Part shown: one piece after another, positions 1-45,434 of the stretch
Layout: every line of letters begins with the position of its first letter
Numbering within the stretch: the first letter of the stretch is position 1
From: Pelotomaculum sp. PtaU1.Bin035
GTDB lineage: Bacteria; Bacillota; Desulfotomaculia; Desulfotomaculales; Pelotomaculaceae
Direction of reading: 5' to 3'
Length of the DNA: 45,434 nucleotides
NCBI GenBank assembly: GCA_002067965.1
Contig: MVRN01000108.1
Location: 1-45,434 of the forward strand
Position numbers and translations under genes: made by a program
The notes under the pieces: generated by a model
Databases searched by the model: none
Told to the model about the DNA's origin: nothing
The model's input: the letters and a program-made list of their open reading frames with translations, nothing else

Positions 1-4
1 CTTT

Positions 5-115
5 TTATCGGCTCGGCGGGGGTAAATCCCCGACCTCAGCGCTCCGAGGCCACACAGCGGCACACAGCGCGACACAGGCGATAACGGCAATCCCGGTGAT
101 CATTTGCTTTTTCAT
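5..115 (-). CDS. Small hypothetical protein with signal-like N-terminus
   Basis: A 36-codon reading frame starts at ATG 115 with an AAAGGAGA ribosome binding site eight bases upstream and ends at TAA 5-7. The product starts with two lysines, has a hydrophobic stretch (about residues 6-21), then WPRS and a proline-rich tail, so it looks like an exported or membrane-anchored peptide. It may be the truncated start of a longer secreted protein, since the stop follows shortly after the hydrophobic segment. It diverges from the regulator gene at 288. I do not recognise the family. Confidence 0.45.
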   Translation of the reverse strand: MKKQMITGIAVIACVALCAAVWPRSAEVGDLPPPSR

Positions 116-238
116 ATGGACCATCTCCTTTCAGCAACAGACAATACCACAGCTTTTCGGAGATAGCTATCAGAAACAACACGAAAAAGCGAAGTTTACT
201 TTATTTATGCGATTAATGATGTTTTTAAGCGTCATATG

Positions 239-247
239 TGATATAAT
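239..247 (+). promoter_or_regulatory. Extended -10 promoter of the XRE/type I RM operon
   Basis: TGATATAAT matches the extended -10 consensus TGnTATAAT exactly. It lies about 40 bases upstream of the GTG start at 288. No good -35 box is visible, which fits an extended -10 promoter. Transcription would start near 254. Confidence 0.5.
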
Positions 248-287
248 CATAAAAACGTGCCCTGAATATAGTGTCGAGGTGAATAGC

Positions 288-509
288 GTGGCGGTAAGTT
301 ATAACAAGCTCTGGAAGCTGCTTATCGACAAAAAAATGAAAAAGAAAGATTTACAGTCTGCAGCAGGCATCAGTTCCAGTCTTATCACAAAGCTTGGGCG
401 CGATGAGCCTGTAACAACAACTGTGCTTATGAAAATATGCACAGCTTTGCAGTGCGATATTGGCGATATCATGGAAATTGTAAAAGATAATACTCAAGGA
501 CGGAAATAA
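288..509 (+). CDS. XRE-family HTH transcriptional regulator
   Basis: A 73-residue Cro/C1-type helix-turn-helix protein covering little more than the DNA-binding domain. The pattern LWKLLIDKKMKKKDL, ISSSLITKLG, then LMKICTALQCDIGDIMEI is typical of short XRE regulators found in mobile and defence regions. The frame is open upstream to 96, but GTG 288 is preferred: GAGGTG sits six bases upstream and a -10 box lies at 242-247. It precedes hsdM by 36 bases and is probably co-transcribed with it. By analogy with controller proteins of restriction systems it may set the timing or level of the operon; that role is inference. Confidence 0.75.
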   Translation: MAVSYNKLWKLLIDKKMKKKDLQSAAGISSSLITKLGRDEPVTTTVLMKICTALQCDIGDIMEIVKDNTQGRK

Positions 510-545
510 TATAGAAACACCTTGAGTTATGGAGGAGATCCTTTA

Positions 546-2983
546 ATGGCAGTTAAGAAAAGCGAACTATACAGCAGTCTATGGGCAAGCTGTGACAGCT
601 TGCGCGGCGGTATGGACAGTTCGCAGTATAAAGATTATATATTGACCCTCTTGTTCGTGAAGTACGTTTCGGACAAGTTTAAGGGCGTTGCCTACGGCGA
701 TATTGACGTTCCGGACGGCGGTAGTTTTGACGATATGCTCGCGCTGATTGGTGACAAGAACATCGCGAGAAGATGGACAAAATTATCGCAAAAATCGCTG
801 ATAAAAACACTTCCCTCCGAGGTGTTATTGACAACGCGCATTTCAATGACGAGGACAAGCTCGGCAAAGGCAAGGAAATGGTCGACAAACTGAGTGAATT
901 GCTCGCCATTTTTCGTGATAAAATGCCGGACTTTAGTCGTAACCGTGCCGACGGAGACGACATCATCGGCGACGCTTACGAATACCTTATGCGGAACTTC
1001 GCCACCGAAAGCGGCAAGAGCAAGGGGCAGTTCTACACCCCCGCCGAGGTGTCGCGCATAATTGCCAAGGTCGTCGGGATTGAACACGCAACTAGCAACG
1101 ATACCACCCTGTACGACCCGGCTTGCGGTTCCGGCTCCCTCCTAATCCGCGCTGCCGAAGCCGCACCTGTAGATGTAGCTATATATGGTCAGGAGAAAGA
1201 AGTCACTACCGCCGGTCTTGCCCGGATGAACCTCGTTCTGCATAACCGAGCGACCGCCGAGATTAAAGGCGGTTACAGCACCTTCTCCGACCCGCAGTAT
1301 AAGAACCCTAACGATGATGGGGCGTTGCGACAGTTTGACTTTGCCGTGGTTAATCCTCCGTTCTCCGACAAGAACTGGACACACGGACTGAAAGAGTACG
1401 GGCGTTTTGACGGCTATGGCGACTGTCCGCCGCAGAAGAACGGCGATTTCGCTTGGCTGCTTCACATTATCAAATCGCTGAAGCGCAACGGAAAAGCGGC
1501 GGTCATTCTTCCCCACGGTGTACTGTTCCGAGGAAACGCCGAAGCAACTATCCGCCAGTCGCTTATAGACAAAGGCTATATTAAAGGTATCATCGGATTG
1601 CCAGCGAACTTGTTCTACGGCACAGGCATACCCGCTTGTATAATTGTCATCGACAAGGAAAACGCCGACGAGCGGGACGGCATCTTTATGATACACGCGA
1701 GTCGCGACTTCATCAAAGACGGCAACAAGAACCGTCTGCGCGAGCGCGATGTTTATAAAATCACAACGGTGTTCAACCAGCGGATTGAGTTGCCGAAATA
1801 CTCCCGCTTTGTACCGAACAGTGAGATAAAGGAAAAGAACGCCTACAACCTCAACATTCCCCGTTATATCGACGGTGCAGCGGCTGAGGATTTGCAGAGC
1901 ATCGACGGTCATCTCAATGGCGGTATTCCGTCCGAGGACGTGGAGAGCTTGTCACGCTATTGGGAGACTTTCCCGAATCTGCGCGGACAGTTGTTCGCGC
2001 CTTTCCGCAACGGCTTTGATTCTCTGACCGTCGGCAAGGAAGAGGTGCGTGACACCATCTTCGGCGACGAGGAGTTTTCCGCTTATGCCGACACGGTAGA
2101 AACCGCCTTCGAGAGTTGGAAGTCAAAAGTTGACGGCAAACTCCGCGCCGTTGACAGCTCGACAAAACCCAAGCTGTTGATTGCCGAAATCGCCGAGATA
2201 ATGATTGAGGCGTTCGCTTCCGTTACACTAGTGGATAAATACGATGCCTACGAGGTGCTGCTGTCCTATTGGAACGAGGTAATGTCCGATGACGTGTACC
2301 TGCTTGTTCAGGACGGGTATAAAGCCGTTCGTGATATTGAGGTGTTTACCAAAACAAGCACCAAGAAAAAGAAGGACGGCACGGAGGAAACAAAAACCAC
2401 CGAAATAGGCTGGGACAGCAAACTTGTGCCGAAAGCGCTTGTAATAGAGATGTTCTTCTCTGCGGAGCAAAAAGTGATTAAAGATACCGATACAGTCATT
2501 GCGGCGGCGCAGGCTGAACTGGACGAGATGATCGAGAACGCCGAGGAAGATTCCGTCATAAACGACGTACTTAAGGATAATGGCAATCTCGATAAAGCGG
2601 GGCTTAAGAAAAAACTGAAAGAAAAAACGCTTGACACAGACGACATGACGGTCTTGCAGAAACTGTCCGACTTAGTGGTAAGGGTTGATGAAGGTACGAA
2701 GACACTGAAAGACCTCCGCGCCGCGCTCGATAAAAAAGTCCGCGAGCAGTACGCTAAACTCACCGACGACCAGTGCTTGGAACTTCTGCTGGAACGCAAA
2801 TGGTATAGCACTCTTGTGAACGGTATCTATGCGCTATATACGGCGGTGAGCCACCGCATATCCGACCGTGTGAGGGAACTCAACGAACGCTATGAGCAAA
2901 CCCTGCCCGCTCTTGAAGCCGAGGTTGCACAGCTTGAAACCAAGGTCAAATCTCATTTGGAAAGGATGGGGTTTGTATGGTGA
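546..2983 (+). CDS. hsdM: Type I restriction-modification DNA methyltransferase HsdM, frameshifted
   Basis: N6-adenine methyltransferase subunit of a type I restriction system. The SAM-binding motif DPACGSGSLL and the catalytic NPPF motif (VNPPFSDKNW) are present, and a long charged C-terminal extension follows. The start at ATG 546 has GGAGGAG eight bases upstream. The gene is in two frames: the N-terminus runs from 546 to about 764 (through GDKNI), and the rest runs in the frame open from 773 (MDKIIAKIADKN). Inserting one G near 764-766 restores the expected family reading GDKNIGEKMDKII, so a single base is missing. Either the gene is inactivated in this strain or the sequence has an error. 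An internal start at 773 would lose about 75 N-terminal residues. The 3' end overlaps hsdS by seven bases. Confidence 0.88.
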
Positions 2984-4860
2984 CGTGGGAAGAAGTTGAA
3001 CTGTTATCGCTGTCAAACGGCGGTATGCAAAACGGGGTGTTCTACGAAGTTTCGCGCAAAGGCAGTGGGATACCTTTGATAAATGTGGGTGACCTGTACC
3101 AATCCGCTCCTATCACATACGAGCGGTTGGAGTTGTTTGATGCGAACGATGACGAAATAAAACGGTTTTCGGTCAATGATGGTGACCTGTTCTTTACACG
3201 TTCATCTGTTGTAGCAAGTGGAATAGCGCATTGCAATTATTACCGCAAAACAACGGAAAAGAAACCTGTTGTCTTCGATAGTCACGTTATTCGCTTCAAA
3301 ACAGATACAACGAAAGTTGTACCAATGTACTTATATTTGCAGTGCATATCGCCAAAGGCGCGGAAGTTTTTTGTGGCGAACGCAAAGACCGCCACTATGA
3401 CAACTATCGACCAAGACATACTTGGCAAGTGTTTGATTGACCTCCCGCCGCTCCCCGAGCAACGGGCAATCGCCGCTGCACTGTCGGATATGGACGGCTA
3501 CATTGCCGCGCTCGAACAGCTCATCGCCAAGAAACGCGCCGTCAAGCAGGGCGCAATGCAGGAGCTGCTCACGGGAAAGCGGCGGCTGCCGGGGTTTAGC
3601 GGGGAGTGGGTGGAGAAGAAGTTGGGAGACTTATTTGATATAACATCGAGTAAGAGAGTATTCCAAAGTGAGTGGCGGCCATCGGGTGTCCCTTTCTATC
3701 GCGCAAGAGAAATAGCAGTGTTGAGCGAAAAAGGAAGTGTAGATAACGAGCTTTTTATTAGTTATGAAATGTATGAACAATACACACGGGAATATGGCAG
3801 TATTCAATCCGATGATGTTCTGATTACTGGCGTTGGCACACTTGGAAAGGTTTATGTTGTAAAAGAGGGTGACAGATTTTACTTCAAGGATGGTAACATT
3901 ATTTGGTTAAAATCCAAGCACCTTATTAACTCTAATTTTCTTAGGCAGTTGTATTTTACGGAAGCGATTATTAGTCAGGTCTTTGGAACTTCTGGGGGGT
4001 CAACTGTGGGAACGTATACCATTAAAAACGCGAATGAAACTATTGTTCCATATCCACCCCTTGACGAGCAAACCGCCATCGCTGAAATCCTCTCCGATAT
4101 GGACGCGGAGATTGACGCGCTGACGGCGAAGCTAAACAAACTTCGGAACATCAAACAAGGAATGATGTCCGAACTGCTGTCGGGCAGAATACGGCTCACG
4201 GAACAGGAAGCCGCACCCGAAGCGGTCGCCGCTACGAAGAGTGCGGAGTTGCCGAAGCAAGAAACGGCAACCGAAACAGCGCATAAGGGTGGACACAATC
4301 AGCAATTCGACGATGCCGTGATGATTGCGGGTATTGTAAATGCCCTCTATTCAGACAAGTATCCGCTTGGCAGAAAGAAAGTGCAAAAGTGCCTTTATCT
4401 TCTGCGCCGCCATCAGGATGAAAGCACGGCGGCGTTCAAAAAGAAGGCAGCGGGCCCCTACGCCGACGAAGTACGGTACAAAGGCGGCGAGCCGATAGCC
4501 CAAAGCGCACATTATATCGCCACAACGACCGTTAAGGACAAAGGCACCACCTTTGCGCGGGGCAGCAACATCAGTCAAGCTCTTGGTTATATCAAAAGCT
4601 GGGGCAAGCAGGGCGACATTCAATGGGTGACCGACAAACTCAAATTCAAGAAGGTTGACGAGTTGGAACTGCTGGCCACTGTGGACATGGCTATCTGTGA
4701 CTTGGAGGAAGCAGGAACCGCTGTTTCCGTCGCTGCCATCAAACACCTGATCGCGACCAATGAGGAGTGGAAAGCAAAGCTGAAAAAGCAGACATTCAGC
4801 GACGCCAACATCGCCCGTGCAATCCGAGAACTACAGACTCTGTTGCAAGGAGGGAACTGA
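2977..4860 (+). CDS. hsdS: Type I restriction specificity subunit HsdS with C-terminal extension
   Basis: DNA sequence-recognition subunit of the type I complex. Two target-recognition domains (about residues 1-150 and 215-360) are each followed by the conserved helical spacer: PPLPEQRAIAAALSDMD at about 152 and PPLDEQTAIAEILSDMD at about 362. The protein has 627 residues, whereas HsdS proteins usually have 400-450. The extra part from about residue 415 begins with a low-complexity Ala/Glu/Thr linker and continues as a folded-looking domain containing GRKKVQKCLYLL and KKAAGPYADEVRYKGG. That pattern faintly resembles Panacea/SocA-like domains; I hold this only weakly. ATG 2977 overlaps the end of hsdM, which suggests translational coupling. 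Confidence 0.9.
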   Translation: MVTWEEVELLSLSNGGMQNGVFYEVSRKGSGIPLINVGDLYQSAPITYERLELFDANDDEIKRFSVNDGDLFFTRSSVVASGIAHCNYYRKTTEKKPVVFDSHVIRFKTDTTKVVPMYLYLQCISPKARKFFVANAKTATMTTIDQDILGKCLIDLPPLPEQRAIAAALSDMDGYIAALEQLIAKKRAVKQGAMQELLTGKRRLPGFSGEWVEKKLGDLFDITSSKRVFQSEWRPSGVPFYRAREIAVLSEKGSVDNELFISYEMYEQYTREYGSIQSDDVLITGVGTLGKVYVVKEGDRFYFKDGNIIWLKSKHLINSNFLRQLYFTEAIISQVFGTSGGSTVGTYTIKNANETIVPYPPLDEQTAIAEILSDMDAEIDALTAKLNKLRNIKQGMMSELLSGRIRLTEQEAAPEAVAATKSAELPKQETATETAHKGGHNQQFDDAVMIAGIVNALYSDKYPLGRKKVQKCLYLLRRHQDESTAAFKKKAAGPYADEVRYKGGEPIAQSAHYIATTTVKDKGTTFARGSNISQALGYIKSWGKQGDIQWVTDKLKFKKVDELELLATVDMAICDLEEAGTAVSVAAIKHLIATNEEWKAKLKKQTFSDANIARAIRELQTLLQGGN

Positions 4861-4863
4861 CCA

Positions 4864-7800
4864 ATGCCGAGGATTAACGAAGCCGAGCGCAAAACACAAG
4901 ATCGCGTACTCGCCTTGTTCCGAGACAAGGCGGCACTCGGATACGAGTATTGCGGCGACCTGCGCTATCAAACAAATACAAACATAATGACCGAAAAGCT
5001 GACGGCGTGGCTCGTCGGGCGTGGTTACAGCGCAAGCCTGTCCGCAAAGGCTGTTGACGCCCTTGTCCGAGCGGCGGGCAACTTGCAGCAGGGGCTATAC
5101 AAGGCGAATCAGGACGCGTATTCGCTCCTGAAATACGGAGCGAAAGTCAAGGAGAACCCCGGCGAGCCGGAAAAGACGGTTTACTTCATCGACTGGGAAC
5201 ACTCCCACAATAATGAGTTTGCAGTTGCCGAGGAAGTGACGATAAAGTCGGGCAGCGAACGCCGACCCGACCTTGTCGTGTATATCAATGGCATCGCCGT
5301 CGCGGTGATTGAACTGAAAAAGTCCACCGTGTCCGTATCGCAGGGCATACGGCAGAATATTTCCAACCAGAGCGAACATTTCAACAAACCGTTTTTCACT
5401 ACCGTTCAGTTCGTTATGGCGGGAAACAGCGGTGAGGGGCTCCGCTACGGCACGATTAAAACGCGGGAGAAGTATTACCTTGAATGGAAAAACGATGCCG
5501 TCAATACCACGGCACAGCCCCTTGACGGTGTTTCACTCGATATTTTGGAGAAGTGCAAAGCCCTGCCCGATAAACTTGACTGGCAACTTTTCAGTATGTT
5601 CCAGAAGCGGAGGTTCCTCGACCTTATCCATAACTTTGTCGTGTTCGACAAGGGCATTAAGAAAGTGTGCCGCCATAACCAGTTTTTCGGCATAAAGAAG
5701 GCGCAGTTGAAACTCGGCAAGAAACAGGGCGGCATCATCTGGCACACCCAAGGCAGCGGCAAGACGCTAACGATGGTGTGGCTGTCCAAGTGGATACTCG
5801 CCAACAATCCCAACGCTCGTGTGCTGATTGTCACTGACCGCGATGAGTTAGACGAGCAAATGGAGAAGGTCTACAAGGGTGTCGACGAGCAGGTTTACCG
5901 CACAAGTTCCTGCGCTGACCTTGTAGAGAGACTGGATAAGACCGATAAACGGCTGATTTGTTCGCTGATTCATAAGTTTGGTGTGCGTAACAACTCAGAG
6001 AGCAGCGAAAGCCAAGCGAAAAAATCCGTTGAGCAATTCATCAGAGAATTGAAAGCCGCTCTGCCACAAGACTTCAAGGCAAAGGGTGATTTTGTCGTTT
6101 TCGTTGACGAATGTCATAGAACTCAGAGCGGACTATTACACGAGGCAATGAAAGAGATTCTGCCGAACGCAATCTTCATCGGCTTCACGGGGACGCCATT
6201 GCTCGTCAAAGATAAGAAAACAAGCATAGAGGTGTTTTCGCCGGGGTATATCCATACCTACAAATATGATGAGGCTGTCGCAGACGGCGTAGTTCTTGAC
6301 CTGCGGTATGAAGCCCGCGACATCGAGCAGATAATCACCGCACAGGACAAGATTGACGCATACTTCGACGCAAAGACACGCGGGCTGAATGACGCGGCAA
6401 AAGCAAAACTCAAGTCCAAATGGGGCAATATGCAAAAGGTGTACAGTTCCCGCAAGCGGCTTGAGGTTATCGCCGAGGATGTTATCGCCGACTTCGATAT
6501 CAAAAACCGGCTCGCTGACGGAAACGGCAATGCTATGCTCGTGGCGGATTCGATTTACTCCGCTTGCAAGTATTACGAAATTTTCCAGTCACGCGGGTTC
6601 AGACAGTGCGCGATTGTTACTTCGTTTGTGCCGCTTGAAAGCAATCTTCGAACCGAAGCCGAGGACGCGGAGGAGTTTGAGAAATACGAAGTCTATAAAA
6701 AGATGCTGAACGGTCAAAGCGCGGAGGATTTTGAGGCGGAGGCAAAGCGTAAGTTCATCGAGGAACCGGCGCAAATGAAGCTGCTTATCGTCGTCGACAA
6801 GCTGCTGACGGGCTTCGACGCTCCGCCCTGCACCTACCTCTACATTGACAAGTCAATGCACGACCACGGGCTTTTTCAAGCAATCTGCCGCGTAAACCGT
6901 CTGGACGGCGAGGAAAAGGACTTCGGCTACATAGTAGACTACAAGCAGTTGTTTGGCGATTTGGCGAACGCTCTTAACAAATACACGTCCGGCGCGTTTG
7001 AGGGCTATGCCGCTGAGGATATTGAGGGTTTAATAAAAGACCGCCTTGGTGAGGCAAAGAAGTACCTTGACGAAACGCTTGAGGAACTCGAAGACCTCTG
7101 CGGCGGCGTTTCCGCTCCGCGCGCTGAAATTGACTATATCCATTACTTCTGCGGCGAGAACGGCGTGGGCGGCATAGACGACGAGTCTTGTTCCCGCAGC
7201 CGTGAGAAACTGTATAAACTCGTAAACCGCCTTGTTCGCGCCTATTCCGAGATTAAGGGCGATATGGACAACGCCGGATACACTGCCGCCGAGCAAGCGG
7301 ATATCGATAAAAAGGTCGTGTTCTATACCGCCCTCAAGGAAACAATCGGAAATGCCAGCGGTGACTTCATCGACCTGAAATCGTATGAAGCAGATATGCG
7401 CCGCCTTATCGATACCTATATCAAAGCTGAGGACAGCCGCAAAATCGGTGAGTTTGATGACTTCACCCTGCTTGACTTTGTTATGGCGCAGGGTGAGCAA
7501 CTTGGCGGCAAGGGCAAGGAAGCCGCAGCCGAGGCGATTGAGAACAATATCCGTAAAAAGGTTGTTGAGAAGATTCTCATCAATCCGAAGTATTATGAAA
7601 AAATGTCGGCCATTCTTGACGAACTCATCAAGGCCCGGCGTGAGGGCACAATTGCCTACGAGAAGATGTTGGAGAGGTATGTTGAACTGGTCAAGAACGC
7701 CGAGAATCTAGAAAATAATCCGCACTATCCTGAAAGCATACGGCATAGCGGAGCGTTACGGGCTTTATATGACAACTGCGGCGAGGACGAGGCTTTGGCG

Positions 7801-7959
7801 ATTGCCCTCGACAAGGCTGTCCGTGAGAGCAAACAAGCCGACTTCCGGCACAATGAATTTAAGGAGCGGCGGATTAAGCAAGCATTGTTTAAGGTGTTGA
7901 ATGACAGAGATGAGGTCGAGCGGGTCTACAACATTGTTGTGGAGCAAGGAGAATATTGA
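4864..7959 (+). CDS. hsdR: Type I restriction endonuclease subunit HsdR
   Basis: Motor and nuclease subunit that translocates DNA with ATP and cuts at a distance from the recognition site. The N-terminal nuclease core shows D136 in RRPDLVVY and the E-x-K pair E150/K152 in AVIELKKS. The superfamily 2 helicase motor has Walker A GSGKT (about 297-301), the DECH box (415-418) and motif III FTGTPL (441-446). Its 1031 residues are normal for the family. The start ATG lies three bases after the hsdS stop, so the gene belongs to the same operon. Restriction activity also needs HsdM, whose gene carries a frameshift. Confidence 0.95.
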   Translation: MPRINEAERKTQDRVLALFRDKAALGYEYCGDLRYQTNTNIMTEKLTAWLVGRGYSASLSAKAVDALVRAAGNLQQGLYKANQDAYSLLKYGAKVKENPGEPEKTVYFIDWEHSHNNEFAVAEEVTIKSGSERRPDLVVYINGIAVAVIELKKSTVSVSQGIRQNISNQSEHFNKPFFTTVQFVMAGNSGEGLRYGTIKTREKYYLEWKNDAVNTTAQPLDGVSLDILEKCKALPDKLDWQLFSMFQKRRFLDLIHNFVVFDKGIKKVCRHNQFFGIKKAQLKLGKKQGGIIWHTQGSGKTLTMVWLSKWILANNPNARVLIVTDRDELDEQMEKVYKGVDEQVYRTSSCADLVERLDKTDKRLICSLIHKFGVRNNSESSESQAKKSVEQFIRELKAALPQDFKAKGDFVVFVDECHRTQSGLLHEAMKEILPNAIFIGFTGTPLLVKDKKTSIEVFSPGYIHTYKYDEAVADGVVLDLRYEARDIEQIITAQDKIDAYFDAKTRGLNDAAKAKLKSKWGNMQKVYSSRKRLEVIAEDVIADFDIKNRLADGNGNAMLVADSIYSACKYYEIFQSRGFRQCAIVTSFVPLESNLRTEAEDAEEFEKYEVYKKMLNGQSAEDFEAEAKRKFIEEPAQMKLLIVVDKLLTGFDAPPCTYLYIDKSMHDHGLFQAICRVNRLDGEEKDFGYIVDYKQLFGDLANALNKYTSGAFEGYAAEDIEGLIKDRLGEAKKYLDETLEELEDLCGGVSAPRAEIDYIHYFCGENGVGGIDDESCSRSREKLYKLVNRLVRAYSEIKGDMDNAGYTAAEQADIDKKVVFYTALKETIGNASGDFIDLKSYEADMRRLIDTYIKAEDSRKIGEFDDFTLLDFVMAQGEQLGGKGKEAAAEAIENNIRKKVVEKILINPKYYEKMSAILDELIKARREGTIAYEKMLERYVELVKNAENLENNPHYPESIRHSGALRALYDNCGEDEALAIALDKAVRESKQADFRHNEFKERRIKQALFKVLNDRDEVERVYNIVVEQGEY

Positions 7960-7962
7960 GCG

Positions 7963-8658
7963 ATGCTGAACATTTCAGGCATACCGATTGAGGTGTGCAA
8001 AAAGGACATAAAGAATATGCACCTCTACGTCAAGCCGCCAAACGGCAACGTGACGGTATCCGCCCCGCTCTCGATGAGCGATGAGGCAATAGAGCGGTTT
8101 GTGCGGACAAAGGTCAGTTGGATAAAGAAGCAGATCGGCAAGTTTGACAATCAACCGCGCCAGTCGGAACGGGAATATGTGTCTGGCGAAACGCTGTATG
8201 TTTGGGGCAAGCAGTATTACCTCCATACCGAGTACGGAAGCAAGAATTCGCTTGTGCTGTTCGGCGATAAGGCTGTGCTGACCGTCCGCAGAGAAAGCAC
8301 CGCCGAACAGCGAGAGAACTTCGTCCGCGAGTGGTATCGGGTACTGCTGAAAGCCGAGATAGCACGGTTGCTTCCCAAATGGGAGAAGATAACGGGCTTG
8401 AAGGCTACCAACTGGCAAACGAAGTATATGACCACCCGCTGGGGAACGTGCAACACGAAAACAGGCAAGATATGGTTGAACTTACAGCTTGCAAAGAAAA
8501 CCCCGGAGTGCCTTGAATATGTTATTCTGCACGAATTGATTCACCTCGTCGAAAAAAGCCATAACGAGCGGTTCGTTTCGCTGATGGATAAGTATATGCC
8601 GATGTGGAGAGAGGTTAAGACAACGCTAAACGGGCAAATACTCGATTACATGGAATAG
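7963..8658 (+). CDS. YgjP-like (DUF45) metallopeptidase
   Basis: A 231-residue protein of the YgjP/DUF45 family, related to SprT and M48 zinc peptidases. The zinc-binding helix HELIH is at residues 190-194 with a further histidine at 200 (KSHNERF). The family hallmark TTRWGTCNTKTGKIWLN precedes it at about 157-173. It starts three bases after hsdR and is clearly in the same operon. Genes of this family are often found directly after hsdR, but their role in restriction systems is not settled; protein turnover of the complex is one possibility. Confidence 0.85.
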   Translation: MLNISGIPIEVCKKDIKNMHLYVKPPNGNVTVSAPLSMSDEAIERFVRTKVSWIKKQIGKFDNQPRQSEREYVSGETLYVWGKQYYLHTEYGSKNSLVLFGDKAVLTVRRESTAEQRENFVREWYRVLLKAEIARLLPKWEKITGLKATNWQTKYMTTRWGTCNTKTGKIWLNLQLAKKTPECLEYVILHELIHLVEKSHNERFVSLMDKYMPMWREVKTTLNGQILDYME

Positions 8659-8662
8659 AGAT

Positions 8663-10255
8663 ATGGCTATGGAGCGGATTAGAGAAATAGAGAAAATTAT
8701 CGACAATCACCATGTTGGGCACAGCTTCTTTCATCGATCAAGAAGCCAAGCTCTTTTTGATATTTTGCGCATAATGGAGGATGGTTGTAGATTGTCCCTT
8801 ATTGCCAGGATGCAAAAGTCATGCGACCCTTCTGAAGCTGATTATTTTATAAGAGTGTTCCTTGATGCCGCTAATATAGCGGTTAAATGGGTATATTCGC
8901 TCTGCTCTGAGAATTCCGACGATGATATTTCGTTTGAATTTTCTGAAGAAACAGGGTTTGCAGCTCTCGATTTAATACGAAACTACGCTTCACCATACTG
9001 TGCAATTTGTAGCGCATATATTAGTTATTCGCGGAAACGGCTTACTGCTCAAATCGATGAGAAAACAAATACCGTAACATTCCTTAGTACCGATTCTCGA
9101 AAAAGTATGTTTTGTGCAGATATAGCTGAAGCCTTTGAAAGACGTAAAATTAGCAACAGCATCAACCTAAACTCAAATGTAATGGCCCAACTTGAATCGG
9201 GCATTTACTTTGAGAACGGTAGGATATGCTATAACTATAGCAGCGACGTCTGGGATGGATTTAGACAATTCGCACAAGCTCAATGGGATTACACAGAAAC
9301 GCTGCCTGAAACGTGGACGTTTGACTCATTTTCATTAAAGGATTATAAAGAAACATGGATTACCATTACGACATTATGTTATATACATTCTTTTGCGTGC
9401 ATGAAAAGTAATGCTCCGGGAATGGCTGTTGAGGATGCCGTAATATTGATTGATGAGGTTCAATTTGTGGAGAGCATCGCCAATTTATCTGGAGTTAGTC
9501 AAGAGACTATATTAAAGATAATACAGTATATAACTTATAATAACGCAATAAAAAATAATGATATTATGTACCAACCTGTTTTTAAGTTTAAAAATAAACT
9601 TGCCATTACTCCATATTTGTTTATGTCAAGCCGCCCGGAACGAAATCTTATATCCCTAATAAGCAAAATGAGCGATGCCCAATATTCTATACTTACTAAT
9701 ACGTTAGAGGTTTTGATGCAGGATGACATTGACAGACAACTTGGGGATTTAAAGGGGATTATTAAAGTCCGCAACATTCACCTCGCCCCTACTCTTCCCG
9801 ACGTTGATTATGGAATTTATGACCCACGAACCAACTCCGCTCTAATATGCGAGCTTAAATGGCTAAATGAATCAGATTCGACACAGGAAGTCTTTGCCCG
9901 TGAGGATGATATTGAACACGGTTGTGATCAAGTAAAGAAAATCATGGCTTCGGCCATTGCGAACGTTCCTGCGTTTATAGAAAAGGTCTTCAATGTACAA
10001 AGTGAATACATCGATTTGTTTTATTGTGTCATTTCGAAAAATAGCATACGCTCTGTAAGCGATGATGTTCCCGTTATTAGTCTTAATAAATTCATCGAAG
10101 TCTTAAAGAAATCAGATATCAACAATGGTTTCCACGCAATACGAAACCGAGATTATTATGACCCCATACCAGAGAATTCTCAAATGGACTCAGAAGCTGT
10201 AAGTTATGCTGGCTATACATTCAATATACCTGCTTTGATAACGGATCTGACATAA
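8663..10255 (+). CDS. Uncharacterised protein with putative PD-(D/E)xK nuclease motif
   Basis: A 530-residue protein not recognised as a named family. The C-terminal part (about 370-430) has PDVDYGIYDPRTNSALICEL followed by KW, i.e. D382...E397-x-K399, and a downstream Q423 in a helix, which together resemble the core of a PD-(D/E)xK restriction-type nuclease. The first 350 residues are mostly helical-looking with no motif I can name. The start ATG follows the previous stop by four bases, so it is likely the last gene of the restriction operon, although its ribosome binding site is poor. Its DNA is visibly richer in A and T than hsdR and hsdM, suggesting a separate origin. A defence function is inference from position and motif. 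Confidence 0.7.
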   Translation: MAMERIREIEKIIDNHHVGHSFFHRSRSQALFDILRIMEDGCRLSLIARMQKSCDPSEADYFIRVFLDAANIAVKWVYSLCSENSDDDISFEFSEETGFAALDLIRNYASPYCAICSAYISYSRKRLTAQIDEKTNTVTFLSTDSRKSMFCADIAEAFERRKISNSINLNSNVMAQLESGIYFENGRICYNYSSDVWDGFRQFAQAQWDYTETLPETWTFDSFSLKDYKETWITITTLCYIHSFACMKSNAPGMAVEDAVILIDEVQFVESIANLSGVSQETILKIIQYITYNNAIKNNDIMYQPVFKFKNKLAITPYLFMSSRPERNLISLISKMSDAQYSILTNTLEVLMQDDIDRQLGDLKGIIKVRNIHLAPTLPDVDYGIYDPRTNSALICELKWLNESDSTQEVFAREDDIEHGCDQVKKIMASAIANVPAFIEKVFNVQSEYIDLFYCVISKNSIRSVSDDVPVISLNKFIEVLKKSDINNGFHAIRNRDYYDPIPENSQMDSEAVSYAGYTFNIPALITDLT

Positions 10256-10272
10256 ACCAACTCAAGAGAAAC

Positions 10273-10302
10273 GACATTGCCTAATGAAAGACAATGCCGC
10301 TT
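10273..10302 (+). terminator. Weak terminator after the restriction operon
   Basis: GACATTG and CAATGCC can pair with one mismatch around a 12-base loop and are followed by GCTTTTG. The position 17 bases after the last defence gene fits, but the stem is short. It may work in either direction. Confidence 0.3.
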
Positions 10303-10376
10303 TTGTATTATCCGTATCGGTTTGGGGTATGGTTCAACAAGTTTCCCTATTAAACCGTGCCGCTTTAGGCCTTCTT

Positions 10377-11333
10377 TTATTTCCACTGTTTTTGAATATT
10401 AATATCTTTGAAGTAGAATTGCACAATTTCTTCGGGAGACTTGCCTTGCTCCGCCAGATGCCTCGCACCCCATTGACACATCCCGACTCCATGGCCGAAG
10501 CCCTTTCCCGCAAGGACCAGTTCGCCGCCTTCCACCCGGACGTCCGTGAGGAACATGGACCGCACTTTTTCACTGCCCAGGGCCAGTCTCAGGGCAGGCC
10601 CACCAACCGTTTCGCTTCCTATTTTAATCTGCTCCGCCCGGCCGGAAGGACCTTTCTTTATTATAGAAGCCGAGTTGACCGGCCCCGGGTCTTTTCCCGT
10701 TATCTTCTGCGCCGCCGCCCTGACTTGGGCGACTGGTATTCTTGCCTCCCAGGCCTTGTTTTTCGGCTCGGTTATGGACAGGCAGCCGTCTTGAACTCCC
10801 CCTTTTATATAAGGCGTGGGTTCCTTAGTATAAGCCAGGCCTTCTTCAGCGGTGGCCGAAACTCCGCCGTCACAGGCCGAAAACCAGGCATGGATAAATG
10901 AGCCGTCCCTGGTTGTGGTTACCACCTCGCCCCTGGTACGCTCCACAGCCTGGCGGACACTATCGTTGATCTTGGACGGGTCATATGCCTGAAATTCCTC
11001 AACGCTGGTAGAAGCATCAGTGCCGTGCATCTGCTTAACCCGGCCTTCCTTAATATTCTCCATGGTAAAGGTGCGGGCCAGGATCGCCTGGGCGGCAAGG
11101 GCGTTAACCGGCCATTTAGTATCCATCTCAGCCGCCACTACCCCCTGGATATATTCCTCCAGCTTTATGTTCTTCTTTTCGCCAGTTTTATTTACAAAAA
11201 GTGAAATTGTCGGCTCGTCACCCAGCGGCGCCGGTGGCGCGGGCTTGGGCGCCGGCCTGTTGACACAGCCCGGGACCAGGATTAAAGCCGCGAGCAAAAG
11301 TAAAATCAGTCTTGATAATAGTCGCCGCAACAT
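10377..11333 (-). CDS. SpoIID/LytB-domain lipoprotein
   Basis: A 318-residue protein of the SpoIID/LytB family, whose members include a lytic transglycosylase acting on peptidoglycan during sporulation. It has a lipoprotein-type signal sequence ending at LVPGC (Cys23), a proline-rich linker, then the SpoIID core: LEEYIQGVVAAEM (about 62-74), ALAAQAILARTFT, SACDGGVSATAEE and the C-terminal signature GFGHGVGMCQWGARHLAEQG. The ATG at 11333 has GGAGGGG shortly upstream. It lies after the efflux operon on the same strand, separated by a hairpin, and may be transcribed separately. It could be SpoIID itself or a SpoIID-like paralogue; no spoIIQ or spoIIID neighbour is visible, so a paralogue is more likely. 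Confidence 0.88.
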   Translation of the reverse strand: MLRRLLSRLILLLLAALILVPGCVNRPAPKPAPPAPLGDEPTISLFVNKTGEKKNIKLEEYIQGVVAAEMDTKWPVNALAAQAILARTFTMENIKEGRVKQMHGTDASTSVEEFQAYDPSKINDSVRQAVERTRGEVVTTTRDGSFIHAWFSACDGGVSATAEEGLAYTKEPTPYIKGGVQDGCLSITEPKNKAWEARIPVAQVRAAAQKITGKDPGPVNSASIIKKGPSGRAEQIKIGSETVGGPALRLALGSEKVRSMFLTDVRVEGGELVLAGKGFGHGVGMCQWGARHLAEQGKSPEEIVQFYFKDINIQKQWK

Positions 11334-11337
11334 AAGG

Positions 11338-11376
11338 ACCCCTCCCGCTTTTTCTTTTAGTTTAAGCGAAAGGGGT
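11338..11376 (-). terminator. Hairpin between the efflux operon and the SpoIID-like gene
   Basis: Outer arms ACCCCT and AGGGGT enclose inner arms CGCTT and AAGCG. The structure starts six bases after the emrB-like stop and overlaps the GGAGGGG ribosome binding site of the next gene. It could act as a weak terminator or could mask the binding site; the sequence does not decide. Confidence 0.35.
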
Positions 11377-11381
11377 ACTAT

Positions 11382-13127
11382 TTATGTAGCGGAAGCGGAA
11401 GACCTCCCGGGCGGCGTCATGTGCTCATACCGTTTATACTCCGCCTGTCTGGTGGCTTCAATACGTTTTTTACCGAGAAATAAAACAAGCGGTATCGCCA
11501 GTGAGGTTATTATCGCGGAAACAATAAATGCGTCAGCAATCCCGGAGATAAAAGCCTCCCGGCGCACCATAGCGTACAGAATAGAGGCCGCGCCCGTGAT
11601 ATCTCCCTGGGAAGCTGAACCGGCTTGTACAAGAGCGCCCTGGATCTGCTGGAGCGCGCCGGCGACAACGGGGCAGTCCCAGCTGACCGTATCCGCCAGC
11701 CAGGCCGTGTGGTATTCCTGCCGGTGGAGCATAACATAGGTTAGATAAGCTATGCCAAATGACGCTGATATCTGTCTGACCAGGTTGCTCAGCGCTGAGG
11801 CCCGGCCGATCAGAAAATGCGGGACAGAATTCATCCCGGCCGTTGTCAAAGGCATCATGCATAATCCCAGGCCAAATGATCTTTCAACCAGCAGCCACTG
11901 CATCTGCCTGAAGCTGGTGTCGTAAGTGATCGTATGTAAGTGATAAGTGGTAATGGCAGAAACAGTCAAGCCAACCAAACACAGCGGCAACGCGCCGATT
12001 TTATCAAACAACCGCCCGCTGACCGGCATCATCACCCCCATGGTCAGGGCCATCGGCATTAGCATCAGGCCGGTTTGCATCGGTGTATACCCTTGAACAT
12101 TTTGGGCAAAAAGAGGCATCATGAAAATTACCGAAAACATCCCCACAGTAATAATACTCAAGGAGATCAGGCTCAGTGCAAAAGTTTTATTCTTTAACAG
12201 TTTAACATCCAACATGGGCTCCGGGGTTATTAGTTCCCACAAAACAAACAAGACAATGCCGAAACCCCCAAAAATAAACAAATTAACAATATAAAGCGAA
12301 GTCCATCCTTCGTCCTGTCCCTTGCTGAGCGCCAGCAGCAAAGCGAAGCAGGCAGCCGCGCTGATAATAATGCCTGGAATATCCGGCTTCAAGTCCGCTC
12401 TCCTGGGTGTTTCCCGCAAAACAAGCGTTGCCAGGAATGTCGCCGCCACCCCGATAGGTATATTGATAGTAAAAATCCACTGCCAGCTAAAGTGATCGAC
12501 CAGGTAGCCGCCGAGGGTCGGCCCGATAGACGGCGCGGCCATGGCGGAAATCCCCCATATCCCCAGGGCCATGCCTATTTTATCCCTGGGAACGATCAAG
12601 TAAATCATGGACATGCTCACGGGCATAATCATCCCTCCGCCGACAGCCTGGATCACCCTGGCCGTAATTAAAGAGTTGTTGCTCCAGGCAAACCCGCAAA
12701 CAGCCGAACCCGCCGTGAAGGCTGTCAGGCAAAAGATATACATTTTTTTTAGCCCAAAACGGTCCCCCAGGTACCCGGTCACCGGCACAACAACGCCGGA
12801 AGTCAGCAGGTAAGCAGTCATCACCCACTGCACTTCGTCCGCCGCCACACCAAAAATGGCCATCATTTTGGGCAGGGCGACGTTCACGATACTACCGTCG
12901 AGGATGGCCATAAAGGCGCCAATAACCAAGGTAAGCAAGGCAGCCATAGGGATTTTTCCCGGCGTGGGAGCGCCCTGTCCGCCGGGCGGCCCGTCACCCG
13001 GCCCATGCCCCGGCGGCGTCCCCTGGTGTCCCTCTTGCGGCGCTTCCCCCGGCTCTACCGGCTTTTGCAGCGGCGGCCGAACATCTTTTCCCAAGACACG
13101 CACCTCATCTGACGTGTATTCTGACAA
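11382..13127 (-). CDS. DHA2-family (EmrB/QacA-like) MFS drug transporter
   Basis: Proton-driven export permease with 14 predicted membrane spans, working with an EmrA-type adaptor. Residues 1-55 are a Gly/Pro/Gln-rich cytoplasmic tail; the first span follows at about 60 with the DHA2 pattern AILDGSIVNVALPKM. YLLTSGVVVPVTGYLGDRFGL and GWRWIF-like SWQWIFTINIPIG are also family hallmarks. The long frame begins at TTG 13127, which has AGGA about ten bases upstream and overlaps the end of the emrA-like gene by 23 bases. GTG 13103 is an alternative start without a clear binding site. The gene is the last of the marR operon. Confidence 0.9.
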   Translation of the reverse strand: MSEYTSDEVRVLGKDVRPPLQKPVEPGEAPQEGHQGTPPGHGPGDGPPGGQGAPTPGKIPMAALLTLVIGAFMAILDGSIVNVALPKMMAIFGVAADEVQWVMTAYLLTSGVVVPVTGYLGDRFGLKKMYIFCLTAFTAGSAVCGFAWSNNSLITARVIQAVGGGMIMPVSMSMIYLIVPRDKIGMALGIWGISAMAAPSIGPTLGGYLVDHFSWQWIFTINIPIGVAATFLATLVLRETPRRADLKPDIPGIIISAAACFALLLALSKGQDEGWTSLYIVNLFIFGGFGIVLFVLWELITPEPMLDVKLLKNKTFALSLISLSIITVGMFSVIFMMPLFAQNVQGYTPMQTGLMLMPMALTMGVMMPVSGRLFDKIGALPLCLVGLTVSAITTYHLHTITYDTSFRQMQWLLVERSFGLGLCMMPLTTAGMNSVPHFLIGRASALSNLVRQISASFGIAYLTYVMLHRQEYHTAWLADTVSWDCPVVAGALQQIQGALVQAGSASQGDITGAASILYAMVRREAFISGIADAFIVSAIITSLAIPLVLFLGKKRIEATRQAEYKRYEHMTPPGRSSASAT

Positions 13128-13761
13128 CGGCGTTCATTCCTGGCAGCAATCTCTGGCCATGGCTGTTCTTAATGCTTATTTTTACCGGTATTCTTTGGAT
13201 CACTTTTGTAAAATTACCCCCGGTATTTTGAGTGGGCAGCAAGGAGAATGTAGAAACAGTCGCCTCTCCCAGCGAATATACTTCACCGTTAAATTTCACG
13301 CCGGGAATGCTGTCAATGGTGAATTCCGCCTTCTGGCCCAATTTTAGCTTGTACATATCGGTTTCTTCGATGTCCGCGGTAATATAGAGGTCACTCAAGT
13401 CAGCCATCATTACCACCGCCTGGCCCGGCGTCCCCACCTCGCCGACATTGCCGATTTTCTTCAAAATTGTCCCGCTAACCGGCGCTTTGATTACAGTCAA
13501 ATCAACACTGGTGGCGGACGGCAGGGAAATGTCGTCCTGCCTGGCGATGATGTCCCCGGCCTGCACCGTATCACCCTCATCGACATTTATCCGGACCAGC
13601 TTCGCGGACACCTGCGGGCTGACTTTTAATATTGTTCCCGCCACACGGGCGTCTTCAGTATCCACGAAATAGGTGTTTATATACCAGTAATAACACGTTA
13701 CTCCAGCCAGGGAAATTACCATCGCCGCCAGCACACAGATAATAAGCCCTTTTTTCTTCAC
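13105..13761 (-). CDS. EmrA/HlyD-family membrane fusion protein
   Basis: A 218-residue adaptor protein that would link the EmrB-like permease to the cell surface. A single N-terminal membrane anchor (about 5-27, LIICVLAAMVISLAGVTCYY) is followed by the barrel-sandwich/lipoyl pattern GTILKVSPQVSAKLVRINVD and a second half-motif VIKAPVSGTILKKIGNVGEV. It is shorter than proteobacterial EmrA (about 390) because the coiled-coil hairpin is almost absent, which is common in Gram-positive homologues without an outer membrane. It overlaps the transporter gene downstream. Confidence 0.88.
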   Translation of the reverse strand: MKKKGLIICVLAAMVISLAGVTCYYWYINTYFVDTEDARVAGTILKVSPQVSAKLVRINVDEGDTVQAGDIIARQDDISLPSATSVDLTVIKAPVSGTILKKIGNVGEVGTPGQAVVMMADLSDLYITADIEETDMYKLKLGQKAEFTIDSIPGVKFNGEVYSLGEATVSTFSLLPTQNTGGNFTKVIQRIPVKISIKNSHGQRLLPGMNAVVRIHVR

Positions 13762-13832
13762 ATATCATCTCTCCTCGAAAAGGAATGCCCGAACAAGCCG
13801 CCGTCTACTAAACATTAACGAATCACCAGCCA

Positions 13833-15014
13833 CTAGCTGCCGGCTGGCTTTACAGCAATTCGCGTTCCTTCTTGAATATCTTCCACACCCGATACCACCA
13901 CTTCATCGCCCACCTTAAGGCCGGAAACGATCATGATGTTTTTTCCGTCGGACTTGCCGCAGCTTACTTCACTTTTTTTTGCTAAACCGTTTTCAACCAC
14001 AAAAACATACTGCTTTCCTTCTTTTGAAGATACGGCCTCCCGCGGGACCATTAACACTTCCGCTCCACTGCCGGGCAGCCTGACTTCAGCGAACATACCA
14101 GGCTTTAACACATGGCCGGGGTTCTCTATTTGTATCTTTACCGGGTAAGACTTAGAAAGCTGGTTGGCGGCGTAAGATATGTTGGTAATCTTCCCTGTAA
14201 ACAGCCCATTAGAAACCACGGCGATCTTTACTTCAACCTCCTGCCCTTCTGTCAGCTGGTTCACCTGAGATTCACCCACGCTTGCCACCACAACCACCTT
14301 ATCCAGGTTATCGACTGAAAGGACCTGGCTGCTTGTTGAGGCCATCTCGCCCAGCTTGATGTTTTTCGCCGTCACCACCCCGCTTATGGGTGAGGTAATG
14401 ATGCTGTTGGCGTAGTTGGCTCTGGCCAATTGGAGGGCGGCCAACGCCTGGGAATACTGGGCGTCCACCCCGCTGCCCGCCTGCTCCCGGGCCAGCCGGT
14501 AGCGAGCTTCGGAATTCCTGTACAGCAGCGCAAACTTATTATCAAAGTCAGACTGGGATATGGCCCCCTGGGCCATTAGGAGTTTGCCGCGCTCAAAATT
14601 TGACTGCGCTACTTCATAATCGGCCCTGGCCAGTTCCAGGGATGCCTGCGCCTGTTCCCTGGCGGACCGGGCCAGCGCAACAGCCGCTTCCGCCTGGCCC
14701 ATGGCAGCCGCCAGTTCTTTTGCGTCCAAAGTCAGCAACACATCGCCCGCGCTGACCTTGCTTCCTATATCAACGTTTATTGTCGCAACCTTTCCGGCAA
14801 TTTTTGGAACCAGGACAGCCGATTCCAGCGCTTCCAACTTGCCACTGACTGTGGCGCCATCCCCGACAATGCCCATGCGGGCTTTAAAGGTTTCAGCCGC
14901 AACAGGGCCGTTACCGCCCGCGTCTTTATTATTTGGGTTTATACCGCACCCCGAAGTTAACAAAAGTCCGGCCGCCAATAAAACGGCAACAATGAAAAAC
15001 ACCCGCTTTTTCAT
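13833..15014 (-). CDS. RND-type efflux adaptor (periplasmic adaptor family) lipoprotein
   Basis: A 393-residue membrane fusion protein. The lipobox LLTSGC puts the lipidated cysteine at residue 23. A biotinyl-lipoyl half (GKVATINVDIGSKVSAGDVL), a long Ala/Gln/Glu coiled-coil hairpin (about 95-185) and the second half (SPISGVVTAKNIKLGEMA) follow, then beta-barrel and membrane-proximal domains. The open frame reaches 15047, inside marR, but ATG 15014 is preferred because GGAGGG lies eight bases before it. It is the second gene of the marR operon. Two adaptor genes with one permease is unusual; this one may serve the same pump or one encoded elsewhere. Confidence 0.88.
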   Translation of the reverse strand: MKKRVFFIVAVLLAAGLLLTSGCGINPNNKDAGGNGPVAAETFKARMGIVGDGATVSGKLEALESAVLVPKIAGKVATINVDIGSKVSAGDVLLTLDAKELAAAMGQAEAAVALARSAREQAQASLELARADYEVAQSNFERGKLLMAQGAISQSDFDNKFALLYRNSEARYRLAREQAGSGVDAQYSQALAALQLARANYANSIITSPISGVVTAKNIKLGEMASTSSQVLSVDNLDKVVVVASVGESQVNQLTEGQEVEVKIAVVSNGLFTGKITNISYAANQLSKSYPVKIQIENPGHVLKPGMFAEVRLPGSGAEVLMVPREAVSSKEGKQYVFVVENGLAKKSEVSCGKSDGKNIMIVSGLKVGDEVVVSGVEDIQEGTRIAVKPAGS

Positions 15015-15030
15015 CCAGAAACCCTCCAAA

Positions 15031-15474
15031 CTACTTGCTTTCAGCATTGATCAAAACCAATATTTTCTCATAAATCTTCATCAACTGGTCAATGTCTTCC
15101 TCCCGGAGTTGGCCGAAATACTTTTTTAGCACCTTTTTGCGGGCCAACTGACAGGCTGACACAATTCTTTCTCCTTCCCCGGTTAGCGCCAGCCAAACCA
15201 GCCGCCGGTCCTGTTCGTCGCGCCGCCTGACCACAAAACCCGCTTTGTGCAGCCGGTCGGCCAGAGCGGTAACGGCGCTTAGTGAAACACACATTTCCTC
15301 GGCAACCTCGGATACATTGACGGTCCTGTCCTTTAGGCTCATCAAGACAATAAACTGGCTCATAGTTATACCACTTACCAGGTTTTGAGCCAGTTCCGCG
15401 TGCAGCCGCCTGGGCAGGCTTTGAATAACTTCAACCAGGCGCTCAATGTGAAGGTCTAATTTTTCTGGATCCAT
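15031..15474 (-). CDS. MarR-family transcriptional regulator
   Basis: A 147-residue winged-helix regulator, first gene of the efflux operon. The DNA-binding region has VSEVAEEMCVSLSAVTALADRLHKAGFVVRR and the wing RRDEQDRRLVWLALTGEG, both typical of MarR. Such proteins usually repress the adjacent pump genes and release DNA on binding a toxic compound. An AT-rich imperfect palindrome directly upstream could be its operator. Autoregulation is inferred from the arrangement. Confidence 0.9.
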   Translation of the reverse strand: MDPEKLDLHIERLVEVIQSLPRRLHAELAQNLVSGITMSQFIVLMSLKDRTVNVSEVAEEMCVSLSAVTALADRLHKAGFVVRRRDEQDRRLVWLALTGEGERIVSACQLARKKVLKKYFGQLREEDIDQLMKIYEKILVLINAESK

Positions 15475-15496
15475 ACTATTACCTCTTGTTTAATAG

Positions 15497-15509
15497 TTAA
15501 TATATCTAA
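15497..15509 (-). promoter_or_regulatory. Possible MarR operator
   Basis: TTAATATATCTAA is an imperfect palindrome 22 bases upstream of the marR start, inside an AT-rich stretch where the promoter must lie. MarR proteins commonly bind such sites, but the match is too short to be sure. Confidence 0.3.
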
Positions 15510-15600
15510 TGATTTATAAAACAAAGTATATCCGTTTTTCCTTTGTTGTCAAGGATTAACTTATCCCGGAGCGTTGGATAAGCGTGACTAATTTTAAGTA

Positions 15601-15651
15601 AAAAGCCGCCCGTTTCGGTGCTGTTGACATCACCATTTCAGGACGGCTTTT
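15601..15651 (-). terminator. Terminator after the phosphomannomutase gene
   Basis: AAAAGCCGCCC at 15601 and GGACGGCTTTT at 15641 pair with one mismatch. Read on the - strand the right arm ends in a run of T, as in a rho-independent terminator. It separates the phosphomannomutase gene from the marR operon. Confidence 0.7.
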
Positions 15652-15691
15652 CGCAAAAAATTATTCACATGAAATTTCACATGGCCATTCC

Positions 15692-17077
15692 TTAATAATC
15701 CCACTCAAACCGCTCGACTTCCGGGAACCTCCCCAGCGCTTCCTGCATAATTTTACAGATCCGCTCCAGGCCTTCCGGGGACTTGGCCTCACACCGGGCG
15801 ACCAACACCGGCTGGGTATTGGATGCCCGCACCAGGCCCCACCCGTCACCGAACAGCACCCGTACCCCGTCGACGTCTATAACCTGGTATTCACTGCTAA
15901 AACGCTCCGCCAGCCCCTTCACCACCGTAAACTTATCCTGATCGGGGCATGGCACCCTGGTTTCAGCGGTAGAGTAATATTCCGGCATACCGGCAAACAT
16001 TTGTGACAACATTTCATTTGAGTTGGACAATATCCTTAATAGGCGGCCGGCAGCGTAAAAAGCATCGTCAAAACCATAAAATTCATCGGCAAAGAACATA
16101 TGCCCGGACATCTCACCGGTAAAAACAGCCCCGATCTCTTTCATCTTAGCTTTAATCAGTGAATGCCCCGTCTTATAAAAGAAAGGCTTGCCTCCCAGCC
16201 GGACGACCTCGTCCACCAGTGCCTGTGAACATTTTACTTCAATAATCGCCCGCGCCCCCGGGTGTTTGGCCATGATTTCCCGCCAATAAAGGCACATCAG
16301 CATGTCTCCCCAAATAATCCCGCCAGTCTCGTCCACTATCCCGATCCTGTCCGCATCACCGTCAAAAGCAATGCCCAGGTCGGATTTATTTTCTGTCACG
16401 GCTTTTCTTAGATCGGTCAGGTTTGCCGTCTTGACCGGGTCAGGCTGGTGGTTCGGAAAAGAACCATCAGACTCGCAATATAAAGGAATAACCTCGCAGC
16501 CCCAGTTATCCAATACCTGCCCGGCAAACAGGGCTGCCGTCCCGTTGCCGCAATCCACCGCAACCTTGAGCTTCCGCCGCGGGCTGAGTTGAATCTTTTC
16601 CTTCAGCATGTCCAGGTAAGGCCGGGTCGCTTCCCCCTCCTCCAAATTACCCGAACCCGATAAAAATTTCCCCTCATCCATAAGGCCTTTCAGTCTTTGA
16701 ATCTCCACACCATAAATTGTCCCACTGCCGAGAGCAAGCTTAAAACCATTTTCATCGGGCGGATTGTGGCTTCCGGTGATCATCACCGCGCCGTCGATCC
16801 CGTAGTGGACCCTGGCATAATACAGCATCGGTGTGACTACCAGGCCGATGTCGACAACATCACAACCGGTAGACAGGAGACCTTTAATAACGGCATTCCG
16901 CAGGCGTTCTGAGCTCAAGCGGTTGTCCCTGCCGACTAAAACCTTGCCCGCGCCGGCCTCCCTGACATAAGTACCGAAAGCTTTTCCCAACAGTTCAACC
17001 GTTTCGTCCGCGAGGTCCCGCCCGGCGACTCCCCTGATGTCATACTGGCGAAAAATTTGCGGATTAATTAACGCCAT
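15692..17077 (-). CDS. Phosphomannomutase/phosphoglucomutase
   Basis: Alpha-D-phosphohexomutase of the AlgC/ManB type, interconverting hexose 1- and 6-phosphates for nucleotide-sugar synthesis. The phosphoserine loop TGSHNPPDENG has Ser103; the metal loop DGDADR is at 239-244; the sugar loop GEMSGHMFF follows; and the C-terminal phosphate-binding loop shows VRASNTQPVLV. Its 461 residues are typical. ATG 17077 has a strong AGGAGGA site. Together with galE it suggests cell-surface polysaccharide precursor synthesis. Confidence 0.93.
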   Translation of the reverse strand: MALINPQIFRQYDIRGVAGRDLADETVELLGKAFGTYVREAGAGKVLVGRDNRLSSERLRNAVIKGLLSTGCDVVDIGLVVTPMLYYARVHYGIDGAVMITGSHNPPDENGFKLALGSGTIYGVEIQRLKGLMDEGKFLSGSGNLEEGEATRPYLDMLKEKIQLSPRRKLKVAVDCGNGTAALFAGQVLDNWGCEVIPLYCESDGSFPNHQPDPVKTANLTDLRKAVTENKSDLGIAFDGDADRIGIVDETGGIIWGDMLMCLYWREIMAKHPGARAIIEVKCSQALVDEVVRLGGKPFFYKTGHSLIKAKMKEIGAVFTGEMSGHMFFADEFYGFDDAFYAAGRLLRILSNSNEMLSQMFAGMPEYYSTAETRVPCPDQDKFTVVKGLAERFSSEYQVIDVDGVRVLFGDGWGLVRASNTQPVLVARCEAKSPEGLERICKIMQEALGRFPEVERFEWDY

Positions 17078-17205
17078 CTGCTTCCTCCTTTAACCATTAT
17101 TACAGGTAATTATAACACAAACCTTTCTTTATAACCATTTCTCTCAACCCGCCGCTGTCCAGGCAAGGCCACGCCACTCTGAGCAGACTTTATACTCATG
17201 TTAAC

Positions 17206-18342
17206 TTAATTGACTTTCAGCAGCACCGCCATACTACCCTCTTCTGACCGGATTTCGGCTAAATCATAGCCGTGCAAAAAGCCTCCGAAATCTACCGTCA
17301 ACTCCCGTTCCGTAAAGATAAAGTCCAGCGCCTCCCGGCTCACGGGCAACCCGGCCAGGTAAATTCGCCCGGGCCGAAAACTTACTTTTCCTCCCGGGCC
17401 CGGCACCAGGACTCCATCCATCCTAAAGCCGGCGCCGCCAGAAACATCCTGTCCGGAAATAGTGAACTGGCCCGGTGCGTTGCGCACCAAAAATCCGGCC
17501 GGGTCACCGTCTCCCTTATTAAACAATTTCTCGTTAATCTGCAGGTCGCTAAATTCAAAACCCAGTTCCTTGTCCGTAAGCAAAAGTTTGTCGGGCGCGA
17601 GACTGTCCCATGGAAGCGCGTTAAGGTGTTCTATGAAGTACCGCAGTGAATTCAAAGAACCACTCCAGAAAGTTTCCGACTGGATAACCCGGCTGGCAAG
17701 GTCCCCGGCCTCCCGCCTCAAGCCGTTTAGAAATTCCTCCCGGCCCGCCCTGGATTTTTCCATTTCTCTCAGTTTCCAGGCCAACTCCCCGTTCCTTGCC
17801 GACAGTTCGGCCTGTGCCAGCCTGCACGCCGAGACCTGCTCCTGTATACGGGCGGTAAGGTCGCTCAACTCACCAAGAACTCTTACCTGTTCTGCAATAA
17901 TTATCTTTATTACTTCGGCCCTTTCCACAAATTCATTAAAATTAGCAGCTTCCAACACTACCTCCAGGTAAGATACCGGGCCGTAACGGTATAGCAGATT
18001 TACCCACCGGCCCAATTTCTCAACTCCTTCATCCCGGCGCGCGCGGCTTTCCGCCAGGGCGGCCTCAGCTGCGGCCGCAGAGCGCTCCAACACCGGGATC
18101 TCCTTCCGCAACCGTTCCTGTTCCTGCCTGGCAGCCTCTATTTTAACATCCCAGGCCAGCAATTCGGCTGCCAGTTCCTCCTCCCTCTCCACCAGGCCGG
18201 CCTGATCGGCCAAAACGCTCCCCCGCTCTTCCAGGAACACAATCCCGGGGACACCTTCGCCGGCCGCCCGGCTACCGCCGTTATGCAGACAGGTACAGAG
18301 GCCGATAATAATTGTTGCCGCGATTATAATGAAATTGCGCAT
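17206..18342 (-). CDS. Secreted coiled-coil protein, PcsB/CwlO-like N-terminal domain
   Basis: A roughly 378-residue exported protein. A signal peptide (about 1-27) is followed by a long coiled coil rich in Glu, Ala and Arg (about 40-240). The segment LYRYGPVSYLEVVLEAANF then VERAEVIKIII matches the PcsB-type coiled-coil domain of peptidoglycan hydrolase regulators. The C-terminal part (about 240-378) is beta-rich and is neither CHAP nor NlpC/P60, so no hydrolase activity is evident. GTG 18345 and ATG 18342 are adjacent starts; ATG is chosen. It begins six bases after the galE stop and is likely co-transcribed with it. A role in cell-wall organisation is inference. Confidence 0.75.
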   Translation of the reverse strand: MRNFIIIAATIIIGLCTCLHNGGSRAAGEGVPGIVFLEERGSVLADQAGLVEREEELAAELLAWDVKIEAARQEQERLRKEIPVLERSAAAAEAALAESRARRDEGVEKLGRWVNLLYRYGPVSYLEVVLEAANFNEFVERAEVIKIIIAEQVRVLGELSDLTARIQEQVSACRLAQAELSARNGELAWKLREMEKSRAGREEFLNGLRREAGDLASRVIQSETFWSGSLNSLRYFIEHLNALPWDSLAPDKLLLTDKELGFEFSDLQINEKLFNKGDGDPAGFLVRNAPGQFTISGQDVSGGAGFRMDGVLVPGPGGKVSFRPGRIYLAGLPVSREALDFIFTERELTVDFGGFLHGYDLAEIRSEEGSMAVLLKVN

Positions 18343-18348
18343 CACTTC

Positions 18349-19335
18349 TTAGTCTCTAAAGCCGCCGGGATGGCCGCGGTGCCAAAGCCAGGCTGTCTCT
18401 ATGATGTCCCGCAGTCCGGCGAAACGGGGCCGCCAGTTCAACTCACCCTTAATTTTATCTGACCCGGCCACCAGAACCGCCGGGTCTCCCTGGCGCCGCT
18501 CCGCATAGCTCACCTTGACGGGCCTGCCCACCACATATTCGGCGGCCCTGACCACGTCCAGAACGGAGTAACCGCTGCCGTTTCCCAGATTATAAACCTT
18601 TGAAGGAGCCCCGGCAGCCATCGCCTCAAGGGCCAGGATATGGGCGTCGGCCAGGTCGTTGACGTGGATATAGTCCCTGACACAGGTACCGTCCGGGGTC
18701 GGATAATCAGAGCCGAAAATCTCCAGACAAGGCATTAGCCCCAGGGCCGTTTTCAACACCAGAGGGATTAGGTGGGTTTCCGGTTCGTGGTCCTCCCCGA
18801 TGTCACCGGCCGGGTCAGCGCCGGCGGCGTTAAAATAACGCAGGGAAGCGTAGCGCAATCCGTAGGCGTCCTCATACCAGCGCATCGCTCCCTCCAGGGC
18901 CAGCTTGGTTGCCCCGTAAGGGTTAGTCGGAACAGCCGGGTGCTCCTCCGGAATCGGGACTTCCCGCGGCTCCCCGTATACAGCCGCAGTTGACGAAAAG
19001 ACCAGGTAACGCACACTGGATTCCACGATTGCGTCCAGGAGCGACAATCCATTTACCACATTATTGCGGTAGTAGCCGGACGGCTGGCGAACCGACTCGC
19101 CTACCAGGCTGCTGGCGGCAAAATGCATCACCGCCTCAACATCATACTTCGCAAAAAGCTTTTTTAACAAATCCCTGTCGGCCGTTTCCCCCTCTATCAG
19201 TTCAACACCTTTTACTGCCGCCCTGTGGCCTTTGGACAGGTTGTCAAGCACCACCACCCGGTGATTTCTATTGATTAGTTCCCGGACGGTGTGGCTGCCG
19301 ATGTAACCCGCGCCCCCGGTAACCAGGATATTCAC
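18349..19335 (-). CDS. galE: UDP-glucose 4-epimerase
   Basis: Short-chain dehydrogenase-type epimerase interconverting UDP-glucose and UDP-galactose. The NAD-binding GGAGYIG is at the N-terminus, the catalytic SSTAAVYG and YxxxK (Tyr140, Lys144) are present, and RYFNAAGADPAG and DYIHVNDLADAH are classical GalE signatures. The start is set to GTG 19335, giving MNILVTGGAGYIGSH, because AGGAGG lies eight bases upstream; GTG 19344 overlaps that site. About 328 residues, the usual size. Confidence 0.94.
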   Translation of the reverse strand: MNILVTGGAGYIGSHTVRELINRNHRVVVLDNLSKGHRAAVKGVELIEGETADRDLLKKLFAKYDVEAVMHFAASSLVGESVRQPSGYYRNNVVNGLSLLDAIVESSVRYLVFSSTAAVYGEPREVPIPEEHPAVPTNPYGATKLALEGAMRWYEDAYGLRYASLRYFNAAGADPAGDIGEDHEPETHLIPLVLKTALGLMPCLEIFGSDYPTPDGTCVRDYIHVNDLADAHILALEAMAAGAPSKVYNLGNGSGYSVLDVVRAAEYVVGRPVKVSYAERRQGDPAVLVAGSDKIKGELNWRPRFAGLRDIIETAWLWHRGHPGGFRD

Positions 19336-19367
19336 ATTCGCCACCTCCTAATTGCTATATATTTCCA

Positions 19368-19376
19368 ATTATAGCA
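19368..19376 (-). promoter_or_regulatory. Extended -10 promoter of galE
   Basis: On the - strand the site reads TGCTATAAT, an exact extended -10 box, about 32 bases upstream of the galE start. The -35 region is weak (TGTTCA). Confidence 0.5.
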
Positions 19377-19615
19377 TACTCATTCCGGATTGAACAGACA
19401 AAAATAATGGACCCTTCCGGCATTGGTTTCTTCACCACTTTCTTTGTCTATACCTATATTGTATTTTACTCATCGTACTATACAATAATAATACAGGCAA
19501 AATATTTTGGAAATTTTTATCTCATAAAATATAGGTATAAAATTTATTCCGGACCGCTGGAGGACTTATTAGTTTTTCAAAAGAAACGCTTAAGAAAATG
19601 ATTGAGAGGCACGAA

Positions 19616-20911
19616 ATGGGCGGACAAAAAAGAAATCTGCCGGACGTCCTGGTTATCGGCGGCGGCCCGGCCGGTATGTTTGCGGCCGCGGCCGCTTCTT
19701 TCGCAGGAGCGAAGGTAATGTTACTGGAAAAAAATGAGCGCCTGGGCCGAAAAATGAGCATTACCGGGGGTGGCCGGGGCAATTTGACCAATACTGCTTC
19801 CCTGCATGATTTTATAAAAAACATCCCGGGGAACGGCAAGTATCTATTTAGCGTATTGACCCGCTTTTCCAACAACGACTGTATGAAATTTTTCAAAAGC
19901 CTGGGAGTGCCTACTAAACAGAAGGAATATGGCCGCGTGTTTCCGGTTCGCGAGCAGGCCGGCGAGGTAGTGAAAATCCTGAAGGAACATTTATTAACAT
20001 CAGGAGTGAATATTCATTACCTGGCCAGAGGGACAGAATTATTATTTAGTGGCTGCCAGTGCCAGGGGGTCAGGACCGCGGACACACGCACATATCACAG
20101 TAAAACGGTAATTATTGCCACCGGCGGGGCTTCTTATCCCCAAACCGGCTCAACTGGAGACGGGTATCGGTTGGCGCGGCAAGCCGGCCACCGGATTACC
20201 CCATTACTTCCCGGCCTGGCGCCTCTGTGCGTTGCAGACCAGCAAATATGCAGGCAATTAATGGGATTGTCTGTTACGAATATCATGCTCACTTTAATTA
20301 CTTCCGGAGGCAAAAAAGTTGATTCCGAGCAGGGAGATATTATTTTTACTCACTTTGGCATTTCCGGGCCGGCCACGCTAAGGTTGAGCAGGGTAGTATC
20401 GGAACAAACCGCTGCCGGCAATAACAACCAGCACTTATTGTTGGATATTTTACCGGATATGGACGAGGGCCATTTGGCAGGCAAATTGTTATCCATGGCC
20501 ATAAATCAGCCCCAAAAATCCTTGCTTAATTTACTTAAACAGTTGTTTCCCGGCCGGCTGGCAGCCATATTCATCAAAACGCTTCAAGTGGACGGGCGTA
20601 AAAGGTCCGGTGAAACTGGCAAAGAACTCTGGCGCGAAGCCGCCCGTTTAATAAAACATCTGCCGGTTACTATTACCGGTGCCAGGCCGCTGGCTGAAGC
20701 AATGGTCACTGTCGGCGGGATAGAAACACGGGAGATCGACCCCCGCACAATGGCTTCGCGGCTGGCCGGCGGGCTGTATTTTGCCGGTGAGGTGATCGAC
20801 GTCGACGCTTTTACCGGCGGGTTTAATATGCAAATAGCTTTTTCCACAGGCTGGATAGCCGGGCTGTCGGCTGCCGAAAAAGCCGGTTCTCTTATTGCAA
20901 ATTTAGAATAA
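19616..20911 (+). CDS. BaiN/HI0933-family FAD-dependent oxidoreductase
   Basis: Flavoprotein of the HI0933/YhiN/BaiN family. The dinucleotide fold VLVIGGGPAGMFAAAAAS with acidic LLEKNERLGRK lies at the N-terminus, followed by the family signature SITGGGRGNLTN. The second nucleotide-binding motif is VIIATGGASYPQTGSTGDGY, and the C-terminal FAD motif is AEAMVTVGGIE with GLYFAGEVIDVDAFTGGFNMQ. The frame is open from ATG 19598, but ATG 19616 has GAGAGG seven bases upstream and is preferred. It is divergent from galE and monocistronic. Substrates of the family are poorly defined. Confidence 0.9.
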   Translation: MGGQKRNLPDVLVIGGGPAGMFAAAAASFAGAKVMLLEKNERLGRKMSITGGGRGNLTNTASLHDFIKNIPGNGKYLFSVLTRFSNNDCMKFFKSLGVPTKQKEYGRVFPVREQAGEVVKILKEHLLTSGVNIHYLARGTELLFSGCQCQGVRTADTRTYHSKTVIIATGGASYPQTGSTGDGYRLARQAGHRITPLLPGLAPLCVADQQICRQLMGLSVTNIMLTLITSGGKKVDSEQGDIIFTHFGISGPATLRLSRVVSEQTAAGNNNQHLLLDILPDMDEGHLAGKLLSMAINQPQKSLLNLLKQLFPGRLAAIFIKTLQVDGRKRSGETGKELWREAARLIKHLPVTITGARPLAEAMVTVGGIETREIDPRTMASRLAGGLYFAGEVIDVDAFTGGFNMQIAFSTGWIAGLSAAEKAGSLIANLE

Positions 20912-20986
20912 ACATTACTCTTGTTGAAAAATTAATAACCATTTGGTGGCAACCATTTATAAAAAATACTTAATTATTGTTAATTG

Positions 20987-20995
20987 TGTTATGAT
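20987..20995 (+). promoter_or_regulatory. Extended -10 promoter of the RNA helicase gene
   Basis: TGTTATGAT matches TGnTATAAT with one change. Transcription would start near 21002, leaving a leader of about 100 bases that can form a long-range AAACGC/GCGTTT pairing. Long leaders are common for cold-induced helicase genes; regulation here is inference. Confidence 0.45.
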
Positions 20996-21103
20996 AGAAG
21001 TTGAAAGTAAATAAACGCGAAAAGCCGGAATCATCTCGCGGCCTTAACAGATAAGTATCAAAGGCGTTTGAAAGTTTCCGCTTTTAAGGAGAAATTAACA
21101 ATA

Positions 21104-22537
21104 ATGACCACATTTAATGAATTGGGTTTGAGTCAGCCGGTGGCTAGATCAATAAGCAATATGGGTTTTGAAGAAGCGACTCCCATCCAGGAACAGACCA
21201 TTCCTCTCGCCATGGACGGCAGAGATCTGATCGGACAAGCTCATACCGGAACCGGAAAAACAGCGGCTTTCGGGATACCCCTAGTGGAGAGATTTGCTAT
21301 AAACCCGGGATATATCCAGGGAATCGTGATCACTCCGACCCGGGAATTAGCTGTCCAAGTGGCCGAGGAGTTAAACAGGATCGGGCAGTTTAAAGGTATA
21401 CGCACATTGCCGATATATGGTGGGCAGGATATTAACCGGCAAATCAACGCGCTCAGGAAAAACCCCCAAATTATCGTAGGGACTCCGGGGCGTTTGATGG
21501 ACCATATGAGGCGCAAGACGGTCCGCCTCCATCAAGTAAAAATGGTCGTCCTGGATGAGGCTGATGAGATGCTCAATATGGGCTTCATTGAGGATATTGA
21601 AGCTATCCTGCAGGAGACTCCCGAAGAGCGCCAGACATTGCTTTTCTCAGCAACGATACCAAGGCCGATCCAGGCGCTGGCCCAGAGGTTCATGTTGAAC
21701 CCCGAGGTCGTCAGGATCAATGTAAAGGAAGTCACTGTCTCCAACACCGAGCAATATTACCTGGAGCTCCAGGAGAAACAGAAATTTGATGTCCTCTGCC
21801 GCCTGCTGGATATCCAGTCGCCGTCTTCGGCCATTATCTTCGGCCGGACCAAACGGCGGGTGGACGAGCTTTATGAAGCCTTGAACAAGCGTGGCTATTC
21901 TGCGGAAGGGATCCACGGCGACCTGACCCAGGCCAAGCGGGACAGCGTGTTGCGGCAGTTTAAAGAAGGCACTGTCGAAGTGCTGGCGGCGACTGATGTG
22001 GCCGCCAGGGGACTGGATATCAGCGGGGTGACCCATGTCTACAACTTTGATATACCGCAGGACCCGGACAGTTACGTCCACCGGATCGGCCGCACCGGCC
22101 GGCTGGGAAAACCGGGCCAGGCCGTTACCTTTGTCACACCGCGGGAAATAAGTCTCTTAAGAATAATTGAAAGCACTGCCAAGCGAAAAATAACCCGCAT
22201 TCCCGCTCCTACAATCAACGAGGCGATAATCGGCCAGCAGCGCTTGGCCGTAGAAAAGTTGCTGCGGGTTGTTGAAGAGGAAGATACTGTGCAATACAAG
22301 AGGCTGGCCGAGGATCTGCTGGAAAAAACCGATTCAGTCGCCCTGCTCTCGGCAGCATTGAAAATGCTCACGAAAGAACCTGACCTGACCCCCGTGCAAT
22401 TGACGGAAGAAGCTCCGCTCAAGATGAAAAAAGCAAGAAACGCAAAGTTTGAACAAAGAGGATACCGTAGAGAAAACAATGGCCCAAGGGGAGTCAACCG
22501 GCGGCGGGACCGGGAACAGGGAAAACGGTCACGGTAA
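21104..22537 (+). CDS. DEAD-box ATP-dependent RNA helicase (CshA-like)
   Basis: RNA helicase used in ribosome assembly and mRNA decay. The Q motif is [13 protein letters not shown], motif I AHTGTGKT (46-53), Ia PTRELA, Ib GTPGR, II DEAD (151-154), III SAT, and [10 protein letters not shown]. The C-terminus is a basic Arg/Lys/Gly tail. The frame is open from 21068, but ATG 21104 is chosen since AAGGAG lies nine bases upstream and it gives the normal [10 protein letters not shown] start. About 477 residues, as in CshA. Confidence 0.94.
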
Positions 22538-22591
22538 CCCCCAGCTCATTCGTTCAGATAATAGGTTCAATCCGTTATAAAACTTGCCAGG

Positions 22592-22624
22592 CCGGCCAGT
22601 ACCGGACTGGCGGGTTTTCTTCTT
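22592..22624 (+). terminator. Terminator after the RNA helicase gene
   Basis: CCGGCCAG and CTGGCGGG form a stem with one mismatch and a seven-base loop, followed by TTTTCTTCTT. Confidence 0.65.
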
Positions 22625-22698
22625 ATGGAGGCAAGAGAAGTGTCTCCCTGTCTCACAAGGTTGTCATCTCAAAAATCACAGGCAAGTGAGGTATCAAC

Positions 22699-23856
22699 AT
22701 GGCCGGGGTTGAATTGATTGCTACCGCCACATTTGGTTTAGAAGCAGTGGTTGCGCGAGAGGTCCGGGAACTGGGCTATGATAAGGTAACCGTTGAAAAT
22801 GGCAAGGTAACTTTCAAGGCCGGTGAAAGCGCCATTTGCCGCGCCAACCTATGGCTGCGCAGCGCGGACCGGGTGCTCGTCAAAATGGGAGAATTCCCGG
22901 CCTGCTCTTTTGAGGAGCTTTTTGAAAAAACCAAGGCGTTGCCTTGGCCGGAATGGCTCCCGGAAGACGCCAATTTTCCGGTGCAAGGCAAGTCGGTCAA
23001 TTCTAAGCTTTTCAGTGTTTCCGATTGCCAGGCCATCGTTAAAAAAGCGGTGGTTGAAAGGATGAAACAGCAATACCACCGGTACTGGTTTGAGGAAACC
23101 GGCCCCCGTTACGCTATCGAAGTAGCTCTTCTGAAAGACGTGGCAACTCTGACCATTGACACCAGCGGCGCAGGCCTGCACAAGCGCGGCTACCGCAAAC
23201 TGGCCAGCCCTGCGCCACTGAAGGAAACCCTGGCTGCCGCCATGATCAGCCTGACCCGCTGGCACCCGGACTTGGCGCTGATTGACCCCTTGTGCGGCTC
23301 GGGAACCATCCCCATTGAAGCAGCCCTGGCCGGCCTTAACCTGGCGCCGGGCTTAAAGCGGGTATTTGCCGCCGAAAAATGGCCGGCCATACCTGCCCGG
23401 CTATGGCAAATAGCCCGTCAGGAAGCGGAAGACACGGCCCTCCGCCATGAGAAATTAACAATCCGTGGCACGGATATCGATAAAGATGTCCTCAGCCTGG
23501 CCCGGTATCATGCCCGCCTCGCAGGCGTGGAAAAACAGATCCACTGGCAGCAATTGCCGGTCGCCGAGTTGCGGGCACGGCAAAATTACGGGTACATTAT
23601 CTGCAACCCTCCTTACGGGCAGCGCCTGGAAGACATCCCGGCCGTAGAACGTCTCTACCGGGAAATGGGGCGGGTTTTTAAAACCTTGGACACATGGTCA
23701 TTTTATGTACTGACCGCCCACCGCGATTTCGAGAAACTGTTCGGACGGTGGGCGGATAAAAAGCGCAAGCTGTATAACGGAAGGATCCAGTGCAACTACT
23801 ATCAGTTCTTCGGCCCCAGGCAACCCCGGCGGGACACAAGATCCACCAATCCGTAA
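22699..23856 (+). CDS. RlmL/YpsC-like 23S rRNA (guanine-N2) methyltransferase
   Basis: SAM-dependent RNA methyltransferase with an N-terminal ferredoxin-like/THUMP region (about 1-155) and a Rossmann methyltransferase domain. The SAM loop is DPLCGSGTIPIEAAL, the second acidic motif is IRGTDIDKDVLSLAR, and the catalytic motif is NPPYGQRL. Its 385 residues match the short YpsC form found in Firmicutes rather than the fused RlmKL of Escherichia coli. GAGGT lies seven bases before ATG 22699. The exact target base is not shown by the sequence. Confidence 0.9.
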   Translation: MAGVELIATATFGLEAVVAREVRELGYDKVTVENGKVTFKAGESAICRANLWLRSADRVLVKMGEFPACSFEELFEKTKALPWPEWLPEDANFPVQGKSVNSKLFSVSDCQAIVKKAVVERMKQQYHRYWFEETGPRYAIEVALLKDVATLTIDTSGAGLHKRGYRKLASPAPLKETLAAAMISLTRWHPDLALIDPLCGSGTIPIEAALAGLNLAPGLKRVFAAEKWPAIPARLWQIARQEAEDTALRHEKLTIRGTDIDKDVLSLARYHARLAGVEKQIHWQQLPVAELRARQNYGYIICNPPYGQRLEDIPAVERLYREMGRVFKTLDTWSFYVLTAHRDFEKLFGRWADKKRKLYNGRIQCNYYQFFGPRQPRRDTRSTNP

Positions 23857-23986
23857 ACAACACCAACGCCTATGAAAGTGAGCGGATTCGCGGCTATTGG
23901 AAGAACCGGCGGAAGACGTTTGCCTGTCCGGCCCCAAATACGCCGTGGAGGAAGCGGCCGCCCGCCATAGCGGGGCAATAGGTTAT

Positions 23987-25945
23987 TTATTTTTGCAATT
24001 CCGGAAGTATATTTTGATAATAATCCAGTGATTCCGGATTGGCCAAAGCATCCCTGTTCGTAACCGGCAAACCATTAACAATGTTCGTAACCGAGCTTTC
24101 CACTTTTTTCATATTCATGGTATAAGGTATATCCGGCACTTCAATTATCAGGGAAGGGACATGACGAGGCGAGGCATTGTCGCGCAAGGCTTTTTTGATC
24201 CTATTTTTTAAATCATCTGTTAGATTATATCCCGCCGCTAGTTTCACAAAAAGGATGACCCGCTGATCTTCCTGCCAGTTCTGACCTATGGCCAGGCTAT
24301 CCGCGATTTCCTCAAATTTTTCGACCTGGTTATATATTTCAGCCGTGCCTATACGCACCCCGGAAGGTTTTAAAACAGCATCGGAACGTCCATAGAAAGT
24401 TATACCTCCCGTATCCCCGTGCACCACGATGTAATCACCATGCCGCCATACGCCGGGGTATACGTTAAAGTACGCGTTTTTATACTTTTCATTTTCAGGG
24501 TCGTTCCAAAAATAAAGAGGCATGGAGGGAGCGTGAGCTTCGCAGACCAGTTCTCCCTGCTGATCAAAGACAGGCTTGCCTTGATCGTCATAGGCCAATA
24601 CTTTCATTCCCAAACCCGGCGCCTGTAATTCACCGGCGTACACCGGGATAATCGGGCTGCCTATGGCAAAGCAGCCATTTATATCCGTACCGCCGGCGAT
24701 GGAGTTAAAATGCAGGTCTGATTTAATATCCCGGTAAACGTATTCAAATCCCTCGGCTGAAAGGGCTGATCCGGTCTGGGATATTTCTTTTAATGATGAT
24801 AAGTCGTAAGCCTCTCCGGGTTTAATACCTTCGCTTTTCAAGAAATGCAGATAACTGGCGCTGGTGCCGAACACAGTGATTTTTTCATCCTGGATTAATT
24901 TCCACATGGCGCCTGAATCAGGATAATTGGGGTTGCCGTCATACAACACTATTGTGGCCCCCGCGGCCAGGGAGCTGTTTAACCAGTTCCACATCATCCA
25001 ACTGCATGTTGTTACATAGAATATTATATCTTCGCGTTTCAGATCACTATGCAATATTAGTTCTTTTAGATGATTAATAAGAATCCCGCCGGCTCCTTGC
25101 ACCATACATTTGGGCTTGCCGGTTGTCCCGGAAGAGAACATAATAAATACAGGGTGGTCAAACGGCAGTTGTTCAAATTTGATTTCGAGATTGCTTTCCC
25201 CGGAAAGGAAATCGCTGTAATGCACACCGTTGGGAACCTGGCTAAGATCTGGTTTATCTTCGGTATATGACACCACAACTACTTTCTTTAACGTGGGTAT
25301 CCCTTTGGCAATTTCCGCGGCATTGGATAATGAATCAAATTTCTTTCCTTTATAGAAATATCCGTCGGCCGTGAATAAGACTTTCGGTTCAATTTGACCA
25401 AGGCGTTCCAGTGCCGCCCTGGCGCCGATGTCGGTAGCGCAGGACGACCATATTGCTCCGATACTGGCCGTGGCCAGCATGGCAATAACTGTCTCAATTA
25501 AGTTTGGCATATAACCGGAGACACGGTCCCCCGGGGCAATTCCTGTCTCGCGCAGTGACTTGGCCAGGCGCGCCACGGTGTCGTATAGTTCCGCGTAGGT
25601 CATCCTGGCTGATTTCTGGGTTTCTCCTTTAAATATATAGGCTGTCCGGTCATCTCTAAATCTCAATAAGTTCTCCGCGAAATTCAACTTTGCGCCGCTA
25701 AACCATTTTGCGCCGGGAAGCTTCGCCGGATCGTCAACCACCGCGTCGTACCCTTGTGAAGCTTTAATCTCCCCGAATTCCCACATGGCTGCCCAGAAAT
25801 CGGACAGTTTATCAATTGACCAGTTATATAGTTGCTTATAGCTATTAATTTCAAGGCCGTACTTATTATTTACAAAACTAATAAACCTGGTTATGTTGGC
25901 TTGTTTTTTGCGTTCTTCAGTAGGTTCCCAGAGCAGTTTTTTCAT
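23987..25945 (-). CDS. Acetoacetate-CoA ligase
   Basis: Acyl-adenylate-forming enzyme making acetoacetyl-CoA from acetoacetate, CoA and ATP. The N-terminal block (MWEFGEIKASQGYDAV, GAKWFSGAKLNFAENLLRF) is diagnostic of acetoacetyl-CoA synthetases. The P-loop-like A3 motif SSGTTGKPK is at 271-279, the A8 hinge GRSDAVLKPSGVRIG, and the catalytic lysine near 613-614 in YTMNMKKVE. Its 652 residues are normal. GGAGAGG precedes ATG 25945. As last gene of operon 1 it would activate acetoacetate released by the cleavage enzyme or formed directly by carboxylation; a thiolase must be supplied from elsewhere. Confidence 0.92.
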   Translation of the reverse strand: MKKLLWEPTEERKKQANITRFISFVNNKYGLEINSYKQLYNWSIDKLSDFWAAMWEFGEIKASQGYDAVVDDPAKLPGAKWFSGAKLNFAENLLRFRDDRTAYIFKGETQKSARMTYAELYDTVARLAKSLRETGIAPGDRVSGYMPNLIETVIAMLATASIGAIWSSCATDIGARAALERLGQIEPKVLFTADGYFYKGKKFDSLSNAAEIAKGIPTLKKVVVVSYTEDKPDLSQVPNGVHYSDFLSGESNLEIKFEQLPFDHPVFIMFSSGTTGKPKCMVQGAGGILINHLKELILHSDLKREDIIFYVTTCSWMMWNWLNSSLAAGATIVLYDGNPNYPDSGAMWKLIQDEKITVFGTSASYLHFLKSEGIKPGEAYDLSSLKEISQTGSALSAEGFEYVYRDIKSDLHFNSIAGGTDINGCFAIGSPIIPVYAGELQAPGLGMKVLAYDDQGKPVFDQQGELVCEAHAPSMPLYFWNDPENEKYKNAYFNVYPGVWRHGDYIVVHGDTGGITFYGRSDAVLKPSGVRIGTAEIYNQVEKFEEIADSLAIGQNWQEDQRVILFVKLAAGYNLTDDLKNRIKKALRDNASPRHVPSLIIEVPDIPYTMNMKKVESSVTNIVNGLPVTNRDALANPESLDYYQNILPELQK

Positions 25946-25988
25946 AATAATTTTCCTCTCCTTATTTGAAACTTTCCCCTATTTGAAG

Positions 25989-26029
25989 CTTTCCCCTCTA
26001 TCCTGCACCGCGACTGATAGAGGGGAAAG
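25989..26029 (-). promoter_or_regulatory. Intercistronic hairpin between BKACE and the ligase
   Basis: CTTTCCCCTCTATC and its exact complement GATAGAGGGGAAAG form a perfect 14-bp stem with a 13-base loop. No T run follows on the - strand, so it is more likely an RNA-stabilising or processing element than a full terminator. The arm sequence is partly repeated in tandem just after it on the transcript (TTTGAA[A/G]CTTTCCCCT). Confidence 0.6.
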
Positions 26030-26064
26030 TAATAATTGCAATTAATCGAGCTTATGCAGGGATC

Positions 26065-26904
26065 TTACGCTTTCAAGCCCAGCATTTCCCTTGCCTCATC
26101 AGGAGTAGCGATCTCCCGCTGCAGTTCCCGGGCAATTCTGACGGCCCTTTCTACCAGTTGCGCGTTACTGTTTGCTAAAACACCTTTGCTGTAAAAAACA
26201 TTATCTTCAAAACCAACCCGCAGGTTACCTCCTAATAATAAGGAAAGCGTGGTCGCTGGAAGCTGGCTGCTGCCTATTCCTGTCACATTGTAAATAGACC
26301 CGGCAGGCAGTTGATCGATTAAAAACATCAGGGTTTTATGGGAGTATTTAACGGTCCCTTGCATAGCCTTGGTCATATTCAGGACAAAGTTTATATAATA
26401 CGGCTTTTTAAGCAGGTCCTGATCGATAAGGTCCTCCACATTGTGCAACATGGCTTCGTTATATACTTCCATCTCCGGCTTGATGCCGTAATCAAGCATC
26501 TTTTTAGCGGCGTACCTGATATCAGTTTTTGTATTGCTGAAGACGTTTTCTTGTCCCTTCCAATCAGCCACCGCCGTGCCCATATTTAGCGAAGCCATTT
26601 CCGGCCTGGATTCCAGGGATCGCATTCTTTCCTCCACCGACATGCCCGGCGCGCCCCCCGTTGTAGTTTGTGTTATCATGTTGCATTTTGCCCTAACTCC
26701 CGCAATTATTTCCCGGTAAATTTCAGGGTCGCCGGTCGGCCTTCCCTGCGGGTCCCGGGCGTGGATATGAGCAATCGCGGCCCCGGCGTTATAACAATCA
26801 TAAGCCGCTTGAATAATTTCACTTGGTTGTTCCGGCAAATTGGGGTTTGCCTCCTTGCCATGGAAGCCGCCGGTCAGTGACACAGTGATAATTAATTTAT
26901 CCAT
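26065..26904 (-). CDS. Beta-keto acid cleavage enzyme (BKACE/DUF849 family)
   Basis: Zinc enzyme of the family founded by 3-keto-5-aminohexanoate cleavage enzyme. Members exchange a beta-keto acid with acetyl-CoA to give acetoacetate and the matching acyl-CoA. The metal ligands are visible as H46 and H48 in AHIHARD and E232 in VGFEDNVFY. TTTGGAPGMSVEERM and NVTGIGSSQLP are also family motifs. Its 279 residues fit. It lies between the small carboxylase subunit and the ligase, which places it directly after ketone carboxylation. The acyl substrate cannot be read from the sequence. Confidence 0.9.
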   Translation of the reverse strand: MDKLIITVSLTGGFHGKEANPNLPEQPSEIIQAAYDCYNAGAAIAHIHARDPQGRPTGDPEIYREIIAGVRAKCNMITQTTTGGAPGMSVEERMRSLESRPEMASLNMGTAVADWKGQENVFSNTKTDIRYAAKKMLDYGIKPEMEVYNEAMLHNVEDLIDQDLLKKPYYINFVLNMTKAMQGTVKYSHKTLMFLIDQLPAGSIYNVTGIGSSQLPATTLSLLLGGNLRVGFEDNVFYSKGVLANSNAQLVERAVRIARELQREIATPDEAREMLGLKA

Positions 26905-26934
26905 GTTTAACCAACTCCTAATTATTTTGAAACA

Positions 26935-27246
26935 TTATAGTTTTTCTTGAAGCTTCTCAGTCGTGTCTTCCACGAAATTATCCATGTCTATCTGAGTGTC
27001 CCACAATGGCGGATCGCCCTTTTGGGCAACTTCAACATCAAGCATCGTAAAGCAATTGGGGCAATAGTATTCGTAATAGACGTGCATCCCCAACGTAGGC
27101 CTTACTCCAGGCAGGCTTGCCGGGTCTTTTTCAGCCCTGGGCGCGTATTCTTTGTAGTTTTCTCTGGCATCGCATATAACATGCCCGCATTTTAAACATT
27201 TGATTTTCTTATTATTATCTATTTCCAAATATTGATGTATTTGCAT
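26935..27246 (-). CDS. Small subunit of acetone/acetophenone-carboxylase type, operon 1
   Basis: A 103-residue protein with two CxxC pairs (C17/C20 and C62/C65) plus C25, likely a zinc-binding ribbon as in the gamma subunits of acetone carboxylase. ATG 27246 has GGAGGAG seven bases upstream and shares one base with the stop of the hyuB-like gene (TAATG), so translation is probably coupled. A longer start at 27264 would overlap and has no site. Its presence marks the operon as ketone carboxylase rather than hydantoinase or 5-oxoprolinase, which lack such a subunit. Confidence 0.8.
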   Translation of the reverse strand: MQIHQYLEIDNNKKIKCLKCGHVICDARENYKEYAPRAEKDPASLPGVRPTLGMHVYYEYYCPNCFTMLDVEVAQKGDPPLWDTQIDMDNFVEDTTEKLQEKL

Positions 27247-29129
27247 TATTTCTCCTCCTTCCATACTTTACCCCTTGCCCTGCGCTCTTCTTTAACTTTA
27301 TTTCGGGCGGCTCCGGTGGCTTTATAATCTACTTCGCCACTCTTTGGATCCAGGACAACGCAGTATAACTCACGCGCGGCCCTTTCAGAAATATAACCAT
27401 CTTCCAGATCGACTTTGACCAGTGCCGGGTCGCGGTCAAGCGGATCACCAAGCCCGCCTCCCGCAACCTGGCTGTCCACGGCCCAAATGCTGCCTTCAGG
27501 GTGCGGCGCGGACGGGCTTTGCGGGGGCAATTCCTGGACATCGTCCGAATACATATTATATATATCTTCCAAGCTATATGGGACTTCACCCTTGGCGAAC
27601 CTCTCAGAAGAGTTTATGTGCCGGGCGGCAATAACTTTCACGCTGCCTGCCGGGTAACCGCCACACAGGGAAGGAGTCGTTGACACTTCGCTGCCCAGGC
27701 CGATTTGCCCAAAAACCAGCGCTGGCGTGTTATGCGCGACCTGGCAGAAAGACAACCCCGAGCCGCCCCTGTACATGCCGGGACCGCCGGAATCCTTCGA
27801 TTCTCTCCGCCACAGGTACATTACGGGATTGACCATTTCATTCGTTTCACAATCCGCTATGTTGGATTCCATGTTCATCTGAGCAGCTCCGGTATTTACC
27901 CCGTCACGGTCAACTCCGGCTCCCGTGCCGCCGGCAAAACAGTCGAAAAACATGCTTCCGGTTGTAATGCCGTATTGATTAACGCCGCCGAAGAAAGGCG
28001 CGATCATGTTCGTCGACCAGCAGGAATTAATATCCCCATGGAATTTTCTTCTTGTAAAGAACATTTTGGCAATCAATTGCGTTACGCCGGCGGAAACACT
28101 GCAACCCGGGTAAGGCGGACACATGCAGCAGGGAGAAAGCGCGCCGACATTTACCATGGAACCTTCCGGCGCAATAATTTTCACCGGCACCATGAGGCCA
28201 TAATTCAACATGGTCTCGTGAAACAACTGGCTGGCAATGGCCACGAAGCAGCTGCCGGTCGTGCCCGGGAGCATGCAGTTCAACGGCCCGGTGTTTTCCG
28301 GCGACGTCCCGGTGAAATCAATAGTTAACTCTTCACCTTTTTTTGTTAAACTAATTTCCACTTTCCAGTGCTTGTAGTCAACACAGTTATGGTCGCCATG
28401 CATAATAGTCCGCCAAGTTCCGTCCTGCAGTTCCCTAAGTTTCGCCCTGGCTAGATCCGCCGACTGGTCGATCATGCCTTGAAGGACTTCTCTCATCGTA
28501 TTTATTCCATATCTTTCCGTCATTTCATGCATCCGGGCTTTACCGATATTCAGCCCGGCAATTTTGGCGTGCACATCAAGCATGACAAAACCAGGATCGC
28601 GTACCGCTCTTTTGATCGTGTTGACAACCGGCGGGTTTAGCTTCCCACCCACGACTATTTTTTGTCCCTCAATACGAAAGCCCTCGTGCAGAAGGCTGCG
28701 GGAACTCGGAGGCATCCCGCCCGGCTCGATGGCGCCGGATTCCGGGGTGTGGGTCAGCGAACCCAGCCAGCCGTATAATTGACCCTTGTAGAACAGCGGC
28801 GCCAAAATGGCCTGGTCCGACGCGTGGATCCCTCCGATAAGCGGGTCGTTAAAAAAGAACATATCCCCTTCAAAGATCCCCGGGTGCTCCGACTGGTCCG
28901 CGATAATTTTTTGAATAAACCCTTGAGAGCCGACTGTATGCAGCATAAGCCCGCAGGCGGTAACAGACGTATATCCTTCCGCCGTGTAAGCCGCGAACAG
29001 GCACTCACCGGCTTCACAAACAACGGGCGATCCGGAAACCCTCATGACGCCCTGCCTGGCTTCGTTCATAATTGAATATATCCGGTGTGAAAGTATTTCA
29101 AATTCAATCGGACTTAATTTCCCCATCAT
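27246..29129 (-). CDS. HyuB-like carboxylase subunit, operon 1
   Basis: Subunit of the hydantoinase B/oxoprolinase family, about 627 residues. Typical blocks are DMFFFNDPLIGGIHASDQ, GAIEPGGMPPSSRSLLHEGF and the C-terminal GGGLGDPLDRDP. In acetone and acetophenone carboxylases the HyuB-like part joins the activated ketone with CO2. The frame extends to 29165, but ATG 29129 is chosen because AAGGAGG lies six bases upstream. It begins 25 bases after the hyuA-like stop. The C-terminal Lys/Glu/Arg tail ends next to the small subunit gene. Confidence 0.88.
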   Translation of the reverse strand: MMGKLSPIEFEILSHRIYSIMNEARQGVMRVSGSPVVCEAGECLFAAYTAEGYTSVTACGLMLHTVGSQGFIQKIIADQSEHPGIFEGDMFFFNDPLIGGIHASDQAILAPLFYKGQLYGWLGSLTHTPESGAIEPGGMPPSSRSLLHEGFRIEGQKIVVGGKLNPPVVNTIKRAVRDPGFVMLDVHAKIAGLNIGKARMHEMTERYGINTMREVLQGMIDQSADLARAKLRELQDGTWRTIMHGDHNCVDYKHWKVEISLTKKGEELTIDFTGTSPENTGPLNCMLPGTTGSCFVAIASQLFHETMLNYGLMVPVKIIAPEGSMVNVGALSPCCMCPPYPGCSVSAGVTQLIAKMFFTRRKFHGDINSCWSTNMIAPFFGGVNQYGITTGSMFFDCFAGGTGAGVDRDGVNTGAAQMNMESNIADCETNEMVNPVMYLWRRESKDSGGPGMYRGGSGLSFCQVAHNTPALVFGQIGLGSEVSTTPSLCGGYPAGSVKVIAARHINSSERFAKGEVPYSLEDIYNMYSDDVQELPPQSPSAPHPEGSIWAVDSQVAGGGLGDPLDRDPALVKVDLEDGYISERAARELYCVVLDPKSGEVDYKATGAARNKVKEERRARGKVWKEEK

Positions 29130-29154
29130 GTTTAACCTCCTTCTTAGTGCTTGA

Positions 29155-31245
29155 TTATCCCTCAATAACCACGTTCAGGTACTCATCCACGGTAGCAACC
29201 TGGTCCGGCAGGACAACCATGGTAGTAGTCGGCGTCTCAATAATACCCGCGCCTTCAACAACATTGCCCGCCGACAGCTTGCCATAGTCATAAATAGTCG
29301 TTTCCTTAAATTCGCCATATTCCTTGAAATAAACCTGCCTCGTGCCTTTTATCGCCCCTTTTGAACTCTTTGCCCCGAGAGCGTGCTTCGGCATCATCGG
29401 TTTTACGGAATCTATAGAAGGCCTGACCACATAAGAGAGCGATTCCACACCCGCTTCAACAAATCCGGCTCCCTCACCGTATACTTTCTGGTAATGTTCC
29501 AGGAAATCATTGATAATTTTTTCAATATCCTTTCGCGTGTAGTGACGTTTATTTTCCACAGGAATTGTTTCCATATGCACCTGACGGCCAAATTTCATGA
29601 TAATCTCCCTGTTCAGTTTAACCACGTCCCTGGTGAAGCCCATTTTTTCCATTTTCGCATACGCTCTTTCTTCCAGGTCTACGTAAATTGATGAGAGCAC
29701 TTCCGGATCGACGGGCATCTTGTGGTGCTCAAAGTAGTTAACGTAGCTTTCCACGTCTGTTAATGCGATCCCGTACGCGGAAAAAACGGAGGACTGCTGG
29801 AACATGTATATCTTGCTGAACCCGAGTTCTTTGCCGTATGATGAACCATGCAGCGGGCCGCCGCCGCCGAAGCAAAATACAACGAAATCTTTAGGATCAT
29901 GCCCTCTTTGGGTAACAACTCCCCTCAAAAGGTCGGACATATGGGCATTCTGGATCTCAAACACGCCCGCGGCTGTTTCAATGGGGTCAAGACCTACTTT
30001 TTTCCCCAGCTCTTTGTATGCTTCCAGAGCCGCGTCTTTATCCAGCTTCATCTTCCCGCCTAAAAAATAACCGGCGTCAAGGTATCCCAGTAGCAAATCG
30101 GCATCAGTCACTGTGGGCTGCGTCCCGCCGATTTGGTAGCAAACAGGGCCCGGGTCCGCGCCCGCGCTGACCGGGCCGACTCTTAACCTGCCGCTGTCGT
30201 CGGCCCAGGCTATTGTCCCGCCACCGGCGCCGATTGACCTGATCTCCACCATCGGCGTTTCAACCCGGTATCTCATAATCAGCGGCTCGTGGTGGAAAAC
30301 CGGCCGCCACTCGGCAATAACGCTCGCCTCAAAGCTGGTGCCGCCCACATCGGTCGCCACGACGTTTTTAAAACCCAGGTTTTCGGCGATGAACTTGGTC
30401 GCCAGGACGCCGCCGGCCGGGCCGGAGTTGATCGTCCCGATCGGACTCATTTCACTATAGGGCATGACGCCGCCCCACGCTTGCATGGTCAATAGTTCGT
30501 TATTGTAACCGCGGGTTTTTAACTCTTTGGCCAGGATGTCATACCACTTGATCATCGGGGGGCCGACATACGTATCAATTGCAACAGTATTCATCCGGCC
30601 GTACTCTTTGATTACCGGGGCAACTTCGGAGGAAATCTGGACATATACGTCCGGGGCCATATCCTTAATTATTTGTTTTATTCTTTGCTCGTGGGCGGGG
30701 TTGGCAAAAGACCACAAGAGACATACGGCAATAGCCTCCACGCCTTTGCCGACCAATTCCCTGACCGCGGCGACAACTTCTTCTTCATTTAGCGGTATAA
30801 CGATTTTAGCAAAGCAATCTACTCTTTCCGACACACCATAGATAAGCGACTTGGGGATAAAAGGAACCGGCTTGCGGCAGACAGCCTGATGCCTGATTTC
30901 ACTTTCTCTCAATCCGGCAACCCTGCCGCCCCCTCTTTGAATGTAAAGCGTGTCTTCGAAGCCTTTAGTGGTAATCAGACCGGTTTTTACCCCATTACGG
31001 TTAATCATGATGTTGGTGCCGATGGTCGTCCCCTGCTTAAATGAGAATGTCTGGGAAAGAACATCTTCCAACGTCATATTTAATTTTTCACAGGCGTCTT
31101 TTACGGCATTGATAACGCCGTCTTCCAATTTTTTCGGTGTTGTCGCAGACTTCCCGATAGTTGATTCTCCGTTCGAGTCAACTAATACAACGTCAGTGAA
31201 AGTCCCGCCCGTATCAACACCTATGACAAAATGCTTATTTTTCAT
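29155..31245 (-). CDS. HyuA-like ATP-dependent carboxylase subunit, operon 1
   Basis: Subunit of the hydantoinase A/oxoprolinase family (ASKHA ATPase fold), 696 residues. The phosphate loop VIGVDTGGTFTDVVLVD lies at the N-terminus, GTTIGTN at about 74, the second phosphate loop VVATDVGGTSFEASVIA in the middle, then GAGGGTIAW and TVTDADLLLGYLD. In ketone carboxylases this subunit phosphorylates the enol form or the bicarbonate. A strong GGAGG site precedes ATG 31245. It is the first gene of operon 1 and its upstream region carries one copy of the duplicated regulatory segment. Confidence 0.9.
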   Translation of the reverse strand: MKNKHFVIGVDTGGTFTDVVLVDSNGESTIGKSATTPKKLEDGVINAVKDACEKLNMTLEDVLSQTFSFKQGTTIGTNIMINRNGVKTGLITTKGFEDTLYIQRGGGRVAGLRESEIRHQAVCRKPVPFIPKSLIYGVSERVDCFAKIVIPLNEEEVVAAVRELVGKGVEAIAVCLLWSFANPAHEQRIKQIIKDMAPDVYVQISSEVAPVIKEYGRMNTVAIDTYVGPPMIKWYDILAKELKTRGYNNELLTMQAWGGVMPYSEMSPIGTINSGPAGGVLATKFIAENLGFKNVVATDVGGTSFEASVIAEWRPVFHHEPLIMRYRVETPMVEIRSIGAGGGTIAWADDSGRLRVGPVSAGADPGPVCYQIGGTQPTVTDADLLLGYLDAGYFLGGKMKLDKDAALEAYKELGKKVGLDPIETAAGVFEIQNAHMSDLLRGVVTQRGHDPKDFVVFCFGGGGPLHGSSYGKELGFSKIYMFQQSSVFSAYGIALTDVESYVNYFEHHKMPVDPEVLSSIYVDLEERAYAKMEKMGFTRDVVKLNREIIMKFGRQVHMETIPVENKRHYTRKDIEKIINDFLEHYQKVYGEGAGFVEAGVESLSYVVRPSIDSVKPMMPKHALGAKSSKGAIKGTRQVYFKEYGEFKETTIYDYGKLSAGNVVEGAGIIETPTTTMVVLPDQVATVDEYLNVVIEG

Positions 31246-31270
31246 ACAACGACCTCCTTCACATTTACAT

Positions 31271-31446
31271 TCACTGCTAAACCCCTAAACTGATCCCGCT
31301 TAACAAGCTTGGCCCTAATTTATTTCACCTCCTTTAAGAAAGATACGGACTAGTCACCCAAATCAAAATAATTTGAATTGTATAGATAATAATAATGGTT
31401 TTTGATTGCGCACAATAGCGACGCCAGGCACATAATTGCTTGTCCT
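31271..31446 (-). repeat. Regulatory direct repeat, copy 1 (before operon 1)
   Basis: A 176-base segment found again at 32488-32663 in the same orientation with five differences, all transitions. It ends about 25 bases before the hyuA-like start. It contains a near-palindrome ATTGCGCACAAT (31405-31416), an AT-rich inverted CAAA...TTTG element, and on the - strand a perfect Shine-Dalgarno AAAGGAGGTGA not followed by ATG. Confidence 0.9.
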
Positions 31447-31503
31447 TCAGGCACAAATATAGTAGACAAATAACCAGGGCAACACCTTCAGCGAATGATA
31501 ATT

Positions 31504-32400
31504 TTAGAGAAGATGTTCCTTAAACCATTCAATCGCTGCCTTGGAAGACTGATCAAAACAATTGGTATAAGCATCAAAGTGTCCCCCGGCAATAATTATC
31601 ACTGATTTGGGTTCAAGCGCTTTCTCATAAGCTTTTAAGGCAAGGTCCGTCTGCGCCTCTTCATCTTGCCGGGCAACAATCATCCGTAATGGCGTGGGTG
31701 AAATCCGGTCAATCACCCTTCCTGGAACGTATTCGAGAAACTTCTCCATTGATTCTAAAGTCATTTGATTTTTCCAGTTTGATACCTTTGACGCAGCGTC
31801 AGTAAAAAATTCATACGAGGCGGCGCTAGCTAAAAAGCAAGGCTCACCTGGCGGGCCAACTACCGGCAGGTATGCTTCAGGTCCTCCGTTATAACGTGAT
31901 TCCCGATATTGAATAAGTTGTTGAAATGTTGCCCGAAGGATATCCGTGCGCAGGAACCGCTTAGCAATTTCCCAGCAGTCCACAACGGGCACCTGTGATA
32001 CTACACACTTGACGCGCTTGTCAAAAGCAGCAACCTGGAGACAATGTCCACCACTATAGCTGGTTCCCCAAATGCCAATGTGATCGGGATCGACTTCTTT
32101 CAGGGTTCTGGCATAACTAATGGCGTTGCGGTAATCTTCAACCTGTTCTTCCGGAATTATCCGGCCGCGCGGTTCTCCATCGGATTCACCCAAATACCGG
32201 TAATCAAACACTAATACTGCGAAACCCTCCCGGCAGAATTTCTCTGCGTATTGCTCAAGGCCCATTTCTTTTGATAAACTGATGCCATGCGCCATAACAA
32301 TGGTTGGACGCGCGGCTGCATTTTCTTCCGGTGTATACAGCCAACCCCTGCATTTCAAACCAACACTTGAAAACTCGATATTTTTTCTCATAAAAACCAT
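31504..32400 (-). CDS. Alpha/beta hydrolase
   Basis: A roughly 298-residue alpha/beta-hydrolase fold protein, nearest to S15/acylaminoacyl-peptidase-like hydrolases. The oxyanion region is VMAHGISLSKEMG, the nucleophile Ser114 sits in IWGTSYSGGH, and the acid and base are Asp246 (ARQDEEA) and His274 (GGHFDAY). The frame is open to 32460; ATG 32400 is chosen because GGCGGA lies just before it, but 32391 and 32460 are possible. Its upstream region carries the second copy of the segment found before operon 1, so the two units are probably expressed together. It might release a ketone or acid from an ester, or cleave a carbon-carbon bond; the substrate is unknown. Confidence 0.82.
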   Translation of the reverse strand: MVFMRKNIEFSSVGLKCRGWLYTPEENAAARPTIVMAHGISLSKEMGLEQYAEKFCREGFAVLVFDYRYLGESDGEPRGRIIPEEQVEDYRNAISYARTLKEVDPDHIGIWGTSYSGGHCLQVAAFDKRVKCVVSQVPVVDCWEIAKRFLRTDILRATFQQLIQYRESRYNGGPEAYLPVVGPPGEPCFLASAASYEFFTDAASKVSNWKNQMTLESMEKFLEYVPGRVIDRISPTPLRMIVARQDEEAQTDLALKAYEKALEPKSVIIIAGGHFDAYTNCFDQSSKAAIEWFKEHLL

Positions 32401-32487
32401 CCATTCCGCCGCTGACTGCTGGCGGCACAAATAGTGATGAAAAGGATGTGCAGTCAACATCGAAGTAGTTGTTTACCCCTTCACATT

Positions 32488-32663
32488 TCACTGCTGAATC
32501 CCTAAACTGGTCCCGCTTAACAAGCTTGGCCCTGATTTATTTCACCTCCTTTAAGAAAGATACGGACTAGTCACCCAAATCAAAATAATTTGAATTGTAT
32601 AGATAATAATAATGGTTTTTGATTGCGCGCAATAGCGACGCCAGGCACATAATTGCTTGTCCT
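32488..32663 (-). repeat. Regulatory direct repeat, copy 2 (before the hydrolase gene)
   Basis: Second copy of the 176-base segment at 31271-31446. This copy has the exact palindrome ATTGCGCGCAAT (32622-32633) where copy 1 has one change. The near-identity over non-coding DNA points to a recent duplication or to selection for shared control. Confidence 0.9.
32629..32643 (-). promoter_or_regulatory. Possible sigma-54 -24/-12 promoter
   Basis: On the - strand the site reads TGGCGTCGCTATTGC, i.e. TGGC, seven bases, TTGC, the spacing of sigma-54 promoters (consensus TGGCAC-N5-TTGC). The copy before operon 1 (31412-31426) ends TTGT instead. It overlaps the palindrome ATTGCGCGCAAT, so it could instead be part of an operator. 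Confidence 0.3.
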
Positions 32664-32688
32664 GGACGTATAAATATATCTGTGAAAC

Positions 32689-32733
32689 AAGAAACACCGG
32701 TTCAAATGATTTAATTATGAACCGGTGTTTCTT
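32689..32733. terminator. Strong bidirectional hairpin terminator
   Basis: AAGAAACACCGGTTCA and its exact complement form a 16-bp stem with a 13-base loop; the + side continues TTTTGGGG. On the - strand it follows the pucR-like gene and so ends operon 2 before the hydrolase promoter region. Confidence 0.7.
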
Positions 32734-33087
32734 TTGGGGGGTTTTGCATGGATCTGTCCGGGTGCCCGTACATTATAGGCGCCTCAAACATATAGCAATT
32801 ACAGTACATGTCCTAATCATACATTTATGAACCCAGTATTAATAGGTGCTGACAAGCACAAAATCACTTGTCTGCAAAGTACAATCATGGATGCTCAAAT
32901 TGTATTGCATAATAAAGACGGGAACCAAATGGCGCCCGCCTATTCCGGAACAAATCAGCCGCTTGCAATTGCTTGTATGATCCTATTTTTGAGAAAGAAT
33001 TTTGAACCGCCTTAACTGATCTGGAATTATAAGTGACTTTTTGATTACTACCGGGCACATATTTACGCTGTCTATCAAAAATAGCTT
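32734..33087. other. Gene-free stretch after operon 2
   Basis: No convincing gene. A 62-codon + frame at 32827-33015 has no ribosome binding site and no recognisable motif. The stretch is probably the 3' untranslated region of operon 2 up to the hairpin at 32689-32733. Confidence 0.5.
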
Positions 33088-34809
33088 TTACAGATCCAAA
33101 ACTTCGAGCGCGCGCAGGGCAAAATCCAATTCAAAGCGTTCCTCGGGGTTACAGATATCAATTTTCAATAATTGAGCCATTTTTTTCAACCGGTACTTCA
33201 CCGTATTTAAATGGACAAAGCACTCTTCCGCCGCTTTTTGCTGGCTTCCACCGGAACGGATGTAACTGGTCAGAGTCGATAGAAGCTCTGCTTTCTGTGT
33301 TTCTTTAAGTAACGGGCCCAACACCCGCTGAGTTATTTCTTCAAGTATTGAACGATCCACACTTAATAAAACCCGGTATACACCCAATTCATCGAAAGCC
33401 ACCACGCTTTTTGTCTTACCCAAGCTTTGAAAGATGGCTAAACTACGCCGGAGTTCGTCATAACCTGCGCGAATATCGCTCAAGTCTCGCAGAAACCTGC
33501 TGATACCGAAAGTTAAAGTCCCGCCCGAAGCCGCGCGTAATCTTTCCTGGACTGCCTTGGCAAGAGACTTGGCATCAATACCGTTTTCCAGAAGCAATAC
33601 CACAGACCCGTTGTATACAGCCGTGTACACTCCCGGCCCAAAACCGCTTGCGGCCGTTTCCGCTGCCGCTTGCAACTCAGAAAGATTAACACTGCCGGTA
33701 CCGGCCTCCCCCAATAATATGCGGGTGACCCGCTTCAGCTCACATCCCAGCCGTCCCGCTGTTTCTTCAATTGCTTCCGCGCTGACATATTGCCCGGTTA
33801 GCAGCGGTTCTATAAATGATATGGACGGGCTGACGGCTTCAAGACACTGTTGATAATAGGCCATTGTGATGGACATGCTCGCCAGCTCTAAGGTCCGTTC
33901 GGCCTCTAACGCCAAGGGAGGAGGAGTGCCGCGCCAGAACAAGAATCCCCAGGTGGCGTTACCGCTCTTAAGCGGCGCCAGCCAGTATACGCTGCCTGGC
34001 GAATCTGAAACCCGCCCCAACGAGACAGCGCACGATTCACCTCCCAGCAACGCCCGCACCGCTCCCTGCAATGTTGACTGGCCCGCTAATTCCGGAACCA
34101 GCCGGCCTTCCTCCAAAGTCCGGATCCACGGTCCTTCTAAACGGACGTCCGGTGTGTAGGCAGCCAAAAGGCGGAGCGATTTATCCAGGAGAAATAATGG
34201 CGTATTGAAACATTCACCAAGCTTTTCAACCAGCGGCTCGAAGCCGTTCGCCAATAAGGATGGATCGGCAAACTGCCGTTGTAATTCAAGGAAACGCTCC
34301 TTCTCCTGCTGCTGATGCAAAAGATCCGTCTTTACCTTCTGAAGTTGATGAAACGTCTGCCTTTCTTGAGAATATTGCCGGCAACGCTGTACGGCTACGC
34401 TTACCTGCACTGAAAAAAACTGCATAACTTTTGTATCGGGAGGTGTCCTGTCCATACTGAAAGCAAGCAGGTATCCAAGCGATTCCCCCTTCACAGTCAA
34501 TGGAAACATTGTCACGCTTTCCAAGCCGGCATTTTTTAAAGTACTGCCCCAACCTGTCTGTGTTAAGGGTCCGCTAAACGGTTCATCCGGCAACAAATTG
34601 TCAAATTGTTCCATATCAACAACTTTATTTTTTGCCATACCGGCGGCAGCAATATTTAATTGCCCGGAGCAACCGCGAATTAAAGCGACAGCGAGAGGTA
34701 CATTGCAGGCAACACCAGTCACTTCGGCGGCCTCTCGCGCCAAATCTTTCAGCAATACTGCCTGATTCAATCTATACAGCAAATTCTCCAGCACAGTTAA
34801 ATCAAACAA
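33088..34809 (-). CDS. PucR/CdaR-family transcriptional regulator
   Basis: A roughly 573-residue regulator with a GAF-like sensor half (about 1-330) and a C-terminal PucR helix-turn-helix. The signature GGSQQKAAEECFVHLNTVKY then RLKKMAQLLKID lies near the end. Proteins of this type sense small metabolites and activate catabolic genes. The frame starts at ATG 34833, which has no ribosome binding site; TTG 34809 has GGGGGAG five bases upstream and is preferred. The site is formed by a run of ten G, prone to length change. It is the last gene of operon 2 and is the only regulator in the ketone cluster, so it likely controls one or both operons. Confidence 0.85.
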   Translation of the reverse strand: MFDLTVLENLLYRLNQAVLLKDLAREAAEVTGVACNVPLAVALIRGCSGQLNIAAAGMAKNKVVDMEQFDNLLPDEPFSGPLTQTGWGSTLKNAGLESVTMFPLTVKGESLGYLLAFSMDRTPPDTKVMQFFSVQVSVAVQRCRQYSQERQTFHQLQKVKTDLLHQQQEKERFLELQRQFADPSLLANGFEPLVEKLGECFNTPLFLLDKSLRLLAAYTPDVRLEGPWIRTLEEGRLVPELAGQSTLQGAVRALLGGESCAVSLGRVSDSPGSVYWLAPLKSGNATWGFLFWRGTPPPLALEAERTLELASMSITMAYYQQCLEAVSPSISFIEPLLTGQYVSAEAIEETAGRLGCELKRVTRILLGEAGTGSVNLSELQAAAETAASGFGPGVYTAVYNGSVVLLLENGIDAKSLAKAVQERLRAASGGTLTFGISRFLRDLSDIRAGYDELRRSLAIFQSLGKTKSVVAFDELGVYRVLLSVDRSILEEITQRVLGPLLKETQKAELLSTLTSYIRSGGSQQKAAEECFVHLNTVKYRLKKMAQLLKIDICNPEERFELDFALRALEVLDL

Positions 34810-34816
34810 TTGATCT

Positions 34817-34826
34817 CCCCCCCCCC
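34817..34826 (-). repeat. Homopolymer of ten G in the regulator start region
   Basis: Ten C in a row on the + strand (ten G in the transcript) lie between the ATG 34833 and TTG 34809 candidate starts of the pucR-like gene and supply its Shine-Dalgarno G residues. Confidence 0.9.
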
Positions 34827-34849
34827 GCGACATAAAGCCATTCTATATG

Positions 34850-36913
34850 TCATAAGCGAAAAATATTCCGGTTCGGTTGAGCATCCGGCCATCTTCCATA
34901 ATATCTTAAAATCTCTTCCGGAGGCTTATGTTTTGACCAATTTTTAATAAAATGACGGTAAGGCAAACCATTTTGACAGCGCTCAATACGCATTTCTTCC
35001 CGGCGTTTATTGCTTCCATCCAAATCCAGCTTCAAAGTCTCCGGATCATAAACTATGCAGTAGACATGCTTAGCAACCCAATTTGATATTTTACCGTTGC
35101 GCAAATCAGCAATGACGCTTGCGGGATCCCGTTCGAGCACATCTCCGTACCCCGCGCCACCGGACGAAAACCCAACAAAAATATCATCTTTGCGCAATAA
35201 TTCTGTGGGACGGTAATGCGCTGTAAAGCAATATTCTCCCGCCAGAGCGCGCTTAGCGATTAAATCGTGTATGTCATCCGGCAATTCAACGTCACCGGAA
35301 GCCCAACGCTCCAACAGGTCCGTGTTGCGGATGATAACGCCGGGGATAACCCGCGGGGGATACCCGCCGAACAAGCCCTGGGTTGTATGCAGGCGCGAGT
35401 TCTTGGAAACCAACATCAGGGCAAGATAATCGACTAATAACGGCATAATGGCAAACTGCGTGCCCAATCCCCCGCAGTATCGTCCAAAACCGCAGCTGTC
35501 GCGGGCATATTTTTGGGAAACACAGACAATGGGGTAACTATGCTCCTCATCTTCCACATTCGGTGCTTTGCCCGCCGGGCACCAAGGAAATCCCATTGCG
35601 TCCACGCCATCAGAGTCAACCCGGCCGCCTCCTCCCTCCGTATTAAGCGGGTAAGCCAGCATACTTGTTTCAGGCAGGCCCCACTGGTTCGTTCCTGAGA
35701 TAATGTAACCCGACCCCGTATTCCCCATTGAGGCCCCGACCAGATCTCGCTGGGGGCTGTCAAACATAAGTTTAGAAAAACATTGGGGCAGAAGGGACAT
35801 AACAGTGCTGCAAATAATAACTGAATTTGAAGACGCGGCTTCTTCCCGGGGTGAAAATACCGTACCCGGCGGAAAGGTAAATTCGCAGGACGCCAGCGTA
35901 CCGGTGCATCGAGGCAGGTCGTAAAAGGGCCAGCCAAACAAATAAATTGCCGCGTGCGCAACAACTGTATGCGGAAAAGCATGGTAAGAACCTTCGTGCT
36001 CGGGTGAAGTTCCCGTAAAATCAAACAATAAATTATCCCCGGCCTTTGTCAAAGTGAGCGATACACGCTGCAGGCCTTCTTCCAGGCCGATGCTGTCGGT
36101 AAATACAACAGCCCGATAGATGCCGTCATTCCAGCCGCGAATACGGTCCCGGGCACTTGATTCCGCAGTCATCAGGATATAACGGAAAAGCCCAGTTAAA
36201 AAATCCGGCCCTTTCTTTTGCACAAGTTCCTTGATACGTATTCGCACCCGGTCGCAACAACTGACCCGTGACCGTAAATCAATTAAAAATGTCCGGGGAG
36301 AGCGCGATGCGAAATTTTCCATCATACTAAGCAAATCGCGGCGGAATTTATATCGCTCGCCTAAACGGATTGGGGACAAATGCATCCCTTCGTCATAACG
36401 GCTGCGGGCCCGTACGGGCATACCACCAGGCTCTGTCGCGCCCGTCTCGTTGGTATGAGCAGTTGCCGCCGCCCAAGCGAGCAGGGTCCCATCATGGAAA
36501 ATGGGCATCATAATAATCTGGTCGGGATTATGGACATTTCCATACAACGGATCATTACAGAAAAAGAAGTCGCCTTCGTGTATGCCAACGCTGGAATCAT
36601 TCCGCAACTGGCGTATAATATATTTTACAGGCAAAACTGAACTAATGACATGCAAATATGTTCCTAAATTACAGGAAACGGGATCTCCTTCCGCCGTGCA
36701 AACCACGACACTGACATCACCCGACAAACTCATATCGGAAATACCGCATTTTACCAGCACATCCATAGCCTCAGCGAGGATTAAATTCAATTTCTCAAAA
36801 TATATCACGTAATCTACCGGCTCAATCATCTTTGCGCAATCCCGCTCGTAATCGGAAGGCTCTTCCGGCTTCAGCCACTGTAAAAGCTGCTGTTGGCCCG
36901 TAACGGAAGACAT
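34850..36913 (-). CDS. HyuB-like carboxylase subunit, operon 2
   Basis: Second HyuB-type subunit, 687 residues. It has the blocks GDFFFCNDPLYGNVHNPDQ, GATEPGGMPVRARSRYDEGM, FDFTGTSPEHEG and GGAGYGDVLERDPASV. It is clearly diverged from the operon 1 protein, with an N-terminal extension of about 40 residues (PEEPSDYERDCAKMIEPVDY) and a longer C-terminus (RHFIKNWSKHKPPEEILRYY). GGAGAG precedes ATG 36913, 33 bases after the hyuA-like stop. It would form the carboxylating part of a second ketone carboxylase with different substrate range. Confidence 0.88.
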   Translation of the reverse strand: MSSVTGQQQLLQWLKPEEPSDYERDCAKMIEPVDYVIYFEKLNLILAEAMDVLVKCGISDMSLSGDVSVVVCTAEGDPVSCNLGTYLHVISSVLPVKYIIRQLRNDSSVGIHEGDFFFCNDPLYGNVHNPDQIIMMPIFHDGTLLAWAAATAHTNETGATEPGGMPVRARSRYDEGMHLSPIRLGERYKFRRDLLSMMENFASRSPRTFLIDLRSRVSCCDRVRIRIKELVQKKGPDFLTGLFRYILMTAESSARDRIRGWNDGIYRAVVFTDSIGLEEGLQRVSLTLTKAGDNLLFDFTGTSPEHEGSYHAFPHTVVAHAAIYLFGWPFYDLPRCTGTLASCEFTFPPGTVFSPREEAASSNSVIICSTVMSLLPQCFSKLMFDSPQRDLVGASMGNTGSGYIISGTNQWGLPETSMLAYPLNTEGGGGRVDSDGVDAMGFPWCPAGKAPNVEDEEHSYPIVCVSQKYARDSCGFGRYCGGLGTQFAIMPLLVDYLALMLVSKNSRLHTTQGLFGGYPPRVIPGVIIRNTDLLERWASGDVELPDDIHDLIAKRALAGEYCFTAHYRPTELLRKDDIFVGFSSGGAGYGDVLERDPASVIADLRNGKISNWVAKHVYCIVYDPETLKLDLDGSNKRREEMRIERCQNGLPYRHFIKNWSKHKPPEEILRYYGRWPDAQPNRNIFRL

Positions 36914-36946
36914 TATCCCTCTCTCCTTTGCTTATTCATTCCCCGC

Positions 36947-39082
36947 CTAATTTATGCGCTCAATAATCCCCGCCAGGTGACAATCCAAGGTGAACCGGTG
37001 TCCTGCGGGGAGAACATAAGTCGTATAAGTATCTTCAACGATTGCCGGCCCTTCGATAATATTACTTGCCTGCAATAAATTAAAAACATAAACAGGTGTG
37101 GAGAGCCACCGGGCTTCATGTATCCAAAAAACATCCCGGCGCTCCTTCAACGCCCGTGCGGCGCTAGTTGAGCCAATAGGGTAAGCCGGTAAAACAACCG
37201 GTTCTTGCGGCAGCATCGCGTGCAATATGAATGTTTCAATCATCACCCCTCCCTCCGGATAAAGCGAGAAAGGACTGAAACTGCGGCTGTAAACATTTAC
37301 AAACGCGTTATATATCGCCTCGACATCCGCCCGCGACCCTATATTATTTCGCGGTGATACTATACGTTTCACATGGACCTGTCCGTTAAATTTCAAGTCC
37401 AGTTCCAAAATAAAATCTACCGGGCGTTCTTCCATTAAACTTAATCCAATATCCTCAAGAGCCTGAGATTCCAAATCTGACACAATCCGGTTGAAACCTG
37501 GATAATCATCTGTAAATACACCTTCCAGCGGTGATCTAAGCATAAACGGCTTTGAATGCATATAGGTTTGTCCGTACTGCAAAAAGACGCCGCCCAGCGC
37601 GCAGAAAGTAGGCGAGAAAGGAAAAGTAATAATCCGCGCGGGCTCAAGAACCCGCGCATAATCACAACAATGCGTCGGGCCCGCCCCGCCGTACGCAAAC
37701 AATGTAAATTCACGCGGATCATGTCCGCGCGTGATTGTTTCATTCAATATCGTATGGCCCATTAGTTCGTCGATGGTGCTGCGAATTTGTGACGCGGCCT
37801 CAATTACGTCAATTCCCAAAGGCCCTGCTATACGGTTACGAATGGCGCGAATAGCGCGTTCCCGGTTCAGACGACGCTTGCCGCCGGCAAAGGACTCGGG
37901 ATTAAGATAGCCAAGGACCAGGTCGGCATCGGTGATAGTCGGCTCTATTCCACCCAAATCATATGCCGCCGGCCCCGGTACGGCCCCGGCGCTTGCCGGC
38001 CCGATCTCAAGAATATTACCCTGCTCGCGATTCAACCTGACAATGGTTCCACCCCCGGCGCCGATTGAGCAAACTTCAAGCATATTCGCTCCAACCGACC
38101 AATGGTCAATAACCGGCTGCAATTTATGCGGCAAAGGAGAATTACCGGAAATAATTCCAATGTCAAAAGTGGTGCCGCCCATATCCGACGTAATTACCTT
38201 GGAACTATACTGTTTCGCTAATTGCAGGCTGCCCATCAGCCCGGACACCGGACCTCCGTTATATGTCGCAAGGGCCGTGGCGCGCCAAACATCCGCGACC
38301 CTTCCGTTATTTTGAACCATTAACAACGGCCCCCGGTAACCCCGCCGGCGCAGATGAGAAGAAATGTTCACCAACTCATCCTGCATTGTAGGCTTGAGAT
38401 AGGCATTGATAATTGTCGTCATTGTCCGCTGGTATTCACCTCTAATTGGGGCTACCTTACTGGAGAGATAAACAGGTACGGCATGCAGGCATGTTTTTGA
38501 AAACTCATTAAGTATAATTTCTTGTATCCTCAGTTCATGAACCGGATTAAGAAAAGACCACAGGAGAGACACAACAATACCCTCAACCCCCTGCGTCGCA
38601 AGCTGATTTAACAGGTCCCGCAGGTGTTCTTCATCAAGCGGGCGAATAACGTTCCCACGGGAATCAAGTCTCTCGCGAATACCAATACAGCGGCTATGCG
38701 GAATAAGCGGCACCGGCCTTTGCGCGGAAGGGTAAATTTCACGCCTCTTTTTGTTATATAATCCGTCAGTCCAATGTACGCCCTTACCGACATAAATCGC
38801 ATCCTCCGCCCCGGCAGTGGCAAGCAGCGCAAGATTTGGACCCTTGCGTTCGAGCAACTGGTTATATGCCAGGTTGGTGGCATATCGTATCTCTAATGTC
38901 ATACGCAGCAATTCTTCCAATTTTAAATTCAATTTGTCCGCACAACTTGTAACCACCGCCATAAACGGCTCGACTGGACTATGCGGTGAGGTGGGGTGCT
39001 TCGCGTTAACGATACGGTCACCAAAAACAACCAGACAATCTGTAAATGTCCCGCCAACGTCAACTTGAATACGTGCTTTCAA
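36947..39082 (-). CDS. HyuA-like ATP-dependent carboxylase subunit, operon 2
   Basis: Second canonical HyuA-type subunit, 711 residues, with intact nucleotide motifs: RIQVDVGGTFTDCLVVFGD at the N-terminus, VITSDMGGTTFDIGIISG in the middle, GAGGGTIVRLN, and TITDADLVLGYLNPESFAGG. The start is TTG 39082 with GGGGGG five bases upstream; no nearby ATG exists. It begins 17 bases after the small subunit stop. It likely supplies ATP-driven activation for the operon 2 complex. Confidence 0.88.
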   Translation of the reverse strand: MKARIQVDVGGTFTDCLVVFGDRIVNAKHPTSPHSPVEPFMAVVTSCADKLNLKLEELLRMTLEIRYATNLAYNQLLERKGPNLALLATAGAEDAIYVGKGVHWTDGLYNKKRREIYPSAQRPVPLIPHSRCIGIRERLDSRGNVIRPLDEEHLRDLLNQLATQGVEGIVVSLLWSFLNPVHELRIQEIILNEFSKTCLHAVPVYLSSKVAPIRGEYQRTMTTIINAYLKPTMQDELVNISSHLRRRGYRGPLLMVQNNGRVADVWRATALATYNGGPVSGLMGSLQLAKQYSSKVITSDMGGTTFDIGIISGNSPLPHKLQPVIDHWSVGANMLEVCSIGAGGGTIVRLNREQGNILEIGPASAGAVPGPAAYDLGGIEPTITDADLVLGYLNPESFAGGKRRLNRERAIRAIRNRIAGPLGIDVIEAASQIRSTIDELMGHTILNETITRGHDPREFTLFAYGGAGPTHCCDYARVLEPARIITFPFSPTFCALGGVFLQYGQTYMHSKPFMLRSPLEGVFTDDYPGFNRIVSDLESQALEDIGLSLMEERPVDFILELDLKFNGQVHVKRIVSPRNNIGSRADVEAIYNAFVNVYSRSFSPFSLYPEGGVMIETFILHAMLPQEPVVLPAYPIGSTSAARALKERRDVFWIHEARWLSTPVYVFNLLQASNIIEGPAIVEDTYTTYVLPAGHRFTLDCHLAGIIERIN

Positions 39083-39099
39083 TTAATCCCCCCCAACTT

Positions 39100-39435
39100 T
39101 TATCCGTGTAAACCATGTTTTAACTTCAGGCTTTCTAAATTCAACTCAATGTCATGCGTAATAGGGTGGCCGGGCGGCAGGCACTCATTTTCTAACATTA
39201 CTCCGCATTGCGGGCAATAAAACTCGACAATACGGCACCAGTCCGGGTCGGGGGCAAAAGTATAAGGTCGACCCTCAACTACCGGTTGATAGACGGCCAA
39301 CGGGTGCCGCGCCCGGATCAGACATCCTTCTTTATAATTTAATCTGGCGCTAATCAATTCGTGGCCGCAACGGTTGCAGCACCACAACTCCTTCACCAGA
39401 TCAATATCAAGACTCTCGGTTATCCTTACTTTCAT
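39100..39435 (-). CDS. Small subunit of acetone/acetophenone-carboxylase type, operon 2
   Basis: A 111-residue protein related to the operon 1 small subunit: CCNRCGHELISARLNYKEG aligns with CLKCGHVICDARENYKEY, and FYCPQCGVML with YYCPNCFTML. The CxxC pairs are C20/C23 and C74/C77, so a zinc ribbon is likely. GGGAGGTGG precedes ATG 39435, and the start overlaps the stop of the upstream gene (ATGA), indicating translational coupling. A role as the gamma-type structural or regulatory subunit is inferred from family and context. Confidence 0.8.
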   Translation of the reverse strand: MKVRITESLDIDLVKELWCCNRCGHELISARLNYKEGCLIRARHPLAVYQPVVEGRPYTFAPDPDWCRIVEFYCPQCGVMLENECLPPGHPITHDIELNLESLKLKHGLHG

Positions 39436-41384
39436 ACCGCCACCTCCCGTTCAATCCGGTCCGCGCCTTTAGCTCCGGCGACATAGCGCCACCCGGATGG
39501 CACCCAATACACTGAATCAACCGCTTCAACCAGGACCGGCCCCGGCAAAACTTCTCCTTCCTCAAGGCCGGGTAAACGGTAAACCAGACAGTCATGCCAT
39601 CCGAAAGAAGGCCCTAAATATACTTGGCGCCTCTGTTCATTTGCCGGAACCATCTCATATATTTGTTTTCTAATATCGCCAAGCGCTCCCGGCGCTTTTG
39701 GCAAAGTTCCGGTCAACTTTAAAGTGAAGGCGGACGGCCGATAACCATTTATCTTATACAATCCTCCCGCGGATGCTTTATTTTTGAGAGATCGATGCTC
39801 TTTAAATTTACGATACAAATATTGATCCTCGCCACCGCCTTGAGCAGTGTACTCAATGCCAAATTCTTTATTAATAGACAAATTATCAAGATTCGTTAAT
39901 TTTAAAAAGCGTCCGGACTGCCTTTCCAGTTGGTCAATAATATAATGTAAAACAGACGGTTTTTTTATGTTCATCCCATCCCGCAAGCAATAACGAAAAT
40001 ATTGCCTGATTTCCAGCATCATTGCTCCAATGGCCAGGGTCATACTGCTGCCTGGTATCGTATATATAACATTCCAACCCAATCGTTCCGCTACCGCGCA
40101 AGCCAACACGCCTCCCGCTTCTCCACAAACGAGAAACGCAGATGCGGCCGCGTTAATACCCCTCCGTTTAACTTGCAGGCGAATCATAGATGCTATATTA
40201 TCAGCCACATCATGACAGGCCCGTAGGGCCGCAGCCTCAATCTCGCCTGCCCCGTGACCGGTAAGCCTGGCCATTGCGTCACGCGCCGCGGATCGATCCA
40301 ACGCCGGCCCAGTTCTGCCGAGGCTATCGGAATTGAGATATCCGAGCACAAGCATAGCGTCAAGCAATGTGGGCGCCCGCTCCCGCCAGTTCAGCCCGGA
40401 TCCTCCCAAGTCCGTAAAATTGTCCGGCGCTGTCAGGACGAACCGGTCACCTCGCCGTGTTAATATTGAAGCAATTCCTCCCACTATATTTTCATGCAGC
40501 AGGCTTAAAAAGCGGCTATCCGCTTTTGCCCCCCCGTCTATGACAGTTATCTCACTGTTCAGACTGCCAATTTTTAAGGCAACTCCCTGCGCGGCAACTC
40601 TTTTTATCCAGTATTTCGCCACTGCAAAGAAAGCAGCCTGGGCAGCCATGACAGCTTTTGAAGGGCACACATGAGATACCGGAGACAATCCCCCGTTACC
40701 TTCGGCAATTAGCAACACACCGCTGAATCCCTCGTGTTCCAATGCTGTTCTTATCTCATCGAAATGGTTCTGTACCATCTTACTCATATAACAGTCAATC
40801 GCCAGCGCAATAATCCGCTCCTCATCATTTAATCCTGTTTTATAATCAGATGATAGCATAATCGGGACAGAACCCAAGTAATGGGGAGGATATTGATTAT
40901 TTATAAGCATGCGTATTTGATGCTCATCCTTTGGGTCGCGCCAGGATCCCGCCAGGCAAACTCCAATGCAACGCACCCCGCAATTAAGAAGGCGATTGAT
41001 AGCAAATTTAAGCTTGTCCGCGGTATTTTGGGCGGGTATATCAACGACCATATCACGCGGCAATCCCAAGGCCGCCAAAACACGCCGCCCCATATCCACG
41101 AGATCATATGAAACCAATAATCCTATTGGTTGTCCCATACGCAGCAGAAGGCCGGTTTGCGCCACTGACGTACATAAACGTATAACAGGTATGGATATGA
41201 GCAACTCTTGTAAATTTTGAAAACCGGCACCGCGACCGGCCCGTTCAAGACCACGCAATACTGCGGTTGCGGCATTATATTGCTGTAATCCCGTTTTGTG
41301 CAATATTATTTTCTGACCACAGATCAGATATACTCCCGCAAATAAGGGGTCCAGACCAACGCTGGCCGCAATACCCGTAGTCAT
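39432..41384 (-). CDS. Divergent HyuA-like protein lacking ATP-binding motifs
   Basis: A 650-residue protein aligning with HyuA by its overall order: CIGVCLAGSWRDPKDEHQIR matches the HyuA segment AVCLLWSFANPAHEQRI, LIAEGNGGLSPVSHVCPSKA matches the middle domain, and TLLDAMLVLGYLNSDSLG matches TDADLVLGYL. The glycine-rich phosphate loop D-x-GGTFTD is absent (VGLDPLFAGVYLICG), and the second DxGGT loop reads KIGSLNSEITVIDGGA. It is therefore probably a non-catalytic paralogue, perhaps a structural or substrate-binding subunit. ATG 41384 has GAGGAGG nine bases upstream. It is the first gene of operon 2. It could also be a decaying gene, but the frame is fully open and translationally coupled to the next. 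Confidence 0.8.
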   Translation of the reverse strand: MTTGIAASVGLDPLFAGVYLICGQKIILHKTGLQQYNAATAVLRGLERAGRGAGFQNLQELLISIPVIRLCTSVAQTGLLLRMGQPIGLLVSYDLVDMGRRVLAALGLPRDMVVDIPAQNTADKLKFAINRLLNCGVRCIGVCLAGSWRDPKDEHQIRMLINNQYPPHYLGSVPIMLSSDYKTGLNDEERIIALAIDCYMSKMVQNHFDEIRTALEHEGFSGVLLIAEGNGGLSPVSHVCPSKAVMAAQAAFFAVAKYWIKRVAAQGVALKIGSLNSEITVIDGGAKADSRFLSLLHENIVGGIASILTRRGDRFVLTAPDNFTDLGGSGLNWRERAPTLLDAMLVLGYLNSDSLGRTGPALDRSAARDAMARLTGHGAGEIEAAALRACHDVADNIASMIRLQVKRRGINAAASAFLVCGEAGGVLACAVAERLGWNVIYTIPGSSMTLAIGAMMLEIRQYFRYCLRDGMNIKKPSVLHYIIDQLERQSGRFLKLTNLDNLSINKEFGIEYTAQGGGEDQYLYRKFKEHRSLKNKASAGGLYKINGYRPSAFTLKLTGTLPKAPGALGDIRKQIYEMVPANEQRRQVYLGPSFGWHDCLVYRLPGLEEGEVLPGPVLVEAVDSVYWVPSGWRYVAGAKGADRIEREVAV

Positions 41385-41908
41385 GCCGGGGTGCCTCCTC
41401 ACAAATTATCACAATAACCATGTATAATAAAATAATCAATAAGTAAATTATCTTAATCTTCAATTAATCCAGACTAGACATGGGCTTTATTAGAGCCGCC
41501 CATCCACTTATGAGAGTATACTGATTTAGATTATTAACAGCATATCCGGTAATTATTAATACACTTATTCTTTAAAATAATTCAAACTCCTTCCTAAATA
41601 GAAGAAAATTTATTCATTAATTTCTGATAATTAGCGCAATAATACCCTTTAATCCGCGCCCCAGTAACCAGGATACCCATATCATAACACAACTCATTTC
41701 TGAGCGGATATGCCAGGGGCGCCGCGGCTCGATCCCAGCAGCCTGCCATTTTCTCTTAAAGAAGCCTCATTATCATTACTGATCACTGTGGATTTGCCGC
41801 CTCCGGCCTATACAGCCGAGTGTTTATAATTTTTCGCGAATATTTAAAACCAAATTGAAAAAAATAATAACCGTATAAACAAATAAACCCATGGAAGGAG
41901 AGTTGTCT
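41385..41908. other. Divergent intergenic region
   Basis: About 520 AT-rich bases between the divergent operon 2 and coat genes, with no recognisable gene. It must hold both promoters. On the - strand TTGATT and TATTGT spaced by 17 bases lie close to the operon 2 start, a tentative promoter. ATGGGC/GCCCAT at about 41478-41501 can form a small hairpin. Confidence 0.4.
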
Positions 41909-42094
41909 GTGGCACTATTAAATCAGCAGGAACTTCAGAACCTGAGACACCTTATCGGCTCCCACGAAACAGCTTCCCAAAAATTGCGGGCGTTCTCTCA
42001 GCAAGCTACCGACCCACAAGTAAAACAAATGTTCGAGAAGTCCGCGCAAGACGCCCAAAACGCCAAGCAAAAATTAATGTCATTTTTAAGCTGA
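41909..42094 (+). CDS. Small spore coat-associated protein
   Basis: A 61-residue helical protein: LLNQQELQNLRHLIGSHE, then QQATDPQVKQMFEKSAQDAQ. The pattern is that of small CotF-related coat proteins of clostridia, which usually occur in pairs with a CotF-domain protein, as here. GTG 41909 is chosen because GGAGAG lies six bases upstream; ATG 41891 would have no site. It is 13 bases from the next gene and likely co-transcribed, presumably late in sporulation in the mother cell. Confidence 0.7.
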   Translation: MALLNQQELQNLRHLIGSHETASQKLRAFSQQATDPQVKQMFEKSAQDAQNAKQKLMSFLS

Positions 42095-42107
42095 AGGAGG
42101 CAGGAAC

Positions 42108-42383
42108 ATGCGGGAAAAAGATATGGTAAATGACGTTTTATCCATGATAAACAGCAGTATTACCGGATATGCCAATGTCATCACTCAAACATCCAATCAG
42201 AACTTAAGACAAACTTTTCAGCAGATGAGAGACCATGATGAAAAGTTCCAGTACGATCTTTACCGGCTCGCGGAGCAAAAGGGATATTACCAGCCGGCTC
42301 AACAAGCTGACGCGAGGGACGTCCAGCAAGTTAAATCTCAATTCGGCGGCGCAACAGGCGCCAGAGGTGAAATGAGGCTTTAA
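42108..42383 (+). CDS. Spore coat protein, CotF family
   Basis: A 91-residue protein with the Coat_F signature: VLSMINSSITGYANVITQTS, LRQTFQQMRDHDEKFQYDLY, EQKGYYQPAQQ. AAGGAGG lies seven bases before ATG 42108. Members are deposited on the spore surface. Its pairing with the small upstream gene is typical. The C-terminal Gly/Ala/Arg tail is short and unstructured. Confidence 0.88.
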   Translation: MREKDMVNDVLSMINSSITGYANVITQTSNQNLRQTFQQMRDHDEKFQYDLYRLAEQKGYYQPAQQADARDVQQVKSQFGGATGARGEMRL

Positions 42384-42414
42384 AAAATAACTTTACTAAA
42401 GCTAAAATTTGGTA

Positions 42415-42443
42415 TTGACACCACATTAATAACTTGCTAATAT
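42415..42443 (+). promoter_or_regulatory. Sigma-A type promoter
   Basis: TTGACA (42415-42420), a 17-base spacer and TAATAT (42438-42443) make a near-consensus promoter, expected to start transcription near 42450, in front of the DUF1659/DUF2922/YvrJ genes. Confidence 0.75.
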
Positions 42444-42458
42444 AATATAGAACATAAG

Positions 42459-42517
42459 TTTGGGGCAGGGCAAATGGTGGAACATTTTACCTGCCCCAAA
42501 ATGTTTGCCTTTGCCCT
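42459..42517 (+). promoter_or_regulatory. Structured 5' leader with alternative pairings
   Basis: TTTGGGGCAGG (42459-42469) pairs perfectly with CCTGCCCCAAA (42490-42500). AGGGCAAA (42467-42474) can instead pair with TTTGCCCT (42510-42517). The two structures share bases and exclude each other. The leader lies between the promoter and the gene at 42584. Confidence 0.5.
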
Positions 42518-42583
42518 CCTCAATTAAATAAACGACGGCTGAAGGCGCGCAATATAAGCCTTCCCCGGGAGGAGGTGAACCAT

Positions 42584-42808
42584 ATGGCTGTGACCAAGGT
42601 CCCTGACAATTCCACGCTTAGGCTGGAACTGCGTGTAGGTGTCAATACCAGCGGCAACCCGGTCTACAGGAGAAGGACCCTGAACAATGTTAAACCCAAC
42701 GCGTCCGACCAGGACCTGTTTGAGATCGCTACCGCGCTGGCAGCTCTGCAGGAATACCCGTTGAACAGCATTTCCCGCGTTGACGGCGCCCAACTGGTCC
42801 AAGCTTAA
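42584..42808 (+). CDS. DUF1659 family protein
   Basis: A 74-residue protein of unknown function: LRLELRVGVNTSGNPVYRRR then FEIATALAALQEYPLNSISR is the DUF1659 pattern. GGAGG lies eight bases before ATG 42584. Genes of this family are usually followed by a DUF2922 gene and a YvrJ gene in spore-forming Firmicutes, as here. No membrane segment or catalytic motif is visible. Confidence 0.82.
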   Translation: MAVTKVPDNSTLRLELRVGVNTSGNPVYRRRTLNNVKPNASDQDLFEIATALAALQEYPLNSISRVDGAQLVQA

Positions 42809-43026
42809 AGTTAAATTTGTGCTTGGTAAACGCAACATAAAAAATCAATATTCTTTAGAGGAAAGGAGAAAGGTTTCCAGCAGTCACAATCCGGTTTGGG
42901 CATTCCGGCAAACGGAAGCGCCGCGCAACAATTGGAACTTGTGATACTGCCTCCCGTGGAGTCGGGCGGGAGAAATATATTCGAATTTAATAGGTTCGGT
43001 TATATTTGAAGAAACCGGTTAATTGA

Positions 43027-43263
43027 TTGGCTACCACTACTGACAAGACCCTGCGCATGGTTTTTCGGAACCAGGACGGCAACAACGTTACCATCACCCT
43101 GGACAACCCCCGGAACAACCTGACCGCCGCCGAGATCGAGATGGCAATGGACCTGGTGATCGCCCGTAATGTCTTTACAAGTTCGGGCGGAGACCTTGTC
43201 ACCAAACAGGATATCAGAGTTATTAACAGCACCACTGACGATCTTTTCGACCCGCCCGCCTAA
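43027..43263 (+). CDS. DUF2922 family protein
   Basis: A 78-residue protein with the DUF2922 pattern: LRMVFRNQDGNNVTITLDNP, LTAAEIEMAMDLVIARNVF, and a terminal VINSTTDDLFD. It begins at TTG 43027 with only a weak GAAGAAA site. It lies about 220 bases after the DUF1659 gene and just before the YvrJ gene. Function is unknown. Confidence 0.8.
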   Translation: MATTTDKTLRMVFRNQDGNNVTITLDNPRNNLTAAEIEMAMDLVIARNVFTSSGGDLVTKQDIRVINSTTDDLFDPPA

Positions 43264-43328
43264 TCCGGGCGTTCATATAAAGGTGGGGGCGAGCCCCCCG
43301 CCGCAGTAACTGAGAAAGGGTGATTTGA

Positions 43329-43496
43329 CTGGAAATTATCCTGCAGGCGGTGGGCAATGTTGGCTTTCCCATTGCTGTAAGCGCATACCTGCTGGTGCGT
43401 ATCGAGAGCAAGCTGGAGGCGCTGGCCGCCAGTATTGCCAAATTGGCCGAAGCGGTGGCGGGTGAGCGGTGGCAGGAGGGAAAAATTAGCTGGTAA
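43329..43496 (+). CDS. YvrJ family protein with a probable CTG start
   Basis: A 55-residue small membrane protein. NVGFPIAVSAYLLVRIESKL is the YvrJ hallmark: one hydrophobic span followed by a charged helix (LEALAASIAKLAEAVAGE). The codon before 43329 is a stop, and the first codon of the homologous region is CTG at 43329, with AGAAAGGG eight bases upstream. No ATG, GTG or TTG fits the family N-terminus. It closes the DUF1659-DUF2922-YvrJ trio and is followed by a hairpin terminator. Function is unknown. Confidence 0.72.
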   Translation: MEIILQAVGNVGFPIAVSAYLLVRIESKLEALAASIAKLAEAVAGERWQEGKISW

Positions 43497-43502
43497 TTTA
43501 AA

Positions 43503-43535
43503 AAGAGCCGCCGGCTTCATAAGCCGGCGGCTCTT
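43503..43535. terminator. Bidirectional terminator
   Basis: AAGAGCCGCCGGCTT and its exact complement form a 15-bp stem around the loop CAT. On the - strand a run of five T follows, so it serves the HD-GYP gene well; it also closes the YvrJ gene on the + strand. Confidence 0.8.
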
Positions 43536-43635
43536 GATATAGCGGGCGATTATTAATTAATTGGCGCCTTGATAAAAATCCTCACAGAATTTTCATTACG
43601 AAAATATTCAGCAAACTCCTTACATGTAAGCATCT

Positions 43636-44712
43636 TCATCTTTTAAGTACCTTAACTACACTAAGTTCGGGCTTTTTGAACAAGGGAAGCTCAAATTGAT
43701 CAGGCGCCGGCCGGTGATTTTCGTCGTAAAGGACCCGCACCCTGGGAAAAAGCGAATAGCCTTTCTGTGTATCAACAGACACGGCAACCATGCCATTATT
43801 CAACTCCACGATTGTCCCCGCGGGATAGGCGGCAATGTTATACATGAATGCTTTTGCGATATGTTCCTTAAAAAAATAGTTGCCCGAAGCAGAACACATT
43901 TCATAGGCTTCGTGAGGGGGAAATGCTTTTCGGTAAACCCTGTCCGCCGTTATGGCGTCGAACTTGTCAGCAATAGCCACAACCTGCGCGTATTCGTGGA
44001 TTTTATCGCCTTTCAGCCCCAACGGGTAGCCTGAGCCATCGTAGTTTTCATGGTGCTGGAGGGCTATTATAGCTTGCAATTCACCGATATTACCGGCATC
44101 ATGAATAAGCCAGTAACCTTCGACTGTGTGTCTTTTCATCATTACCCATTCCTTTTCGGTTAAGCTGCCCGGCTTGATCAGGATTTCATCCGGAACCTTA
44201 ATCTTGCCAAGGTCGTGCAGGAGCGCCCCCATACCCAGGACAGCCAGTTCGCCGCGGCTGTATCCCAGCGTGATTCCGGTCATCAGCGCGAGGATGCAGA
44301 CATTGACCGAGTGGGCAAAAGTATAGTCGTCCTGAAGGCGCAGGTCGACCATATTAAACAATAAATCATCTTTTGAAAGGAGCTGATCGGTAAAATCACT
44401 TACAGTAAAATAAAGCGACTGCGGCTCAATTACCAGACGCCCGGATTCTTTTGTTTCCAACAAGATGTTCTTTACTTGGCGGATGGCGGCAATGCGCGTC
44501 TCTTGCGCAACCACATCTTTTACCGATACCGGCGCGCCTGACTGAACCCCGTCATCCACCCAAACATAAGACAGGTCCTGACCTGCCAGCTTCTTTATGT
44601 ATGTGCCGGTAAGCACGACGCCGGCCGCCAAAAGTTCCTCGTCCCTACTGTTGTAAATATTATAGGCAAGCTTCATTCCCGGCCTAAGGGAAGATATCTT
44701 TACCCGTCGCAT
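43636..44712 (-). CDS. HD-GYP domain phosphodiesterase
   Basis: A 358-residue protein likely degrading cyclic di-GMP. An N-terminal domain of about 110 residues (MRRVKISSLRPGMKLAYNIY, the usual prefix of this subgroup) precedes the HD-GYP domain: HDLGK (166-170), then IALQHHENYDGSGYPLGLKG with the HHE...GYP signature (220-230), then IADKFDAITADRVYRKA. No membrane segment or response-regulator domain is present. Monocistronic, ended by the hairpin at 43503-43535. Confidence 0.92.
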   Translation of the reverse strand: MRRVKISSLRPGMKLAYNIYNSRDEELLAAGVVLTGTYIKKLAGQDLSYVWVDDGVQSGAPVSVKDVVAQETRIAAIRQVKNILLETKESGRLVIEPQSLYFTVSDFTDQLLSKDDLLFNMVDLRLQDDYTFAHSVNVCILALMTGITLGYSRGELAVLGMGALLHDLGKIKVPDEILIKPGSLTEKEWVMMKRHTVEGYWLIHDAGNIGELQAIIALQHHENYDGSGYPLGLKGDKIHEYAQVVAIADKFDAITADRVYRKAFPPHEAYEMCSASGNYFFKEHIAKAFMYNIAAYPAGTIVELNNGMVAVSVDTQKGYSLFPRVRVLYDENHRPAPDQFELPLFKKPELSVVKVLKR

Positions 44713-44783
44713 AAATACAACCCCCGATTAACAACCTGGCAGTAAGCTGAATCGTTAATTCAAATTCACTCATCGTTAGTGAT

Positions 44784-44801
44784 GGTACGGTTCACCGTAC
44801 C
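44784..44801. repeat. Inverted repeat upstream of the HD-GYP gene
   Basis: GGTACGG and CCGTACC are perfect seven-base arms around TTCA, about 75 bases upstream of the HD-GYP start. It may be a regulator site. Confidence 0.5.
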
Positions 44802-44927
44802 TATCTAAACGAATAATACGACAGTTTGATAAAATCTCCTTCATTAATCTCAGGAAGGCTGAAAATACTTTAAGCCAGTAAACTCGTAAAACTGGAAATA
44901 CTTACTAATAATAGGCGAGTGATTCAG

Positions 44928-45038
44928 ATGCGAGTTTATGACAAAGAGTTCAAGGAAGAAGCAATCAAATTATCTTACGAAGCAGGTAATAAGGCAGCCT
45001 CTCAGCAGTTAGGGATTACCTTGATGCCTGCGCCATAA
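44928..45038 (+). pseudogene. Truncated IS3-type transposase (OrfA) remnant
   Basis: A 36-codon frame beginning MRVYDKEFKEEAIKLSYEAG and continuing through SQQLGI matches the N-terminal helix-turn-helix of IS3-family OrfA transposases, which are about 90-100 residues. After about residue 30 the match is lost and a stop follows, so only the start of the gene remains. No second orf or inverted ends are visible. Confidence 0.65.
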
Positions 45039-45050
45039 ACAATAGACAAG

Positions 45051-45067
45051 AAGGGGACTGTCCCCTT
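45051..45067. repeat. Palindromic repeat AAGGGGAC-T-GTCCCCTT
   Basis: A perfect palindrome around one central T, directly after the transposase remnant. Similar GGGGACTGTCCCC elements are known as dispersed repeats in several genomes; here it occurs once. Confidence 0.55.
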
Positions 45068-45085
45068 TGGGGAGGGAAAGGAAGC

Positions 45086-45108
45086 CCCCCGGAGGATTGC
45101 TCCGGAGG
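45086..45108 (-). terminator. Possible terminator of the Rpn-like gene
   Basis: CCCCCGGAG and CTCCGGAGG form a nine-base stem (with wobble pairs) around GATTG, about 30 bases after the stop at 45140. The following T run is poor. Confidence 0.4.
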
Positions 45109-45139
45109 TCCTTTTCCAAGCCGATCAGTTTTTCCAAGT

Positions 45140-45434
45140 TCATTTCGCTGCAGCATCAATTACGGCACGTGCCTCTTCCAATGAATTCACCATATAGATT
45201 TTATTGATTATCTCGCCCAGAATCCCTAAATCATCGATCCGTTTGACCTTTTTCTGCAAACTCTGCGAGGCCTCCCCAAACCTGGCATCCAAGTATTTGC
45301 AGATGGCTTCATGGGCCATTTCAGCCTTACCTTCAACCTTGCCTTCAGCCTTGCCTTCAGCCCTGGCACCGGCCAGCGCGGACACCTCGTCACGCTTCGC
45401 CTTCTCGATCATTTCGTAGATCCTGCGCTCCTTC
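45140..45434 (-). CDS. Rpn/PD-(D/E)XK-type protein, C-terminal part (cut by window edge)
   Basis: The frame is open to the right edge, so only the C-terminus of about 97 residues is present. It shows a charged linker with the repeat GKAEGKVEGKAE and a DUF4351-like helical end (LDARFGEASQSLQKKVKRID...). This tail is typical of Rpn/YhgA-like transposase-related nucleases, whose nuclease domain would lie beyond the edge. The linker DNA carries near-exact 12-base tandem repeats (GCCTTGCCTTCA), which can expand or shrink. Confidence 0.65.
   Translation of the reverse strand, partial: KERRIYEMIEKAKRDEVSALAGARAEGKAEGKVEGKAEMAHEAICKYLDARFGEASQSLQKKVKRIDDLGILGEIINKIYMVNSLEEARAVIDAAAK

Follow-up and report, generated by a model that had tools for sequence, protein, structure and literature searches.

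Ketone metabolism is poorly understood in Desulfotomaculum-type bacteria. In the window, which is the whole 45,434-nt stretch of Pelotomaculum sp. PtaU1.Bin035 DNA that was analysed, two non-coding segments that are nearly identical, beyond what chance would give, stand before two different genes, one heading a carboxylase operon and the other coding for an alpha/beta hydrolase. The locus raises the question of whether the second segment brings the hydrolase under the control of the carboxylase operon, and how it came to lie there. On balance, the sequence favours an account in which the hydrolase entered between a PucR-type gene and the carboxylase operon, accompanied by a second promoter-leader copy, such that the two units are induced together. 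Promoter-leader duplication with gene insertion is an event of a kind already known, and this locus offers a clear case in which a gene gains regulation by a duplicated neighbour promoter-leader, and a related genome still shows the earlier arrangement.

The carboxylase locus

The gene order is now PucR, copy 2 of the segment, hydrolase, copy 1 and hyuA, and all the relevant genes lie on the minus strand:

33088..34833, minus strand: PucR-type regulator (HTH_30, GGDEF-like; Pfam), last gene of an upstream carboxylase-like cluster
32689..32733, no strand: terminator-like perfect inverted repeat of 16 bp with a 13-nt loop, between PucR and copy 2 (sequence)
31504..32391, minus strand: alpha/beta hydrolase (Pfam Peptidase_S15/Abhydrolase_1; N-terminal alignment); the reading frame is open to 32460, and homologues start at 32391
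29155..31245, minus strand: HyuA-type carboxylase subunit (Pfam, NCBIfam)
27246..29165, minus strand: HyuB-type carboxylase subunit (Pfam, NCBIfam)
26935..27264, minus strand: acetone-carboxylase gamma-like subunit (PF08882)
26065..26904, minus strand: beta-keto acid cleavage enzyme (PF05853)
23987..25945, minus strand: acetoacetate-CoA ligase (TIGR01217, above cut-off)

Judged by its gene content, the operon to which the segment belongs is acetone/acetophenone-carboxylase-like. Like the acetone (acxRABC) and acetophenone (apcABCDE) carboxylase operons, it has HyuA- and HyuB-type subunits, a gamma-like subunit, a CoA ligase and an adjoining regulator gene. Unlike them, it includes a beta-keto acid cleavage enzyme and an acetoacetate-CoA ligase, and its regulator is of the PucR type instead of AcxR. 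The carboxylase subunits score below the NCBIfam equivalog cut-offs (456 against 1500 for ApcC, 251 against 1500 for ApcD), and given that all the carboxylase family matches fall far under their cut-offs, these matches do not fix the substrate. In view of what such enzyme families do, the operon fits a pathway in which a methyl ketone would be carboxylated to a beta-keto acid, the acyl part of that acid transferred to CoA so that acetoacetate is released, and the acetoacetate activated.

The PucR-type gene ends a second carboxylase-like cluster at 33088-41402, with two HyuA-type proteins, one HyuB-type and one gamma-like. The HyuA-type protein at 39432-41402 is without a recognisable N-terminal hydantoinase domain. 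The 2.2 kb upstream of this cluster (41403-43636) are gene-poor, and a decayed paralogous gene there was ruled out, given that a translated search found no similarity to the fetched sequences.

Extent and identity of the duplicated segment

The earlier note described two 176-bp segments that differ at five positions, all of them transitions, one before the carboxylase operon and the other before the hydrolase gene. Pairwise comparison confirms this description, and both segments lie upstream of minus-strand genes:

31271..31446, minus strand: copy 1, with the promoter and 5' leader of the carboxylase operon, in the ancestral position (97% identity to copy 2; leader half aligns to the leader of a related genome)
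32488..32663, minus strand: copy 2, duplicate of the promoter-leader ahead of the hydrolase gene (repeat identity; poorer alignment to the related leader, 77 against 95)

The copies are identical at 171 of 176 positions, at an offset of exactly 1217, and differ (copy 1/copy 2, numbered along copy 1) at 31279 A/G, 31282 C/T, 31293 A/G, 31317 A/G and 31412 A/G. The same repeat was also detected as a 192-nt pair at 95%. Likeness runs, in decayed form, beyond the ends of the segment. On the side of the carboxylase ribosome site there is a 5-nt indel, followed by AATGTGAAGG-GGT, and on the upstream side about 57 nt are also alike. The anchored alignment score of this upstream flank was matched by 1 of 3550 composition-matched controls, or by 10 of 4558 when the first 15 nt were skipped, and constitutes moderate evidence, given that the test was devised after the sequence had been seen. 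If the likeness of the flank is real, the duplicated unit would originally have been about 245 bases long, with margins that have since decayed. The longest exact stretch between the copies is a central one of 94 bp. On the same condition, a core that stayed unchanged while its margins decayed would be better explained by selection or gene conversion than by mere youth.

A single leader in a related genome

Another member of the order, with a complete genome (G102, locus L030), has a HyuA that is 87% identical to that of the window. There the order is a PucR-type gene, one leader, hyuA, hyuB, the gamma subunit and a CoA ligase. The hydrolase is absent from this locus, and no homologue was found in the whole genome at E<=1e-20. 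The L030 leader aligns to copy 1 with a score of 95 (shuffle maximum 46) and to copy 2 with a score of 77 (shuffle maximum 43). It retains both the true ribosome site of hyuA and an orphan ribosome site further upstream. At the place where copy 1 and L030 have the hyuA ribosome site, copy 2 terminates in GTGAAGGGGT:

31250..31259, minus strand: true hyuA ribosome site (AAGGAGGTCG), just 3' of copy 1 (sequence; kept in L030)
32475..32482, minus strand: degraded hyuA ribosome site (GAAGGGGT), at the 3' edge of copy 2 (sequence comparison)

The better alignment of copy 1, together with the degraded ribosome site of copy 2, argues that the leader belongs to hyuA. By this comparison copy 2 is the derived copy, and copy 1 stands in the ancestral place, before a gene whose orthologue in one other genome has the leader as well. 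Searches with HyuA covered 113 genomes of the class, 113 of the order, 398 sampled from the phylum and 200 relatives, and only G102 gave a comparable leader, so that conservation of the leader rests on a single comparison. In a further genome (G131), a HyuA that is 52% identical is broken off at a contig end.

The operon of the related genome ends in a PaaK-like CoA ligase (L030 4378-5727), not in a beta-keto acid cleavage enzyme and an acetoacetate-CoA ligase. Comparison of this ligase with the enzymes of the window suggests two routes for the carboxylation product.

The conserved leader and its orphan Shine-Dalgarno sequence

Between the genera, it is the predicted transcribed leader that is conserved rather than the promoter: the leader half of the segment is kept in L030, and the promoter half is not. 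The conserved part contains AAATTATTTTRATT, in which an 11-base match to the anti-Shine-Dalgarno sequence has no start codon behind it, and also AGCTTGTTAA.CGG. The orphan sites, from a survey of AAGGAGG sites, are:

31325..31335, minus strand: orphan Shine-Dalgarno AAAGGAGGTGA, no start codon, copy 1
32542..32552, minus strand: orphan Shine-Dalgarno, copy 2

In the window and related sequences together, 34 of 42 AAGGAGG sites have a start codon behind them, and the only leader positions with an orphan site are those of copy 1, copy 2 and L030. An upstream ORF behind the orphan site was ruled out by eye, as no ATG, GTG or TTG stands at a usable distance and no frame is common with L030. A structured leader RNA or riboswitch was rejected as well (z-scores of 1.2, 0.4 and 0.4 against shuffles, and no Rfam match).

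STAB-SD sites stabilise mRNA in Bacillus (PMC4113751). The orphan sequence is a strong Shine-Dalgarno in a leader, without a start codon, and by analogy it is most simply read as an mRNA stabiliser of the STAB-SD type, with AAAGGAGG as the leader sequence that would be the candidate stabiliser. In the cry3A leader of Bacillus thuringiensis, as here, a strong start-less ribosome-binding sequence lies upstream of the real ribosome site; the orphan site here lies some 75 nt ahead of the true ribosome site, as read from the sequence. The leader ahead of the biotin-carboxylase genes of another genome (G015) showed no significant homology to the conserved leader (p 0.17-0.40). It has two SD-like sequences in succession.

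Candidate promoter elements and regulators

Three kinds of candidate control element can be read in the promoter half of the segment:

32622..32633, no strand: exact palindrome ATTGCGCGCAAT, copy 2, with its centre some 40 bp ahead of the inferred start, should TACAAT be the -10 (sequence; spacing inferred)
31405..31416, no strand: the same site with one base changed, ATTGCGCACAAT (ATTGTGCGCAAT on the minus strand), copy 1 (sequence)
32629..32643, minus strand: sigma-54-type core TGGC-GTCGCTA-TTGC, copy 2 (core scan)
31412..31426, minus strand: the same sigma-54-type element with TTGT as its -12 end, copy 1 (sequence)
32594..32599, minus strand: TACAAT, -10-like hexamer, copy 2 (read from sequence)
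31377..31382, minus strand: TACAAT, -10-like hexamer (5/6) with no good -35, copy 1 (read from sequence)

The palindrome is indeed exact in copy 2 with one change in copy 1, as had been claimed. The search elsewhere in the genome that had been proposed found ATTGYGCGCAAT only in the two copies. The window has 14 exact 12-bp palindromes, and its palindromic nature by itself is therefore unremarkable. The palindrome overlaps the -12 element of the sigma-54-type core, and a single base (31412/32629) distinguishes the copies in both readings. This difference inside a candidate control site bears on whether ketone carboxylation is under sigma-54 or PucR control. The idea that the copies form a natural pair for locating the regulator site fares less well: they are too alike to serve as independent evidence and have little locating power. 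In a consensus scan, the sense strand of the segment showed no sigma-70 site, which fits expectation for an activated promoter. Copy 1, with its weaker palindrome and -12 element and its decayed upstream flank, may be a dying promoter.

Tentatively, the palindrome could be the operator of the neighbouring PucR-type protein, which would act as a class II activator of both units. The PucR-type gene adjoins the operon here and in the related genome, and the site is confined to the two copies, with its centre near -40 from TACAAT. Several PucR-type proteins bind inverted repeats of 17-24 bp, and the one bound by GabR lies immediately upstream of -35 (PMC7652997). Like the local activators GabR, AdeR and PutR, the regulator gene adjoins the candidate target operon, and an inverted repeat lies near -40. 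Unlike the sites of those activators, the repeat here is a candidate read from sequence, is shorter (12 bp only, and altered in copy 1) and lies in the non-conserved part of the segment, absent from the related genome. The promoter core has no significant similarity to the related leader, and the PucR-type proteins of the window and of L030 share 20% identity. The site does not recur at other promoters of the same regulator: the region before the second carboxylase cluster, which includes PucR itself, has no significant shared motif (p 0.52), and the other genome with this PucR (G015, 74% over the C-terminus) has biotin-carboxylase neighbours and lacks the site. Given that the palindrome is not conserved and overlaps the sigma-54-type core, its link to PucR is no more than tentative, and sigma-54 stands as a real alternative.

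In G015, the gene with this PucR C-terminus lies upstream of genes for a biotin carboxyl carrier and a biotin carboxylase (L060 1978-4501), and the regulator type may thus be linked with different carboxylation systems.

It is somewhat unlikely that the promoter is instead sigma-54-dependent and the palindrome a mere overlap of the -12 element with neighbouring bases, such that copy 2 (TGGC-N7-TTGC) would be active for the hydrolase and the carboxylase in one transcript and copy 1 (TTGT) would be weakened. The GG/GC elements at the right spacing are exact in copy 2, broken in copy 1 and absent in the L030 leader, the last of which counts against this reading. The core of copy 2 is on the sense strand, where about 0.012 would be expected by chance in 176 nt, given 18 exact TGGC-N7-TTGC cores in 136.6 kb counted on both strands; five such cores occur in the window, however, and one alone is weak evidence. 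The genome has a sigma-54 gene (RpoN; PF04552, 202 bits), and a hydrolase homologue in another genome is flanked by two sigma-54 activator genes and preceded by such a core. Sigma-54-type activators accompany the acetone carboxylase operons of Cupriavidus and Xanthobacter, and in Cupriavidus the operon has such a core, TGGCATGNNNNTTGC (PMC2864759). Against this, a Pfam scan recognised no activator gene with a sigma-54 domain among the window genes that it covered, and the adjoining regulator is of the PucR type.

Probable shared control of the hydrolase and the carboxylase

Because the leader is recognisable before the orthologous carboxylase in another genus, shared control is the natural reading, and the comparison makes it likely that the hydrolase and the carboxylase are controlled together. 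The earlier note had proposed a duplicated regulatory segment and, from it, a hydrolase that belongs to the same pathway. The first part stands, given the leader before the orthologous carboxylase; the second gets no support from the related genome, where neither the hydrolase at this locus nor a homologue at E<=1e-20 was found.

In the favoured account, the hydrolase gene and a second copy of the region would have been inserted between the PucR-type gene and the carboxylase operon, and each copy would drive its own unit from an activator-dependent promoter. The activator would be either PucR at the palindrome or a sigma-54 activator, and each transcript would begin with the leader that bears the strong start-less ribosome-binding sequence. 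No terminator-like structure turned up between the hydrolase and copy 1, so the transcript from copy 2 could include hyuA. By both means the hydrolase and the carboxylase would be induced together.

It is unlikely that copy 2 is a passive relic that came with the rearrangement that brought the hydrolase and has no shared regulatory role. The decayed flanks, the clustering of the copy differences at one end and a start-site element that belongs to the hydrolase itself are all consistent with a relic. However, the identity of the central 94 bases between flanks that seem much more diverged suggests selection or gene conversion, and once copy 2 is set aside, no other promoter for the hydrolase can be seen after the terminator-like dyad that separates PucR from copy 2. 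An assembly artefact or a dispersed mobile repeat is highly improbable: the genome (G000, 2.54 Mb) is a draft of 128 contigs with 3% contamination, but the 94-bp exact stretch is shorter than usual final assembly word sizes and read lengths, terminal repeats are absent, a DNA search found no copy in 100 relatives, and a mobile repeat is ruled out by there being just two copies in the genome itself (second copy at E=3.5e-81) and no match in viral contigs.

An extension of the favoured account, and an improbable one, would make the duplicated unit a portable expression module, in which a regulated promoter and a conserved start-less stabiliser leader were copied to bring an acquired hydrolase into a ketone regulon, with the hydrolase itself arriving with an undescribed start-site hairpin that recurs ahead of unrelated genes in Clostridia.

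The hydrolase and its start-site element

Alignment with its homologues makes 32391, rather than 32460, most likely to be the start of the hydrolase. Three other genomes encode homologues that are 36-40% identical along the full length of the protein; their contexts differ, and none of them adjoins a carboxylase of this type. A scan of named genomes with the hydrolase found distant relatives only. One homologue (G074, L044 2838-10081) lies between the two sigma-54 activator genes mentioned above, beside a flavoprotein gene, and the TGGC-N7-TTGC core upstream of it is at 4819.

A hairpin precedes the hydrolase start:

32389..32443, minus strand: hydrolase hairpin/start-site element (TATTTGTGCCG..CGGAATGGA..ATG), about 55 nt (sequence comparison, stem covariation)

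In the window, the element reads TATTTGTGCCGCC-AGCAGTCA-GCGGCGGAATGGATGGTTTTTATG. The element (TTTCATTACTATTTGTGCCGNN..NNCGGAATGGAGATTNTTATG) is found 8-9 bases before the ATG of unrelated genes on plasmids, phage-like contigs and chromosomes of Clostridia, with members in the window and in L061, L063, L064, L065, L066, L067, L110, L135 and L143. In a Roseburia plasmid, it precedes a gene that is alpha/beta-hydrolase-like by sequence, and in a Subdoligranulum plasmid a gene for a 598-residue protein that resembles aspartyl-tRNA synthetase. Compensatory changes on both sides affect 3 of the 6 stem pairs, for a covariation score of 0.25 against 0.04 in shuffles, and no Rfam family scored above its cut-off. 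The hairpin is possibly an undescribed translation-initiation element, and two members with a very short frame after the ATG indicate that a gene does not have to begin there in every case. The hydrolase therefore appears to have arrived with a translation start of its own and to be transcribed from copy 2.

Four members, and probably a fifth, have an IS110-family transposase immediately upstream of the element. The possibility that the hairpin is an IS110 end, raised by the Roseburia match, was ruled out by members without IS110, which point to a start-site element with IS110 elements often nearby. In L061 (981-2255), L063, L065 and L135, the non-coding end of the IS110 element repeats parts of the hairpin element (CACTTATTTGTGCTTG...GATTATTATG), as if the hairpin were its target.
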